Below the pieces are notes generated by a model. It saw nothing but the letters and a program-made list of their open reading frames with translations, was not told the origin of the DNA and ran no database searches. From Pyropia yezoensis (taxonomy: Eukaryota > Rhodophyta > Bangiophyceae > Bangiales > Bangiaceae), in contig CM020618.1 in the NCBI GenBank assembly GCA_009829735.1, positions 2,230,882 to 2,294,881 of the forward strand: 64,000 bases of DNA. The letters run 5' to 3'. A program made the translations under genes and the position numbers. This document shows, piece after piece, positions 1 through 64,000 of the stretch; within the stretch, counting starts at the first letter, position 1; every line of letters begins with the position of its first letter.

Positions 1-862
1 TACAAAGCAACGACGATCGTCATGTACGGCCACGCCAACCCGCCCCCCACCCACCCACACGCCCGCACTCGGGCTCGAACCCTGGTTTGGTTGCGTCGGA
101 CAAAAGGGGGCTACCTGTCGGAGCGATCGACGAATCCACCAGTCACAGCCGCTCCGACGCCACTCTGACCGCGATGCAGGGAAACCCTTGATATTAACCA
201 GATACAGGCGTCTGAAGATTGCGTCTTCAATAGCACTCCTCGGGCAAAGTAGCCCCCCACAGCAGTTGTCCGCGCGCGCTCGTTGGACTATTTGCCTTCT
301 GGAACGCCTCCCCATTGGCTCGGAGGCGCGAAACAGGTGCGAATCGAGCCAGGTCCGAGAAGGTAGCCCGCCTAGGTCCTAAAGTATTTGACATTTTCCG
401 ACCGTCCGTTGGAAGATATGTGACATTCTCAGAGAGAGAAAGAGGCGTACAACACAGAGGCAAGTGGAGAAGGGAGAAAACGAAGACCACGAGAAGAGAG
501 AGCTCGACGAGCGGCATCGACTACTGCCCTCAAACGACAAACTTCAATTGCCTCAAATAATTAGAAGTCTAAAAAAAAACGCCACACATTGTCTTATTGA
601 ACGAACCGCGGACAGGTCAGAGCCTGTGGCGACAGCACATTGGCCTCTCAAAACCGCTGGAGGCCATTGCGCGAGCGCGAGGCGTGCCCTCCAGGCGCGT
701 CATCGACGCGGCCACAGCCGGAGCTGTGCAAGCCGCACGTGCTGCACAGCCTCCTGCGCCTCTGTAGCAGACTTCCGCCGACACCGCCACCTGAAGACCG
801 CGCCTGTACGCCGCCCTCCCTGCCGCACCCTCCCCCCCGGCCTTTCTCGCCCAACGCCCTGC
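1..862. other. Left-edge spacer, no gene recognised
   Basis: No reading frame here has recognisable protein character. Short overlapping frames exist on both strands but change composition without any domain. The sequence is less GC-rich (about 180-600) than what follows. A tRNA-like T-loop motif near 80 was examined and rejected because its stem does not pair. Confidence 0.5.
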
Positions 863-1261
863 ATGATGTCCCACCCGGAAGCGATGGTCGTGCCCAGCGC
901 CCCCGCCGCACCTACGACGGCCGCTGCGGCCGCCCCTACGAATGAGGACGACGAGACGAACGCGCTGCGCGCGCAGGTGGCGGAGCTCGCCGCCGCCCTT
1001 GCCGCTGCCAAGGCCCAACTGGCAAAACCGGCGGCGCCCGCTGCCGGTACTGACGCGGAAAGCACGACGGCGTCCGTGCCGCCGCCGCCAACGCGTGACG
1101 CATGCACGGGGAAGTCAGTGGCGTCCGCGCCGCCGCCGCCAACGCGTGACGCAGGCACGGGGAAGTCAGTGGCGTCCGCGCTGCCGCCGCCAACGCGTAA
1201 ACCAGACGCGGAGGAGTCTGCGTTTAGCTGCGTGCTGTCTTGCTTCAATTGCAGCTGTTAA
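863..1261 (+). CDS. Small Ala/Pro-rich protein with coiled coil and Cys-rich C-terminus (hypothetical)
   Basis: This is a 132-residue frame from the ATG at 863; the frame is open further upstream, but that part has no protein character. The N-terminus is Ala/Pro-rich. It is followed by a short heptad-like helix (about residues 30-55, many Ala, Leu, Gln) and about 2.5 copies of a 17-residue repeat rich in PPPPTRDA and TGKSVA. The protein ends in CVLSCFNCSC. The terminal Cys-Ser-Cys has the CXC form used for double geranylgeranylation of Rab proteins, and the extra cysteines could be palmitoylated, but the protein is not a Rab. The function is unknown. It could be a chance frame in GC-rich DNA; the repeat and Cys tail are the main reasons to keep it. 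Confidence 0.35.
   Translation: MMSHPEAMVVPSAPAAPTTAAAAAPTNEDDETNALRAQVAELAAALAAAKAQLAKPAAPAAGTDAESTTASVPPPPTRDACTGKSVASAPPPPTRDAGTGKSVASALPPPTRKPDAEESAFSCVLSCFNCSC
1070..1200 (+). repeat. 51-bp tandem repeat, about 2.5 copies
   Basis: A 51-bp unit containing ccgccgccaacgcgtgacgc and ggggaagtcagtggcgtccg repeats in phase with the small frame at 863-1261, giving a 17-residue protein repeat. The copies differ by only a few bases. Confidence 0.75.
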
Positions 1262-2645
1262 GAGAATTTAAAGGGGGGATGTTGGGGTGGTGGTGGGTGA
1301 AGGGGCGGACGGACTGTCAGTGAGAAGCCGTGATGGGCTTGGAGTCTGTGCGCGTCAAGTGTTCTGTGTTGGGGTATCCTGGCGGGCAGTGCTCAAGCCA
1401 TGAACCAATGCTTCAATGAAAGTGAGTTAACGGTGCGACAAGGTTGCAGCGAGAGCCGGTCCCTGGGGCACTTTCCAACCGACCGTGGGGTGGGGTTGTC
1501 ATTCTTTGGTGTGAAGGGTTCACGTGGTCAACGGTTGCTTCGCATGGAGCTGCACCAGAGATTGCTCTAGGACCAGAACCGGGGGCCAGCTAATGAGTCT
1601 GCCCCCATTCTTCCTCTCCACACTAACTCTCTCTGACAGTACTGCTGTGGGCCCAGCTTCCGCGGCCCATCGCTCATCTCCCCCTATAGAGGGACGCTTG
1701 TTGAACTGGTGATCGTCAGCTCCCCAGGCCAGTCTCACCGGTCATGTGGCGTAGTTGGTTTTGAGCCTCTCAACAACGCCACAACGCCAGTGCGCTGCTC
1801 GCTGCTCACCTCTCCCCACTCCAGGCCAATCACCCACCCGGTCACATTTTCAGTGCGGCTCACGATCGCATGCGCGCGGGTGGCAAGCGCGGGTGGCAAG
1901 CGCGGGAGCATGCATTGTTCATCATCCGTGGCCAATTCCTCGCACGGAGCAACATGTGAAGGTGTCGACTGGCCTGTCTGTGGCGGGTTGCCACCGAAGG
2001 CAGCTCTGACGGAGGCGGGGGTGTGGCGGCGGAGCTCCCATGGGGTGGGGACGAGCTTTCGGGCGTGAGTAGGGTGGTCCAATTCGTTAGATAGAGCAGC
2101 GCTGCGTCGAAGCGGATGAACTGGTCCTCCCACGCGACCGACGTGGTTAGATAGGTATGCGATCTTTGAATGGTTGGCAAAAACTTGAGTGAACCCCTCA
2201 ACGATTGTAGTTAGTGATAAGGTTGAGTAAACACGTCGTTAGGATAGGTAGCTCAGAGATCCGATCAAGGGATCATGACCGTGGTCGCGCTGGCCGTCGT
2301 CCACGTTGTCCATCTACTGCAGCAGAGCTTCCTTTCCGCCCTCGCCTCGACCTTCGCTATCCGCTTCATCCTTCACTCTGTCCTTCCTGCTTGCCCATCC
2401 ACACCGACCTTGAAGAGTGGCCGCTGCTCCTGTGCGCGTCCCCCCCCAGCTCTCTAGTCTCTCCGAGACGCGCTTGCCCCACGGGCCGCCGCCCCCCGCC
2501 GACAGGGGGCCGCTGCCGCCCCTGCTGCCACCGCAGCTGCCGCTGCCACTGCCGCCGCCACCACCGCCCGCTCGTCCGCCCGTATTTTGTGCGTGCGGGG
2601 GTGGGCAGCGTGAGCCCCCCTCCCCTAGCGGACCACTCACCCGCG
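1262..2645. other. Spacer, no gene recognised
   Basis: No supportable coding region was found. Frames on both strands are short or lack domain character. The last 250 bases are pyrimidine-rich and proline-biased in every forward frame. They probably form the promoter and 5' leader of the RTRAF gene that starts at 2646. Confidence 0.5.
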
Positions 2646-4301
2646 ATGGCCACCCGGACCGTGTCGACCGCCGCGCTGCGGCGGTGGCTGGCCGCCCTGC
2701 GCTGCCCTTTTGCGGCGGACTTTGACGACACGGGTACGCAAGAGACGGTGGGAGCTGGGGGAGGGGGGGGTGGGCGGGGGGGATACGTCTGCCTGGTGCA
2801 CTGCCGTGGGCGGCTTTCCACCGTCGAGTCGGAATGGGGGGCGGGGGGTGCGGTTGGTGAGCACGTGCAGAGTGGCGCGCTGTGCGCACACCTCTACTTA
2901 TTGTGGCTCGCGACGAATGCGCCGCCTGTGGACCCTGCGGAGACTGACGGCTATGTGTGGGGCGGTGCGTCCCTGTTGCTCCGCTTCTACTCTATCCCCA
3001 AATTTCCTTTGGGTTGCCACCCCGCCTGCGTCGCCGGGTGCCTCTGTCCTGTTTCGCTTTTTGTTTCTATTTTTCAAACTGCTATCCCACAGACGTGCTG
3101 GCGGTCCACCGGCTGGCCCACTTTCTGGAAGACACCCACCTCCGACACCTGCCCGAGTCGGACCGGTCGGCGCTCTTCCTCCCGCCCCCCGACGTGGCTG
3201 CCGCCGCCGCCGCGCCGGCGGCCGCCTCCACCACCGCCCGGCCCGTCAGCCCCGATGTGGCGACCTCCCTGCTGAGCGCCTACGTCACGGCGCTGGCGCC
3301 CACGTACGCGGGTGCCCCCGCGGTGGGCCGCTTCTACAGCGCCCCCGCGGTGGCGGCGTGGCTCACCCGCACCGCCCTGGGCGTGGCGGTGGCAGACGCG
3401 GCGGCCGCGGCCGCCAACGAGGACGACAAGGACGTTGACGAAACGGCGGGCCGTGGAGGGGCCTCTGCCATGGACACGGCCACCGCCGGGCCGACCGCGT
3501 CTGCGGCGGCAGCGACCGCGGCGGCATTGCCGGCGCGGGAGGCAGCAGACACTCCCGGTGGGGGTGTGATGGATACGGCAACTGGGGGCGGGGCGGGGGA
3601 CACGCCACCAGTGCCCGTGGTGGCGGGCGCTGCCGCCCACCCGGCCGTCCGCGCGGCGGCGGCGGCGGTGGTGACGGCGTGTGGCCTGGCCGCTCCGCCA
3701 GGGGGAAGTTCCGCGGCCGCCGCCGCGTCAGTGGCCGCACGGCACGTGCTCGCCTGGCAAGCAAAGGTACAGGCGGGCGCGGCGGCTGACGACGCTGTCG
3801 AGCGGGGGGACGATGCGGCAGCATCTGCGGCCGCCCCGGCGGGGGACGGTGGGGCGCCGTTGACGCTCGCAGACTTCCCGTCGGGCATCGAGACTGGAGG
3901 TACGTTTGTTGGCTCGGCTTGCGACGCTTCCGTGCCGTGGCGTCTTTTTTCGGGCGTTTCCTCGTCTTCTCTGCGAGTGTGTATGGTTTTTTGTCCTTCT
4001 TGTGCAGCCATCTCACTCACCTACGGGTGTTGTATCTTGCTTTGTTTTTTTGTGTGGCGCGCGTGGGCGGTGCGTGCGTGTGTCTGTACATGCGTGCTTG
4101 GGTGGGTTCTGCCACCTCCCTCTGGGGTCTGGTGGCGGCACGGCAGACGCGGCGGTGGACGCGGTTGGTGGGGTGCTGCGGCTGCTGCACGCCGCCCGCC
4201 TGGCAGAGGTGCAGCGCGACATCAATGGCGCGCTCGCGGCGGTGCAGGCCACTACCGCCGACGCGCGGACGGACAACCGGCTGTGGGGGCGGGGCCATTG
4301 A
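2646..4301 (+). CDS. RTRAF: RTRAF / hCLE / CGI-99 family protein (three exons)
   Basis: The family protein belongs to the RTCB-DDX1-FAM98 tRNA ligase complex and to RNA polymerase II-associated RNA transport particles in animals. Exons are 2646-2733, 3093-3899 and 4147-4301. Both introns (359 and 247 nt) are GT-AG and phase 1, and together they give 349 residues. The N-terminus has the family signature LRCPF..DFDDTD...RLAHFLEDTHLRHL. The C-terminus has GIETGDA...LRLLHAARLAEVQRDIN and ends ADARTDNRL. These match the two conserved ends of RTRAF. Between them lies a roughly 150-residue Ala-rich, low-complexity insert (about residues 115-265), so the protein is about 100 residues longer than the usual 245. 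The gene converges with the malectin gene at 4931-6199. The identity rests on the spliced ends and the start is the first ATG of exon 1. Confidence 0.85.
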
Positions 4302-4930
4302 CCCTTGCAGGCGTCCTCCTTCACATGAAGTTAAAATGGGCCTGTCGGTAGGCATGTGCATTGCCACCCCGGAACGCAGTGAGAAAAACACGGAAGGCGT
4401 GCGTGCACTAGTTCTGACTCCGTGGCCTGCTTTGTATTGGCTGGGGCAACGGAGGGGGATGGTCGAATGGGAAAAGTGGAGCCGAGCGTCCCCCCGCTGC
4501 GACTAGAGTTGAGGCAATGCACCCTTGCTGTGGCGCGGGACGCATGGCGCCCAAATGCCACGCGGCGCTGCTCGGCGCGGGGTGGCGGCTGCGCCAGCGG
4601 CCGCAACGAGCGCCTCATCAAAAAATAGTTGTCTGTCCCCTTTAACATCCACCACACCCGCCCCCCTGACCCTCCCCATACACTACACGCGGGAGCGGCC
4701 GGCCGGCCGGCCGATGCGCGGGCACTCACAGTGCGCCGCCGCCGCCGTTGCCCCCTCAGTTAACTGCATCAATGAGTTGCCCCTCCCTCCCGGCACCCCG
4801 TCCCCCCCCCCCGCCCCGCTCCACGCCCCCCGCCAGGCCTCTGCTCAGCGGGGGGAAGGAGAAGGGGTGGTGGCGGTGGGGGATTGGTCGTCGACGACCG
4901 TGCAACCACCGCCGGGGGTTGTCTGGCGCC
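4302..4930. other. Convergent intergenic spacer
   Basis: This is the shared 3' flank of RTRAF (plus) and the first malectin gene (minus). No conserved frame is visible. A (CCGG)n-like stretch lies near 4699-4713 and C runs near 4803. Confidence 0.5.
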
Positions 4931-6199
4931 TTAGAGCATCAGCCGCGGCAGTGGCGACGGCTGCGCTTCGTTCTTGACCACCTCAAGGAAGTTTTCGAGC
5001 GCCGTCTCAGCCATCGCCGCGGTGCGGGTCACCTCTGCCTCCTGGGTGGCGAGCGTCGAGCCGGCCGCCTCCGCCGCCGCCGCCGCCTCCCGGACCTCTG
5101 CCAGGTTGTCCACCAGCCGCTGCTCGTCGGCGTAGCCAAACGGCTTCACCACCCCCGTGATGAAGGAGCACGCCTCGGGGGACAGGCCGCCGATAAACGC
5201 AACGGCCGCGTTATAGGCAGTGGTCAGCGGCGTAAAGGAGGTGGTGTAGGTCGTGTCAAACGCCGCCGCGGCGGCGCGCATCGCAGTGACCGCGTCGACG
5301 GCGGTCGCGTACGCGGCGCGCACCTCGTCGGTGGGGGTGGTCACCCCAAACGCCGTGTCCGCCGCCACCCGGCTCGCCTCGACGCGCGCGGCGGTCTGGG
5401 ACACGGCCTCCCGCGCGGCAGCGGCGATGGCGCGCACCGGCACGTCGGGCGCGCCGGCCGCCTTGGTGTTGGCCAACGCCTCGTTGATGGCCTCGGGGTT
5501 GGGCGGCGGGAAGAGGCCCGTGTCTGGGTCGGGCGTCGGCCCCGGCGACGGCGTTGGCGTCGGCGCCGGCGTCGGGCGCGTGTCCTCATAGACGCCCACG
5601 CCCGACAGGAAGGGGTCCCCGCGGGCGGTGGCGGGCACGTCGGCCGATGCGGGGGACTGCTGCAAAAACACCTGCACGGTGTCCTGCACGGGCATGCCGT
5701 ACGTCGACGCGTCGAGGGGCGGGTAGACGAGCTTGTACACCCGGCCTTGCGCCTCCCCATACACGTCGAGCGCCTGGACGATCGCCTCAACCTCCACGCC
5801 GTCGACGCGCACAAAGACGTCCATGAAGCGGCGGGCGGCCTCGGTGAAAAAGGTCTCGGCCCACACCAGCTCCAGCCGGTAGTTGGACGCCGCCGGCACG
5901 CGGAGGGTGTAGGTCAGGAGCCCCGGGTTGTAGCGGCTCGTGTGGAAGAGGCCGTTGAGGGGCCCCCCCGCGAGGCCGGTGCGCACCCACTTGAGGCCCC
6001 CGTCAAAGCCCGCGTCCGCCGCCCACGTGTGGTTGTCATAGCTCTTGATGAGGTCACTCCCACAGTTGACGTACAGCAGGTGGTCCCCCGCGGCGGCAAC
6101 CGGCCGGCTCACCGCCGCCGCCGCCGCCACCACCACCGCCGCTGCCGCTGCCACCGCCGCCACCGTCACCCGGCGGGCCATCATCGTCCGCCGCGCCAT
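4931..6199 (-). CDS. Secreted malectin-domain protein with helical tail (paralogue 1)
   Basis: Malectin domains bind di-glucose or cell-wall glycans in the ER or extracellular space. The ATG at 6199 gives 422 residues; an upstream in-frame extension is only proline-rich leader. Residues 8-37 form an Ala/Val signal peptide. The malectin domain spans about 41-205, with LLYVNCGSD at its start, YRLELVWAE in the middle, FMDVFVRVDG, and FLSGVGVYED at its end. A Pro-Thr linker (about 208-233) leads to an Ala-rich all-helical tail of about 190 residues. There is no transmembrane helix or kinase, unlike plant malectin-like receptor kinases. It lies head-to-head with its paralogue at 9320, 3.1 kb away. 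The role is inferred as wall or matrix glycan binding. Confidence 0.85.
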   Translation of the reverse strand: MARRTMMARRVTVAAVAAAAAVVVAAAAAVSRPVAAAGDHLLYVNCGSDLIKSYDNHTWAADAGFDGGLKWVRTGLAGGPLNGLFHTSRYNPGLLTYTLRVPAASNYRLELVWAETFFTEAARRFMDVFVRVDGVEVEAIVQALDVYGEAQGRVYKLVYPPLDASTYGMPVQDTVQVFLQQSPASADVPATARGDPFLSGVGVYEDTRPTPAPTPTPSPGPTPDPDTGLFPPPNPEAINEALANTKAAGAPDVPVRAIAAAAREAVSQTAARVEASRVAADTAFGVTTPTDEVRAAYATAVDAVTAMRAAAAAFDTTYTTSFTPLTTAYNAAVAFIGGLSPEACSFITGVVKPFGYADEQRLVDNLAEVREAAAAAEAAGSTLATQEAEVTRTAAMAETALENFLEVVKNEAQPSPLPRLML

Positions 6200-6218
6200 T
6201 GCGAACCGGCCGACCCGC

Positions 6219-6239
6219 GGGGGGGGGGGGGGGGGGGGG
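6219..6239 (+). repeat. Poly-G tract, 21 nt
   Basis: Uninterrupted run of 21 G just upstream of the malectin start at 6199 (a C run on the coding strand). It is long enough to favour quadruplex structure; the length may be imprecise for technical reasons. Confidence 0.9.
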
Positions 6240-6592
6240 TGGGGGGAGGAGAGAGAAGCCGCAAGAGGTTTGTAAAAAAACCCAAAGGTGCGGCACGGCA
6301 CGGGTGGGGTGTTGGTGACCAGAAGCAAGCAGGGGGGAGGAGGAGGTCAGCAGCAGCCAGCGCGGGTAGCACAACCGGGGGAGGCGCGTCCTAGATGAAG
6401 GCCGCCCGCTGCCAGTCGACGGCGGGAGGGGGGTTGGCGCTCCCTGCGTCTGCCGGCGTGTGGACGGGGGGGGGGGGGCGCGGATGCCTGTGCGGGTCTC
6501 TACCGACGGCAGCCGCATCCACCACCCGCGGCGGCGGCGCGTATTCATACCCCCCTCGGTCAGGCGGGACAGGGACAAACGACGAGGAGTGG

Positions 6593-6595
<3 letters not shown>

Positions 6596-6627
<32 letters not shown>
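6596..6627 (+). repeat. Poly-G tract, 32 nt
   Basis: Uninterrupted run of 32 G, the longest homopolymer in the window, in the spacer between the divergent malectin genes. Confidence 0.9.
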
Positions 6628-6628
<1 letters not shown>

Positions 6629-8629
6629 GGGCCTCTGGTCGCGACCGCCACACGGCCGCGCTCCCGCCGCCGCGCCCGCCACAGCCGCCCCGCCGTGTCG
6701 CGGCCGCCGCGGCCGCCGCGCCGCCGCCTCCCCCCCCTCCCCATTCCTGGTCGCGACAGGCTAGCGTGCGGGAGGGGGGGTCCTGGAGCCCGCGTAGCGC
6801 CCCCCCCCCCCCGGTCTCTCTCCACCCCACTCCCGCCCCCCCCCATCACCAGCAAGGACCACCCCCTCCGCCCCCCACCCACCCTCCCGTCACGCCGCGC
6901 GCTCCCCTCCCCGCTCCACTCGCGTGTACCTACACGCAGCCGGCGGGCGCACCCTACCTCCCCCCAACGTCTCCCACCACCCACCCACCCCCCTCCCCTC
7001 CCCTCCATGGCAAGGCGCTGACAAAAAAAAAAAAAAAAGAGAACGAGGGGAAGGAGACAGCGCCAGTGAGGAGGACAAGTGGCCTCTTCGTCCCACACCT
7101 CCGCTCTCCCCCCGACCCCCACCCTCCCCCACCCCTTCCCCCACCCCCACCCACCCCCATCCCGTCACATCCGCCCCCCTCCCCCCACCCCCCCACCCAG
7201 CTCCTCCCCCCCTTTGACTGGCAACCACAGCCGCCACTGACAATCCATCCGCCGCGTCGGGGGCGCGCTCAGCGGCGGGGGCGGGAGGAAGATGCGCACC
7301 TCCTCCTGCCACCTCCCCCCACACCCCCCCCCGCCCTTCAAGCTCCCCAACCCATGCCAGCACATCCCCCCCCCTCTCGCCCGCCCCCGCCGCCCCACCA
7401 GCACCCCCCCCCCCCCCACAACGCTTAGCCGCCGTGTCAGCAGGCGCCACCACCACCACCACCACCACCACCGCCCGGCCAGAGTGGCTGCAGCTGCGCG
7501 CGTGCGAGGGGGGTGGGCGGGGTCCCCGCGGGTGCGCATCGACGGCAGCTCGCGGAGCTGGTGGCCCCCCGCCACGACGATGCAACGGCCGTCGCGAGAC
7601 CCCCCCACGGCCGCCCCCGGGGGCCCACGGCCCAGATCATTTGGGGGCCGCGCCCTTGCGTGGCTGGTCACGCCGTCCCGAGGCCGCCCCCGCCCCCCTC
7701 CACCGCCACCGCCACCTCTCTACCGCCACCGCCACCACCCCTAGAGAGCTCTCTACCGCCACTGCCAGGACCGGATCCACCACCACCATCCACCACCACC
7801 ACCACCACCACCACCGCCTAGTACCCCTCTCTCGCCCTCGAATCGACACCGACTCTTCCCCTCCCCCCCCCCCCCTTCCTTCCCGTCCCCGGCCCTCTCC
7901 GTCCCCATCCTCCCCCCCTCCCCCTCCCCCCCCCCCCCCCCTCGCCCCCCTAATCCGACTGACAATTTCCCACCAGCAGCAGCAGCGGCAGCGGCCGTGA
8001 CAGCGGGCGCAGGCCGTGGCCAAGGCAGCAGCAGCAGCAGCAGCAGCAGCGGCAAGAGAGTGGGGAGAGGAATGGGTGCTGTGGCTCACCCCCTGCCTCC
8101 CCCACCCAGCGCAACTGCGCGTCTGGAAGGGAGGAATGTCGCAGGGAGGTGGCGGGGGGGGAACACGTGCATGTCAGCCACTGGCAAACACAGCCGCGGC
8201 CGGAGGCGACGATCACCACGGTCGCCATCATGGCCGCCCGCCCCTGCACGCCGCCGCCCCCACCCGCCGAGTGGATCGGGCACACCCACCACCACCCGCC
8301 TTTTGCGCCCCGTGTCTTGGGGCAGCCTTGACGGGCGCGCCCCCCCCCCCCCCCGCCGGCAAAATGTATGTATGTACGTGGCGGCCGTTGGGAGGGGTAG
8401 GGAGGACGGCGGGGGGCGGGTGGGATGGGGGAGGCGATGCGGGAGGGGCCCCAAAGGAGGGGGAGCTATTCCCTCTCCCCCCCCCCCACCCCCCAACCCC
8501 CCGCCCTATTCTCGCTACCCGTTTCCACCCCTGCCCCCGCTGGCCCACCGTCCGCCCCGTGCGTGCGGTGGCACGGCGGCCGCCGCCGCCGCCGCCGGCC
8601 CAGAGACCACCGTCCGTGGCGGCACGAGC

Positions 8630-8664
<35 letters not shown>

Positions 8665-9319
8665 GCCCCCGAGCGTCCGTGGCGGCATGAGCGCACCGCC
8701 GCCGCGCCGCCGCCGCCTCTGCCGTCGCCGCCGCCGCCGCTGCTGCTGCTGCTGCTGCCGCTGCTACTGCAGCAGCTGCTGCTGCTTCGGGCGGCACACG
8801 CCGGCGACCTGGTGTGGTCGTCTGCCCAGCCGCCCCCCCCTCCCCACCCCTCCATCTTAGCCCTCACCCTCCCAGCTTGTGCGCTGACAATGCGGCGGCG
8901 CCCCGCTGGCCCACCGCCCGCCCGCTCTCTTGTCATTGACGCTGGCCGCCGGGCTGGCACCCCATCCCAGGCCACCGCCTGGGTGGTGCTGCGCTGGTGG
9001 TCTGCGCGCCTGCCCGCCTGCCCTCGCCACGCCCCACCCGCGCGTCCAGACCCACCGCACGCAACGGTGGTGGCCGTCCCAGCCGGGTGGATACATGAGG
9101 CCCCCACCGCCGGCGGTGGGTCTGCGGGACAGACGACCCGCATCGCACAAAGGCGGCACGGGCACGGTGCTTCCTCCCCTTGCCTGCACTCCCCGACGAG
9201 GCGCACCGTCTTGTCCACACCCCCCCCCCACTCCCCCCCTTCCTCCGCCCTCCTCCTCCGCCCGCCCCTTCCCACCCCCCCAACCAACCGCCACACTTCC
9301 ATCTCTCTCCCTGCCCGCC

Positions 9320-9508
9320 ATGGCCCCCTGCCGTGCAGTGTTTGTCGCGGCCGCCGCGACGGTGGCCGCCACCGCCGCCGCCAACGGGGCGTCGGCCAGC
9401 TGGGTCAGCACCGCCCTCTTCCACGGCGGCCGTGCCGGGCCGAGCCTAGACCTGGTCGCCCCCCGGGTGCCGTCGTCGGCCGCGGCGGCGGTGGCCGCGG
9501 CCGCGGCC

Positions 9509-9544
<36 letters not shown>

Positions 9545-10828
9545 GCGGCGACAGCGTCGACGCCCACCGTGCTCGTGTCGGCGCCGGTGGTGGTGCCCGC
9601 CGTGCCCGCGGCGGCGGCGGCGGCGGTGATGGTGGCGCCGGCGCGCCGGTCGACGCCCGCCTGGTGGACGGCCCGCCAGGCGGTGGGCGGCACCGCCGGC
9701 GCCGCCCCGCGGTCCCTGTACGTGAATGTGGGCGGCGGCTTTGTCACCTTTGAAGGCCGCACCTGGGTGTCGGACGCGGACCCGCTGGGCGGGGGCGCCC
9801 CCCCCGGCACCCGCCTGTTTGGCAAGGCCCCCCCCGGCCTGCCCGCGCTGTTGGCCACCAACCGCTACGCGCAGGGCGTGTCGATGGCGTTTACGCGCAC
9901 CGTTGCGGCGCCGTCCTTGTACCGGCTGGAGCTGCTGTGGGCTGAGATCTTCATGACGTCCGCCGGCGCCCGCTTCATGGACGTCTTTGTGTCGGTCGAC
10001 GGCCACCAGCCGGTGGAGGTGATGACCGCCGTGGATGTGTGGGCGACGGTCGGCGGGGACGCGCTGCTGCGCAAGTCGTACCCCCCCGTGGGGAGCCCGC
10101 CGCTGCCCATTGAGTCGACCGTCACTATCACGCTGCAGCGGTCGGACTTGGGCGCGCCGGGCGTCAGCAACGTCTTCCTGTCGGCCTTTTCGGTGGTGGA
10201 GGAGCCGACGCCGACGCCGACGCCGGCGCCGACGAGCACGCCCAGCCCCGCGGACCCCGCCCGGATTGGCACCATCCTCGCCGCCGCCGCCGCGGCGGCC
10301 GACCGCACCACCCCGGCGGTGCGCGCCGCCGCCGGGTGGTCCCTGTCGACGCGTCAGGCGGTGGCGGTGGCCCGTGAGGAGCGGCAGCGGGTGACCCCGC
10401 TCTACGAGGCGGCCCCCCGCACCGACGCGCTGACCGCCGCGTGGGCCGCCTATGCCGCCGCCACCACCACCTTTGACGACGCGACGCTGGCCTACTTTGC
10501 CGCCGTCCCGACCATTGACGCCCGCCAGCGGATGGTCACCGCCGCCCTCACCGCCGCCCGCGAGTACGCGGCCGGCCTGTCGCCGCCCGTGTGTGCCTTC
10601 CTGCGGGACCCCGCGGCGGGCGGCGGGGCGTCGTCGCCCGTGACGGCGGCGGAGATCCAGGCGCTCGAGGGCTTTGCCGCCACCCTCCGCGCCGAGGTGG
10701 ACGCCCTCCTCGCCGAGGTGGCCCGCGTGGACGCCCTCCAGGCGGCGGTGCAGGCCGCCGCCGACGAGCAGCAGGCGGCGGCCGGCAACGTGCGCAGGGC
10801 GCTGCCGCTCGGGGCACTGCCGCTCTAG
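9320..10828 (+). CDS. Secreted malectin-domain protein with helical tail (paralogue 2)
   Basis: This has the same architecture as the minus-strand gene at 4931-6199: signal peptide (about 1-27), Ala/Thr low-complexity segment (50-105), malectin domain (about 131-293), Pro-Thr linker (294-311) and an Ala-rich helical tail to residue 502. Shared landmarks are LYVNVGGG at the domain start, YRLELLWAEIF, FMDVFVSVDG and VFLSAFSVVEE. The start is the ATG at 9320, the first one that leads into a signal peptide. No intron is needed. The two copies differ at most positions, so the duplication is not recent. The likely role is secreted glycan binding; the ligand cannot be read from sequence. Confidence 0.85.
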
Positions 10829-11451
10829 GCGCGGCCTAACTGTCTCTTTTTACCGACCGACAGGGGACTGGCGTGGGTGGGTGGGGGGGGGGGTGGGGGG
10901 GGCGGTGGGGGAGATGGAGGGGGATGGGAGAGGGGCGCGCCAGCGCCCCACGCTAATTTTGGCTCTGCTGACGACGTCACGACGATGGGGGGGGAGCAGG
11001 GACCCACACGCACAACAAAAAAAATGTGGCGCGGCTGCGAGCCCCACACCCCCGCCCCGGCGCGGTCCCAGCCGCCGACGCCGCCGCCACCCACGGCCTG
11101 GCCACGCGGCCGGCCGGTGCTGCGGGTCGCCCTCCGCGCGCGCCGCCGGCGCGGACGGTCGACCCGCCCCGCCCAGCGTCTCGCCCGCTGTCCCCGTCGG
11201 GCTGGCAGGCACGGGCACGCGCGGGGGCAGGGGGGGGGGGGGGGTTGCCCGTTGGAAAAGCAGTGGGTGCGGCTACGCGGCCACTCTACCTTCCCGCCCC
11301 GCCTCTCCACTCCCGCTGTCGCCTCCGCTTCCGCCACCCCTACTGCGAAAAACAGGCCCCCCTGTCCCTTCGTCCGCCCGCCCCCGCCCCCCCCTCCCCC
11401 CCCCCCCCCCCCCCCCCCCGTCTCCGTCGGTCTCCCTCTTTGTCTGCTCAC
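10829..11451. other. Convergent spacer, homopolymer-rich
   Basis: This lies between the 3' ends of malectin paralogue 2 and the protease gene. It has G runs near 10881-10903 and an uninterrupted C run at 11396-11419. No gene is visible. Confidence 0.55.
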
Positions 11452-13545
11452 TCACACGTTGGCTCTGATAAAAGCGCGGGCGATGCTGACCTTTGCAAAG
11501 TAGGACGGGTTGAGCGTCCCGCACCGGTTGGCCGCGTTGCGCGTGTCCTCAAAGCCGTACGACACGACGCCGAGGATGCTGAAAAACTCGCCGCGGGGCA
11601 GCGAAAAGCGCTCAAAGACGGGGCCGCCGCTGTCGCCCTCGCAGGTGGTCTGGCGGGTGCCGAGCCCCCCACAAAACTGGAGCGCCTCGGACGTTGCCGG
11701 CCGGACGGCGCCCGGGAAGTTGCGCCGCACCCACCACGCGTTGCACTGGGACCAGGCGTTGACGGGGACGCGGGCGAGCAGCAGCCGGCTGGACACGCTC
11801 TGCTCGTTGGTCCCGTCTGTCAGGCCGTGGCCGACGACTGCCTTGGTGCTGCCGCTCCGCGGGAAGCGGGAAAAGGTGTTGACAAAGGCGGGCGCAATGC
11901 CGGCGGCGGCGTACTCGGCGGCGGTCGGCGGGTTGGCAATGGTCAGGATGGCAAAGTCGTAGACGAGGTCCGTCCCCGAGTCCACGTACTGGGGGTGCAC
12001 CGCAACGGCACCGACCTGCGGAGTGGGGGGGGGGGGGGGGGGGGTGGGGGAGGAGGAGGGCGGTGGGAAGGCGACCAGACGTGTGTGTGTGCGCAGGGGG
12101 GAGGCAACGGAGGGGGGGGGGGGGGGGAGGAGGGGGGGGGGGGAGAAGTGGTGCACCGTCATCCGCCGCTGGACGCGTCAGTCGCTTGCTTGGCCCACAC
12201 CCGAGGCGCCCCCACGCAACTGCACAGCAACTCCCCCCCCCCCGCCCCCCGCCCCCCCCCCCCCCCCCCCCCCTCCCCCCCTCCCTCTCCTCTCTCCCTC
12301 GCCCTCCCCCCCTCGCCGCCCCTCCCGGCGTCGCCCAACGTACCGTCTTTTGGATGCCCGTGTTGAACGACCGTCCCCCGATTTGGATAATGTCCCCCAC
12401 CGCATCCTGGGCTGACGTCCTCGTCCGAAAGCAGTGCGCCGCGGTGAGCACCTTGTCCTCCGCGATGAGGGCGCCACCGCACTGTGGGAGGGAGGGAGGG
12501 AGGGAGGGGGGGCAGGTGGGGGGGAAGTGGGCAGCGCAGGGAAAAGGAGGAGGAGGAGGGGGAGGGGGAGGGGGAGGAGGAGGAGGAGGAGGAGGAGGAG
12601 GAGGAGTAGGGACGAGGATGGAGGAGCGCGGGGTGGGCGGTTAGTGGCGGTTGGCGGCGGCCGGCGGTGGGAGCGGCGGCGGCGGCGGCCGCGGCCACCC
12701 GCCCGCCCGCGCGCGCCAGTCGGAGAGAGGGAGGGCGAGCACGGCGGGTTGACACGGGCCGCCGCAGGCGGTCCACCACTCCCAGACGGCGGGGAGGGCA
12801 GAGGCTTCTAGAGGGAGTCTCTGGGGGGGGCGGGGGGGGGGGGAGGGGACAAACGGATGAGGAGGCTGCCGGCGCGACAGCCGTGCAGCCCACCCGCGGC
12901 CGTCTCGTCCCGGCGTCGGTGGTGCGCAAACGTACGTAATAGATGGCTTGCGTATTCGTGGCGTCGAGGGGCTGGAACAGGCGGGTGTAGCTGCGGGTTT
13001 GGGGCAAAGAGCGCGGGGGGGGGGGGGGGGGGGGGGGGGGGGGAGGGTGGCCGTGCAGGATTTGCATGCAGGGCGGGGGGGAGGGGGGGGGTGGTGGTGG
13101 GAGGGAACAGGGAGGAGGGAACCAGAGGGATGAACAAGAAAGAAAAAGAAAAAAGAGAAGACCAGTGCGTCAACCGTCAGCGGGCTGGGGACCGATGCAT
13201 CGCAAGTCAAGGTCAGTGCCGGGGGGTCGGTCGCCACCGCGGCAGGGGTGGGGCCGCCTCCCCCCATCATGGACGGGGTCGTGATCCTCATGGGCCTCAC
13301 CTTACCCCCCCACCCCCCACGGCCTACCCGCAACCCCACCATCCCTCCTCCCCCCCCCCCACTCCCCCCTCCCCCACCTCCCCCCCCCCAGGCACACACA
13401 CGCGCACGTACAATCCGCCGCCATAGGTGGCGTCGTCCGCCGTGACGGGGCGGCCGCCGACGATGCGGCCGCCGGGGCCGCCGCCGGCCAGCGTCACGAC
13501 GGCGCCGCCGACGGTGCGGGTCCAGCGCTGGGCCGCCACGCGCGG

Positions 13546-13594
<49 letters not shown>

Positions 13595-13668
13595 GCGGCG
13601 GCGGTGACGGGGAGCGACCGCCCGCCGCTGCCGCGTCCGCGTCCGCGTCGGCTGCGGCCGGCCGTCAT
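11452..13668 (-). CDS. Secreted chymotrypsin-fold (S1) serine protease, four exons
   Basis: Exons on the minus strand are 13668-13400, 12990-12936, 12481-12344 and 12015-11452, joined by GT-AG introns of 409, 454 and 328 nt, giving 341 residues. The exact end of exon 1 is ambiguous within a GT repeat; 13400 keeps phase. Residues 20-46 form a signal peptide. A short propeptide ends at the activation site R-IVGG (residue 69). The catalytic triad is complete: His in VLTAAHC, Asp in VYDFAILT and Ser in CEGDSGGP. Position 189 (chymotrypsin numbering), six before the catalytic Ser, is Thr, not the Asp of trypsin, and Ser appears where Gly226 is usual. Substrate preference is therefore unlikely to be trypsin-like. 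Introns carry long poly-G and GGA tracts. The start ATG gives a clean signal peptide. Confidence 0.85.
12991..13399 (-). other. Protease intron 1, with 29-nt poly-G on the plus strand
   Basis: A 409-nt GT-AG intron. It holds an uninterrupted run of 29 G on the plus strand (13015-13043), so the pre-mRNA has a long poly-C run just after the branch region. The donor is one of several overlapping GT dinucleotides. Confidence 0.65.
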
Positions 13669-14448
13669 GGTGGGGTACGACGTGGACACAGAACGAGAGA
13701 GAGAGAGAGAGGGGAGGAGGATGCTGAGGGGGCGGGGGGGGGGAGTGGAGGAGGCGGTGGCGGAGGCGGTGGCGGTGGCGGCGGCAGTGGCGGCGGAGAG
13801 GGGTGGGGGGGGTGGGACGGGGAGGGAGGGGAGCCCGGGAGAGCCTCTGTTGGGCAACACGCCCGCTGGCAACGACCGTGCCCTGCCCACTGGTGGGCTT
13901 GACGGCTGGGGGCGGTGGCCGTCACTCCCGTGCTGCTGCCCTCCCCGTCGGGTGGGCGGGCACCAGCAGCCCCGCCGCGGGGACGCGCAGAAAGGGAAAA
14001 AAACAAGGGGGTGAGACAGCGGCGGGGGGGGGGGGGGAGGGTGGGGGGGGGGGGGGGAAGAGCTGCATTGTTTGGTTTGATTCAGGGGGGGGGGGCGGGG
14101 GACGCCGCCCACTGCCCACGCTCCCCCCCCCAGACGACGCTGGCCAAGGCGCGGGGCGTGTCGAGGCGCCCCCCCCCCCCCCCACCCCCCGCGGTGACCG
14201 CGGCGGCTCGGCCGCCCACAGCCGCCGCCGTGCCCCCCCCCGTCCTCCCACCGTCCCTCCCACCGGGGAAAGGGCGCACTCGCCATTCGCACCCCCCCCC
14301 CCCCCCCCCCCCCCCCCCCCGCACTACCCACCCCTTCCCAACACTGGGGAGCAACAGCCCACGGCCACGGGCCCCGTGGGGGGAGGCGGCGGCTGCCCAT
14401 CCCGTCGCGTTCATCCACTCTCGTCTACCAACCCGTCGACCAGCTGGA

Positions 14449-14510
14449 GGCGGGCAGGCGGGCGGGCGGGCGGGCGGGCGGGCGGGCGGGCGGGCGGGCG
14501 GGTGGGCGGG
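14449..14510 (+). repeat. (CGGG)n microsatellite
   Basis: About 14 near-perfect copies of a 4-bp GC unit, with an A near 14457 and a T near 14502 as the only interruptions seen. Confidence 0.9.
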
Positions 14511-14750
14511 GGAGCGCAGGGGAGCGAGCGCCCGCGCACCCGAGAGCGCCCCCACCGTCGAGGGGGCGCGGATCCCACGCCGCCACCCGCTGCCCCGCGT
14601 TCCCCGCGCCGCGGCCAATCGCTGGCTACGTAGCTAGGGGTACCCCTTGGCGGCCCCGCCGCGCGGCCGCCGCCGTCCGGCCGCGCCGCCGCCCGGCCGC
14701 CGCGACGGGTGCGCGGCGGCGACGGCGGCGGCGACGGCGGCGGCGGCGGA

Positions 14751-14752
<2 letters not shown>

Positions 14753-14782
<30 letters not shown>

Positions 14783-14872
14783 AGCGGCGGCAGCGGCGGC
14801 AGCGGCGGCAGCGGCGGCAGCGGCGGCAGCGGCGGCAGCGGCGGCAGCGGCGGCAGCGGCGGCAGCGGCCGC
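14753..14872 (+). repeat. (GGCGGCAGC)n 9-bp tandem array
   Basis: About eleven copies of GGCGGCAGC, preceded by a pure GGC run. All three frames are open on both strands (poly-Ala, Gly-Gly-Ser, Arg-Arg-Gln and so on), so the open frames here say nothing about coding. Confidence 0.9.
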
Positions 14873-16078
14873 TGATGGTTTCCCCCACCCTGCTGGCCTG
14901 GCGGGACGCCGTCCAGAGGAAGGTCCCGTCCAGCGCGCGGGGGGAGAGACGGGGACGCCGCCAGCGAGCTCCCCCCCCCCCCCCCCCCCCTCTCCGCCCC
15001 CCCACGCGCGACTGGCAGGAGCACGCTCCCCGCTGGGTCTTGTGGGTCTGGTGTGCCCGTGTGTCTGCTCCCGCGTCGTCGTGCCCCCCCCCTTCCCATC
15101 CCCCCCCCTCCTTCCCCCCCGCGCCCCTTCATGCGTACCTACGCGCTGCCGGTGAAGAAGGCCACAGGGCCAGTGTGGCGTTTGGGGTGCCCGCTCGCGC
15201 GGGGGGGGGGGGGGGGGGTGGGGCGATGGGAGGGGAGCGGGGGGGAGGCGGCGACTGCCGCCGCCGCCGCCGTCGCCGACGACCTACAGGCGTGTCTCCC
15301 CATTTGCCAAAAGCATGGGTGGGGGGGGGGGGGGGGGAGGCCTGGCGTGTCCCGCTGCGCGCACCGTGGCGAGGGGGGGGGGGGGGGGGGGGGGCGGGGG
15401 AGGAATCGAAAAGAGGAGGCGGGTGCCGCCCGCCAGTCCGTGTCCTTGTAGATAGGCGGTGCGGCCGTGTGCGGGCCCTTGACCTTTTTTTTTTTTTTGT
15501 CGGTAACAAACCGACGCCGCCCACTCCTGCTGGGGACCCACATCACAGCCGAGACGGGCAAAAAAGACAAAGAAGACGATTCGATCCGCGGGGAGCTCTG
15601 CTAGTGACCGTCGCTGCGCTGGGGGGGGGATGGGCCTCTGCTCACCAGCCACGTTGGGGTGGCCACCCGCCGCGGGGCGCCGCCGCCACACGCCTGCTCC
15701 ACCGCACGGGATGACGGGCAGCGGCGGAGGTCAGGGCGCGGACCTTGATCGCCGTGCGGCGGCACCCGCGCTGGGCAGGGACAGTGGTCTGTCGCGCAAC
15801 CCCCCCCCGCGGCCCGGATGGCATAACAGAGGAGTGTCTGCCGTCGCGTTGCTTTCATTTCTTGTACCGTACGGCGTCGTTTGGGTAGGCGGGGGAGTGG
15901 CGTGCACCCCGCGTACGGGTACAGACGTGCGGGGTTGGCCACCGCCCCGCACAAAGGGGACGCCCCCCCCCCCCCCGCCCCCCGCGGTTGGCCTCACTCC
16001 CCCCTCCTGCGGCGCGCCCCCGCCGCCGGCGCGTCTGGCTACTCCACGGGGCGCGCCCCCCGCCGCCGGCACGGCCGG

Positions 16079-17293
16079 CTACTCCTCCTTTGCAGCCCGG
16101 CCCGGCGGGCCGCCGCCCGCGGGGCGGCACTGCCGCGCCCACTCGGCGCCAACGACGGCGGCAACGACCGCCCAGGCGGCGGCGTAGCCGACCACCTGCA
16201 CCCGCGTCACCGCCTCCTCCCCCGCCAGCGCAGACGGCCACGTGGCGGTGTAGGCGGCCAGGGAGGCGGCGCCGACCGCCGCCACCACCGCCAGCCGCAC
16301 GCCCAGGCGCGGGGCGGTGGCGGCGCGGAAGTGGAGGGCGTCGAGCGCGAGCGCCGACGCCACCCCCGCGGCGGCGCCCAGCAGCACCTGCCGCCCCGAG
16401 TGGTAGCCGTGCGCGTACGTGCGGAGGAGGGTGGTGGTGGCGCCAATGGCAAAGAGGCCCAGCGCCGTCGCCGAGGCGGCCAGCACCGCCACCACCCGGC
16501 CGGGGATCCCGGCGGTGGCCGCGGCGGGGGTGCCCGGCGCGGCGCCGGTGGCGGGCCGGCGGGTGGCCGTCGCCGGGTGGGCGGCCACGTCGACCAGCCG
16601 GTCGGCGGTGTAGATGGCCACCACCAGGGACGCAAACAGGAAGTAGCAATAGTGCCCCGACACGCCGTTGGGATACGTGGACCGCCGCGCCGACGTACAC
16701 CGGTCGTCGCGGAGGAAGCCCTTAACCGCGTCGGCAGCCCAGTAGGTGGCTTGGAACCACAGCGCCGAGATGGCAATGTCCAGCACCGCCTTGGCCCGCG
16801 CCACGGGCAGGCCCACCGCCGTCAGCAGCGCATACACCCACAGCGTTGCGACAGACGCGTCGTGGAGGACCGAGTCGCCCATAGGCAGCGACAGGGGCGA
16901 CCGGGGCGCCCGCGGCCCGGCCGCCTGCCGGTTGATGACGCACGCGTGGAGGGAGGTGACGAGCGTGTGGTCTTCCGACAGGCGCATCAGCGTCGGGGCG
17001 GCCGCCACCAGCAGCAACGTCAGGGACAGGGCCGCGAGGGCGACCGCCACCCTAGGGGGGAGGCCCCGTCGGCTACCGCCGCACAAAGAGTTGGACAGGG
17101 GATGAGCGGCAGAAGCGGCAGCCGGATGGGGGAGGGCGCGCGCGGTCCGACGGGTGAGGGAGGGGTGCCCGCCCGGGGTGGCGCCGGTCCCTGCCGCAGG
17201 GGACGCGGAGGGGGGGTCCTCCGATGGGAGCGGCGGTAGTCTAGGGGAGGCCGCCACGCCACCCGCACGTCCAGCCGCTGTCAAACTGGCCAT
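16079..17293 (-). CDS. PAP2-superfamily membrane lipid phosphatase-like protein
   Basis: The family dephosphorylates lipid phosphates or diphosphates at membranes. The ATG at 17293 gives 404 residues; the first 75 are low-complexity and may be a leader. Several hydrophobic segments follow (about 80-100, 148-180, 215-230, 265-290, 305-320, 330-350, 370-390). Three PAP2-type motifs are in order: K-x6-R (residues 191-198), SGH (about 212-214), and RTYAHGYHSGRQ (R291, H298, Q302). The third differs from the usual SR-x5-H-x3-D: there is one extra residue before His, and Gln replaces Asp. Gln at that place also occurs in dolichyl-diphosphatase-type members. FIT/Scs3-like lipid phosphatases are an alternative. 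No neighbour suggests a pathway. Confidence 0.7.
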   Translation of the reverse strand: MASLTAAGRAGGVAASPRLPPLPSEDPPSASPAAGTGATPGGHPSLTRRTARALPHPAAASAAHPLSNSLCGGSRRGLPPRVAVALAALSLTLLLVAAAPTLMRLSEDHTLVTSLHACVINRQAAGPRAPRSPLSLPMGDSVLHDASVATLWVYALLTAVGLPVARAKAVLDIAISALWFQATYWAADAVKGFLRDDRCTSARRSTYPNGVSGHYCYFLFASLVVAIYTADRLVDVAAHPATATRRPATGAAPGTPAAATAGIPGRVVAVLAASATALGLFAIGATTTLLRTYAHGYHSGRQVLLGAAAGVASALALDALHFRAATAPRLGVRLAVVAAVGAASLAAYTATWPSALAGEEAVTRVQVVGYAAAWAVVAAVVGAEWARQCRPAGGGPPGRAAKEE

Positions 17294-18999
17294 GGCCACG
17301 AGCAGGGGGCCCGGTCAGGGGGGAGGCAGGCGAGCCGCCAAGGTACCGCCACCAAGCAAAAGCAAGAAAAACCCGGTCGAGCAGCGCCTGTCAGCAACAG
17401 GTGGGACGTAAGGGGCGTGAGGGAAAAGGGGGGAGAAGGGGGCAGCGCGGAAAGGGCCAAGAAGAGGAGACAATGACGGGCGTCCTGCCAGTGGAGAGGG
17501 GCTGCTGCGAGGCAGCGACACCAAGGATGGGTGGTGGAGAGGGCTAGGGAGAAGCGGCCGGCAACAGTAAAATCAGCCGGGTCTGCCGGCGTGCGACGCA
17601 CCGTCGCCCGTGCAAAGAGACGCCGCGCAGTGGCGGTGCAATCGGAACATGTGTGCGTAGCGTGCAATCGGCAGCCCTTGATGTTCGGGTGTCGAGACAG
17701 GAACGGCGAACGCAGCGACAGCACTCGGACCGGTGTAACGAGCACAGGTCCGGAATGCACATGAAAGAGTGTACTTCAGAACACTCAATGGCACGAGAGA
17801 GAGGTGTCTGCCGTGGGGCATTGTTTGCACTCCGAAAAACTTGACGAAGGGTGCCACTTCTTGCCTGCAAAAGGTCATTACATAGGAGGCATCAAATCTA
17901 CGGGTCTTTACCAAGGCCTGTGTGATCAACCATTTCGCCTGGGTGGACCTCGGATGGGTGACCCACCGTGCATGTGACAGCGGCCCTGCTGCATGGGTCA
18001 ACCCCGGCGCCCGTTTCGTTCAGATTTTTTTGAGACCTGCCGCCTGGGCGCGCGCCGAGCTCACCCCCTCCGTGGTGCCCTTGAGGCGCGCGCGTACCCT
18101 GCAAGCCACCGCGCTTCTCGTAGGGCCGCGCCGCAGCCGCCGCCCCCCCCCCCTGTGACGCGGAGGAGGCGGCAGAGGGGCGCGCCGTGCACCTCGGGCG
18201 CACACCGCTAATCTCCCGAGATCCCCTCGACGGTCGACCTGCTAGCGGCGGATCCCCCCGCTCTCCCGCTCTGCGTGGGGTGTGCGTCTGGATTTTCCCT
18301 CGCCATCATGGCTCTTTTTTTCTTTCAGCCCCCTGCATCAGGCATCTGACACACAGACCAGTGCGGGCTTTCGTTGCCGCGGGATGAAGGGGACCGACCG
18401 TCTTGGAGGATGCTCTCTTCGCTGTACGGCGTGCATACAGTCCTTGGGAGGCCGGAGCCGCCCGTTGCTCAGGGCGCTGTGGAGCCATCGAGGTCGGTCC
18501 CAGAGATGCATCTCGTGGGGGGCTCACCCCCTCCCTGGGCCCCCGCCGCGCCGTTTCACGCCCCGCCCAGGCGGCGAGGAACGCCACGCCTCAATAACGG
18601 CCCCCCTCCTCGTGGGTCTCCCGCGTGCGTTTTTCCTATGCTACTCCCCTAGTCAGACAGCGCGCCAACGCGCCCCCCCGCTCGCCCCGTTTCCCCTGCG
18701 ATGGGCGAGTGCGCGTTCTAGAAGGGCTGGCGGGGACGTGCCGCGCCACCGTCGAGCCACCCAGACCCGCCGCCACCTCTCACTCCTTCTTCAGCCCGCC
18801 CGTCCCCGTCCCGCGCACTGACAGCGAGCCGAGCGGCCGTGAGTGCACACCTATCTGTCCAATTGGGCGGCAGGCGGCGGGCGCGTGCGCAGGTGAGAGT
18901 CCCTACCCTCCCCGCTCTCCCCGCTCCTCGGTCGCCGCCCCCTCCCGCGAGCACCACGCCCTTTTTGTTCTCTCCCCCCGGCACGACTCGGGGGGCATC
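17294..18999. other. Spacer between PAP2 and Mpv17-like genes
   Basis: No supportable gene. The middle (17,500-18,000) is less GC-rich. The region from 18,600 is pyrimidine-rich and in frame with the downstream gene, but it reads as leader rather than protein. Confidence 0.5.
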
Positions 19000-19818
19000 A
19001 TGGCCTTCGTGACGCTAGCTGTGGGGGTGGTCGCGGCCCCCCGGGCCACCCGCCGTGGGTCTGCCGTGTGTATGAGCCTTGGGTCCCCCCGGGGTGGCGG
19101 AGGCGGGGCGTCTCGGTTTTCTCGCAAGGACGCGGGCGGGGGGGGCTCGGCCGGGGGCGGCATCGGTGGCGGCGCCGTGGGTGGTGGCGGCGCTGGGGGC
19201 CCGGGCGGCGGCGGCAGCGGCGGCGGCCGCAAGGGCAAAAGCGGCGCCGGCGGTGCGGCGGGCGGGGGCAACCCGTACGACCAGTTCATGGCGTGGTACG
19301 GGGCGCACAACAAGGCGACGCCGCTGGCCACCGCCGCCGCCACGTCGGCGGTGGCGCTCGCCGCCGGCGACGCGCTGTCGCAGGCCCTCTCGTCGGCGGC
19401 GTATGACCCCGCCCGGACGGTGCGGCTGGCGGCGCTGGGCGCGCTCCTCCACGGGCCGGGCGCGTCGACGTGGTTCTCGCAGGTGGAGGCGGCGCTCCCC
19501 GGCACCGCGCCATTCAAGGTGGCGGCCAAGACGGCGGCGCACGCGGCGTTGTTCACGCCCGCCTGGGTAGCTGCGGTCCTCGCGTCCGAGGCGGTTGTGT
19601 CGGACGGCGGGGTGGGGGGGGTCGTCGACCGTGTGCAGGACGGGGTGAAGGAGGGGGTGACCGCCCGGTGGATGGTCTGGCCCATTGTGCAGGCGGTCAA
19701 CTACGCGGTTGTTCCGCTTGAGCTGCGGGTCTTGTTTATGGGCGTTGCGGGCATTGCCGTGGAGGGCACCAAGGCCATCCTAGTTGGCAAGGACGCCGTC
19801 GTCAGCAATACCTCGTGA
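19000..19818 (+). CDS. Mpv17/PMP22 family membrane protein with Gly-rich N-terminus
   Basis: Mpv17/PMP22 proteins are small four-helix organelle membrane proteins thought to form channels or affect metabolite and nucleotide homeostasis. The 272-residue product starts at the ATG at 19000, which gives a plausible organelle-targeting leader (about 1-35). A Gly-rich tract (45-90) precedes the domain. Family landmarks follow in order: FMAWYGAHNKATPLATAAAT (about 96-115), GDALSQAL, DPARTVRLAALGALLHGP (136-153), a Lys-containing second half, and MVWPIVQAVNYAVVPLELRVL (225-245). The domain is full length. Targeting to plastid, mitochondrion or peroxisome cannot be decided here. It converges with the glutathione reductase gene. 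Confidence 0.85.
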   Translation: MAFVTLAVGVVAAPRATRRGSAVCMSLGSPRGGGGGASRFSRKDAGGGGSAGGGIGGGAVGGGGAGGPGGGGSGGGRKGKSGAGGAAGGGNPYDQFMAWYGAHNKATPLATAAATSAVALAAGDALSQALSSAAYDPARTVRLAALGALLHGPGASTWFSQVEAALPGTAPFKVAAKTAAHAALFTPAWVAAVLASEAVVSDGGVGGVVDRVQDGVKEGVTARWMVWPIVQAVNYAVVPLELRVLFMGVAGIAVEGTKAILVGKDAVVSNTS

Positions 19819-20403
19819 GCAGAATGAGCGGAGGGGGGGTGGGAGGAGGAAGGAGGAGGTGCGTGTGGTGTGCTCGTGCGTGTGAGCACGGGGGACCCCG
19901 CGAGCCTTTGTTTGTGTTGTGTAGATAGGTAGTTTTGTCTTGTTTTTCATCCTGTGCTACCTCTCGTTGATGGGCTATGTCTGCGAGGAGGCGCCCATCG
20001 TGTTGTACGCGCGGTCGGCGGGTGCGTTTCGCCATCAGAGGTTGACCCACACGGTTCGTATTAATATCAGCGGGGGCAACTGCTGTGACCAACTCAACTG
20101 CATCTGAGGTCACCAACCTTGTGGGGCGCGCACCCTCATCATTATGCCTGTAAGGCGGACAGATGACGACATCGGCGTACAGAACAAACTGCTTGTTTTT
20201 GGGTGGAGGGTGGGAGCAGCTGACGACCGAACAGTCCAACAGTCAACCACAGCGAGCAGCATGAGCGAGGCAAACTCGCCGCATGCCCGGAGCGCAGCTC
20301 ACAGCGCGTCCCAGACGTTTTTTTTTGACACCAGGAACTGGAAGGCACCAACCAACGCGTCTTATCTAGTCACAAGCACAAACACGCCCGGGGCTCAGCC
20401 CAC
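19819..20403. other. Convergent spacer
   Basis: 3' flanks of the Mpv17-like gene (plus) and glutathione reductase (minus). Pyrimidine-rich stretches and a T8 run at 20321-20328 are visible; no gene. Confidence 0.5.
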
Positions 20404-22038
20404 TTACGCCGTCGCCTTCTTTGCCTCGGCCGCCGCTGCCGCTTCGGCCTTTGCCCGCTCCGACTGCCGGAGCGTCACGAGCTCCTCGGCCGACGTTGGG
20501 TGCACTCCAATGGTCGAGTCGAAAAGCTTCTTGGTCACCCCCGCCTTGAGCGCCACCCCCGCCAGCTGGATGAGCTCCCCCGCTGCCGACTGGACGACGT
20601 GGACGCCCACCACCACATCGGTGCTGCGGCGGACGATGAGCTTCATCAGCTCCCGCTCCCCCGGCCGCTGTGTGAGCGTGTGCTTGAGTGGGCGGAAGGC
20701 GCTCTTGAACACATCCACGTCGTCCTCCCCAAATTGAGCCACCGCCTGCTCCTCTGTCAGTCCACAGGTACCAATGGCGGGCTGTGAGAAGACCGCCGAC
20801 GGGATGTACTCGTAGTTGGGCGACCGCGGGTTGTTGTCAAACAGCGTATCCGCAAAGCAGTGGCCCTCGGCAATCGCCACGGGCGTCAGGGCCACCCGGT
20901 CGGTTACGTCCCCGACCGCGTAGATGCTGGGCACGTTCGTTTGCGAAAAGTCGTCGACGGGGATCTCGCCCGACTTGCCCGTCGTCACACCGGCGGCTTC
21001 CAAGCCAAGTTCAGACGTCTTGGGCTTGCGACCGGTGGCAAACATGACCACGTCGGTTTCTACCGTGCTCCCATCCTTGAGGGTAGTTGTGAAGGAGCCG
21101 TCCGCGTTCTTCACCACCGCCTTTACGTCGGTATTGAAGCGTACGTCAATGCCCCGGTCAGTCATCTCGCCCGCCAAATGCGTGCGGACGTCGTGATCAA
21201 AGCCGCGCAGAAAGAGGTCTCCACGGTACAGTTGGGTCACTTGAGAGCCGTACCCGTGAAAGATGCACGCAAACTCCACCGCAATGTACCCTCCGCCGGC
21301 AATCAGCACCCGGCGAGGTAGGGATTCGAGAAAGAACGCCTCGTTGCTGGTAATCACATGCTCCGAACCGGGAAAGGTCGGGACAAACGGCTCTCCACCA
21401 ACGGCTACGAGGATGGTCTCGGCGGTGTGGGCCACCCCATTCACCTCGACCGAATGGGGACCAGTCAGGGTGGCGGCGCCAACCTTGAGCTCCACCCCCG
21501 CGTTCTCCAGCATCCGCCCATAGATGCCGTTGAGCCGCAGGATCTCGGCATTCTTGTTGGCAATGAGTGTCGGCCAGTCCACAGTGGGCATCTCAGGCAC
21601 CGACCACCCATACTTGGCAGCGTCCGCAAAGTCGTGCGAGTAGTGCGAGCCGTACGAGAAGAGCTTCTTGGGAACGCATCCAACGTTGACACACGTGCCG
21701 CCCAAAGCCGCCTCCTCTGCCACCGCCACCCGAGCGCCGTGGCCAGCGGCGATGCGGCTGGCTCGCACGCCCCCGCTACCAGCACCAATCACGAAGAGGT
21801 CATAGTCGTACTTGCTCGACCCATTGGCGCCCCCACCCGCCATGGTCGTGGCCCACCTGTTGGCGCCACGTTGAGCAGCCCCGCGCTGGGGTACCGAAGG
21901 GGCTGCACGGACATGACGAGAGCTGGGCGCCGCTCGCACAGGAGTGAAGACCGACGTCCGCAACACGGAAGAGGCTCGGCAGAGAGGCAGCTTGGCCAAC
22001 ACAGGCGCAATGGACACAAACGCCGACGTGGAAGCCAT
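20404..22038 (-). CDS. GR: Glutathione reductase, plastid type
   Basis: The enzyme reduces oxidised glutathione with NADPH through FAD and a redox-active disulfide. The 544-residue product starts at the ATG at 22038. Residues 1-66 form a Ser/Ala/Arg-rich transit-like leader with Phe near the N-terminus, as often seen in red-algal plastid proteins. The FAD fold begins at DLFVIGAGSGGVRASR (80-95). The active-site disulfide is CVNVGC (Cys116, Cys121). The NADPH fold has IAGGGYIAVEFA, with Arg residues following. The second FAD motif is YAVGDVTDR. The catalytic His-Glu pair lies in IGVHPTSAEE near the C-terminus. Length and all key residues fit a full, active enzyme. A second Met at 66 could make a cytosolic form. 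It lies head-to-head with the rubredoxin gene, with about 600 bp between starts. Confidence 0.95.
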   Translation of the reverse strand: MASTSAFVSIAPVLAKLPLCRASSVLRTSVFTPVRAAPSSRHVRAAPSVPQRGAAQRGANRWATTMAGGGANGSSKYDYDLFVIGAGSGGVRASRIAAGHGARVAVAEEAALGGTCVNVGCVPKKLFSYGSHYSHDFADAAKYGWSVPEMPTVDWPTLIANKNAEILRLNGIYGRMLENAGVELKVGAATLTGPHSVEVNGVAHTAETILVAVGGEPFVPTFPGSEHVITSNEAFFLESLPRRVLIAGGGYIAVEFACIFHGYGSQVTQLYRGDLFLRGFDHDVRTHLAGEMTDRGIDVRFNTDVKAVVKNADGSFTTTLKDGSTVETDVVMFATGRKPKTSELGLEAAGVTTGKSGEIPVDDFSQTNVPSIYAVGDVTDRVALTPVAIAEGHCFADTLFDNNPRSPNYEYIPSAVFSQPAIGTCGLTEEQAVAQFGEDDVDVFKSAFRPLKHTLTQRPGERELMKLIVRRSTDVVVGVHVVQSAAGELIQLAGVALKAGVTKKLFDSTIGVHPTSAEELVTLRQSERAKAEAAAAAEAKKATA

Positions 22039-22640
22039 TATGAAGAAGCTAAGCAGGGAGCTCCCGAGGAGCGACGCAGGTGTGCTGCTCGCGCTGCCTG
22101 CTCGCGCTGCCTGTTGTCTTCGGGCTTACCTCCGAAGTCTTAGTCGTCTAGCGGGCAGGTCAGACGTTGGAAGGTGCCTTGCGACAAGGTGTAGCAAGAG
22201 CGGATGGAATGGCACCGGCGCCTGCGGACGGATGGAACAACAACACCTGCTTCGTGTTTGTGTTGGTCTTGAGGAAAAGAGTCACATTGATTGGCCGTTG
22301 GAAAGCAGCAGTGAGATCCGCATGCAGTTGCATTTCACATGTGCGAACCGCAATGTAATTTAAAGGAGCACACTCCAACGCACTCCAATGCATTGGTGAC
22401 GCGCCGTCGCGATCGAGAGCCGGTTTGCGCGGTGGATGCGCCCCCGGCCGCGCCAACCCATCGCCACCGTCCCCGCCTCCATCTCATCCCGTTCCCGTTA
22501 TCCACGCCCTGTCCCCTTTTGCTGCCTGTCGGCCCACTGCCGTGGCGCCCTCTTCATCAGCCGTCTGGTAAACCCAGCGCCGCTACTGCCCGCCACTGCC
22601 TGGGCTGCGCGCCCTTTCTTGTGGTCGCGAGCTCGCGCTC
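22039..22640. promoter_or_regulatory. Shared divergent upstream region of glutathione reductase and rubredoxin
   Basis: The starts at 22038 (minus) and 22641 (plus) are 602 bp apart, so both promoters lie here. The middle (22,300-22,380) is AT-richer and includes TTTAAAGG at 22360-22367. No specific factor site is claimed. Confidence 0.45.
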
Positions 22641-23492
22641 ATGCCTGAGCGGGGGCGGCCCCGCGTTGCTGCGATGGCCTTTGCGGGGGGCTGCTGCTGG
22701 CACCAGCGTTCTGCCTTTACAGGAGCAGGAGCTGGACGCTCATCACCGGCTTTGTGCCACCGGACGCGGCGTCCCGCCGCAGCGGCTCTGCGGATGGCGG
22801 GCGGCGGCGGCGGCGTGCGTGCCACCCCCACCCCCATCACCAACTCTTCCCCAACGAACACCACTGGTGCCGGCGGCAGCCACTCCCGTGGTGGCTCTCC
22901 CGGCCGCGTCCTCGCCGTCGTGGCCGGCCGACGTGACAAGGCAGAACTCAAAACGACGGTCTCGGTACCTCCTCCCACTGGATCGGACGCTCCTTCCGGC
23001 GGGGGCATTCGTGCCAAGGCCTACTGGGACCAGATGGGCATCATCCCGTACTTTGCAGCGTTTGCCATCGCGGCACTGGTGACCAAGGGGGTCAAGCTGA
23101 GTGTCGCGGCCATGCAGAAAAAGGCAGACGTCTCGTCAGGGAAGAAGGTGTACGCGTCTGCGGGGGGCGCCACGACTAAGCCCTCCTCCATTATTTCGTC
23201 TGAGGAGGAGGAGGCAGAGCTCCACGTCTTTAAGTGTGGGGGCTGTGGCTACGAAATGTATCCTGCGCGGGGGCGGGAGTTCAAGTTCTTTCCTGACGGC
23301 TTCACATGCCCGATTTGTGGGACTGCCAAGAGCGACTTCCGGGACCTCAACGACGAGAACGACCCGAGAAACTGGGAGGATGACGACGATGAGGATGACG
23401 AGGGCGACGAGGAGGGGCAGAGTGATGAGTCGGATGAGGGGGGGGGGGCGGAGGGCCCTAAGGGTGGAACTGTCCCTGCCCCGCAGGGATAG
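22641..23492 (+). CDS. Membrane-anchored rubredoxin-like protein, plastid-type leader
   Basis: Rubredoxins hold one iron in four cysteines and carry electrons; plastid forms assist photosystem or cytochrome complexes. The 283-residue product has an Ala/Arg-rich leader (the ATG at 22674 is an equally plausible start), a hydrophobic segment IIPYFAAFAIAALV (about 133-147), a Ser/Glu-rich spacer, then the rubredoxin fold: CGGCG (Cys199, Cys202), a 20-residue loop with FKFFPDGF, and CPICG (Cys223, Cys226). A long acidic tail of Asp and Glu follows. The membrane helix comes before the rubredoxin, unlike the common plastid forms with a C-terminal anchor. All four metal ligands are present. The divergent glutathione reductase gene suggests a shared redox setting. 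Confidence 0.85.
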   Translation: MPERGRPRVAAMAFAGGCCWHQRSAFTGAGAGRSSPALCHRTRRPAAAALRMAGGGGGVRATPTPITNSSPTNTTGAGGSHSRGGSPGRVLAVVAGRRDKAELKTTVSVPPPTGSDAPSGGGIRAKAYWDQMGIIPYFAAFAIAALVTKGVKLSVAAMQKKADVSSGKKVYASAGGATTKPSSIISSEEEEAELHVFKCGGCGYEMYPARGREFKFFPDGFTCPICGTAKSDFRDLNDENDPRNWEDDDDEDDEGDEEGQSDESDEGGGAEGPKGGTVPAPQG

Positions 23493-24197
23493 GGCTGTCT
23501 TGGCGAGGCGAGAGGGGAGTGTCTGCCAGAGTCGGGCATGAATTTCTTACTCTGGCGGCCCCCCGCTGCTGTTGCTGATCTGTGCTGGCATGGGCCGCAC
23601 TCTCTTCGCTATGTTTTTTCGCGCATCTCGGGTCTCTTTTTCTCTATCCTTTTCCGTTGGTGGTCCCACGAAAATTACGCTTCTGTTCTTGCTAGCGCGA
23701 TGGCACTGCCCTTGAGGGGGCCCTGGTGCTGCGGGTCTGAGATGACAAAATGTAGAGGACCAGTGCGGACGTCTACGGCATGCTCCAATCCTGAGATGTG
23801 GGCATTATTTGCGAGCCTACATGCGCCCTCTGTCGCCGTGGCACACGTCAAGTCATCCTGGACAAGGATAGCATCACGCACAACCAAGGAGGCACGATGC
23901 GCACAACAATCGGGCACAGCCAGAGAGCCCTGACACTCATCCTACGCAGCACAAAAGGTTACGGCGCTAGCCGACCCGCTCGGCGAGAGCCGCCCCAACA
24001 GGCAGCCCCCAGTGCATTCCACTGTCACCAAAAAATAGGGAGGTCGTCCGCCAGACCAGAGCTAAGAAGATGGACCGAAGTAAAGACTCGCAAAAAGATA
24101 TTGCTCCGAGACGTCGCGCACCCAAAGCTCCCCACCCATCCCATACACCGCCCCTCCTAACCCCCCCACCCACAGATCCAACCGAGGTCACCACTGC
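23493..24197. other. Convergent spacer
   Basis: 3' flanks of the rubredoxin gene and the S1-domain gene. No gene recognised. Confidence 0.5.
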
Positions 24198-25292
24198 TCA
24201 AGACGACTTGGCCGCCTGGGCCTTTTCAAAAGCCAGCTCAAACGATGTCCGGAAGGTCGGCTGCGCCGCGTTGGCGCCCTCAATCTCCGCCTTGGACGGC
24301 CCCCCGCCCGAACCCGAATCATCACCGCCCTCCACGAACGGCTTCATCGACAGGCTCAGACGCTTGCGGGCAACGTCACACTCCACCACCCGCACGCTGA
24401 CCTCCTGGCCTTCCGAGAGAACGGCCGCAACGCTGGCCACGCGGCCCTCCTGGATCTGGCTGACGTGCACCAGCCCGTCCGTAGGAGCACCCTCGAGGCT
24501 GATAAACGCCCCAAACTCCCGCACCGACGACACCTTGCCGGTCACCATCTTGGTCGGGTCCGTCCCGTACTCGGTGTACCACTTTGACAGGGCGGGGCCG
24601 ATGTCCGCGGCGCCGCCACCACCGCCACGCGAGCGGCCGCCGCCGCCACGGCGCTGCTCCCCCTCGGGCGCACCCTCGCCCGCGGGCAACACCATGCGGA
24701 GGGAGAAGTTCTTCTTCTCGGCATCCACCGCCGAGATAGCCACCTTCACCGACTGGCCGACCGACACGACATCAGAGACCTTCTCCACAAAGCCGCGGCC
24801 GAGCTTGGACACATGGATCAGCCCGTCAGTCGAAGTGCCGATGTCCACAAAGCACCCATAGTCCATCACCGCCTTGACAGTGCCGTCGTACTCGGCACCC
24901 TCAACGAGGTCCTCATACGGGACGGTGATAACGCGGGCGGCGCCACCGCCACGGCCAGCGCCACCTTTGGGGCGCCGCTTGGACAGGGAGCGGCGCTCAG
25001 TGCCCTTGGCGGCCGCATCGTCATCGGCGACCGCCTCAGCGACCGCGCCCGACGACTCATCTGCCACTGCCGCGGGCGCGGGCGTCGATGCCGACTGCGC
25101 GGCGGCGGTCGCCGACTCGGGAGCAGCCGCAGGTGGGGAAGCATCCTGCATTCTCCATGGCGAAGACACGCGGGTGCTCTGCGCAGCAGCGGGTGCGACC
25201 CGGCGAGCGGTGAAAGAGCACGTCGCGGCAGCCGAGACGCGCGCAGCAACCGGTGCAGCCGCGGTCACAGCGAAGGCAACATGGTTGGCCAT
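24198..25292 (-). CDS. Two-S1-domain RNA-binding protein, plastid-type leader
   Basis: S1 domains are OB-fold RNA-binding modules. The ATG at 25292 gives 364 residues; upstream in-frame codons lack protein character. Residues 1-48 form an Ala/Arg/Ser-rich transit-like leader. An acidic/Ala linker and a basic KRRPKGG patch precede S1 domain 1 (about 129-200: VEGAEYDGTVKAVMDYGCFV and DGLIHVS). A Gly-Arg-rich linker (210-230) leads to S1 domain 2 (about 248-318: GKVSSVREFGAFISL and DGLVHVS). The two-S1 layout resembles the N-terminal part of plastid PSRP-7/EF-Ts polyproteins or a short ribosomal S1, but the EF-Ts domain is absent. A role in plastid translation or RNA protection is inferred. The tail is short and ends KAQAAKSS. 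Confidence 0.85.
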   Translation of the reverse strand: MANHVAFAVTAAAPVAARVSAAATCSFTARRVAPAAAQSTRVSSPWRMQDASPPAAAPESATAAAQSASTPAPAAVADESSGAVAEAVADDDAAAKGTERRSLSKRRPKGGAGRGGGAARVITVPYEDLVEGAEYDGTVKAVMDYGCFVDIGTSTDGLIHVSKLGRGFVEKVSDVVSVGQSVKVAISAVDAEKKNFSLRMVLPAGEGAPEGEQRRGGGGRSRGGGGGAADIGPALSKWYTEYGTDPTKMVTGKVSSVREFGAFISLEGAPTDGLVHVSQIQEGRVASVAAVLSEGQEVSVRVVECDVARKRLSLSMKPFVEGGDDSGSGGGPSKAEIEGANAAQPTFRTSFELAFEKAQAAKSS

Positions 25293-27042
25293 GTTGCAGG
25301 GTGAGGGAAGAAGAAGCGGGGAAGGGCAGGGGCGTATTAGAGATTGGACAGGGGGAAAGCCACGGGGAGAGACAGACGGGGGAACGGGAGTGATACTGTC
25401 GCGGCGGCGAAGATGGGGTGTTGTGGTCGCACAAGACTGGGCGGCGGTGGCCACCTGGCGGCGTCGGCGGTCCAGAGCCACACCGGCGGCGGCAACAGCA
25501 GGAGATCGCAGTTCCGTGAATGGAGGAAGGTAACATTACAGAAGCAGGCATATAAATATAGCATATCTCACCGTGGAAATATATTTGGATAGAAATTGAA
25601 CAATGCTCTTAGTGCAGTATTTGCATGTACAGTACATAGATGTGTCAGAGCATCAAGGGCCAGCAGTGTTCGGGCAAAGCAGGAGGACCCTGTGAAAGGG
25701 AAGTGTCTCGCGTCGGCCGACCTCTGCTACGCGACAGGCTTTCGGCTGCTTTCGGCACCGCCATGCGTGGAAATCGTCGCCACGCCCGCCACCGTCACAC
25801 CCGCCATGTGTCGTCCCCGCTCAACGCCTTCCCGTGCTGGTCAGCTGGCCTGTACACCACTGACTGCGAGCTGCGGGGGGATCCAGCCCCTCCGCAGCCG
25901 TGGCTCTTGACGAGACACGTTGGCGGGCCGGCCCCCCCCAATGGCTCCTGCCCGCGGGACTGTGACTGTCTCCCCGCCTCCCCCCTTCTCCCCACTTTTC
26001 CATGGGGCATAGTGGGCCCACCGCACCCGCCGCTGCCGCCACCGAAGCACCACGACTGTCGCCCCGGCCGCTGCTTGTGTCCGCGTGTACCGCGCTTGTG
26101 CGCCCGACGCCCGCCGGCCCATGGCTGGTCCGCCGCCGCGGCGTGGCCGCCGCCCCGTACGATCGTTGACGTCTGCGTGGACGCCACCGTCGGTGGTCTG
26201 CGGGGTGCAGCCGTACGTGACACGGTAGGGCCCCGCGTGTGGGGAGGACCTACGGCCATGTGCGGCGACAGTTGCGTGCTCTACCCGTCCCGCCCTGCGT
26301 CCCTTCTACCGTTGCGAGTGTGACCGGCAGCTGCGTCGGCAGCGGCGGCGTCCGCTTCCTCTCCTATTCTCCCTTCCCCCCCCCCTATCACCTCTCTCTG
26401 ACAGGGCGGCCACTTCCATGCGACGGACGCCCGCCGCCTCTTTGCCGGTCCCCCCGCCGCAGCGTTTCCACCGCCCCACGACCGTTGACGTCTGTCGACG
26501 CCACCGTCGGTGGTCAGAGGGATGCCGCCGTGCGCAGCAGGGTAGGGCTTTCTGGGGGCCCACGGCTATGGTGGCGCCAGTATCGTGCGCTACCCGCCTC
26601 CCTCTGCGTCCCTGCCAACCTGGTACGCGTCGGTAGGTTGGGTGTCCGGTCGGTCCCCCTCCTTTCTCGTCCGCCCTCCTCCCGCTCTGGTACGGGTGGC
26701 GGCTGTAGCGTCCGCCTCCTTTCCCCCCTCGGGCACGGGCAGCGGCTTGGGCGTCCGCCTCCTCCCTCCCCCTTCCGCCCCCTGCTTCCCCCTTCCCCTC
26801 CCGCACACGTCCTTCGCGGCCCCCGCCGGGTGGGCAGAGATGGGGGGGGGGAGAGGCGGGGATGGTGGGGTTATAAGCCGCACCCCGGGGCAGCATTGAT
26901 GGTGTCCAGGAAGCGGCATCCACATCCCCAGCAGCGGCAGTCACAGCCGCAGCGACCTTCCTGCCTCCTCAGCGGACACTGCTGGCCCCCACCCTCTCAT
27001 CCTCCCTCGCCCTTCTTGCCGGATCCCACCCCGGTCGCCACC
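25293..27042. other. Divergent spacer, S1-domain gene and basic repeat protein gene
   Basis: Promoter space for both flanking genes. An AT-rich island at 25540-25600 contains TATAAATA at 25551-25558, about 260 bases upstream of the minus-strand start at 25292, and could serve that gene. The rest is pyrimidine- and proline-biased and I call no gene. Confidence 0.45.
26871..26877 (+). promoter_or_regulatory. Candidate TATA box for the basic repeat protein gene
   Basis: TTATAAG in an otherwise GC-rich stretch, 166 bases upstream of the ATG at 27043. Confidence 0.45.
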
Positions 27043-30000
27043 ATGAGGACGGGCCACAATATGGTGTATGCGGCAGTTGCCGCTGCCGCCGTCGCCACCG
27101 CCGCCGCGATGAGCGCCGGCGTTGTGGCGGGTGTTGGCAAGGCCTGCCACCACGTGCCCATCCATCGGGTGCTGGCCGCCCCTGGCGGCGTCTACAACCT
27201 GGACGATGGCCGCCAGCTCCGCGCCCGCCGCGTTGACGTGGGTGGCTGCACGACGATGCCCGCCCTCGCCACGGGCGTCGCTTACCCGGATGCGGGCAGC
27301 AACTACACGGTCATGTCGCACCAGAGCAACCAGTGCGTGACGGGGACGGAGCGCGACACGGAGCAGCCGACGTACAAGGGCTTCCAAGCGGTCGTTGTCG
27401 AGGCCAACGGCTTTAAGTTCACCGCTGATCTTGTGCTAGAGGATATCGACGCGCAGGTTGTGCAAGACCCGACGACGGGGTGGCGGGAGACCATGTCCAG
27501 CCTTGGGGTGGCCGACAACCAGCTGGTGGCGCCCTCTTTTCGCGTGACGCCAGACGCGCTGGTCGGCATTTCCAAGTTCCGTATGCCGGCCAAGTCGCTC
27601 AAGGAGGTGGGCTTCCCGGCGGGCAACGACCTGCTCATTGACGGCGCCGCCTACAGCTCGTGGGTGCACACCAAGAGTACGTTGGCCGCCCTCACTCGTG
27701 AGCTAGAGTGATTGCTTGCTCGGTGTGTGGCGTATCTTGGGTGGGGGGGGTGGAGTGGGGTGTTTTTGGCGCTTGGCGTTCCGGCCGGGGAGCTGGGTTG
27801 TTTTTGTGCGCATGTCCTCAGTGTCGCGGCACCTGCTGACGTTGTATGCTTCTCTCTTTCCTATCTGTGCTTTGTGCACCTGCTGCTACCTTTTCGACAC
27901 CCTTCCCCTCCCACTCTAGACTGCCCGTTCAAGAATGACCCGGAAGGGCAGTGCAAGGCGTTTGTGTCCTACCCTGTGGCGGTCGACAAACTGCTCGTCA
28001 TTTACGCGATCACCCAGAAGAGCGCTCACGATCCCAATGCGGCTGCCTTCTTCAGCGAGGTCACCCTCTCTTGCGGCTGCCAGTGCCTCGGCCGCCCCGC
28101 AAAGTTCCCTTCTGTCTTCCCCGACGGTGTCACACCCGGCAAGTGTGTGTCGCGCATGTCGACCAAGCCCGCCTACGGGTGTGACTTCATGGGCAAGAAC
28201 TGGTGCGAGACAGTGGACGCGTCCAAGTGGGTGATGACCGACGCGGCGACTGGCACCTGCGCGATGGCGACCACGACGATCCAGCGAGTGGTGTCGGGCT
28301 TCACGCCGTCGTCCACGTGGGGCCGCGGCAGCCGGGTGCAGCCGGTGTCACCCCAGCCGCAGCCGGTCACCCGCCAAGCGCCGTCTCGGGGCACCAAGGA
28401 CCGCCGCTGGGGCCCTGGCCGCCGCCATGGCGCGAAGGACGGTAGCAGCGCTGGGGCGGGAGCGTCAGGGAGCAAGCCGAGCAGCGGCACCCGCCCGAGC
28501 CGCCGTGGTCGGAGCCGTATGGCAGGCAGCAAGACCGGTGGCTCCCGCCGTGCTGGCAGCACGACCCGCGGGTCTCGCCGGGCAGGCAGCATGAACCGTG
28601 GGTCTCGTCGTGCCGGCTCCAACACTCGCAGCTCGCGCCGCGCCGGCTCTACGACCCGTGGCTCTCGTCGCGGAGGCAGCAGGACCCGCGGCTCTCGCCG
28701 CGCTGAGAGCAAGACCCGCGCAGGCAGCAGGACCCGCGGTTCGCGCCGTGCCGGCTCGAAGACTCGTGGCTCTCGCCGCGTAGGTAGCACGACCCGCGGC
28801 TCACGCACCGCCGGCAGCAGGACCCGCGGCTCGCGCCGTGTAGGAAGCAAGACTCGCGCCGGGAGCAAGACCCGCGGCTCGCGCATCGCCGGGAGCAAGA
28901 CCCGCGGCTCGCGCACGGCCGGGAGGAAGACCCGCGGCTCGCGCCGCGCTGGCAGCAAGACGCGCGGCTCTCGCCGCGCCAGCAGCAAGACGCGCGGCTC
29001 GCGCCGCGCTGGCAGCAAGACGCGCGGCTCGCGCCGCGCCGGCAGCAAGACGCGCGGCTCTCGCCGCGCCAGCAGCAAGACGCGCGGCTCGCGCCGCGCT
29101 GGCAGCAAGACGCGCGGCTCGCGCCGCGCTGGCAGCAAGACGCGCGGCTCTCGCCGCGCCGGCAGCAAGACGCGCGGCTCTCGCCGCGCCAGCAGCAAGA
29201 CGCGCGGCTCTCGCCGCGCCAGCAGCAAGACCCGCGGCTCGCGCACCGCCGGCAGCAGGACCCGCAGCTCGCGCCGCGTAGGAAGCAAGACTCGCGCCGG
29301 GAGCAAGACGCGCGGCTCGCGCCGCGCCGGCAGCAAGACGCGCGGCTCTCGCCGCGCCAGCAGCAAGACGCGCGGCTCTCGCCGCGCTGGCAGCAAGACG
29401 CGCGGCTCGCGCCGCGCCGGCAGCAAGACGCGCGGCTCTCGCCGCGCCAGCAGCAAGACGCGCGGCTCGCGCCGCGCCGGCAGCAAGACGCGCGGCTCTC
29501 GCCGCGCCAGCAGTAAGACCCGCGCCGGCAGCAAGACCCGCGGCTCGCGCCGCGCTGGCTCGACGACTCGCGGCTCGCGCCGTGCTGGCTCGACGACCCG
29601 CGGCTCTCGCCGCGCCGGCAGCAAGACACGTTCCACGACGACGATTACGACGTCGCGGTCTTCGAAGTCTCGCGGGTCGCGCCGTGCCGGCTCCAAGACC
29701 CGCAGCTCGCGCCGGGCGGGCAGCATGACGCGGTCTGGAAGCAAGACGAGGGCGAACAGCAAGACCCGCGGCTCACGCCGCACAGGCAGCAAGACCCGCA
29801 CCAGCAGCAAGACGCGGGCGGGCAGCAAGACCCGCAGCTCTCGCACCACCTCTGGGAGCAGGACGCGCGGGTCTCGCCGGGCAAGCAGCATGAACCGTGG
29901 GTCACGTCGCGCCGGCTCCAAGACCCGCGGCTCCCGCCGCACCGGCAGCGTGACCCGCACCGGTCGCAAGACGCGGGCGGGCAGTAAGACCCGCAGCTCG

Positions 30001-30396
30001 CGCACCGCCGGCAGCCAGACTCGCGCTGGGAGCAGGACCCGCGGCTCGCGCCGCGCAGGCAGCAAGAACCGTACCAGCAGCAAGGCGCGGGCGGGTAGCA
30101 AGACTCGCGGGTCCCGCCGCGCCGGCAGCAAGGCCAAGACTGGGAGCCAGGCGCGGCGCTCGCGCCGCGTCGGCGGCCAGACCCGTCGCTCTCGGCCGGC
30201 GGGGAGCAAGGCACGTAGCTCCCGCCGCGCGGGCGGCACGGCCCGTCGGTCGGGCACGGCTGGCGGCGGTAGCAAGGCGCGGGGCTCCCGCCGCACGGGT
30301 GGCCAGGCGCGCGCCTCGCGGCGGATGGGGAGCAGCAAGTCACGCACGACGACGACGACGACGACGACGACGCGGTCGTCCAAGGCCCGCGCTTGA
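27043..30396 (+). CDS. Secreted Cys-rich protein with very long basic Ser-Arg-Gly-Lys repeat tail (two exons)
   Basis: Exons 27043-27676 and 27920-30396 are joined by a 243-nt GT-AG intron (phase 1), giving 1036 residues. The N-terminus is a signal peptide (about 1-33). Residues 34-345 form an unrecognised Cys-containing domain: three Cys in exon 1, then a cluster including CPFKNDPEGQC and CGCQC in exon 2. From about residue 410 to the end, the protein is an array of a 10-residue unit, typically GSRRAGSKTR, broken by 6-residue half units. The tail ends in poly-Thr then RSSKARA. Roughly one residue in three is Arg or Lys and acidic residues are almost absent. I do not recognise the family. A matrix protein that binds sulfated or other anionic polysaccharides is an inference from signal peptide plus charge. 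The intron excludes stops present in both frames between the exons. Confidence 0.8.
28520..30375 (+). repeat. 30-bp minisatellite encoding the decapeptide array
   Basis: Dozens of copies of a 30-bp unit such as ggcagcaagacgcgcggctc plus tcgccgcgcc, with 18-bp shortened units. The segment starting CGCACCGCCGGCAGCAGGAC at 28804 recurs at 29242, a 438-bp offset, showing block duplication inside the array. The antisense strand is also open across the array; this follows from unit composition. Confidence 0.9.
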
Positions 30397-33300
30397 GGAA
30401 GGGAGCCCAAGAACGTGGGGGGGTAGCGGGCTAATGGCGCAGACGGTGCGGTGTTCTCCCGTTGGGGGAGGCGTGGGGTGAGGTGTTCGGTGGAGTGGTG
30501 TGGCGCTCGACGCATAGGGAGGGTCAACGAGGCCTCGTACGCAACAGGCGGGGACCGAGTGGGTGGGCGCCGTGGCGGGGACGGCAGTGTGCACATAGGC
30601 CCGCGCAGCTGGCGAGGTATGTGTCGAGTGTGTTGAGGCACTTTCATGGCTTTGCCGTGGAGGCCTGTTTTTTGTCTTTTCTCATCATCTAAGGTGCGAA
30701 TAGGACGCGATGCGCCCCGACTCGCCTTGGCTCTTGAGCAGAGATGTGATTTAATCAAAAACGAGTCGACTGAAAAGATGAATCTAATCCACCCGTGAAC
30801 TTAAACAGCATGAAGCGATTTGTATTAATTTCAATCATGGTGACCAATTTCTATTCTAATCGGTCCGATGTTTTTCGATTCCAGTGCCGTTTGACGCGCA
30901 GAAGACAGTTCATGCTCAATATCGACTGATTTGCGACCGCGATACTGCGGCCGACCGACGGACTGCACGCAGCAACCGGCCGCGGCGGCCCACCCGGCGG
31001 TCGGTGTCGGGCCCCTGGGAACACGGACCGGCGGAGGGGAGGACCTGGGAACTCGAGTCGCATGCGAGGCCCTCGCATGCCACTGCGAAAAAGGCTTTCT
31101 TTGTTGCATATGGACAGCAGCCATTTTTATTCGCACTGCGCTTCATCCTGTGCAATCAAGAGAGCCAACAGCAGCTGTGCGGCGGCCTCAGTGGTTGCGT
31201 TCTCGTCACCCAGAACATCGCCAAGTTCATCCTCCTCACAACTGAGTCCTTCCTCGCCGCGTTCAAAGACGATATCTCCTCTGGATGGGCGGAATCATCG
31301 GACAGACGATTGGGGGGAACCTGGGGGGGGCACTGTGGAAAGGTCTAAATGATTACAATAAAAAACGTGTGATGTTAAGAGATTTAATAATATAAAATCA
31401 ACGTGATTGTAATCTAATTGAAATCACTCAACATCTCTGCTCTTGAGGCGCCACTTTGACACGAACAACTGTTAACAATAAAAAAAGAACGAGCTAGATG
31501 TCTCTTCATGTAGAAGGGGTCAGTTGGGGACCAGAACGCAAGCACGAACCGCAGCGACTGATTAGAAGTATAGTTTAATCTAAATAGGGGGACTACCATT
31601 GTAACTGTTTGCTAAAAACAATAATTCGGGGTACTACAATGGCACTGCCCGGACGCGATGATGTCGCAGAGGCGCTAACGCGGTGAGTTTTAGCGCCCCC
31701 GCCGGCGCAGTGTGTCTAATTAAGACCGTGTTCCTTATTTTTGTGCAATTTTACGCGAATCGATGTTCTGCATCCGCTCAAGGCCTCCTCTGAGAAGGCG
31801 GCTTCGTAGCAGAGAACGTGCTCTTTCTTGCCTACGAGCTGGGGATATTCTTGTTCGTCGCTTCTTCTCAACCATGACGACGATCACGTCATGGTCGTCA
31901 TCCTCATCTAAAACGTTTGGCCAACGGCTAAAACCCCAGGAAAAAAAATCAACAGTGACATGTTCTTTGTAACAAAGAACGTGTTGGCCAGAACCACGTT
32001 CGTTCGTGGCTTGATGCGATGACAAACGTTGTTAGCAAGCTCCTTGCGTGCCTGTGCACATGTTCACAGATCTTCTTTTTCAACAACGTCAAGGAGATGC
32101 CTCAACTGACGCTTCGGCAGCATGGTCCCTCCTACGTGCAAGCTGGTCCACAGCTGCTACGTTGGCGACGCCAGGGAAGAAGGTGGCTAGTGCTGAGCAT
32201 CGGTCGCGCAAAATCCTCTGCTTCTTCATGTTCCACCGCGCATCACACTTGACTGTGCAAGGCAAGCCAGTGTCCTGCTATCAGGACGATTTTTGTTTGC
32301 CAGAGCCGAAAAAGTGTCCAGATGAACGATTCAACGCGACTTCTGCACACAGGAACAGCTGATTACACAGAAAAACGGATGCGCGCAGCCGTTTGCAAGT
32401 TTCTGTGGAACACGGTCTGAGACCCACTGCGCAGGGGCTCATACAAGAATGGGAGGCGATGCGCAGCCCTACACCCCTGGGCAACAAAACAATGCGTCGA
32501 CCCACATGCTATTCCAACGTGACTGCGCGCTACCACTTGGAGCTCACACAGAATTCTGGGTGTGTACGAGGTTTTTCGTTGTCAGTCAAGTATGGCCGAA
32601 GGCTGCAGTGCCACGCAGCCACCCAGCCTGCCGAGCCGGCACTGCCCCACAGTAGTGGGGTCCCTGTCACAGGGGCAGCGCGGCAGCCTGTGTCACCACA
32701 CCCCCGCAACAGGGGCATTAAATACAAGTGGCGATGGAGGCAATTGAGGCCGCTATTGTGCGGGGGGTGGAGGTGGGGTTGAAGTATTTTCCCTGGATGT
32801 AAACGTGAGATCCCCTTTCAGGCGGATCGAATTGAGGGGTAAACCTCTGCGCGCAAACTTCAGGGACACCTCTGGGACATTTTAGGAACATCTTAGGGAC
32901 ATGATGCGGTGTATATTACGGCTCCGAAGGTGTCCAGCAGGACCTGATCATCTATCTATGCTCGCCCCCGAACAACACACAATGCTGGAGATGTACGCGT
33001 TGAAGCGGATACAATTTCTGGTTAGTGAAGCAACAAGTCTCGTTTTTCCATTTCGAAAATCTCGCTGTAGGTACATGGGTCGCTTAAGCGTTTGCACGAG
33101 AATGCGTATCCAGGCCTACACGGGAGCTTCGGCCTTTGGGCTGGTACTATTTGTTGCAGTGATGTGTCTGGACGCATCGGACGAGGGCTGCAACGCGTGT
33201 TTCAAAACTGCGACATGCACTGTTGTGCAACGGAGCTCGCATCATGCAGGGGTGCATCACTCAGGACATGTCGACGTCCACTATTTCAGTGGTTAATGCG

Positions 33301-34456
33301 CCCGAGGCGAGAGGCCGGGGCTTGGTGATCTTTGTGCGGGTCGACAGTGGTTGAACTGTATATTCCCATCACCGTCCCGCATGCCCCATTACGCAAGACT
33401 TATTGAACCCAAATGTTTTCGTTTGAACGAACTCGATCATTTCAGAATGGACAAATGCGTTGGCAACAAAATGTTTACGCCCTGCGGACGTTCGGTGCCA
33501 GATCAACTACACCGGGACCGACTCCCCGACGGATGTGCCCCCGCAGGACGGAATCGCCCGTGCTTTTTCTCAGATTTCCACGGATATTATTGCAGTTTTC
33601 CGAATTTTGTCCCATGTGGACAAGAGCAGGAGCAAGTGTACAAGAGCAAGGGCCAATCGCATGCTCGCAGCAGAGGGCTTACCAATGGCGTGCTGCAACA
33701 CGTCTGTCGGAAGAACCTGATGATTGGCTATGGCCACAACTGCTCTCGCAACGAACGCTGGTTGGTCAAAACACTCTTGCTTCTTCATCGGATCTCGCCG
33801 GTTGGCCCTTTAACTCAGGTCATCTCTGTCAAGAACAGTCCGAAGCGCGCACCCGGTGCTTGTTCTGCCCTCGAAGTGGTCAGAAATCCCGAGAGAACCC
33901 CCGATCACACTGTTCGTACAACAACGGACCCTCATGCAGAGCAGTCATTGGCCAGAGAGACAGCATCTGAGTCATATCATTGGTCAAACACAGTTTGCTC
34001 TTGCTCTTGTCCGCATGGGACAAAATTGGGTGAACTGCAATAGTGGTTTTGCCAAGATCTCATCGAACGGGCCTGCTGACAGTGTTCGAGAAGCTGGTCG
34101 CAGTTTTTAGTCAATGCAATCAACGTCCGTGTCTATCCCGTCCGACATATCGCCACTTTCAGCGTTTGATGGTTCATCTCCAGCGTCGCCGGCTTCGCCG
34201 TGGTCACCGTGCGAAATTCCATCCATTTGAAGAGTCGTCTGCTCGTTGTTTTCTTTCTGTGTATCTCTTTAAGAAACCGATTTGAGAACTGAATGAGGGT
34301 CCTGCCCGCGAGGAACCATGGCATTTAGAGCACAACCTGCAACAGCGAATCCCAACGCAGTATGCATGAACTTCAGATAATTGCAGCCGAAACGGTCCAA
34401 ATATGTGTCAAATCTGGTGTGTAATGTCCATGCGGTGGTTCGCGGCCTCAGACAAC
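30397..34456. other. AT-richer gene-free stretch between host genes and the LTR nest
   Basis: GC drops, most clearly at 31,330-31,620. Frames are short and overlapping with no domain I can name. A Cys-containing frame near 33,840-33,970 vaguely recalls transposase zinc-binding tails but is not convincing. This could be decayed transposon sequence, or the flank into which element C inserted. Confidence 0.45.
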
Positions 34457-34925
34457 TGTGGCAGTATTGACCCCCAGGTAGGGGGGCAACACGTGCCATG
34501 CAAGGGGCGGCAGGCCACTAGCCTGATCCGTTCCTCCCCCTGCATTTGGGTCCGTATTCCCTAAGTTTGGGATAGTTAGCTTAGTAGTAAATCCAACTTG
34601 GATTTGAGGGTTTTCTGCATTTATCGTCTTGAATTTTCGTGTGGCCCGGTGGGCAGGTGCTGGGGTGGGAGATTCTGAGTGGCGAGATTCTGAGTGGACC
34701 CTGGGGGGATAAGGGGAGGGACAGCGGGGCTTGGCCCTGCGTCCCCGTCCCGACCAAGAAACTGTTGGACCACACACCATCCTCTTGTTTGTCAGTGGGG
34801 GGTTTGCCCCACAACAGGGACAGAGTGTGTGCGACTTGCACTTATTCCGGTTCCCCCGACACGGGAGGCAGCCCTTGTACACCGCCCCAACTTGGGTGCC
34901 GTGTGTGTAAGTGGTTTTTGCCACA
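34457..34925 (+). repeat. LTR of element C (5' LTR, 469 bp)
   Basis: It begins TGTGGCA and ends TGCCACA (7-bp terminal inverted repeat). Near-identical copies lie at 45713-46181 and 50261-50729. It is followed by the primer-binding site. Confidence 0.95.
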
Positions 34926-34927
34926 TT

Positions 34928-34945
34928 TGGTGGAGCAGCAGGGGA
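34928..34945 (+). promoter_or_regulatory. Primer-binding site, element C
   Basis: TGGTGGAGCAGCAGGGGA, two bases after the LTR. It is complementary to a tRNA 3' end finishing in CTCCACCA. The same site follows the LTRs of D (46184) and E (53685). Confidence 0.8.
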
Positions 34946-35044
34946 CAAAGGTAAACTTTACCTCCGGGTGCACCCGGGTGTAGGGGGCCCTCTGTCTCAG
35001 AGGAACGGTGGACTTGGACCGTGTCATACGGATCGTCAGGCAAC

Positions 35045-36969
35045 ATGGCTAGTTCGGACCCCCCGTCGTCCGGGGAGTACACGGGTGACGCACGTACTTC
35101 AGTGCCTTTGAATACTGGTGAGTTACAGGTGGGTTTACCTGGGGTCGCAGAGGGACTAGAGGTCCCACAAGCCAGCAGGACTGGAAGTGCGGGCGGGCAA
35201 CAGGCCACCCCGACTCAGTCGGGAGTTCGCTCGGGTGACACTTCTGATGTGGGTGGGCCGAAGTCTGGCCACCGTGTGGTACACTCAACGGGAACGTCCC
35301 CAGGGGTGAGGACTGTCCCCGCGGGTTCCACTCGGGTTGGAGCCAACTTTGGCTTGGAGCCGTCGCCAACTAGGCTTTCGGGGGACGGCGGACCTCCGCT
35401 GGTCGGCGATGGGCTCGCGCCCATGCCCCCGGTTGAGACCCTTGAGGAACGTGGTTACCCCTCAGGTGGACTCCCGGAGGCGGACCGAGACTCAACTGGA
35501 GTCGTCAATCCACTCCTCGCGGAAACTGTCCGTCGGGAGGCGACCAATGTGTTGCGGCAGACTTTGCCGGACCTGGTGGTCACGATGACGAATACTATTC
35601 TGAATCAGATTGTGGCGAGTTTGCCAGATGGCCTTAATGTCCAGACCGGATCGGGGCTTTCGAGCCCGCAGGCGCAGGGGGAATCCCTCCTCACGCCTAT
35701 CTCTGGTCGCCCCGAACAGGGGGCGACACCTGTGACTCCCAACGAGGGAGCCACACCATACTCGGTGGGGCGTACGCCCTTCATGGGGGAGTTCCCCCCG
35801 GAAACACCGGCGGCTACACCAAGCGCGCCGCGCCAGACTACAGGCACTGAGGGTGAACTTACCCCAGTGCCACAGCGGCTGTTCCCTCAACGTGAGGTGC
35901 CGCCCAAGATCCAGGTAGCCAACCCAGTCTACCAGAGGATCTTTGATTGTGAGACCTACGCCCTCCACAATAGGTCGGTGGCGTATGGTCCTGACCAGGC
36001 CCAAGCCATGTGCCGTGCCAAGAAGAATGCACTTCACTCTTTTGGGCACAAAGCGGAGTGGGATGGAACTCCCCCCCTCCGTGTCTTTGAGTTCCTACGT
36101 CGTTTCACAAAAGCCTGTGACGACAATGCCATAAGTGAAGGCATGGCTTTCTACATGCTACAGGAGATTACGAAGGGAGACCTGCGGACAGAACTTATGT
36201 CCGTCATGCTCAGCTCCTCAAGTGGAGGCGCTGGTGAGGTGACGTCCTATTTGGAGCTCGTCAACTGGTTGTTGAGAGCCATGGTTGATGAAGCGGCGTT
36301 GGCTTCTCAAGTCGAGGAGTTTACGCAAGCCCATCAGGAAGAGGCGGAGGACGAGTTGTCCTTTGCGGAGCGAGTTCGTAAGCTCAACAATTTTCGTGGG
36401 TTTCTTCATCCACAAGCTGTGGTGAAGAGTCGGTTTGTGGAGGGACTCCATTGGTCAGTCCGGATGGAGATCCGGGAGCATAACACTGCCCGGGCGACCC
36501 TGGCCGAGTTGGCTAGGTTCGCCTACCGCAGAGGCGAGGCCTACCGCAAGTTGCGGGAGGAACAACGCCAGGAGCGTCAAGCCGAGTTGGCCAAGGAACG
36601 GGAGGAGGCGCTCCAGGCCAGAGAGTTGAGAGAGGCACGCCGAATCCGCAAGGAGAGGGTGGTAGCTGCCGTGGGAACTTCCCAGGGTATGTCTTCGTCT
36701 TCCCCAGTTGGGAAGACCCCTCCGGGAACTGACAATCGGTGTTGGAACTGCAACTCCGATGGACACTGGGCATATGATTGCCCCAAGTTGAGTAAACGCA
36801 TCCAACAACTTGTTAGGACTGCGAGTAAGAAGTCGGCTACGAACGAAGTACGTTCACGCCGCGAGGGTGGGTCTCGACCGGTGGTGGCGGTCGCCACACC
36901 CTCGGCGGAGGGGGCGGACACGTCGTCCTCGGACTCGTCGTCTTCCCCTTCGTCCTCAGATTCGGACGC
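35045..36969 (+). CDS. gag: Gag of element C (interrupted near its end by insertion B)
   Basis: Starts at the ATG at 35045; upstream codons in this frame lack a Met. The N-terminal 270 residues are low-complexity. A retrotransposon Gag domain follows (about residues 290-500), with a helix-rich core and an Arg/Glu-rich coiled segment (about 485-550). The CCHC knuckle is CWNCNSDGHWAYDC (36740-36781). The frame is broken at 36969 by element B and resumes after the duplicated GACGC at 44617-44621, ending at TGA 44641-44643, for a Gag of 648 residues. The stop overlaps the pol ATG as ATGA. No stop or frameshift is seen in this gag, so B looks like a late event. Confidence 0.88.
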
Positions 36970-37917
36970 TGTAGGGTCCACGGCGGGCACGCACGCGCAC
37001 TCGCGGGCGCACGCCGCACGCACCCCACACCCACACCACACCACACACACTCTCGACGGCGGTGACACACTCGGGGGAGGTGGTGTGGAAGCCGGGGAAG
37101 AAGAAGGGTGTCGGGGGGTGGGTGTGTGAAGTGGGGGTGAGCTTGACGTCGGTGGAAAGGGGTTCTCAGGTACAGTGGTTCTTTTCTTCCGTTCTTCGGT
37201 CTACCTTCCCCAGGTCTCCCCCTCTCGCCCTCGGTCACTCCGTATATATACCCCTGGGGGGTCCCTCAGAAGGCCCTCCGTGTGGTCCTCTCGTGGTTGG
37301 GCACAAGTTTCCCTAGAATCGCCGGTGTGCGGCGACCCCCCTCTCACAGAGCTCGTCTGAGGGGGTCCACGCCCCCCCTCGGGGTCGGTGTGCCCGTGGA
37401 CGCCCGTAGACATGATGGTTAGAGGATGGAAGCTTCGGATGTCATGGATGGCAGGCTCTCGTTGGTCGGGATGGCTGATGGCAGCCAGCCGACTTGACAC
37501 TCTGAGGCCGGGTGCGCTGTCCGCGCTCGGCCGCCTCGGCGATGTCTCGCTTGAATTGACACTGGCGCTACGTTGCGCTGTCGGCGCCAGTTCTTGGTCA
37601 GCGGGTGGATGCCTTGCTCGAATTGACACTGGTGCTACGTTGCGGTGTCGGCGCCAGTTCATGGTCATCAGGTGGATACCGTGTCAGCATTTACGGTGTG
37701 CGGCCACGTAGCATTGACAGCCATCGTCCGGTTGCATCGTCATCACGGGGGCAGGCGGGATTGAACCTTGAACCTTCCAGATTCGAAATGTGAATGAAGA
37801 CCAATCGTCCAGGGAACGCTCTTGCAAATCGTGACATCCGGTACGATTTGAGATCCGGCCTCTGGGGGAATTCCAAGTTGCGACTTGGAATTGCAATGCA
37901 AGGATATAGTCCTTACA
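36970..37917 (-). repeat. 3' LTR of element B (948 bp)
   Basis: On the minus strand it begins TGTAAGGAC and ends CCCTACA. A TATATATA-type box lies at 37241-37250. An inverted repeat AATTCCAAGT-TGCG-ACTTGGAATT lies close to the outer end. It matches 43669-44616 with about ten differences. Confidence 0.95.
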
Positions 37918-37930
37918 CCTCCCTCCTCTT
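37918..37930 (-). other. Polypurine tract of element B
   Basis: AAGAGGAGGGAGG on the minus strand, directly abutting the 3' LTR; the expected plus-strand primer site. It overlaps the stop codon of pol. Confidence 0.8.
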
Positions 37931-40900
37931 AAACCCGTCGGGAGGAGTTAAAAGCCGTGATCAGCTCGGCCGCGTCGATGTCTTGTTCACGAACCCAGCT
38001 GTTTTCCGTGTCATGATAGCCTTTCCACTTCACCAAGTACTGCGAGCGACCTCGACGCGTACGGTGTTGCAGCACGCGTTCGACTTCGTGCGCTTCGGTG
38101 CCGTCAGAGAGCGTAATGGCAGGCGGCGGATTCGGGGAACGGCCAAATCTGGTGTCAGCATGTTACGGCTTCACCAGGCTTGCATGAAACGCATTGTGGA
38201 CCTTCCGATCGAGCACTGCTTGAGGGAGATCCAGCCGGAAAGTCACAGGAGTAACCACTTCGGTAATCTTGTAGGGGCCAGAGTACTTCGGCATTAGCTT
38301 TCGAGCTCCTTGGAAGGACTCGGGCATGAGGTTCTTGGTGCTTAGCATGACGAGATCGCCGACTGATAGGTGACAGTCTCTTCTTGATTAGTTGACGTAT
38401 TGAGCTCGATAAGCGTTGGCCTTGCGGATGGTGTCGGCAGCCGTTTTGTGGGACTGCCGCAATGTCGCCAACCACTCTGCTAAAGCCGGGACCTTGTCGC
38501 TCGGGCTTCGTAGGGTGTCGAAAGGTACGACATTGGGCTCGTACCCGTACGTCAAGTAGAATGGAGAGTACGTTGTTACAGAGTTGATCGAGTGGTTGTA
38601 CGCGACCTCCACGTTCGTCAAATACAGGTCCCAGTCGCGTTGGTTGTGATCCACGAAGCACCTGAGGACTTCTTCGACTTTCTTGTTCATGACTTCGGTT
38701 TGCCCGTCCGTTTGCGGGTGGTAAGATGAGGATGGGCGAATCTTGACGTTAATCTTGTCCAACAGTCCGCGCCAGAACTGGGACATAAAAATCCGGTCTC
38801 TGTCGCAGACGATATCAATTGGAAGTCCAAAGGTTCGGTAGACCTGGTCGTGGAAGAGCTGCGCTACGTGCTTGGCACTTGTCTCAGGTTCTGTCGGAGC
38901 CAAACGAATCATCTTCGAATGCCGGTCAACAACAACCAAGAGGCCGTTGTGGCCACGTGCCGTTAATGGCAGTGGAGTGATGAAGTCCATGGATATACTT
39001 TGCCACGGTCGGGTTGGCGGTTCCAGGGGTTGTAAAAGCCCCAATGGGGCTTGCGTCGTGCTCTTGAGTCGTTGGCAGGCGTCGCAGCTCTGTACGTAAT
39101 CCTTGATGTCTTGTCTCATTGTCTTCCAGTAGAACCGGGTGACAAGTTCTTTGGTTGTCTTACGTAGGCCCATGTGACCTTTGCTTGGGATATCGTGGTA
39201 GTCGTGGAGGACGTCATCACGAAAGCGGCCGTTCGGTATGCACACGTGGTCGTATCTAATGATGAAGCAGCCGTCCATCTTGAAGGGCGTCGTTGGTTTC
39301 TTGAGGATTTCTTTAAACTCAGGGTCTTCCGCATAGGCTGCTAGAAGGCTTTGCTGGTCTTTTTTGTTCAGCTCCAGATGAAACACAGTGTTGATGGGTT
39401 GCGCTTCATTCTCGGGTTTCATTGGTTCTTGGGTTTTCGTTGGATTCTTGGGATTTTTCAGGGGTTCCCTTGTGGGATCATTGCTCTTGGGGTCTTCGGT
39501 AACGTTCGTGGCGTCTTCAGGTTCCTTGTGTCTTGTGGTGGTCGTGGCAGTCCCACTATTCGTGGTCGCTTTACGCTTGGGTTGCTTTGGTTTTTCATTG
39601 TCCTTGTGATTCTTGGGTACACTCCCGTCAATTGTTTGGGGTAGTGCTTTGTTAATGACGCGAGTGAGTAGTTCCGAGTTGGCTTCGATGCGGGACTCCG
39701 CAGGTTCTGTGTTTCGGGAGAGTGCATCAGCCACAGGATTCCTTGTCCCTGGTACTGGTATGATCTTGAAGTCGTATTGCTCCAACATCTCCAACCGACG
39801 CACTTGACGGTCGTTCAATTTGTCTTGGGTTCTTAGGTAGCGTAGCGACTCGTGATCAGTGTGCACGATGAACTGTCGTCCATGCAAGTAGCACCGCCAG
39901 TGGCGAATGGCTTGTACGATGGCTAAAAGTTCGCGCTCCCTGATGGTATACCGCTGTTCGTGAATGCTTAGTGTTTGGGAGAAGAAGGCCACAGGGCGAC
40001 GTCCCATTCCGTCGTCCTGCTCGAGTACTGCACCCACTGCACAGCCACTTGCATCAGTAGATAACACCACAGGGAGCTCAGGGTTGAATGCCCGAAGTAT
40101 CGGGGCACTCAGGACTTTGTCCTTGAGGGAATTGAAGGCGTCCTCTTGGCGTGCGGTCCACTCGAAGTCGACAATGCTCGTCAGCTCAGTCAGGGGCTTA
40201 GCAACGGTGGCCATCTTCTCAATGAAGCGACGGTAGAAGTTCAACATCCCGAGGAAGGACTGGACATCGCGCATAGTCTTAGGCTTTGGCCACTTCTTGA
40301 TAGCTTCGACTTTGACACGTTCCATCTCGAATCCATTGGCTGAGACGACATGGCCAAGGAAGTCTACGGACCTCTGAGCGAACTTGCACTTCGACACCTC
40401 GGCGTACAGCTTGTGCTCGCGGAGTTTGTCTAGGACTTGCCGCAGGTGCCGTATGTGCTCTGCCCTTGTTTTGCTGAAGATCAGTATGTCGTCCAAGTAG
40501 GCCGACACAAAGTTGTCGATGTAGGGCCTTAAGATGTCGTTGACGAGGTTCATAAAAGTCGCGGGAGCGTTGGTTAGGCCGAATGGTACGACGAGGAACT
40601 CAAACAGGCCGTACCTCGTTCGAAAAGCCGTCAAGGGGATCGACTCCGGATCAAGTCGGATTTGGTGGTAGCCGGAGCGGAGGTCCAACGTTGTGAATAG
40701 GGTTGCTTGGCGGAGGCTGTCGAAGATCTCGTCGATGCGTGGTAGAGGGTAGCAGTTCTTAACCGTCTGCTTATTCAGCGCTCGATAATCGATGCACAGT
40801 CGCAAGCCGCCGTCTGTCTTGGCCGCGAACAGAACCGGTGCTCCTCATGGTGACGTACTCGGTTGAATGAATCCTTTCTCGATTAAGTCTCGTATCTGAC

Positions 40901-41716
40901 GAAGGAGTTCCTGGCTTTCAGGCTCAGAAAGCCTGTATATGCCCTTCTTGTGTGGTTCAGCTTCATCAGTCATCTCGATCTTGAAAGGCGGTCGGCCGCG
41001 GTCAGGAGGGAGTCCTTTGGGTAGGTCATCCGGGAAGACGTCTTGATACTCGGCTAGTACGTCTTGAATGTCTTTGTCAGTAGACGCTGACGCGGTCTGG
41101 ATGGAGTTGAGGCCGATGGAGTCATGGAGAACTTGGGGTCTAAGGAAGATTGCGAAAACAGGGTTCCGTCTCTTGATGTGCTGGGCCAGTTTGTGCTTGC
41201 TCCAGATGATCTTCGATAGTTCTAAGGCAGCGTTGATTCTCAGTCTGCGTCCGTCTTTTAGAAAAGTGATGACATTGGTTCGGTACTTCTTGCGTACATT
41301 GTAGTCTTCGTGCCACTTCTTACCGAGGATGACATCGTAGGCTGCTAACGGGCACACGGCGAAGTAAATGTTGTCGGTATATTCTTGGGTAGAAATTTCG
41401 AATGGATCTTTGGTAGACGTGAGGTTGTGCACATTGCCGTCCGGCATCAGGGCGGCTTCAGTCGAGACTTCCGTTGGTATTCCGAGACGCTTGGCGAAGT
41501 AGACGAAATGAAATTCGCCAGGGCGCCGTCATCGAAGAGGATTTTAGCGGGCTCACCATTAATCGTGCCAGCGGAGCTTAGGAGGCCCAAGTGGGGTCTA
41601 TGGAAGGCGGGCGAGATGTCGGGAACTGAGGCCAGCTTCGGTGGTTTTGGCTTCAGTTCCCACGGCCTTTTGGGCAGTCTTTGGCCATGTGCCCCTTGGT
41701 GCGGCAGCGTAGGCAC
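37929..41716 (-). pseudogene. pol: Pol of element B: protease, RT, RNase H, integrase, chromodomain; broken
   Basis: Pol overlaps gag in the -1 frame. Protease carries ILFDDGALANFI, with Asp-Asp-Gly where Asp-Thr/Ser-Gly is usual, and is followed by a frameshift near 41,450-41,500. RT has LCIDYRALN and the YLDD catalytic motif. RNase H has STDASGCAVGAVL. Integrase has the HHCC region (HDIPSKGHMG to CDACQR) and the D, D, E triad, ending YHPQTDGQTE. After integrase comes a chromodomain (EVERVLQHR, then LVKWKGY and NSWV) ending at 37929. In-frame stops lie at 40845-40847 (TGA, start of RT), 38388-38390 (TAA) and 38163-38165 (TAA). The chromodomain places it among chromoviruses, which target chromatin marks. 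Confidence 0.9.
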
Positions 41717-42474
41717 AGGCCTTCGCGCATACAGCGCTGACGTTCTTCCGGAGTAAGCTTCACGATCCGGATGCTGGCAATGTCCATGGGGGCAGGCCCG
41801 CGGTCCGCGGCTGTCGTGCCTTCGGTGTTTGAGATGCGTCGAACGCCACGCTTGGCAGCTTCGACTCTCAGGGCTTCGAGCATCACTTCGTCCAGAGTGT
41901 CGTAGCGCTTGAGGCAGAGCGCTTCCCAGATGTAGCTCTTCAGACCGCCGCTGTAGCGGTCAACCTGCTCGGTCATGGCGATGTCGGGGATGTCAAGGAC
42001 GATTGACTGGAACGACTTATTGTAGCTCGCCACGTCCTTCATCTGCTTCCACTTGTGAAGAAGGTCGCGGGCAGCCTGGACCTTGTTTAGAGGGTTAAAC
42101 CGCACCTTGAGTGCTTCACGAAGCGTTGGCCAACCCGAGATGTCGGCTTTCCCGGCGTGCGTCTGCCACCACGAGAACGCTTCACCTTGGAGGTACGAGG
42201 TGGCGATGAGTAGCGCTTCGCCAGGGGTAGCCTTCGCAACATACGTGTCCATGTGGGACGCCCAGGCATCAATCGCGCCGGCTCGACCGAAAAAGGCCGT
42301 TGGCTTACTAAGCTTAGGTTTGTCGAAACTGGGTAGGGTTGCCGTGGTTGCCAAATCGAGACGGAGTTGCTCCGTCTCCTGACCCAGTTTTTTCACGTAC
42401 GAAGTAATTTCCGCCCAGTTATCCGCACTTATTGCAGCAGGGGTACTCGCCCCACTGGTACTGCCAGAAGCCAT
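41653..42474 (-). CDS. gag: Gag of element B
   Basis: A 273-residue Gag. The ATG at 42474 precedes an unbroken retrotransposon Gag core (about residues 55-205, with AWASHMDTYV, WWQTHAGKADISGWPTLREAL and a basic stretch) and the CCHC knuckle CLRCRTKGHMAKDC near the end. It overlaps the pol frame by about 60 nt, and a slippery heptamer lies just after the knuckle. Gag is intact while pol is broken. It may be extended at the N-terminus by splicing from the zinc-finger ORF upstream. Confidence 0.88.
   Translation of the reverse strand: MASGSTSGASTPAAISADNWAEITSYVKKLGQETEQLRLDLATTATLPSFDKPKLSKPTAFFGRAGAIDAWASHMDTYVAKATPGEALLIATSYLQGEAFSWWQTHAGKADISGWPTLREALKVRFNPLNKVQAARDLLHKWKQMKDVASYNKSFQSIVLDIPDIAMTEQVDRYSGGLKSYIWEALCLKRYDTLDEVMLEALRVEAAKRGVRRISNTEGTTAADRGPAPMDIASIRIVKLTPEERQRCMREGLCLRCRTKGHMAKDCPKGRGN
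41668..41674 (-). promoter_or_regulatory. Candidate -1 frameshift site, gag-pol of element B
   Basis: CCCAAAA in the X-XXY-YYZ register of the Gag frame (C CCA AAA), directly after the zinc-knuckle codons. A -1 slip leads into the protease frame, and the gag stop follows a few codons later. Confidence 0.65.
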
Positions 42475-42483
42475 TGTTGAAAA

Positions 42484-42533
42484 CTAAGCTAACTCTTCAA
42501 GAATGCTACTGGCAATATGTTCGACTACTTACG
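42484..42533 (-). other. Candidate 50-nt intron joining zinc-finger ORF to gag
   Basis: The donor GTAAGT starts at 42533 and the acceptor TTAG ends at 42484. Both sides are phase 0, and removal would place the zinc-finger frame in frame with the gag ATG three codons later. It is short compared with the 243-454-nt introns of host genes here. Confidence 0.4.
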
Positions 42534-43016
42534 CACCACGCGCAGGTGCGACTTGCTGCGGGTGTGGCGGTCGTAGTGCTCGGAGGACTCGAGGACGCGG
42601 TCGCAGTCCCGGCACTTGGGCAGCTTGAGGGGGTTGACCTTGTGGCGGTGGCGACGCGACAGGCGGTGATCGCGCCACATCGCTTCGCCGTAGCACGTCA
42701 CGTCGCAAGCCTTGCACGTGAAGCGCTTCTTGTTGATCCGCCCGTCGGCGTTTCGGTACTCCTCGCGGACCGCCCGGCGCTCCACCGTCTGCGCTGTATG
42801 TGGGCGGATAGCCGCCACTTGACGCGGCGCCGGGGGAGTCACGCGAGGCGCCGGCGGGAGAAGAAGGCGGCGGCCGTGCCGGTCGCGGGGAGGAAGCGCC
42901 GGAGCACATTTCGAAGAGGTAGTCGAGGAAGAAGAGCCAGCGGTAGGCGTCGGCACCGGCAGTGAAGCGCTCGCCGAGGAAGACGCCGCCGTCGTCGTCG
43001 TCTGGTTCGGAGCCAC
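42525..43016 (-). CDS. Extra ORF of element B with two U1-type C2H2 zinc fingers
   Basis: A 163-codon frame between the 5' LTR and gag, same strand as gag. The N-terminal 95 residues are Ala/Ser/Pro-rich. Two fingers follow, each C-x2-C-x12-H-x5-H, the spacing of U1/matrin-type RNA- or dsRNA-binding fingers: CKAC...HRLSRRH and CRDC...HTRSKSH. All eight ligands are present. The frame has no in-frame ATG before the fingers: it opens at a GTG and is closed upstream by TAG at 43047-43049, so translation may need a spliced 5' exon or a non-AUG start. Its end contains a GTAAGT donor-like site. Such an ORF before gag is not part of the standard Ty3/gypsy plan; capture of a host finger gene is the simplest inference. 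Confidence 0.7.
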   Translation of the reverse strand: MAPNQTTTTAASSSASASLPVPTPTAGSSSSTTSSKCAPALPPRDRHGRRLLLPPAPRVTPPAPRQVAAIRPHTAQTVERRAVREEYRNADGRINKKRFTCKACDVTCYGEAMWRDHRLSRRHRHKVNPLKLPKCRDCDRVLESSEHYDRHTRSKSHLRVVRK

Positions 43017-43648
43017 TAAGGAATCGAGGACAGGACCAAGAACGGGCTAAGTACAAAAGCACCATCACTTTGTCAGATCCTCGCTCCTGCTCCTTGCACC
43101 TCAGTGGAGAACTGCCGCCGCCCGGGCACGAGGCCACCGGGCGTATGGGAGTCTGCGCTGAGGTGCGCTGGCCAAGCTCGCTGTGCGCCCGTGTAAACAC
43201 GAAAGTGGTGGAGTGGGTCGTGACCAGGCTAGAAGCCGGCGACAACCGCAGTCGAAACACTCGCGACCCTGTGGAGGACTGACACGATCCACTTAGGAAG
43301 CACGAAGCTCCCGGACCGGGCAAACCTGCACAGAGTCACGCGCAGAGGAGCTCAACCAAAAGGTCCAACACTCTCAGTCGTCACCCGCCCCGCGCGCGCG
43401 ACGGTACGCCCCGTTGGTACCGGACCGACCTCCCCCGCCAGATGCGCTAGGCAGACTGGAATGACGGAACGTAGGGGGCCCGGCGAGGGCCGACTCGACC
43501 CCGAATGGCACTATGGCCCGGTGGTGTAAGGGCCGGCCCGAGCACAGTGGGGCACCGCGACGAACCGGGGAGAGGCCGGCGAGCCCGAAGGTCACGTTAC
43601 GGCGCAGAAGCGCTCGGTGTCGGGGGCGCCGCACGCGTACGGAGCGGT
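43017..43648 (-). other. 5' leader of element B
   Basis: About 0.6 kb between the primer-binding site and the zinc-finger ORF. Other frames are open, but none shows a domain. Confidence 0.5.
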
Positions 43649-43666
43649 AACTACCTGAAGCTACCA
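43649..43666 (-). promoter_or_regulatory. Primer-binding site, element B
   Basis: TGGTAGCTTCAGGTAGTT on the minus strand, two bases after the 5' LTR; a different tRNA primer from elements C, D and E. Confidence 0.65.
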
Positions 43667-43668
43667 AA

Positions 43669-44616
43669 TCTAGGGTCCACGGCGGGCACGCACGCGCACT
43701 CGCGGGCGCACGCCGCACGCACCCCACACCCACACCACACCACACACACTCTCGACGGCGGTGACGCACTCGGGGGAGGTGGTGTGGAAGCCGGGGAAGA
43801 AGAAGGGTGTCTGGGGGTGGGTGTGTGAAGTGGGGGTGAGCTTGACGTCGGTGGAAAGGGGTTCTCAGGTACAGTGGTTCTTTTCTTCCGTTCTTCGGTC
43901 TACCTTCCCCAGGTCTCCCCCTCTCGCCCTCGGTCACTCCCTATATATACCCCTGGGGGGTCCCTCAGAAGGCCCTCCGTGTGGTCCTCTCGTGGTTGGG
44001 CACAAGTTTCCCTAGAATCGCCGGTGTGCGGCGACCCCCCTCTCACAGAGCTCGTCTGAGGGGGTCCACGCCCCCCCTCGGGGTCGGTGTGCCCGTGGAC
44101 GCCCGTAGACATGATGGTTAGAGGATGGAAGCTTCGGATGTCATGGATGGCAGGCTCTCGTTGGTCGGGATGGCTGATGGCAGCCAGCCGACTTGACACT
44201 CTGAGGCCGGGTGCGCTGTCCGCGCTCGGCCGCCTCGGCGATGTCTCGCTTGAATTGACACTGGCGCTACGTTGCGCTGTCGGCGCCAGTTCTTAGTCAG
44301 CGGGTGGATGCCTTGCTCGAATTGACACTGGTGCTACGTTGCGGTGTCGGCGCCAGTTCATGATCACCAGGTGGATACCGTGTCAGCATTTACGGTGTGC
44401 GGCCACGTAGCATTGACAGCCATCGTCCGGTTGCATCGTCATCACGGGGGCAGGCGGGATTGAACCTTGAACCTTCCAGATTCGAAATGTGAATGAAGAC
44501 CAATCGTCCAGGGAACGCTCTTGCAAATCATGACATCCGGTACGATTTGAGATCCGGCCTCTGGGGGAATTCCAAGTTGCGACTTGGAATTGCAATGTAA
44601 GGATTTAGTCCTTACA
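43669..44616 (-). repeat. 5' LTR of element B (948 bp)
   Basis: It begins TGTAAGGAC at 44616 and ends with GA instead of CA at 43669, a point change from the other copy. A GTATATATAG box lies at 43941-43950, about 670 bases into the LTR, a likely core promoter. Confidence 0.95.
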
Positions 44617-44639
44617 GACGCCAAGTCGGCTGGAAACGA

Positions 44640-45712
44640 ATGACCGTTGGAGCTGGTCGTCCGAAGCTCACAACGACAGCCTCGGCCAAGTGGGTCAAGA
44701 GGACGAACCAACCGTGCCGGACACTGCGGCGACCTAAGGGAGTCCGCCCACCTCCGGTAGGACTCCCCAAGAACGTAAACCCACGTCGGGTCATCGCGGT
44801 GCTGACGGGTGAGAACTTCCAGGTGGCTGGACGGGTGCAACTTGCCCCCGGCCGCACCTGTTGTGCCCGTATCGTACTTGATACCGGGTCAGGAGCCTCC
44901 TTGATACGCAAGTCGCTATTACCAAAGGAGATGAAGTTCCAACGCTGGAAGTCTAAAGCTGACCATCTGATCGATATCAATGGTGGGGTACTTCCCATCG
45001 TTGGTGCCGAGACCCTACCAACTAGGTTGGGGACCCATGAGGTCGACGTGACCTATGGAGTAGTTGAGAATATATCGGTACCCCTGCTTCTGGGTACCCC
45101 CTATGTTGTTACACAAGTGCCTTTGATGTATGGCCCTGAGTATTGGGTCAGGTTGATGAATGGGGAAACCATCCCCATCCTTGGTAAGGGAAAGTCTGTG
45201 GCTCCTGTGACAGTCTCACAGTCGAAGCCTGTTTGTTCTGTGAGGAAAGGGTTTACTGCTACCCTGCGTATAGCCCGTAAAGTCACGTTGCCCCCTAACT
45301 CGGTGGCGCACGTTGACGCTGTAACTGATTATACGGGGAACGGGTTGGTGCACCCTTACCCCCGTCTTGCTCGCAAGCACCAAGTGCATGTTGCCCTTGG
45401 CACGATGGACTCCAAAGCCGGAGTCCCGTGGAGAATCCAGGTGATGAACCTGAGCTCGTCGCCCAAGTACGTCAAGTCGGGAGCCAAGTTCGGCTATATC
45501 GACCAACACGAGGGACCGGTAGTAGCGGTCACCCTCAACGCGGGCGCAAGTAGCGACCCGAAGTCCGGAAAGGAGAAGCATCAAGCCAAGTCGGCCGCCT
45601 CTCCTCGGCCCCATGTGAACATGGAGGGTGTCCCACCCAGGTTGAGGGCTCAAGTTGAACGCCTCTTGGACCAATATCACAAGTTGTGGGATGGTCAACT
45701 GGGACTCATGAG
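44640..45712 (+). CDS. pol: Pol of element C, part 1 (protease and linker), interrupted by insertion D
   Basis: The ATG at 44640 overlaps the gag stop (ATGA), with pol in the -1 frame. The retropepsin motif VLDTGSGASLI is intact (about residues 79-89). A linker follows, with a segment leading towards RT. The frame runs to 45712, where element D is inserted after ATGAG (45708-45712), and continues at 50735 in the same frame. Confidence 0.88.
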
Positions 45713-46181
45713 TGTGGCAGTATTGACCCCCAGGTAGGGGGGCAACACGTGCCATGCAAGGGGCGGCAGGCCACTAGCCTGCTCCGTTCCTCCCCCTGCA
45801 TTTGGGCCCATATTCCCTAAGCTTGGGATAGTTAGCTTAGTAGTAAATCCAACTTGGATTTGAGGGTTTTCTGCATTTATCGTCTTGAATTTTCGTGTGG
45901 CCCGGTGGGCAGGTGCTGGGGTGGGAGATTCTGAGTGGCGAGATTCTGAGTGGACCCTGGGGGGATAAGGGGAGGGACAGCGGGGCTTGGCCCTGCGTCC
46001 CCGTCCCGACCAAGAAACTGTTGGACCACACACCATCCTCTTGTTTGTCAGTGGGGGGTTTGCCCCACAACAGGGACAGAGTGTGTGCGACTTGCACTTA
46101 TTCCGGTTCCCCCGACACGGGAGGCAGCCCTCGCACACCGCCCCAACTTGGGTGCCGTGTGTGCATGTGGTTTTTGCCACA
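45713..46181 (+). repeat. 5' LTR of element D (469 bp)
   Basis: TGTGGCA to TGCCACA; pairs with 50261-50729. Followed by the same 18-base primer-binding site as element C. Confidence 0.95.
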
Positions 46182-46201
46182 TTTGGTGGAGCAGCAGGGG
46201 A

Positions 46202-46733
46202 CAGAGGTAAACTTTACCTCCGGGTGCACCCGGGTGTAGGGGGCCCTCTGTCTCAGAGGAACGGTGGTCTTGGACTGTGTCGTGTGGATCGTTAGCCAAC
46301 ACGGCTGGATCGGACCTCCCGACGTTCGGGAAACTCTCCGGTGACGACTTTACCCCGGCGCCTTTGAATACTGGCCAGACACAGGGTGTACCTGGGGTCG
46401 CGGAGGTGCTAGAGGCACTCCAGCCAGCAGGGCCGTGGGTATCGGTGCAGGCGGTATGCCACCCCGACCCAGTCGGGTGTTCACCCTGAGGGTCTTCCTC
46501 GGACCGGTGGTTCGCACTTCAGCCACCGGGTGGTACACTCAAAGGGAACGTCCCAAGGTGAGAGGACTGTCCCCGCGAGATCCACTCGGGTTGGGTTCAA
46601 CTTCGGCATAGAGCCGTCGCCAACTAGGCGGGTGGAGGACGGCGGGCCTTCACTCGTCGGTGATGGGCTCGAGCCTGTGACAGGGGTCGTAGCAAGTTGC
46701 TACCCCCGCCACCCTCACAGAAAGTATCTTTGA
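46202..46733 (+). pseudogene. Leader and gag N-terminal remnant of element D
   Basis: It parallels 34946-35950 of element C but is diverged and shortened. The start ATG of C is ACG here, stops interrupt the frame, and gag sequence ends near 46,733, where it joins the pre-RT part of pol. The Gag core and knuckle are missing. Confidence 0.8.
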
Positions 46734-47867
46734 TCGGGAGCCAAGTTCGGCTATATCGACCAACATGAGGGACCGGTAGTAGCGGTCACCCTCAACGCGG
46801 GCGCGAGTAGCGACCCGAGGTCCGGACAGGAGAAGCATCAAGCCAAGTCGGCCGCCTCTCCTCGTCCCCATGTGAACATGGAGGGTGTTCCACCCAGGTT
46901 GAGGGTTCAAGTTGAACGCCTCTTGGACCAATATCACAAGTTGTGGGATGGTCAATTGAGACTCATGAGAGCCACCCAACACCGGATCGAGTTGAAACCC
47001 GGTGTACCCCCTATACGCCAACAACCGTATAGGGGAGGGCCCCGTTCAAGGGCCCTCGTCAAGGAGCGCTTCAACAAAACTATTGTTAGGCAGCTGCGCC
47101 ACTATGTGAGTGAGCATGTGAAAACGTGGGACCAATACATTTCTATTCTTACCACTGCCTACAATTCGCAGGTTCACTCATCTATCGGGGAAGTACCCCT
47201 CGCTTTTGTGACCCCCCGTCGCGTGCGGTCTATTGCTGTGCGGCGGTCGCTCCCAACTAGGGAGGATAGTGGCAGCACGCCTACTCCTACTGAGAGTAAG
47301 GCGGAGTTCGCTGCTAGGCTTGAACACCTCATCCCTAAAGTCAGGGCTGAGATGGACAAAGCACAAAAGCGCTACAAGCGTACCTTTGACAAAAAGGTGC
47401 GCAATGCTAAGCACGTCCCCGAGCAGGGTGACTGGGTGCTGGTACACTCGCACACCCCAACTTGGGGTAAGCTGGTATTCCAGACGAAGGGACCGTACCA
47501 GGTCCTTCGTACTGATGGGCGGCGCTTCACCATCGAAAGTGACGATGGGGTCCGCACAGTGAACGGACAGGACGTGGTCAAAGTTGCATCACCGCCTGCA
47601 GGCGACCCAGCTTGGGCACGTGCATTGGAATCGTGGCGCCTCCTTTCACTGCCTGCGGCCAAACAGGGCCCACAGGAGTACGTGTTCGATAAGTCCATCG
47701 ACCACGGATGGGATGAAGACACTGACCGCCTCATGTTGAGGGTGCGTTGGTTTGGCTACAAAGCCAAGGATGATACGTGGGAGTATGTGGAGGACCTTCC
47801 TGCTGAGAAGGTCCGGGCGTACTGTGCCCGGAATGAGATAGACCCTAACAGCCCTCCCTCAACGTGA
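46734..47867 (+). pseudogene. Pol remnant of element D: pre-RT segment fused to integrase C-terminus and chromodomain
   Basis: An open frame of 377 codons made of two distant parts of pol. The segment up to about 47,063 matches C just before RT; the rest matches the integrase region from RFNKTIVRQLRHY onward. The junction lies at GGAGC, a 5-base microhomology between the two C sites, and keeps frame. The end carries a chromodomain-like segment (LMLRVRWFGYKAKDDTWEYV) and shows what element C probably encodes beyond this window. The catalytic domains are absent. Confidence 0.88.
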
Positions 47868-47978
47868 GGGAACGCCGAGCAACAGTGCCAAGAGAGTGCT
47901 TCAAGTCGAAGTGGTACGCAGAGTGGCTTTTAACTACAGCCCTAACCCTCACACTCTCACAACAAAGGCAGCTGCCAA

Positions 47979-49922
47979 CTAGGCACGCATGCTAGACTCT
48001 CCCACTCCACGGCCCTCGCCCTCACGTGGAGGCGAGCGGCGAGACCCACGCCGATAACGGTCTCCACTCGTTGGAGGGGGCGGCGGCTCCAAGTCGGAAC
48101 CGTCGCGCCCCTCACGGTCGCGCAAGTGGCGCCGACCGTGGCCAATCTTCTGCCTGGTCTTGCGCGCAAGTTTGCGACGCAGACGCTGGACAGACTCCGT
48201 CTCCGACGGGGTAGAGGACTCCGAAACGGAGTAAGACAACTCGTCTTCCGATACGGAAGGAGAGCGCCGCGAGTGTCGGCGACGACGGCGAGGAGGCGAG
48301 TATGCCCGGCTCGCGCGACGTTTGCCACGCGCAAGTGGGGCTGGCTGGGGCATAATAGCCCCAATGCGAGCCAACTCGGCTGTCATAAACACCGCCACCG
48401 ACTCGCAACTCGCGGTCGCCACTGCAGTACGAGCGCGCTCCTCAAGTTGAGGAGTCTCGGAACTCTGTAGGGTTGCGGTCGACGCGGCCAACCAGGAAAT
48501 GGTGCGCACCAACGTTGTGATCATCATCTCAGAGGTTAGAGGCGTGGGCGGCAACACCATCTTGGGGTATGCCGTCAGGAGGGTGGCCCCCAAGTTGGGG
48601 GACACCGGGGTGGAAGACTCCACGGCCACGCTGATCGGGATGTTCCCGTGAGGTTGGAAAGGAACAGGAGAAAGCGGAGGGGCCCGTCGAGGTGGCGGTA
48701 CCCGGGTGTAACTGCGACCCCGACTTGGGGCCCCCGCAGTGGGTTGAGTCATATGGTCATCATAGGACGGCACGGCCATAACTATGGGCATGTCCGGGGG
48801 TGGCGCAGTGTGGCGATCCACCCCCGGGGCATACGGGTAGTCCCCGATGCCCAACCCCTCTCGTACGACCACACGGCCGTCGTGAAGTTCACGAGCGACC
48901 CACACGAACTGGCGAAGTGCGCCATCGTCCTTGGGCCCACGAGTGGGGCGGCGCAACTTGTGCTCGATGCTCTCCCACTCGATAAACTTGGGGAGGCGGA
49001 GCATCTCCTCAAGTAGAGTGAGTTGTCCTGATGAGCACCCCTCAGCAACTAGCTGAGGGGTGAGCTGTTCCAAACCTTGGATGAGCCGGAGGGGGAGATG
49101 CCAGAGCATCCCCCGGCGCTGAACACAAGACACCAAGGTCGACATGACCTCGAGGAGCCACTGGGTGGCCAACATGGCCCACACCAGGTGATCAGGGGCA
49201 GCCGTCAACATGACGGAGCCGAAGTGGTCAAGCAACCGAGGCAACAACGCCGGGAACCCGTAGGGGACCTTAACTTGAGGCCACCACTCGGGCTTCTTTG
49301 GATAGTACTGCTCCTTACTGGCAGCAGACTGCTGAGGAAACTCAAGTTGAGCCGAAGTCACCAAGTAGGGACCTCGCCGAAAGTCTTTCTCCATCCGCAC
49401 ATCAAAGTGATGAGTGTGCGGATCGGCCTCGTGGAGGTACGGCGGGCGAGTTGCCACAGCGTCCCTAGTGAAGGTCGGCAAGTCGCCGGGACCCGGGATA
49501 GTTCCCCCGCGGTCCACCATGGCCTTGGCCCGCTGTACGTCTTCGACCTCCTCGCCGTCCAGGAAGGCAAACTGGTCCGTCCTGAAGCCGGCAGGGAACC
49601 CGACCCTACGGGGATACTTCTCCCGTAGGCGGTCCCATACCCGGCCGATCGCTGCGCCAAGTCGGCCACAGCGAAGAACAGTCAGCCCCTCCTCATAGAG
49701 AGGCCAAGCGGGGTAAAACCACCGCACCAAGGCCTCACGCGGGACAACTTGTCCCGCCTCCGGGGGAGACCCCGCCGTCAACCCAAAGCCGGGTGACGCG
49801 GGAGTCCCGTCCCCCGGAGCGATCGCGGAGCCCCCGCCGGAAGTCCCGGCGGGTGCTGCCCCGTAGGAGGTGTCCTCCATGCGCTCGTCAAGAGAGTCCG
49901 TCTCCACTCCCGGAGTCGCCAT
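47979..49922 (-). CDS. Antisense accessory ORF of element D (647 residues)
   Basis: An intact frame on the strand opposite to gag-pol, between pol and the 3' LTR. The ATG at 49922 starts a 60-residue Gly/Ala/Pro leader. A mixed alpha-helical domain follows (about 65-400), including HFGSVMLTAAPDHLVW and VQRRGMLWHLPLRLIQGLEQL. After a Pro-rich segment, the C-terminus is strongly basic and Ser/Arg-rich (RRRRRHSRRSPSVSED and beyond), like a nuclear-localising tail. The core aligns by eye with the antisense ORF of element E: FGSV, then about 30 residues, then VxRxGxLxHxP, then QL eight residues later. Function unknown. Plant Grande elements also carry an antisense gene for a nuclear protein in this position; homology is not implied. 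Confidence 0.75.
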   Translation of the reverse strand: MATPGVETDSLDERMEDTSYGAAPAGTSGGGSAIAPGDGTPASPGFGLTAGSPPEAGQVVPREALVRWFYPAWPLYEEGLTVLRCGRLGAAIGRVWDRLREKYPRRVGFPAGFRTDQFAFLDGEEVEDVQRAKAMVDRGGTIPGPGDLPTFTRDAVATRPPYLHEADPHTHHFDVRMEKDFRRGPYLVTSAQLEFPQQSAASKEQYYPKKPEWWPQVKVPYGFPALLPRLLDHFGSVMLTAAPDHLVWAMLATQWLLEVMSTLVSCVQRRGMLWHLPLRLIQGLEQLTPQLVAEGCSSGQLTLLEEMLRLPKFIEWESIEHKLRRPTRGPKDDGALRQFVWVARELHDGRVVVREGLGIGDYPYAPGVDRHTAPPPDMPIVMAVPSYDDHMTQPTAGAPSRGRSYTRVPPPRRAPPLSPVPFQPHGNIPISVAVESSTPVSPNLGATLLTAYPKMVLPPTPLTSEMMITTLVRTISWLAASTATLQSSETPQLEERARTAVATASCESVAVFMTAELARIGAIMPQPAPLARGKRRASRAYSPPRRRRRHSRRSPSVSEDELSYSVSESSTPSETESVQRLRRKLARKTRQKIGHGRRHLRDREGRDGSDLEPPPPPTSGDRYRRGSRRSPPREGEGRGVGESSMRA

Positions 49923-50247
49923 GGCTCTCCCCAAGTTGGGGAGAGACGCTCTGGCTATCGCAGCACGAGACCCGCCTCGAGTTGAGGGGGACTCGGATCG
50001 TGGGTATACGGGTGGCCTCCCCAGCGTGGGGCGGCCCAGTGTAAAGTGAAGGGGAGGTGGTGGTGATGGTGAAGTGTGAACTGAGGAGAGCAAGCTGCCG
50101 AGTGGGCAAGCTTGAGGAGAGGGGCGGTCAACGTGACCGCCCCCACGTCCGTGTTACGTACTCGATGGGGGACAGCAAGTCGCGCCCCCAACGCCGAGAC
50201 GTGCGTTTACGCACCCCCTCACAGGGCCGACCGGGTCGGTCGGAACT
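49923..50247 (-). other. Presumed promoter region of the antisense ORF of element D
   Basis: 325 bases between the antisense start and the polypurine tract. No clear TATA box is seen. A 21-bp perfect palindrome lies at 49925-49945, immediately upstream of the antisense ATG. Confidence 0.4.
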
Positions 50248-50260
50248 GAGGAGAGGGGAG
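50248..50260 (+). other. Polypurine tract of element D
   Basis: GAGGAGAGGGGAG directly before the 3' LTR. Confidence 0.8.
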
Positions 50261-50729
50261 TGTGGCATTATTGACCCCCAGGTAGGGGGGCAACACGTGC
50301 CATGCAAGGGGCGGCAGGCCACTAGCCTGATCCGTTCCTCCCCCTGCATTTGGGTCCATATTCCCTAAGTTTGGGATAGTTAGCTTAGTAGTAAATCCAA
50401 CTTGGATTTGAGGGTTTTCTGCATTTATCGTCTTGAATTTTCGTGTGGCCCGGTGGGCAGGTGCTGGGGTGGGAGATTCTGAGTGGCGAGATTCTGAGTG
50501 GACCCTGGGGGGATAAGGGGAGGGACAGCGGGGCTTGGCCCTGCGTCCCCGTCCCGACCAAGAAACTGTTGGACCACACACCATCCTCTTGTTTGTCCGT
50601 GGGGGGTTTGCCCCACAACAGGGACAGAGTGTGTGCGACTTGCACTTCTTCCGGTTCCCCCGACACGGGAGGCAGCCCTCACACACCGCCCCAACTTGGG
50701 TGCCGTGTGTGCATGTGGTTTTTGCCACA
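50261..50729 (+). repeat. 3' LTR of element D (469 bp)
   Basis: TGTGGCA to TGCCACA; followed directly by the second ATGAG target copy at 50730-50734. Confidence 0.95.
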
Positions 50730-50734
50730 ATGAG

Positions 50735-53319
50735 AGCCACCCAACACCGGATCGAGTTGAAGCCCGGTGCACCCACTATACGCCAACAACCGTATAGGGG
50801 AGAACCCCGTTCAAGGGCCCTCGTTAAGGAGCAATTTGCTCGCACGGAGGCCCTCGATATGATCGAGGCCAGTAACGCCGAGTGGGCGAGTCCGGTGGTT
50901 ATCGTCCCCAAAGTTGATGGGACCCCCCGGTTCTGTATCGGCTACCGACAGCTCAACGAGAGCACGGTGAAGGACAGTTATCCCCTACCTAGGATGGACG
51001 ACTGTCTGGAATCTCTGGGGGAGGCGAACGTGTTCTCTACCCTGGACTGTAACGCGGGGTACTGGCAAATTCCCATTGCCCCGGAGGACAGGCATAAAAC
51101 TACCTTTACCTGTCACTGTGGTACCTACCAGTGCAAGCGTCCACCGTTTGGCCTGTGTAACGCGCCGGCAACTTTTCAGCGCGCTATGGACATGATTCTG
51201 GCCGGAGTACGGTGGCAGATCTGTATCGTGTACCTAGACGATATCATTGTGTTCTCCCGAAGTCCAGAGGAACACATTGGCCATCTTGGCCAGGTGTTCA
51301 ACCTACTTGCTGACGCCGGTGTGTCACTGAAGGCGAGTAAGTGCCACCTCCTCACCCAAGAGGTGGAATGCTTGGGACAGGTTGCCCGTCCGGGGCGTCT
51401 CAGTGTTAACGAGAAGAACTTGAGGGCCATCCGTAAGGCTCAGTACCCCCGGACCCAGACCCAGATGAGGAGCTTCCTCGGGATGTGTAACGTGTACTGA
51501 CGCTTCACCAAGGGCTTCGCCAAGGTGGCGAAACCGTTGAATAAGTTAGTGAGCTCAACGCTACCGAAGAACCTGCCTCCCCCAAGTCGGGTGGAGCAGG
51601 AATCCTTTGAGACTCTTCGGGACCTTCTGCTGAAGCCCCCTATCCTTTCTATTCCTAGGTTGGGAGGCCACTACATCCTGGATGTGGGCGCTAGCTACGA
51701 CCAACTTGGTTGTTTGTTGCTTCAGCAGCAGCCGGACAAGGAGTACTTGCCGGTGGGATACTTCAGCAAGGGGCTGAATTCGGCCGAGAAGAACTACGGA
51801 GTCACCGAGTTGGAAGGACTCGCAGTGGTGTGGGCGGTGACGTCACTTCGTCACTACCTAGAAGATGAGAAGGTCCTCATCCGCTGTGACCACCGCGCGT
51901 TGCAGTTCATCGTTAAGACGGACTGGACGAACACTCGTCTCAACCGGTGGAGGGTGCGACTGGCACCCTTCAACTTTGATATTGAGTACCGACCTGGCAG
52001 GCAACATGCCCTTGCCGACGGCCTCTCTCGGGTACCTACCGAGGGGCTGGACACTAACCCAGTCGATGAGGACATCCCCATCGTGGGGGTAGTCACGCGC
52101 TCGGGTCAGGCGTTGAACCCCGAGGCGCCAGGGAACAAGAAGTACTTGCCCCTGTCCCTGGAAGAGGTGGTGAAGGCCCAGGCCGAGGATCCCTTCTGCA
52201 AGTCGCAGAGGGATACGCTGGATACAGTGGCGGAGACGCGGTTCTTTCTGGGAGACGATGGCCTCCTCATGAGGAGGGGGGTATTCCGGGGGACCGAACA
52301 ACTTGTCGTCCCTGCATCCCTCAAGGACAGTATCCTTGAGAGGGAGCACAACGCTCCCACAGGTGGACACCTGGGGTCTAGTAAACTGTACCAGACCCTG
52401 GGGACCAGGTACTACTGGCCGTCCATGGTGGTGGACATCTACAGTTGGGTGGCTGCCTGCACAAGTTGTGCGCAGAACCGTCTGATGGAACGGTGGCCTA
52501 GTACGGCTATGCTGTTGTTCCCGGCCAAGAAGCCCTTTGCCGCGTTGGCGATGGACATCCTTGGGCCACTGCCAGTGACCGAGGAGGGCAACCAGTACCT
52601 CCTGGTTATATGTGACCGCTTCACGAAACTTACGCGAGCGATCCCACTGGCAGAGATCACGGCCATGTCGGTCGTGTCAGCCTTCCTAGATCACTGGGTT
52701 GCCGCATATGGCATTCCGGATAGTACACTATCGGACAATGGACCGCAATTTGCGTCTGTACTGTTTCAGGGTGTGCTGGATATGTTGGGGGTTAAGGCAA
52801 ACTATGCCACCCCCTACCACCCACAAACTAATGGGCAGGTGGAGCGCTTCAACAAAACTATTGTTCGGCAGCTGCGCCACTACGTGAGTGAGCACGTGAA
52901 AACGTGGGACCAATACATTTCTATTCTTGCCACTGCCTACAATTCGCAGGTTCACTCATCTAACGGGGAAGTACTCCTCGCTTTTGTGACCCCCCGTCGC
53001 GTACGGTCTATTGCCGTGCGGCGGCCGCTCCCAACTAGGGAGGATGGTGGCAGGACGCCTACTCCTACTGAGAGTAAGGCGGAGTTCGCTGCTAGGCTTG
53101 AAAACCTCACCCCTGAAGTCAGGGCTGAGATGGACAAAGCACAAAAGCGCTACAAGCGTACCTTTGACAAAAAGGTGCGCAACGCCAAGCATGTCCCCGA
53201 GCAGGGTGACTGGGTATTGGTCCACTCACACACCCCAACTGGGGGTAGGTTGGTATTCCAGACGAAGGGGCCGTACCAGGTCCTTCGTACTGATGCGCGG
53301 CGCTTTACCATCGAAAGTG
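50735..53319 (+). pseudogene. pol: Pol of element C, part 2: RT, RNase H, integrase; one in-frame stop, interrupted by E
   Basis: Continues the frame of 44640-45712. RT has TPRFCIGYRQLN, YPLPRMDDCLESLG and the YLDD motif in CIVYLDDIIVFS. A TGA stop at 51498-51500 lies just after FLGMCNVY. RNase H follows (LDVGASYDQLGCLLL, then TELEGLAVVWAV). Integrase has HNAPTGGHLG with CTSC, then the D, D, E triad in DILGPLPV, DNGPQF and NGQVERF. The frame ends at the AAGTG target site (53315-53319) where E is inserted, and resumes at 63977. A single stop over about 860 codons is mild decay. Confidence 0.88.
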
Positions 53320-53683
53320 CGTAGCAATATGGTTGTCCGCATTGTGACCTTAATATTAGGGGGGCTACTTCTACCCCTTAACTTTCAATTTGGGAGTCCG
53401 TACTGGTCACGGTATCTATAAGTTACGTATGACCAGCGGTACTTGCATCTTGGGGTGGAGGGTAGTTAGTAGTGTCTCCGAGGGTTGATAACGAGGGGGC
53501 CGGCGGCGAATCCACCGCCGGCCAAGGTAGAACAACAAACCCCTCCCATTTGGGCTCCCATCTTGGTCCCGTGGCTTGCGCTCCAAGAACAGCAACCTTG
53601 GCCTCCCGGTGACGTTGGTGCGGATCCCCCGTGGTGAGTGTTCCCTGAGAGTGGACGTGTAACGGATACCCTATTGTGCTACA
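53320..53683 (+). repeat. 5' LTR of element E (364 bp)
   Basis: The first base is C where the other copy has T; it ends TGCTACA. It has a CTATAAG box near 53415 and a hairpin at 53498-53523 (9-bp GGCCGGCGG stem, 8-nt loop) conserved in both LTRs. Confidence 0.95.
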
Positions 53684-53684
53684 T

Positions 53685-53702
53685 TGGTGGAGCAGCAGGG
53701 GA
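53685..53702 (+). promoter_or_regulatory. Primer-binding site, element E
   Basis: TGGTGGAGCAGCAGGGGA, identical to that of C and D although the LTRs are unrelated by eye. Confidence 0.8.
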
Positions 53703-53908
53703 CGGGTCTACGTCACCCTTGTGGTGACGCCGTCTTCGGCCCTGGCACACGGATAGGGATCCAGTCCTTTTCTGGTACTCGTGGTGCTGCGATCTGTTTG
53801 ATTGTTTTGAGTGGTTGCGTTTGACTGCGATCTACGGTTACTCTCCCCCTTCTACCCCCTCGCTCTCCTATTCGTGGTGACTGTTACGTCGGTTGACTGC
53901 TTGTGACT

Positions 53909-56173
53909 ATGTCTACCCAAGAGACGAGGAACGTTCAAGATGACGGATCGGCGTCGACGCCGACCCCGGAGCTGAAACCGGAAACCGGGATCGGTAACCC
54001 GATCGACAACATTGAGACGCCGATACTCTCTGGTGCCGGATCGACGTTTGGTACGGCACGGACGGCCGGGGGCGGCGGGCCGCCACAACTGTCCTCTGCC
54101 GACCTCACGCCGCAGCCACCTTCACCAGGGGACTCCCTGATGGCATCATTGGCTCGCATCGAGGCCCGGTTCACCAGGCTCGACGCCCGTCAAGAGCGTA
54201 CGGAGGACGCAATGGCGGTGCTGATGTCAGCACGCCATACGACGGTACCCCGTCGGGTCCCCCCCACGCCGGTACGGTTTAAACCGGCTGGACTACTTTC
54301 GGAGGCCACCAGGGTCAACCCCGGTTTTGCTACTTCTGGACAACCCCCGGACACGGCGGGTTATGGATCCGACTCGTCGGGTGAGTTGGAACGTAGCCAT
54401 ACGAAGCGCTACGCTCGGAGCACCCAGAGCGGGCTCCGCGGACATGGTCCGGCGGACACTTACGCCGGAACAGAGTCGGCGATGGGGGGAGACGGTACCG
54501 TCTCCGATTACCTCCTCGACGACGGAAGCCAGGCAACTCGGGTACCCGAGGCGCCGACGCCGGAAGTTCCAGCGTCACTGATGCAAGCGATGACAGCGCA
54601 GGTTACTGCGAGCTTACTGAAGCGGTTGGAGTCCGATGAGTTCACTCATCAACTGGCGAAGCGACTGGATATCCAGGACACGGACTCGGAGATTGTCAAC
54701 GAAGTCTTCAGGTCGGTACTAACTCCCGAACGTTATCGTTTGGACGACCGATCCACTGCCGTATCGGAATCGATGCGTACGACCTCGCACTGAGCGATTC
54801 GCTCTATGCAGACGCTGACGAAGGCAGTCCCGATGTTCGGGGGCCCCAACGGACGCCCGTTGGCAGTCATCGGCTTCTTGACCAGCTTCAAGGCAGCCGC
54901 AGACAAGGCACTCGTCAATGAGGGGTTGGCGCTGGAGATCCTCCTGTTCTTTGTTGACGAGCGGGTTCGAGGCATCCTCCGCCAGGCATCCCCGATGCCG
55001 GGAATGAGGGTCGCAGCCACCCCCATGGATTATCGTGGTATATTGAAGGAGTTGCTTAGCAGCTACCTCAGTGAGGACAAGTGCGAAGACCACTATCGGG
55101 CCCTTCGCACTGCCACCGCCCAGTCCTGGGAGGATGAGGAAATGTTTGGACGCCGGATCCAAGAGCTCGACTACGAGCTGGGAAAGCTCCTCGGTGAAGA
55201 GGAACTACGGGCCATCCTGTTCGCAGGAGTACCCAACTACGTGCGGATATCCGCACATGGAGCCAATACGGCCTGGACGAACTTCAGTCGACTGATGCAT
55301 ATGTGCAAGTCCCTAGGGGACGCCTACCGGGTGCTACACCCGGAATGTGCCTTGGCCCGGAAGCCCAAGGGCGAGGGAGGCAAGCCCAGTCTTACCCCGG
55401 TACCGAGGCAAGAGAGGGTGGAACGTAAGGCCGCACCAGTACTGGTGGCGACCGAACATACCCCTACCGGTGAGGATGAACCTCTCGTCGACCAGCAGGG
55501 CCACCTGTTGCTACCGGCGACGCCGGTGATTGATGGGCATGGTACGGTAGCGTACATCGCCCCGGCTGGGACTCAGTTCCAGGTCAACGAGGGAGCGGGA
55601 CGGCGAGTCCCGTATGTGCGGACTACGGGGTATGCCCCGGTTACGGGTAACCCCCACCAGCCCCTGCCGACATGGGCAGTACGTACAGAGGCACCTCCGC
55701 ACATCGCTGGTAGAGCCAACCGGTTGGGGGAGTCCATGTTCCGGCTGGCACCGGGACCCAAGGCCTACGAAGGGGCGGGCACTCGGGCGCCCCATGCAGG
55801 CAACCGGACCTATGGAGCCAACCCGACGCGGACGCCCGGGACGGCCGGCACATCCGGATGTATGTTGTGCGGAGATGCCCAACACTGCGTGTCCTCATGC
55901 CCGCTCATCCCGGAGGAGTCTCGACGGGCAGCGGCGCAACGCAAGGCCTCCGTCGGGGGGTATCCCGCCAGAAGCCCGGCACCGGGTAGGCAGCAAGCTC
56001 CAGGAGGAGTACTGGCAGTCGAGGAGGCACCTCCTCTCCCGGATAGCCCGAACGATAGTACCCGGCCGAGTACGGGAAACGAGTCAGAGGAAGGACGACA
56101 CGGGGTCGCTGGGGTAACCCTAACATGCCACCCCGGACTGCCGCGGGGAAAGCCCCACGGAGAGCGCGGTTGA
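53909..56173 (+). pseudogene. gag: Gag of element E, with one in-frame stop
   Basis: The ATG at 53909 opens a 294-codon frame, closed by TGA at 54791-54793. The same frame resumes and runs to TGA at 56171-56173. The first part is low-complexity with a short coiled segment; the Gag core follows (about 54,810-55,340, with ALEILLFFVDERVRGILRQA and DEEMFGRRIQELDYEL). The CCHC knuckle is CMLCGDAQHCVSSC (55859-55900). Whether the TGA is decay or recoded cannot be told; I favour decay because pol also has stops. Confidence 0.85.
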
Positions 56174-59100
56174 GCCGACGCCGCATCAACCCCCGGGTAC
56201 ACCTTCCGACACCGACGACACGGCGTCAGGGGATTGATGACCAACCTCCAAGGTTGGGAGGAGAGGACGGGAAGCCCCGTTACATGGAACCAGACAAGGG
56301 CCCTGTTCAGGATGCCCGAGCTACAACGGATATTGGTGTAGGCCACGTGCTGTTCACCTTGGAGAACTTCAAGGAATCAGCCACACTGGAGGTTGACCCC
56401 CAGTCGACCCGATCGTACTACCCCGTACTGGATACAGAGGCTGGACCTCACTTGATCCAGAAGGATGCCCTCCCGGACAAGTGGCTCCCGCGAGTCAGAG
56501 TTGCTCGGGGACCCACGATCAAGGATGCGAATGGTCGTCTCATTCGTACGACCGCAGCGATGTCGCTGCAGGTCACCATCGGGGAGCTTACTACGGAAGT
56601 TGACTTCCTGGTATGTGAGACGCTATCTGTGCCCTGCATACTGGGGTGCACCTTCATCAACGTTCACGTTGATGCAATCTGGCCGGGCCGGAGGACCGTC
56701 GAGCTGCAAGAGGCCGACGGGACGAAGAGAGGACAGACAGCTATCGTCAGGGACCTGACGCTACAAGGGAGCCACGTTAACGTGGCTGAGGTATACGCAA
56801 GCGTAGAACCGAAGACACTCCGGCTGGCCAAGCGGACTCGCTTTGAGCCGCTATCGGAGACCGTCCTCCCGGTTAACTGTGACCTCGCAGGCATCTGCAG
56901 AGTCCAGTCCAACCTACGAACCTACAAGCGCCATGGGTTGACCATGGCCAATGGTATCGCAGACCTCCCAGCGGGGGGGTCATCACTGCTGGTGATGGCG
57001 AACTATCGCCGTAAGGCAGTCACCCTCCCGAAGGGAACTATCCTTGGGATTGCCGAGCTCTACGAAGGAGATATCCTTACCCCGGACAAGGAGGGTCAAG
57101 TGGAACCACTTGAGGTGCTGGCGGTCACCGAGGTCACCGAGCGGCAGCAACTCGATGATGGGAAGCCTAACCCATCGGCGGCTCCGGCGGACATGCCGCC
57201 AAAGGAACAAGAAGCCTTGAGGGCACTGGCCGAGGCTGACCTCGACCACCTTCCCCCTTCGGTAGCTGAAGGGGTACGACGGATGCTATGAAAGCACGAC
57301 GTCATGTGGACCGGCGGGGCGCTGGGTACCATTGGGGCCACCCAACACCGTGTAGACCTGGTACCAGGTGCACGACCAGCGCGGTCGCAACCGCATCGCG
57401 CGGGACCTATGGAACGAGAGATCGTTGATGGGGAAGTGAAGAGGATGAGTGAAGCTAAGGTGATCCGACCTTCGATGTCGGAGTGGGGTGCCCCAGTCGT
57501 GATCGTACCGAAGAAGGATCAAACCCCTCGGTTTTGCATCGATTATCGACGCCTCAACTTGGTTACCAAGAAAGACTCATACCCTTTACCAAGGATGGAC
57601 GAGTGTATCGACTCGCTGGGGGAAGCCACAGTGTTTACCACTATCGACTGCAGTGCCGGGTACTGGCAGATCCCAGTGGCGGAAGAGGATATCCCCAAGA
57701 CGGCGTTCGTCTGTCACAGTGGCGTGTAAGAGTTCCTAGGGATGCCCTTCGGATTGTCCAACGCCCCCGCCACATTCCAGCGGGCCATCGACATTATACT
57801 GTCGGGAGTCAAGTTGCGGAACTGCCTGGTGTACCTGGACGACGTCATCGTCTTCTCGCGTAACATGGATCACCATGTGCAACATGTCGATGAGGTACTC
57901 ACCCTCTTGCGGAACGCCGGGGTAAACCTGCGCCTCAAGGAGTGCGCCTTCTTCCAGCAGACAGTCTAGTATCTGGGTCACCAGATCACACCAGGTAAAC
58001 TGGGAGTGCTCGAAGCTAATACCCGGGCACTCCAGGATGCGCAATACCCAACCACCCAGACACAGCTGAAAAGCTTCCTGGGGATGTGCAACGTATACCG
58101 ACGGTTCGTCAAGGACTTCGCTCGTATAGCCAAACCGTTAACGGTCCTGACGAGCAGTGCCTTGCCAAAGGTACTCCAACCTCCCTCGCCCAGCGAGGGA
58201 GAGGCCTTCGAGCTGCTCAAGCAAGCTCTGCTAGCCCCACCCGTGCTTGCGTTGCCGCATAGACGCGGGACCTTCGTCATCGACGTCGATGCCTGCGACA
58301 CCCAAGTGGGATGCACCCTGCTACAGGAAGAGACCATCATCGGTACCGATAATGCTATCCCGGACCTACATCCAGTAGGGTACTTCAGCCGGACACTCAA
58401 CCCGGCTGAGCGTAACTATAGTGCCACCGAGCACGAGTGCCTCGGAGTCATATGGGCAGTGCAACTGCTCCGGCCATACCTGGAAGGTTCCAGGTTCATC
58501 GTAAGGTCCGACCACGAACCTTTACGATGGCTTCTCAACCTTGGTGACAAGGATTCCGACAGCCACGGTCGGCTAGCCCGGTGGAGGCTGAAGATGGCCG
58601 AGCACGACTACCGACCATATATATAAGGCCGGCTCCACCCATCATCTGGGGGACGCGCTGTCGCGACTCGATACCCCAAGCGGGGATACCCGACAGGTGG
58701 ACGAAGACATCCCGGTGGTACCGGTGTGCATGGTGGGTAATGCTACCCAAGGTATGGTTGACCATACCATGGCACACCTTGCGTGCCCATTGACCCTCGC
58801 GGACTTCCGCGAGGCACAGGCCAATGACGATGACTGTAAACGCCATCGTGCTAACCTCCTGGCCGGCACGGCCGGCATCTTCTCCGAGAACGAGGACGGA
58901 CTCATATATCGGCGGTCACCCGCCGATGGTCGGCATCAGGTCGTGGTTCCCGTGTCCTTACGGCAGGCCGTCATGGAACGAGAACACGAGAACCCCACAG
59001 CCGGACACCCGGGGGGTTCGCGCATGTTCGCAGCAATGCGAAGGTTCTTCTACTGGCCAGCAATGGCCGTCGACGTAATCGACCACGTGCGGGGATGCCA

Positions 59101-60247
59101 CCCGTGCGCACGGAATCGTATGAGTCTTCATAGGCGGGCATCCGCTATGAAACTGTTCCCCCCGGATGGACCCAACGAGCAAGTCGCTATCGACATACTC
59201 GGACCGCTTCCGGTAACGGAAGAAGGGAACAGGTACATCCTGGTCATGTCGGACCGCTTTACTAAGCTGTCACGGGCAGTAGCAACCCCGGACGATACGG
59301 CCTACACCATCATGAACGCAGTGGTTGACCACTGGATCAGTGCTTACGGAGTAATGAAGCAACTCCTCTCCGATAACGGAGCAAACCTTACATCAGCATT
59401 CTGCACTAGGGTACTGGGCATGTTCGGTATCGAGCCCCGTCGGGCATCCGACTACCACCCGCAGTCCAACGGGCAGGTGGAGCGGTTCAACCGCACCATC
59501 GTCAAGATGCTCCAATGCTATGTGGCGGAACACACGAAGACGTGGGACAGGCTTCTGTCCGTCTTGACCCTGGCATACAATGCCAGGCCCCACCGGAGTA
59601 CCACCATTGCCCCCCTGGAATGGGTCATGCCGATGGGCGTCGGTGACCTGACGCTGCCACCGAGCAGATGCACTCGGTATGATGTACCGAAGGGCCGACC
59701 GGCCGAACGAATCCACTTAGCTTGGTTGGCCAAGCTATCGTGGATGATTCCGAAGCTCAAGGGTGCCCTTGACCGTACACAACGTCGGTACAAGAAGAAC
59801 TTTGACGCCCGGCTACGGGTACGGAACGCAACCCTGGTAACAGGTGACTGGGTCTATATCAGACACCAGAAGTTTCGCGGGAACAAGCTTATGCAACCGG
59901 TCAAGGGACCGTACCAGATCTTACACAGAGATGATCACTCTGTAATCCTGCACTCCGATACGGAGATACAACGCATCAACCTCAACGATGTCACACCTGC
60001 TCCGAAGCCGGAACAGCCTCAGCCGGTACCGGCTGGGTTGCTACATGAAGCTCTTACAACCCACCGGTCAGATGACGCGGTGGGACCGGATGGGATTCCA
60101 TACCAAGTAGAGAGCGTGGTCGGACACACCGACCCGGACATACCAGGACCCTGGTACGTCAAGGTGATGTGGGTCGGATACGACTCACCCACCTGGGAAC
60201 AAGCGGCAAATATACCCCGCCAACTTCTCATGCCTTACATGAGGTGA
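56125..60247 (+). pseudogene. pol: Pol of element E: protease, RT, RNase H, integrase, chromodomain; broken
   Basis: It overlaps gag by 49 nt in the -1 frame. Protease reads VLDTEAGPHLI, so the catalytic DTG is DTE. In-frame stops lie at 57289-57291 (TGA, before RT), 57727-57729 (TAA) and 57967-57969 (TAG). RT has TPRFCIDYRRLN and YLDD in CLVYLDDVIVFS. RNase H begins FVIDVDACDTQVGC. A frameshift occurs in an AT dinucleotide run near 58,615-58,626. Integrase then runs open from about 58,640: HENPTAGHPGG with HPCARN, and the D, D, E triad ending NGQVERF. The C-terminus is a chromodomain-like segment (YVKVMWVGYDSPTWEQAANIP) ending at 60247. Confidence 0.9.
56146..56152 (+). promoter_or_regulatory. 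Candidate -1 frameshift site, gag-pol of element E
   Basis: GGGAAAG in the X-XXY-YYZ register of the Gag frame (G GGA AAG), inside the 49-nt overlap and 18 nt before the gag stop; a -1 slip enters pol. The final G is not the preferred eukaryotic base. Confidence 0.5.
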
Positions 60248-60675
60248 CGACGCCTGCTGTAACAACGCAACCGTCACCGACTTCGGCTGTTGGGGGGTGA
60301 GGCTTATACCTACTAAGTAGGGTGTCACATGGATTCGGCAAGACTTAGGCTCACTAACTTGGAGCGGACTTAGGCAAACTAAGTAAGCGACTGACTTTTA
60401 CAAGTTTACTTGAAGAAGATAACTAACTCCGATAATTTCGAAGCAACCTGAGGCTTACACCAATGTAAACCCTCATCCATGGGGCAAGTGATGGACTAAG
60501 GAAGGTTGACCTTCATGAGTATTAACCAACCAGGATGGGTTGGGGGCGCGAGAAAGAACCAAAGGCAGGCATTGGTATCATGCAAACGCCCCAGCGGGGG
60601 ATGAGTTTATACTCACTACTACACGGCCACCATAAGGGTCACCGGGTCCCTCCCCCTCACAAGCAATAGCGTTTC
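60248..60675. other. Spacer between sense pol and antisense ORF of element E
   Basis: AT-richer 430-bp stretch where the two opposing transcripts would end. Several short repeats of the type CTTAGG/CTAAGT are visible; no coding. Confidence 0.5.
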
Positions 60676-62520
60676 TCAGTGGGTAGACCCACTGCCAGAG
60701 GGAGGCCACTCACGCGTAATCGCGAACACCTCCATGCTCCACCGGTCGGCAATCTCGCGACGGTCAACCGCCCGAGTTACCTCGGTGCATAGCTGCACGA
60801 GGGTGCTGCGGCCAGCCTCCACGTCCTTCAGAGCTGTCTGGAGGCGGTCAAGCACGCCACCGAAGCAACGCGCTGACTCAACCAGCGCAGCACCTGGGGG
60901 GATATCCCCCCAGCTAACAGAGAGACCCCCCCGCATCGCGCGGGCAATAAGGGCGTCAACGCCCTCATACCATAGACGGGGAGCCCCGTCAGGCATGACA
61001 GGGGCGGAAGGTGACACTGGCGCAGCCAGAGGAGCCACAGGAGCCGACACGGCTACCACCGGAGCCGGTCGCACCTGACACGAGGCCCGGTAGGACCCTA
61101 CTGAAGGGGCCCCACCGTAAACCCGGCGGAGCTCGGCCCGACGACGGGACACCTCACGCTCCCCACCCGCAGAGCCCCACTCTCGGGGACGACGGCCAAC
61201 CGCCGCCGGTATCGGGTTATCCAACCACGGGGCAAGGACCTGAACAGGGTCATGGATAACCATGGGAATACTCAGGTCAGCAACAGCCTCGGTGGACGCC
61301 CACCCGTGGCAATTGGGCTCACCCGGCTGAGTACGCCGGATACGCAACGAGTGACGAGGCAAGGGGGAAGCCCCAGCCTGCGGATCCCGGTACGGGGGAA
61401 GGGCCAACACCCCAGCCCAGTTCACGGCATCGTGAACAGCCAGCAGGGCCTCAAACTCCCGGGCCAACCCGGTCTTGGCGGCTATTATGTCCACGCCCAA
61501 CTGCGCGATGTGCCGACGGACACCCGTCGGAAAATGAAACAGGCGCCCCTGCCGGCGGACGGACAGCAAGAAGGAGGAAGCCTGCCCGAGGGTAACCTCA
61601 AGGGTGAAGGTACCCTGCACCGGGTGGACCGGTCGGGAGGCCAACACACTCCCGAAGTATCGGAGGCAGGAGCTGGTGTCAAACCGGAAAGCAGGGGCGG
61701 GTTCCCACCCCTCCTGCCACAGAGGCGGGCGCACGGGAGTGTATACCGGCGCACGACCGTTGCCGGTCTGCAACGCACATGTTTTATCGGTGCGGAACGC
61801 ATCCGCCACGACACCATGGTTGCGCCGCCAGCTGGACGCCGACTTCAACCCCGCCATAGGCGGGTAGGGAGCCGTCAACGTCAGATACGGGGATACCCCC
61901 GGGAAGTACTCAAAGCTGGGATACCGGCCGGTATCACCCACCATCTTCCCAAACGCACCCGGCTCCGCCGCCGCCGCAACCCCCCGAGCACTAGCCGGGT
62001 AGTCAACCTCCCGCGGCGACGCGGGGGCAATCAAGTCGCATACCCCGAAGGCGGAGTCGAGGTAGACCTCACCCCGCCCCACCCGGGTGCGCCAGAGCTG
62101 CGCATGCCGGTCGTCCGGCTGACTCAGGATCCAATGGTGTTCCACCCGGACCGCGTTCGGCTGGTTGACCAGCCGCACCAACTCCCGCTCCCAACTCGGG
62201 TCCACCTTGACGCGCCGGGAGGTCTCTCCAGGGAGACGCGGCTGGTGGAGGTCCACCCGCATCCGCCCAGCGGACTCCATCGACTCCTGCACCGTCAGGC
62301 CTCGGACCCGAGCCACCAAGTCGGACATAGACATAGCGGGTGGACCCGCCGCCAAGGCGACACCGCCACCCAAAGGGGCAACCCGGGCAGGACCAGGAAG
62401 AATAGGGGGCGCTGGGGGATGCCCCACCGGCAGATGGGCCGGTGCCGGAGGTGCACGGGGCAGAGGAGGAAGAAGAAGGGTGGGCGCCCGCCCGGAGTAG
62501 CTCCCGGAGTCCACTGCCAT
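60676..62520 (-). CDS. Antisense accessory ORF of element E (614 residues)
   Basis: An intact frame opposite to gag-pol. The ATG at 62520 follows the end of a smaller antisense ORF by 15 nt. The N-terminal 65 residues are Pro/Ala-rich, then a long mixed domain (about 65-430). It contains the core shared with the element D antisense ORF: YFGSVLASRPVHPVQ, then VRRQGRLFHFPTGVRRHIAQL, then an A/E/L-rich helix and a Trp. The C-terminal part has low-complexity Pro/Ala (about 470-510) and a last helical segment (LWYEGVDALIARAM to the end). It lacks the Ser/Arg-rich tail of the D protein. I recognise no known family. Open length and matching position in a second element argue against a chance frame. 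Confidence 0.75.
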   Translation of the reverse strand: MAVDSGSYSGRAPTLLLPPLPRAPPAPAHLPVGHPPAPPILPGPARVAPLGGGVALAAGPPAMSMSDLVARVRGLTVQESMESAGRMRVDLHQPRLPGETSRRVKVDPSWERELVRLVNQPNAVRVEHHWILSQPDDRHAQLWRTRVGRGEVYLDSAFGVCDLIAPASPREVDYPASARGVAAAAEPGAFGKMVGDTGRYPSFEYFPGVSPYLTLTAPYPPMAGLKSASSWRRNHGVVADAFRTDKTCALQTGNGRAPVYTPVRPPLWQEGWEPAPAFRFDTSSCLRYFGSVLASRPVHPVQGTFTLEVTLGQASSFLLSVRRQGRLFHFPTGVRRHIAQLGVDIIAAKTGLAREFEALLAVHDAVNWAGVLALPPYRDPQAGASPLPRHSLRIRRTQPGEPNCHGWASTEAVADLSIPMVIHDPVQVLAPWLDNPIPAAVGRRPREWGSAGGEREVSRRRAELRRVYGGAPSVGSYRASCQVRPAPVVAVSAPVAPLAAPVSPSAPVMPDGAPRLWYEGVDALIARAMRGGLSVSWGDIPPGAALVESARCFGGVLDRLQTALKDVEAGRSTLVQLCTEVTRAVDRREIADRWSMEVFAITREWPPSGSGSTH

Positions 62521-62535
62521 CGGGGTAGACACTTC

Positions 62536-63045
62536 TTAACCACCAAGCGTCCGCGGCACCGCGGGCAGAGCATCGCCGCCACCCGGGCCCGACGTGGGCA
62601 CCACGGGGGCAGCAGGGGAAGACCCGTTACCCGCCGCCGCGGATACACCAACCGGGCGGGCACCCGCGCCGTCTTGACCCGCCGTCCCGGCCGGGGTGCC
62701 GCCACGACCATCCGACAGGCCGGCGACGCCGTCTTGAGGTAGAGCCGCGCCGGCACCGGCGACAGGAGCCATCCGGGCCGCCGGAGGAGTAGGGGTAGAG
62801 GCACCCGCTACACGCGGTTGCCCGCCACCCGACGGAGCCGTCGTGCCGCTGCACACGGACGACAAACCGCCCGGCGCACCTTCCGGGGCCACGCGGACGG
62901 TTACCCGGTCGCCCTCATCTTCGGACGAGCTCGCCAAGAAGCACTCGGCAGCGGTGGCAGAGACGGGAACGTCGTCCACCATCACCTCTTCCTCCCCCTC
63001 AAGCAGGAGGTCGTCCTCGCCCCCGGGTACCTGGGGGTCCGACAT
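62536..63045 (-). CDS. Small antisense ORF of element E, acidic N-terminus (169 residues)
   Basis: The ATG at 63045 starts a frame with a strongly acidic N-terminus (EDDLLLEGEEEVMVDDV, then SSSEDEGDRV), followed by Gly/Ala/Pro low complexity to the stop at 62536. It ends just before the 614-residue antisense ORF, in a different frame, so the two could be one bicistronic message, a spliced protein or a frameshift-split frame. A TATA-like box lies about 105 bases upstream. The low-complexity part could be chance in GC-rich DNA; the acidic head is more protein-like. Confidence 0.5.
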   Translation of the reverse strand: MSDPQVPGGEDDLLLEGEEEVMVDDVPVSATAAECFLASSSEDEGDRVTVRVAPEGAPGGLSSVCSGTTAPSGGGQPRVAGASTPTPPAARMAPVAGAGAALPQDGVAGLSDGRGGTPAGTAGQDGAGARPVGVSAAAGNGSSPAAPVVPTSGPGGGDALPAVPRTLGG

Positions 63046-63596
63046 GGTGAAGCCGGGGTAGCAGGGGCGCCCCGTGCAAAAAAGCCGAGGCCGTCTCGAC
63101 CCGGTACAAGGAACGCTCGCGCGGACGAGCCAGGGAAGCGCGGGCACCCGCGCTTATAAACACACAGCTCAGCACGAGCGATACGGCAGCGCAGGACGAC
63201 CCACGCCAGCCGAGCTACGAGGGTGCTCCACCCAGGCACCTGGACCGGAGCCACGCCCCCCCCGCACGGGGTAATCAATGGAGGTCACCCCCAACCGCCC
63301 CCCACTCAATCGTCCACACGAGAGGGGCCCCCCTACTACCAGACGCCTGGTGGCGGATCCGCTTGCACCACCCCTCGGAAAGAGGCGTCGTGAACAGAAA
63401 CCCGCATCGGGAATTTAACGGTCCGGAAAACGGATCGTGTGTGTACCACACAAAGGGGGGCACCCCCCTCACACAACCTCGAAAAGAGGTGTCTGTCGCG
63501 ACAGGGCGCAAAGCCCCACCCGACTGGTAGACGGTCACGCGACCCACTTACACTCGGAACCCCGAATACAACTCGACCCGAGGACGGGCCGAATCT
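63046..63596 (-). other. Upstream region of element E antisense ORFs
   Basis: 550 bases between the antisense start and the polypurine tract; contains the TATA-like box and no convincing frame. Confidence 0.5.
63153..63160 (-). promoter_or_regulatory. Candidate TATA box for element E antisense transcript
   Basis: TTTATAAG on the minus strand in GC-rich surroundings, 108 bases upstream of the ATG at 63045. Confidence 0.5.
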
Positions 63597-63608
63597 AAGG
63601 GGGGGATA
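63597..63608 (+). other. Polypurine tract of element E
   Basis: AAGGGGGGGATA directly before the 3' LTR (one T within). Confidence 0.7.
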
Positions 63609-63971
63609 TGTAGCAATATGGTTCTCCGTATTGTGACCCGAATATTAGGGGGGCGACTTCTAACCTTTACTTTCAATTTGGGAGTACGTACTGGTCACGG
63701 TATCTATAAGTTACTTATGACCAGAGGGACTTGCATTTTGGGGGGGGGGGTAGTTAGTAGTGTCTCCGAGGGTTTATTACGAGGGGGCCGGCGGCGAATC
63801 CACCGCCGGCCAAGGTAGAACATCAAACCCCTCCCATTTGGGCTCCCATCTTGGTCCCGTGGCTTGCGCTCCAAGGACAGCAACCTTGGCCTCCCGGTGA
63901 CGTTGGTGCCGATCCCCCGTGGTGAGTGTTCCCTGAGAGTGGACGTGTAACGGATACCCTCTTGTGCTACA
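63609..63971 (+). repeat. 3' LTR of element E (363 bp)
   Basis: TGTAGCA to TGCTACA, followed by the AAGTG target copy. About 22 differences from 53320-53683, many of them transversions, plus small indels. The hairpin recurs at 63786-63811. Confidence 0.95.
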
Positions 63972-63976
63972 AAGTG

Positions 63977-64000
63977 ACGATGGGGTCCGCACAGTGAACG
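63977..64000 (+). pseudogene. pol: Pol of element C, part 3 (fragment, runs off the window)
   Basis: The last 24 bases match the pol remnant of D at about 47,541-47,564 and continue the C frame after the second AAGTG. The chromodomain and 3' LTR of C must lie beyond the right edge. Confidence 0.9.

Follow-up and report, generated by a model that had tools for sequence, protein, structure and literature searches.

A probable antisense accessory gene conserved in two families of Ty3/gypsy-type LTR elements of the red alga Pyropia yezoensis

Background

Are two long reading frames that run opposite to gag-pol in two families of LTR elements diverged copies of one gene, or are they by-products of the GC-rich DNA in which they lie? 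The question is raised by a stretch of 64,000 nucleotides of the Pyropia yezoensis genome (assembly GCA_009829735.1, contig CM020618.1, positions 2,230,882 to 2,294,881), referred to below as the window. An initial annotation, made from the letters alone, had described one such frame in each of two element families, D and E, and had proposed a conserved antisense accessory gene that defines a lineage of algal elements. Earlier work has placed antisense accessory genes in elements of flowering plants and of a fungus (PMC7264820, PMC11963269). No red-algal report of the gene was found in the open-access literature searched.

Here we follow the two frames through the copies of their families in the P. 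yezoensis genome. We conclude that they are very probably diverged copies of one selected, protein-coding antisense accessory gene, a confidence that covers the selected gene itself and not its function.

Results and discussion

A nest of LTR elements carries both frames

The window from about 34.4 kb onwards consists of LTR elements nested in one another. Two of them, D and E, are of Ty3/gypsy type, each with an LTR pair and a 5-bp target duplication (Table 1). An outer D element hosts three insertions: C on the minus strand, an inner D (45713-50729) and E (53320-63971). The body of the outer D restarts at 44617, 50730 and 63972 and ends beyond the window, in a stretch designated L069; its target duplication reads ACAAC before the 5′ LTR and ACAGC after the 3′ LTR in L069, with one mismatch. 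E and the outer D have the domain order PR-RT-RNase H-IN, with RT, RNase H and integrase matches above the Pfam cut-offs and protease matches below them (E 7e-4, D 0.05). The D carrier of the open antisense frame is an internally deleted copy nested inside the outer D element: gag and most of pol are missing, the deletion junction lies near 47063-47067 with 5 bases of microhomology, and the antisense gene is retained.

Table 1. Coordinates of the elements and their parts in the window
Feature	Position	Strand	Remark
Outer (host) D 5′ LTR	34457-34925	+	
C element LTRs	36970-37917 and about 43670-44616	-	TSD GACGC
Inner D TSD, left copy	45708-45712		ATGAG
Inner D 5′ LTR	45713-46181	+	
D primer-binding sequence	46183-46202	+	identical to that of E; outer D copy at 34927-34946
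Inner D fused RT stub and integrase end	46872-47867	+	chromodomain-like tail
D antisense accessory gene	47979-49922	-	647 codons from ATG, open in window copy
D gene part homologous to E	48966-49640	-	residues 95-319
Inner D 3′ LTR	50261-50729	+	
Inner D TSD, right copy	50730-50734		ATGAG
E TSD, left copy	53315-53319		AAGTG
E 5′ LTR	53320-53683	+	now starts CG rather than TG
E primer-binding sequence	53684-53703	+	
E gag	54806-56173	+	one CCHC motif; 22% to D gag, 1e-11; no Pfam family found
E protease	56125-57291	+	gag-asp_proteas 7e-4, 20.6 bits against cut-off 28.2
E RT and RNase H	57292-58626	+	two stop codons in RT part, window copy
E integrase	58697-60247	+	weak chromodomain-like tail
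E antisense accessory gene	60676-63045	-	790-codon frame; one in-frame stop at 62536-62538, window copy
E gene part homologous to D	61408-62043	-	
E 3′ LTR	63610-63971	+	
E TSD, right copy	63972-63976		AAGTG

Both antisense genes sit between the end of integrase (47867 in D, 60247 in E) and the 3′ LTR, as had been annotated. The coordinates of the 647-codon D frame agree with that annotation. The E frame is confirmed and grows longer: the ORF has 614 codons from its first ATG and 618 from a GTG, and the frame runs further upstream, past its one stop, to the ATG at 63045. E copies free of this stop exist in the same genome, and the commonest reported open-frame length among other E copies is 825 codons (range 619-966). 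In L069, the continuation of the outer D, integrase end, antisense gene and 3′ LTR follow in the same order, with the gene frame broken. Since the E accessory stretch also contains a 496-codon sense frame, the length of an ORF says little by itself here.

In the neighbouring C element, which is 28-37% identical to D and E in RT/RNase H and integrase, the pol frame stops just 470 bp short of the 3′ LTR. Upstream of the C gag lies a sense ORF (42525-43016, minus strand) with two C2H2/jaz-type zinc fingers (Pfam 2.6e-10), possibly another accessory gene.

The two antisense proteins are homologous

The motif that the initial annotation had picked out by eye is present in the translations: FGSV, 29 or 28 residues, V[QR]R[RQ]GxL[WF]H[LF]P, then QL eight residues later and a VA/IA pair. 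The D and E proteins match each other by BLASTP at 8e-7 over 164 residues, and comparison of their profiles gives a significant match (hhalign 2.7e-5 over 207 columns, probability 74%, with very shallow profiles). Their local score of 38.9 bits was attained by none of 1000 ten-residue block shuffles of E, which reached at most 28.9 bits. In eight other E-family proteins (P0002-P0009) the best local match always falls inside D residues 95-319, at 23.5-48.9 bits; P0002 scores highest, six of the eight exceed the shuffle maximum, and P0006 (23.5 bits) and P0008 (26.6 bits) stay below it. As judged from these sequence comparisons, homology of the two antisense proteins beyond chance is confirmed.

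Across all six frames of the two accessory regions, the antisense pair is the only one of 36 combinations that matches (E-value 1.3e-6; next 0.30), whereas the conserved sequence of the pol regions produces shadow matches in several frames. That the accessory region lacks shadow matches agrees with conservation of the protein. The similarity spans about 160-230 residues at about 24% identity, compared with 22% for gag, 50% for RT/RNase H and 41% for integrase, and the accessory proteins are thus about as diverged as gag and more so than the two enzymes.

In two protein searches with D the sole relative to emerge was a near-identical one, and a Pfam search of 11 accessory proteins found no family above chance. 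A match to DUF6214 at 0.014 in one of these 11 was taken as chance, as was the single match of a solved-structure search (flagella, E = 0.38). Homology to the gag of E was rejected (hhalign E-values 0.27 and 0.77), and AlphaFold models were uninformative, with mean pLDDT of 30.0 and 30.7.

The gene keeps its place and persists in pol-deleted copies

Integrase end, gene and LTR are all matched in 28 of 30 E loci and 29 of 30 D loci of the same genome, in constant place and orientation; these loci were chosen by similarity to the gene, and copies that lack it fall outside the sample. All 114 scored D-core matches and 51 of the 71 scored E matches (over the matched 618 residues) have no listed stop, fractions biased towards good copies because scoring covered 114 of 3256 and 71 of 2349 first-look candidates. 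By a count over aligned columns, which ignores insertions and so misses frameshifts, 28 of 30 D copies and 15 of 30 E copies (18 of 30 in the E core) have no in-frame stop before the last codon.

The D family is abundant and partly young: its intact RT junction occurs at 1034 sites (up to 2 mismatches), and among the 31 D loci read (one of them partial) is a group of 13 whose members differ by 12 bases or fewer. Its transcription and function should therefore be testable. The deletion junction of the inner D occurs at 63 sites under the same matching rule, and 15 of the 114 scored D genes, the window's included, lie 1641-1643 bp from such a junction with no stop in the matched core.

These pol-deleted copies bear on an alternative in which the protein works in cis, or the copy carrying the gene depends on its product, and elements without gag-pol therefore keep and spread the antisense gene while taking gag-pol from others; the antisense gene, and not gag-pol, would then be indispensable to a copy. 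If true, the gene may favour its own element over others, for instance by protecting the locus in which it lies against silencing. The 63 deleted junctions and the open genes beside them speak for it. However, the two deleted copies that were read (L039 and L064) fall in different D sequence groups, and the deletion may therefore recur at the 5-base microhomology or spread by recombination; the gene in deleted copies may simply not have decayed yet; and, as best-scoring genes only were considered, deleted copies with broken genes would be missed. We regard this alternative as unlikely, though it fares best among those considered.

Shared variants reveal purifying selection on the antisense frame

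Copies of the gene were aligned for 30 E loci and for 30 D loci including L069, with L067 left out for coverage. Variants were split by the number of copies that carry them, and N/S was compared with the expected value, matched for mutation type and CpG context. Variants shared by at least three copies were taken as mostly older than the insertions. In the antisense frame, shared variants of D are almost all silent (S62/N7; codon positions 5/3/61), with an observed/expected N/S of 0.05; those of E (S74/N46) give 0.27, or 0.19 in the core (S58/N26). Not one shared variant changes a stop in this frame in either family. Singletons give 0.53 in D and 0.88, near neutral, in E, the D value meaning that some constraint or choice bias remains in that family; shared variants differ from singletons with Fisher P values of 7.5e-11 (D, 29 loci) and 3.9e-8 (E).

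The integrase ends of the same loci, which were not used in choosing them, give 0.07 (28 D loci) and 0.10 (24 E loci). The frames are thus not broken at neutral rates across copies, the outcome that would have spoken against the annotation; their shared N/S lies near the integrase values. Between families, E compared with a third related gene family (L071) has dS 0.74 and dN 0.195, a ratio of 0.26, and compared with the E subfamily L070 a ratio of 0.44 at dS 0.14. Purifying selection on the antisense gene while the elements replicate is supported.

This result also bears on whether the gene is a passenger, that is, a host gene or a gene of another mobile element captured by the ancestor and without a role in the element. 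The absence of a Pfam family above chance, of a confirmed relative in viral or prokaryotic contigs and of similarity to E gag would suit such an origin. However, the position of the gene is the same in D as in E, and its within-family variants are constrained much like those of integrase, which argues that selection acts while the element replicates. A mere passenger is accordingly improbable.

Could the frame instead have arisen as a side effect of GC-rich sequence or of a conserved gene on the sense strand, any antisense transcript being a non-coding regulatory RNA? Long overlapping frames are common in this GC-rich window, the 496-codon sense frame of E among them. Yet the frame that holds the long sense ORFs shows no constraint, with shared N/S of 2.16 in D, 1.64 in E and 2.01 in the E core. 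The sense frame that shares third positions with the antisense frame does have low shared N/S (0.16 in D, 0.43 in E), as the overlap predicts, but these values are higher than the antisense ones in both families. That frame also contains 13 stops in E, and 7 (E) and 4 (D) shared variants change a stop in it. Among shared sites that discriminate between the two frames, 14 in E and 12 in D are silent only in the antisense frame and none in either family is silent only in the sense frame; against singletons the difference is significant in E (Fisher 6.7e-4) and not in D (12:0 against 13:2, Fisher 0.49). The by-product and sense-gene explanation is nearly refuted.

An inverted env-like gene is equally hard to credit: plant elements, too, have env-like genes in the interval from pol to the 3′ LTR (PMC7264820), but the gene here is antisense, the highest Kyte-Doolittle average over any 19 residues is 1.47 in the D protein and 1.41 in the E protein, and no Pfam env family matches.

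A familiar antisense layout and a protein of no recognised family

The selected antisense accessory gene falls into a layout that is already known from Grande, Retand and Boty, and it does so here with a protein of no recognised family. In the accounts available to us, Grande gene23 and the Retand lineage likewise have an antisense ORF between pol and the 3′ LTR of a Ty3/gypsy element, kept across families, and the Grande protein is reported to be nuclear and transcribed from its own promoter (PMC7264820, PMC11963269). The latter source, as available, gives 97% of Retand clusters as encoding a TRP28 domain (PMC11963269). TRP28 (PF04195), in contrast, is found in none of the 11 proteins here, and a search of the P. 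yezoensis genome at E<=10 gave no matches, with unproven sensitivity since the control was weak (one of 14 control genomes matched, none over the cut-off). The brtn gene of Boty, in Botrytis cinerea, is an additional antisense gene in a fungal element; the review, in the part available, groups Boty with the plant antisense elements (PMC7264820), and we liken it to the algal gene by description. HTLV-1 HBZ, an antisense-encoded nuclear accessory protein (PMC11963269, available in part), is an analogy on the same footing.

A red-algal protein without a detected relation to TRP28 in the same place would suggest that one layout has evolved repeatedly, and hence that coding on the antisense strand beside the 3′ LTR is of general advantage.

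We propose that the common ancestor of D and E already had the antisense gene between integrase and the 3′ LTR, and that purifying selection preserved it while the elements moved. Minus-strand transcription would start from its own promoter, between the start codon and the 3′ LTR. Some 110 bp upstream of the E start codon there is a TATA-like stretch, only partly conserved. The arrangement points to a minus-strand transcription unit of its own that converges on pol, as is reported for Grande (PMC7264820). The D protein begins acidic, is mixed in its middle part and ends in a basic, SR-rich tail, with KRR, RRRRR and RRK clusters in its C-terminal region; the E protein has only one RRR. With the Grande analogy, this tail tentatively suggests a nuclear regulatory function. 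As a guess, and as the simplest reading, the product would be a nuclear, nucleic-acid-binding regulator that helps the element to evade silencing or modulates its sense RNA.

Relatives and lineage

D and E look, from their sequences, like members of one lineage: they have an identical 20-base primer-binding sequence, with 1771 exact sites in the genome, and the RT/RNase H and integrase identities given above. One exact pattern for this sequence gave no match to a primer tRNA. Their LTRs, judged unrelated by eye in the initial annotation, show no similarity beyond chance (43 of 500 dinucleotide shuffles attain the observed local score). Its wider claim, a conserved antisense accessory gene in two Ty3/gypsy-type families, is borne out by profile homology, purifying selection and constant place and orientation. 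That the gene may define the lineage is proposed on the basis of three elements of one window and the L071 gene family.

L071 is 66% identical to E in protein, broken, and was read as a gene alone; the L070 subfamily stands at 88%. All named relatives, six annotated hypothetical proteins with 50-62% identity, come from Pyropia vietnamensis. We suggest that some bangialean hypothetical proteins (MMPV_ entries, known here as proteins alone) are element genes. Viral and prokaryotic contigs gave pattern matches, none of which was confirmed as a relative.

Retand elements are non-chromoviral, and D may differ from them in its chromodomain-like integrase tail, which matches Pfam Chromo at 6.8e-5 with 23.2 bits, below the cut-off of 25.1, and a heterochromatin protein in the PDB at 8.6e-5. 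The E tail matches Chromo at 0.016, without PDB support. Chromodomain Gypsy elements outside the chromoviruses exist, as the available part of PMC12477816 describes, and a 2012 survey, likewise available in part, reported no retrotransposon chromodomains in the Porphyra yezoensis data of that time (PMC3350952).

Repeated units elsewhere in the genome and in the window

At three places in the genome the primer-binding sequence recurs at regular spacing (C1:602949-611533, C1:1498625-1507239 and C1:833536-837612, at about 1.7, 1.2 and 2.0 kb), a pattern suggestive of LTR-containing units arrayed in tandem. In C2:9880067-9892399, four matches to the E-type accessory gene follow one another at an exact spacing of 3489 bp and resemble a tandem array of a short unit that carries the gene. 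Within the window, a long array of a 30-bp repeat (28518-29681) lies inside overlapping long ORFs, 27712-30396 on the plus strand and 28173-30758 on the minus strand.
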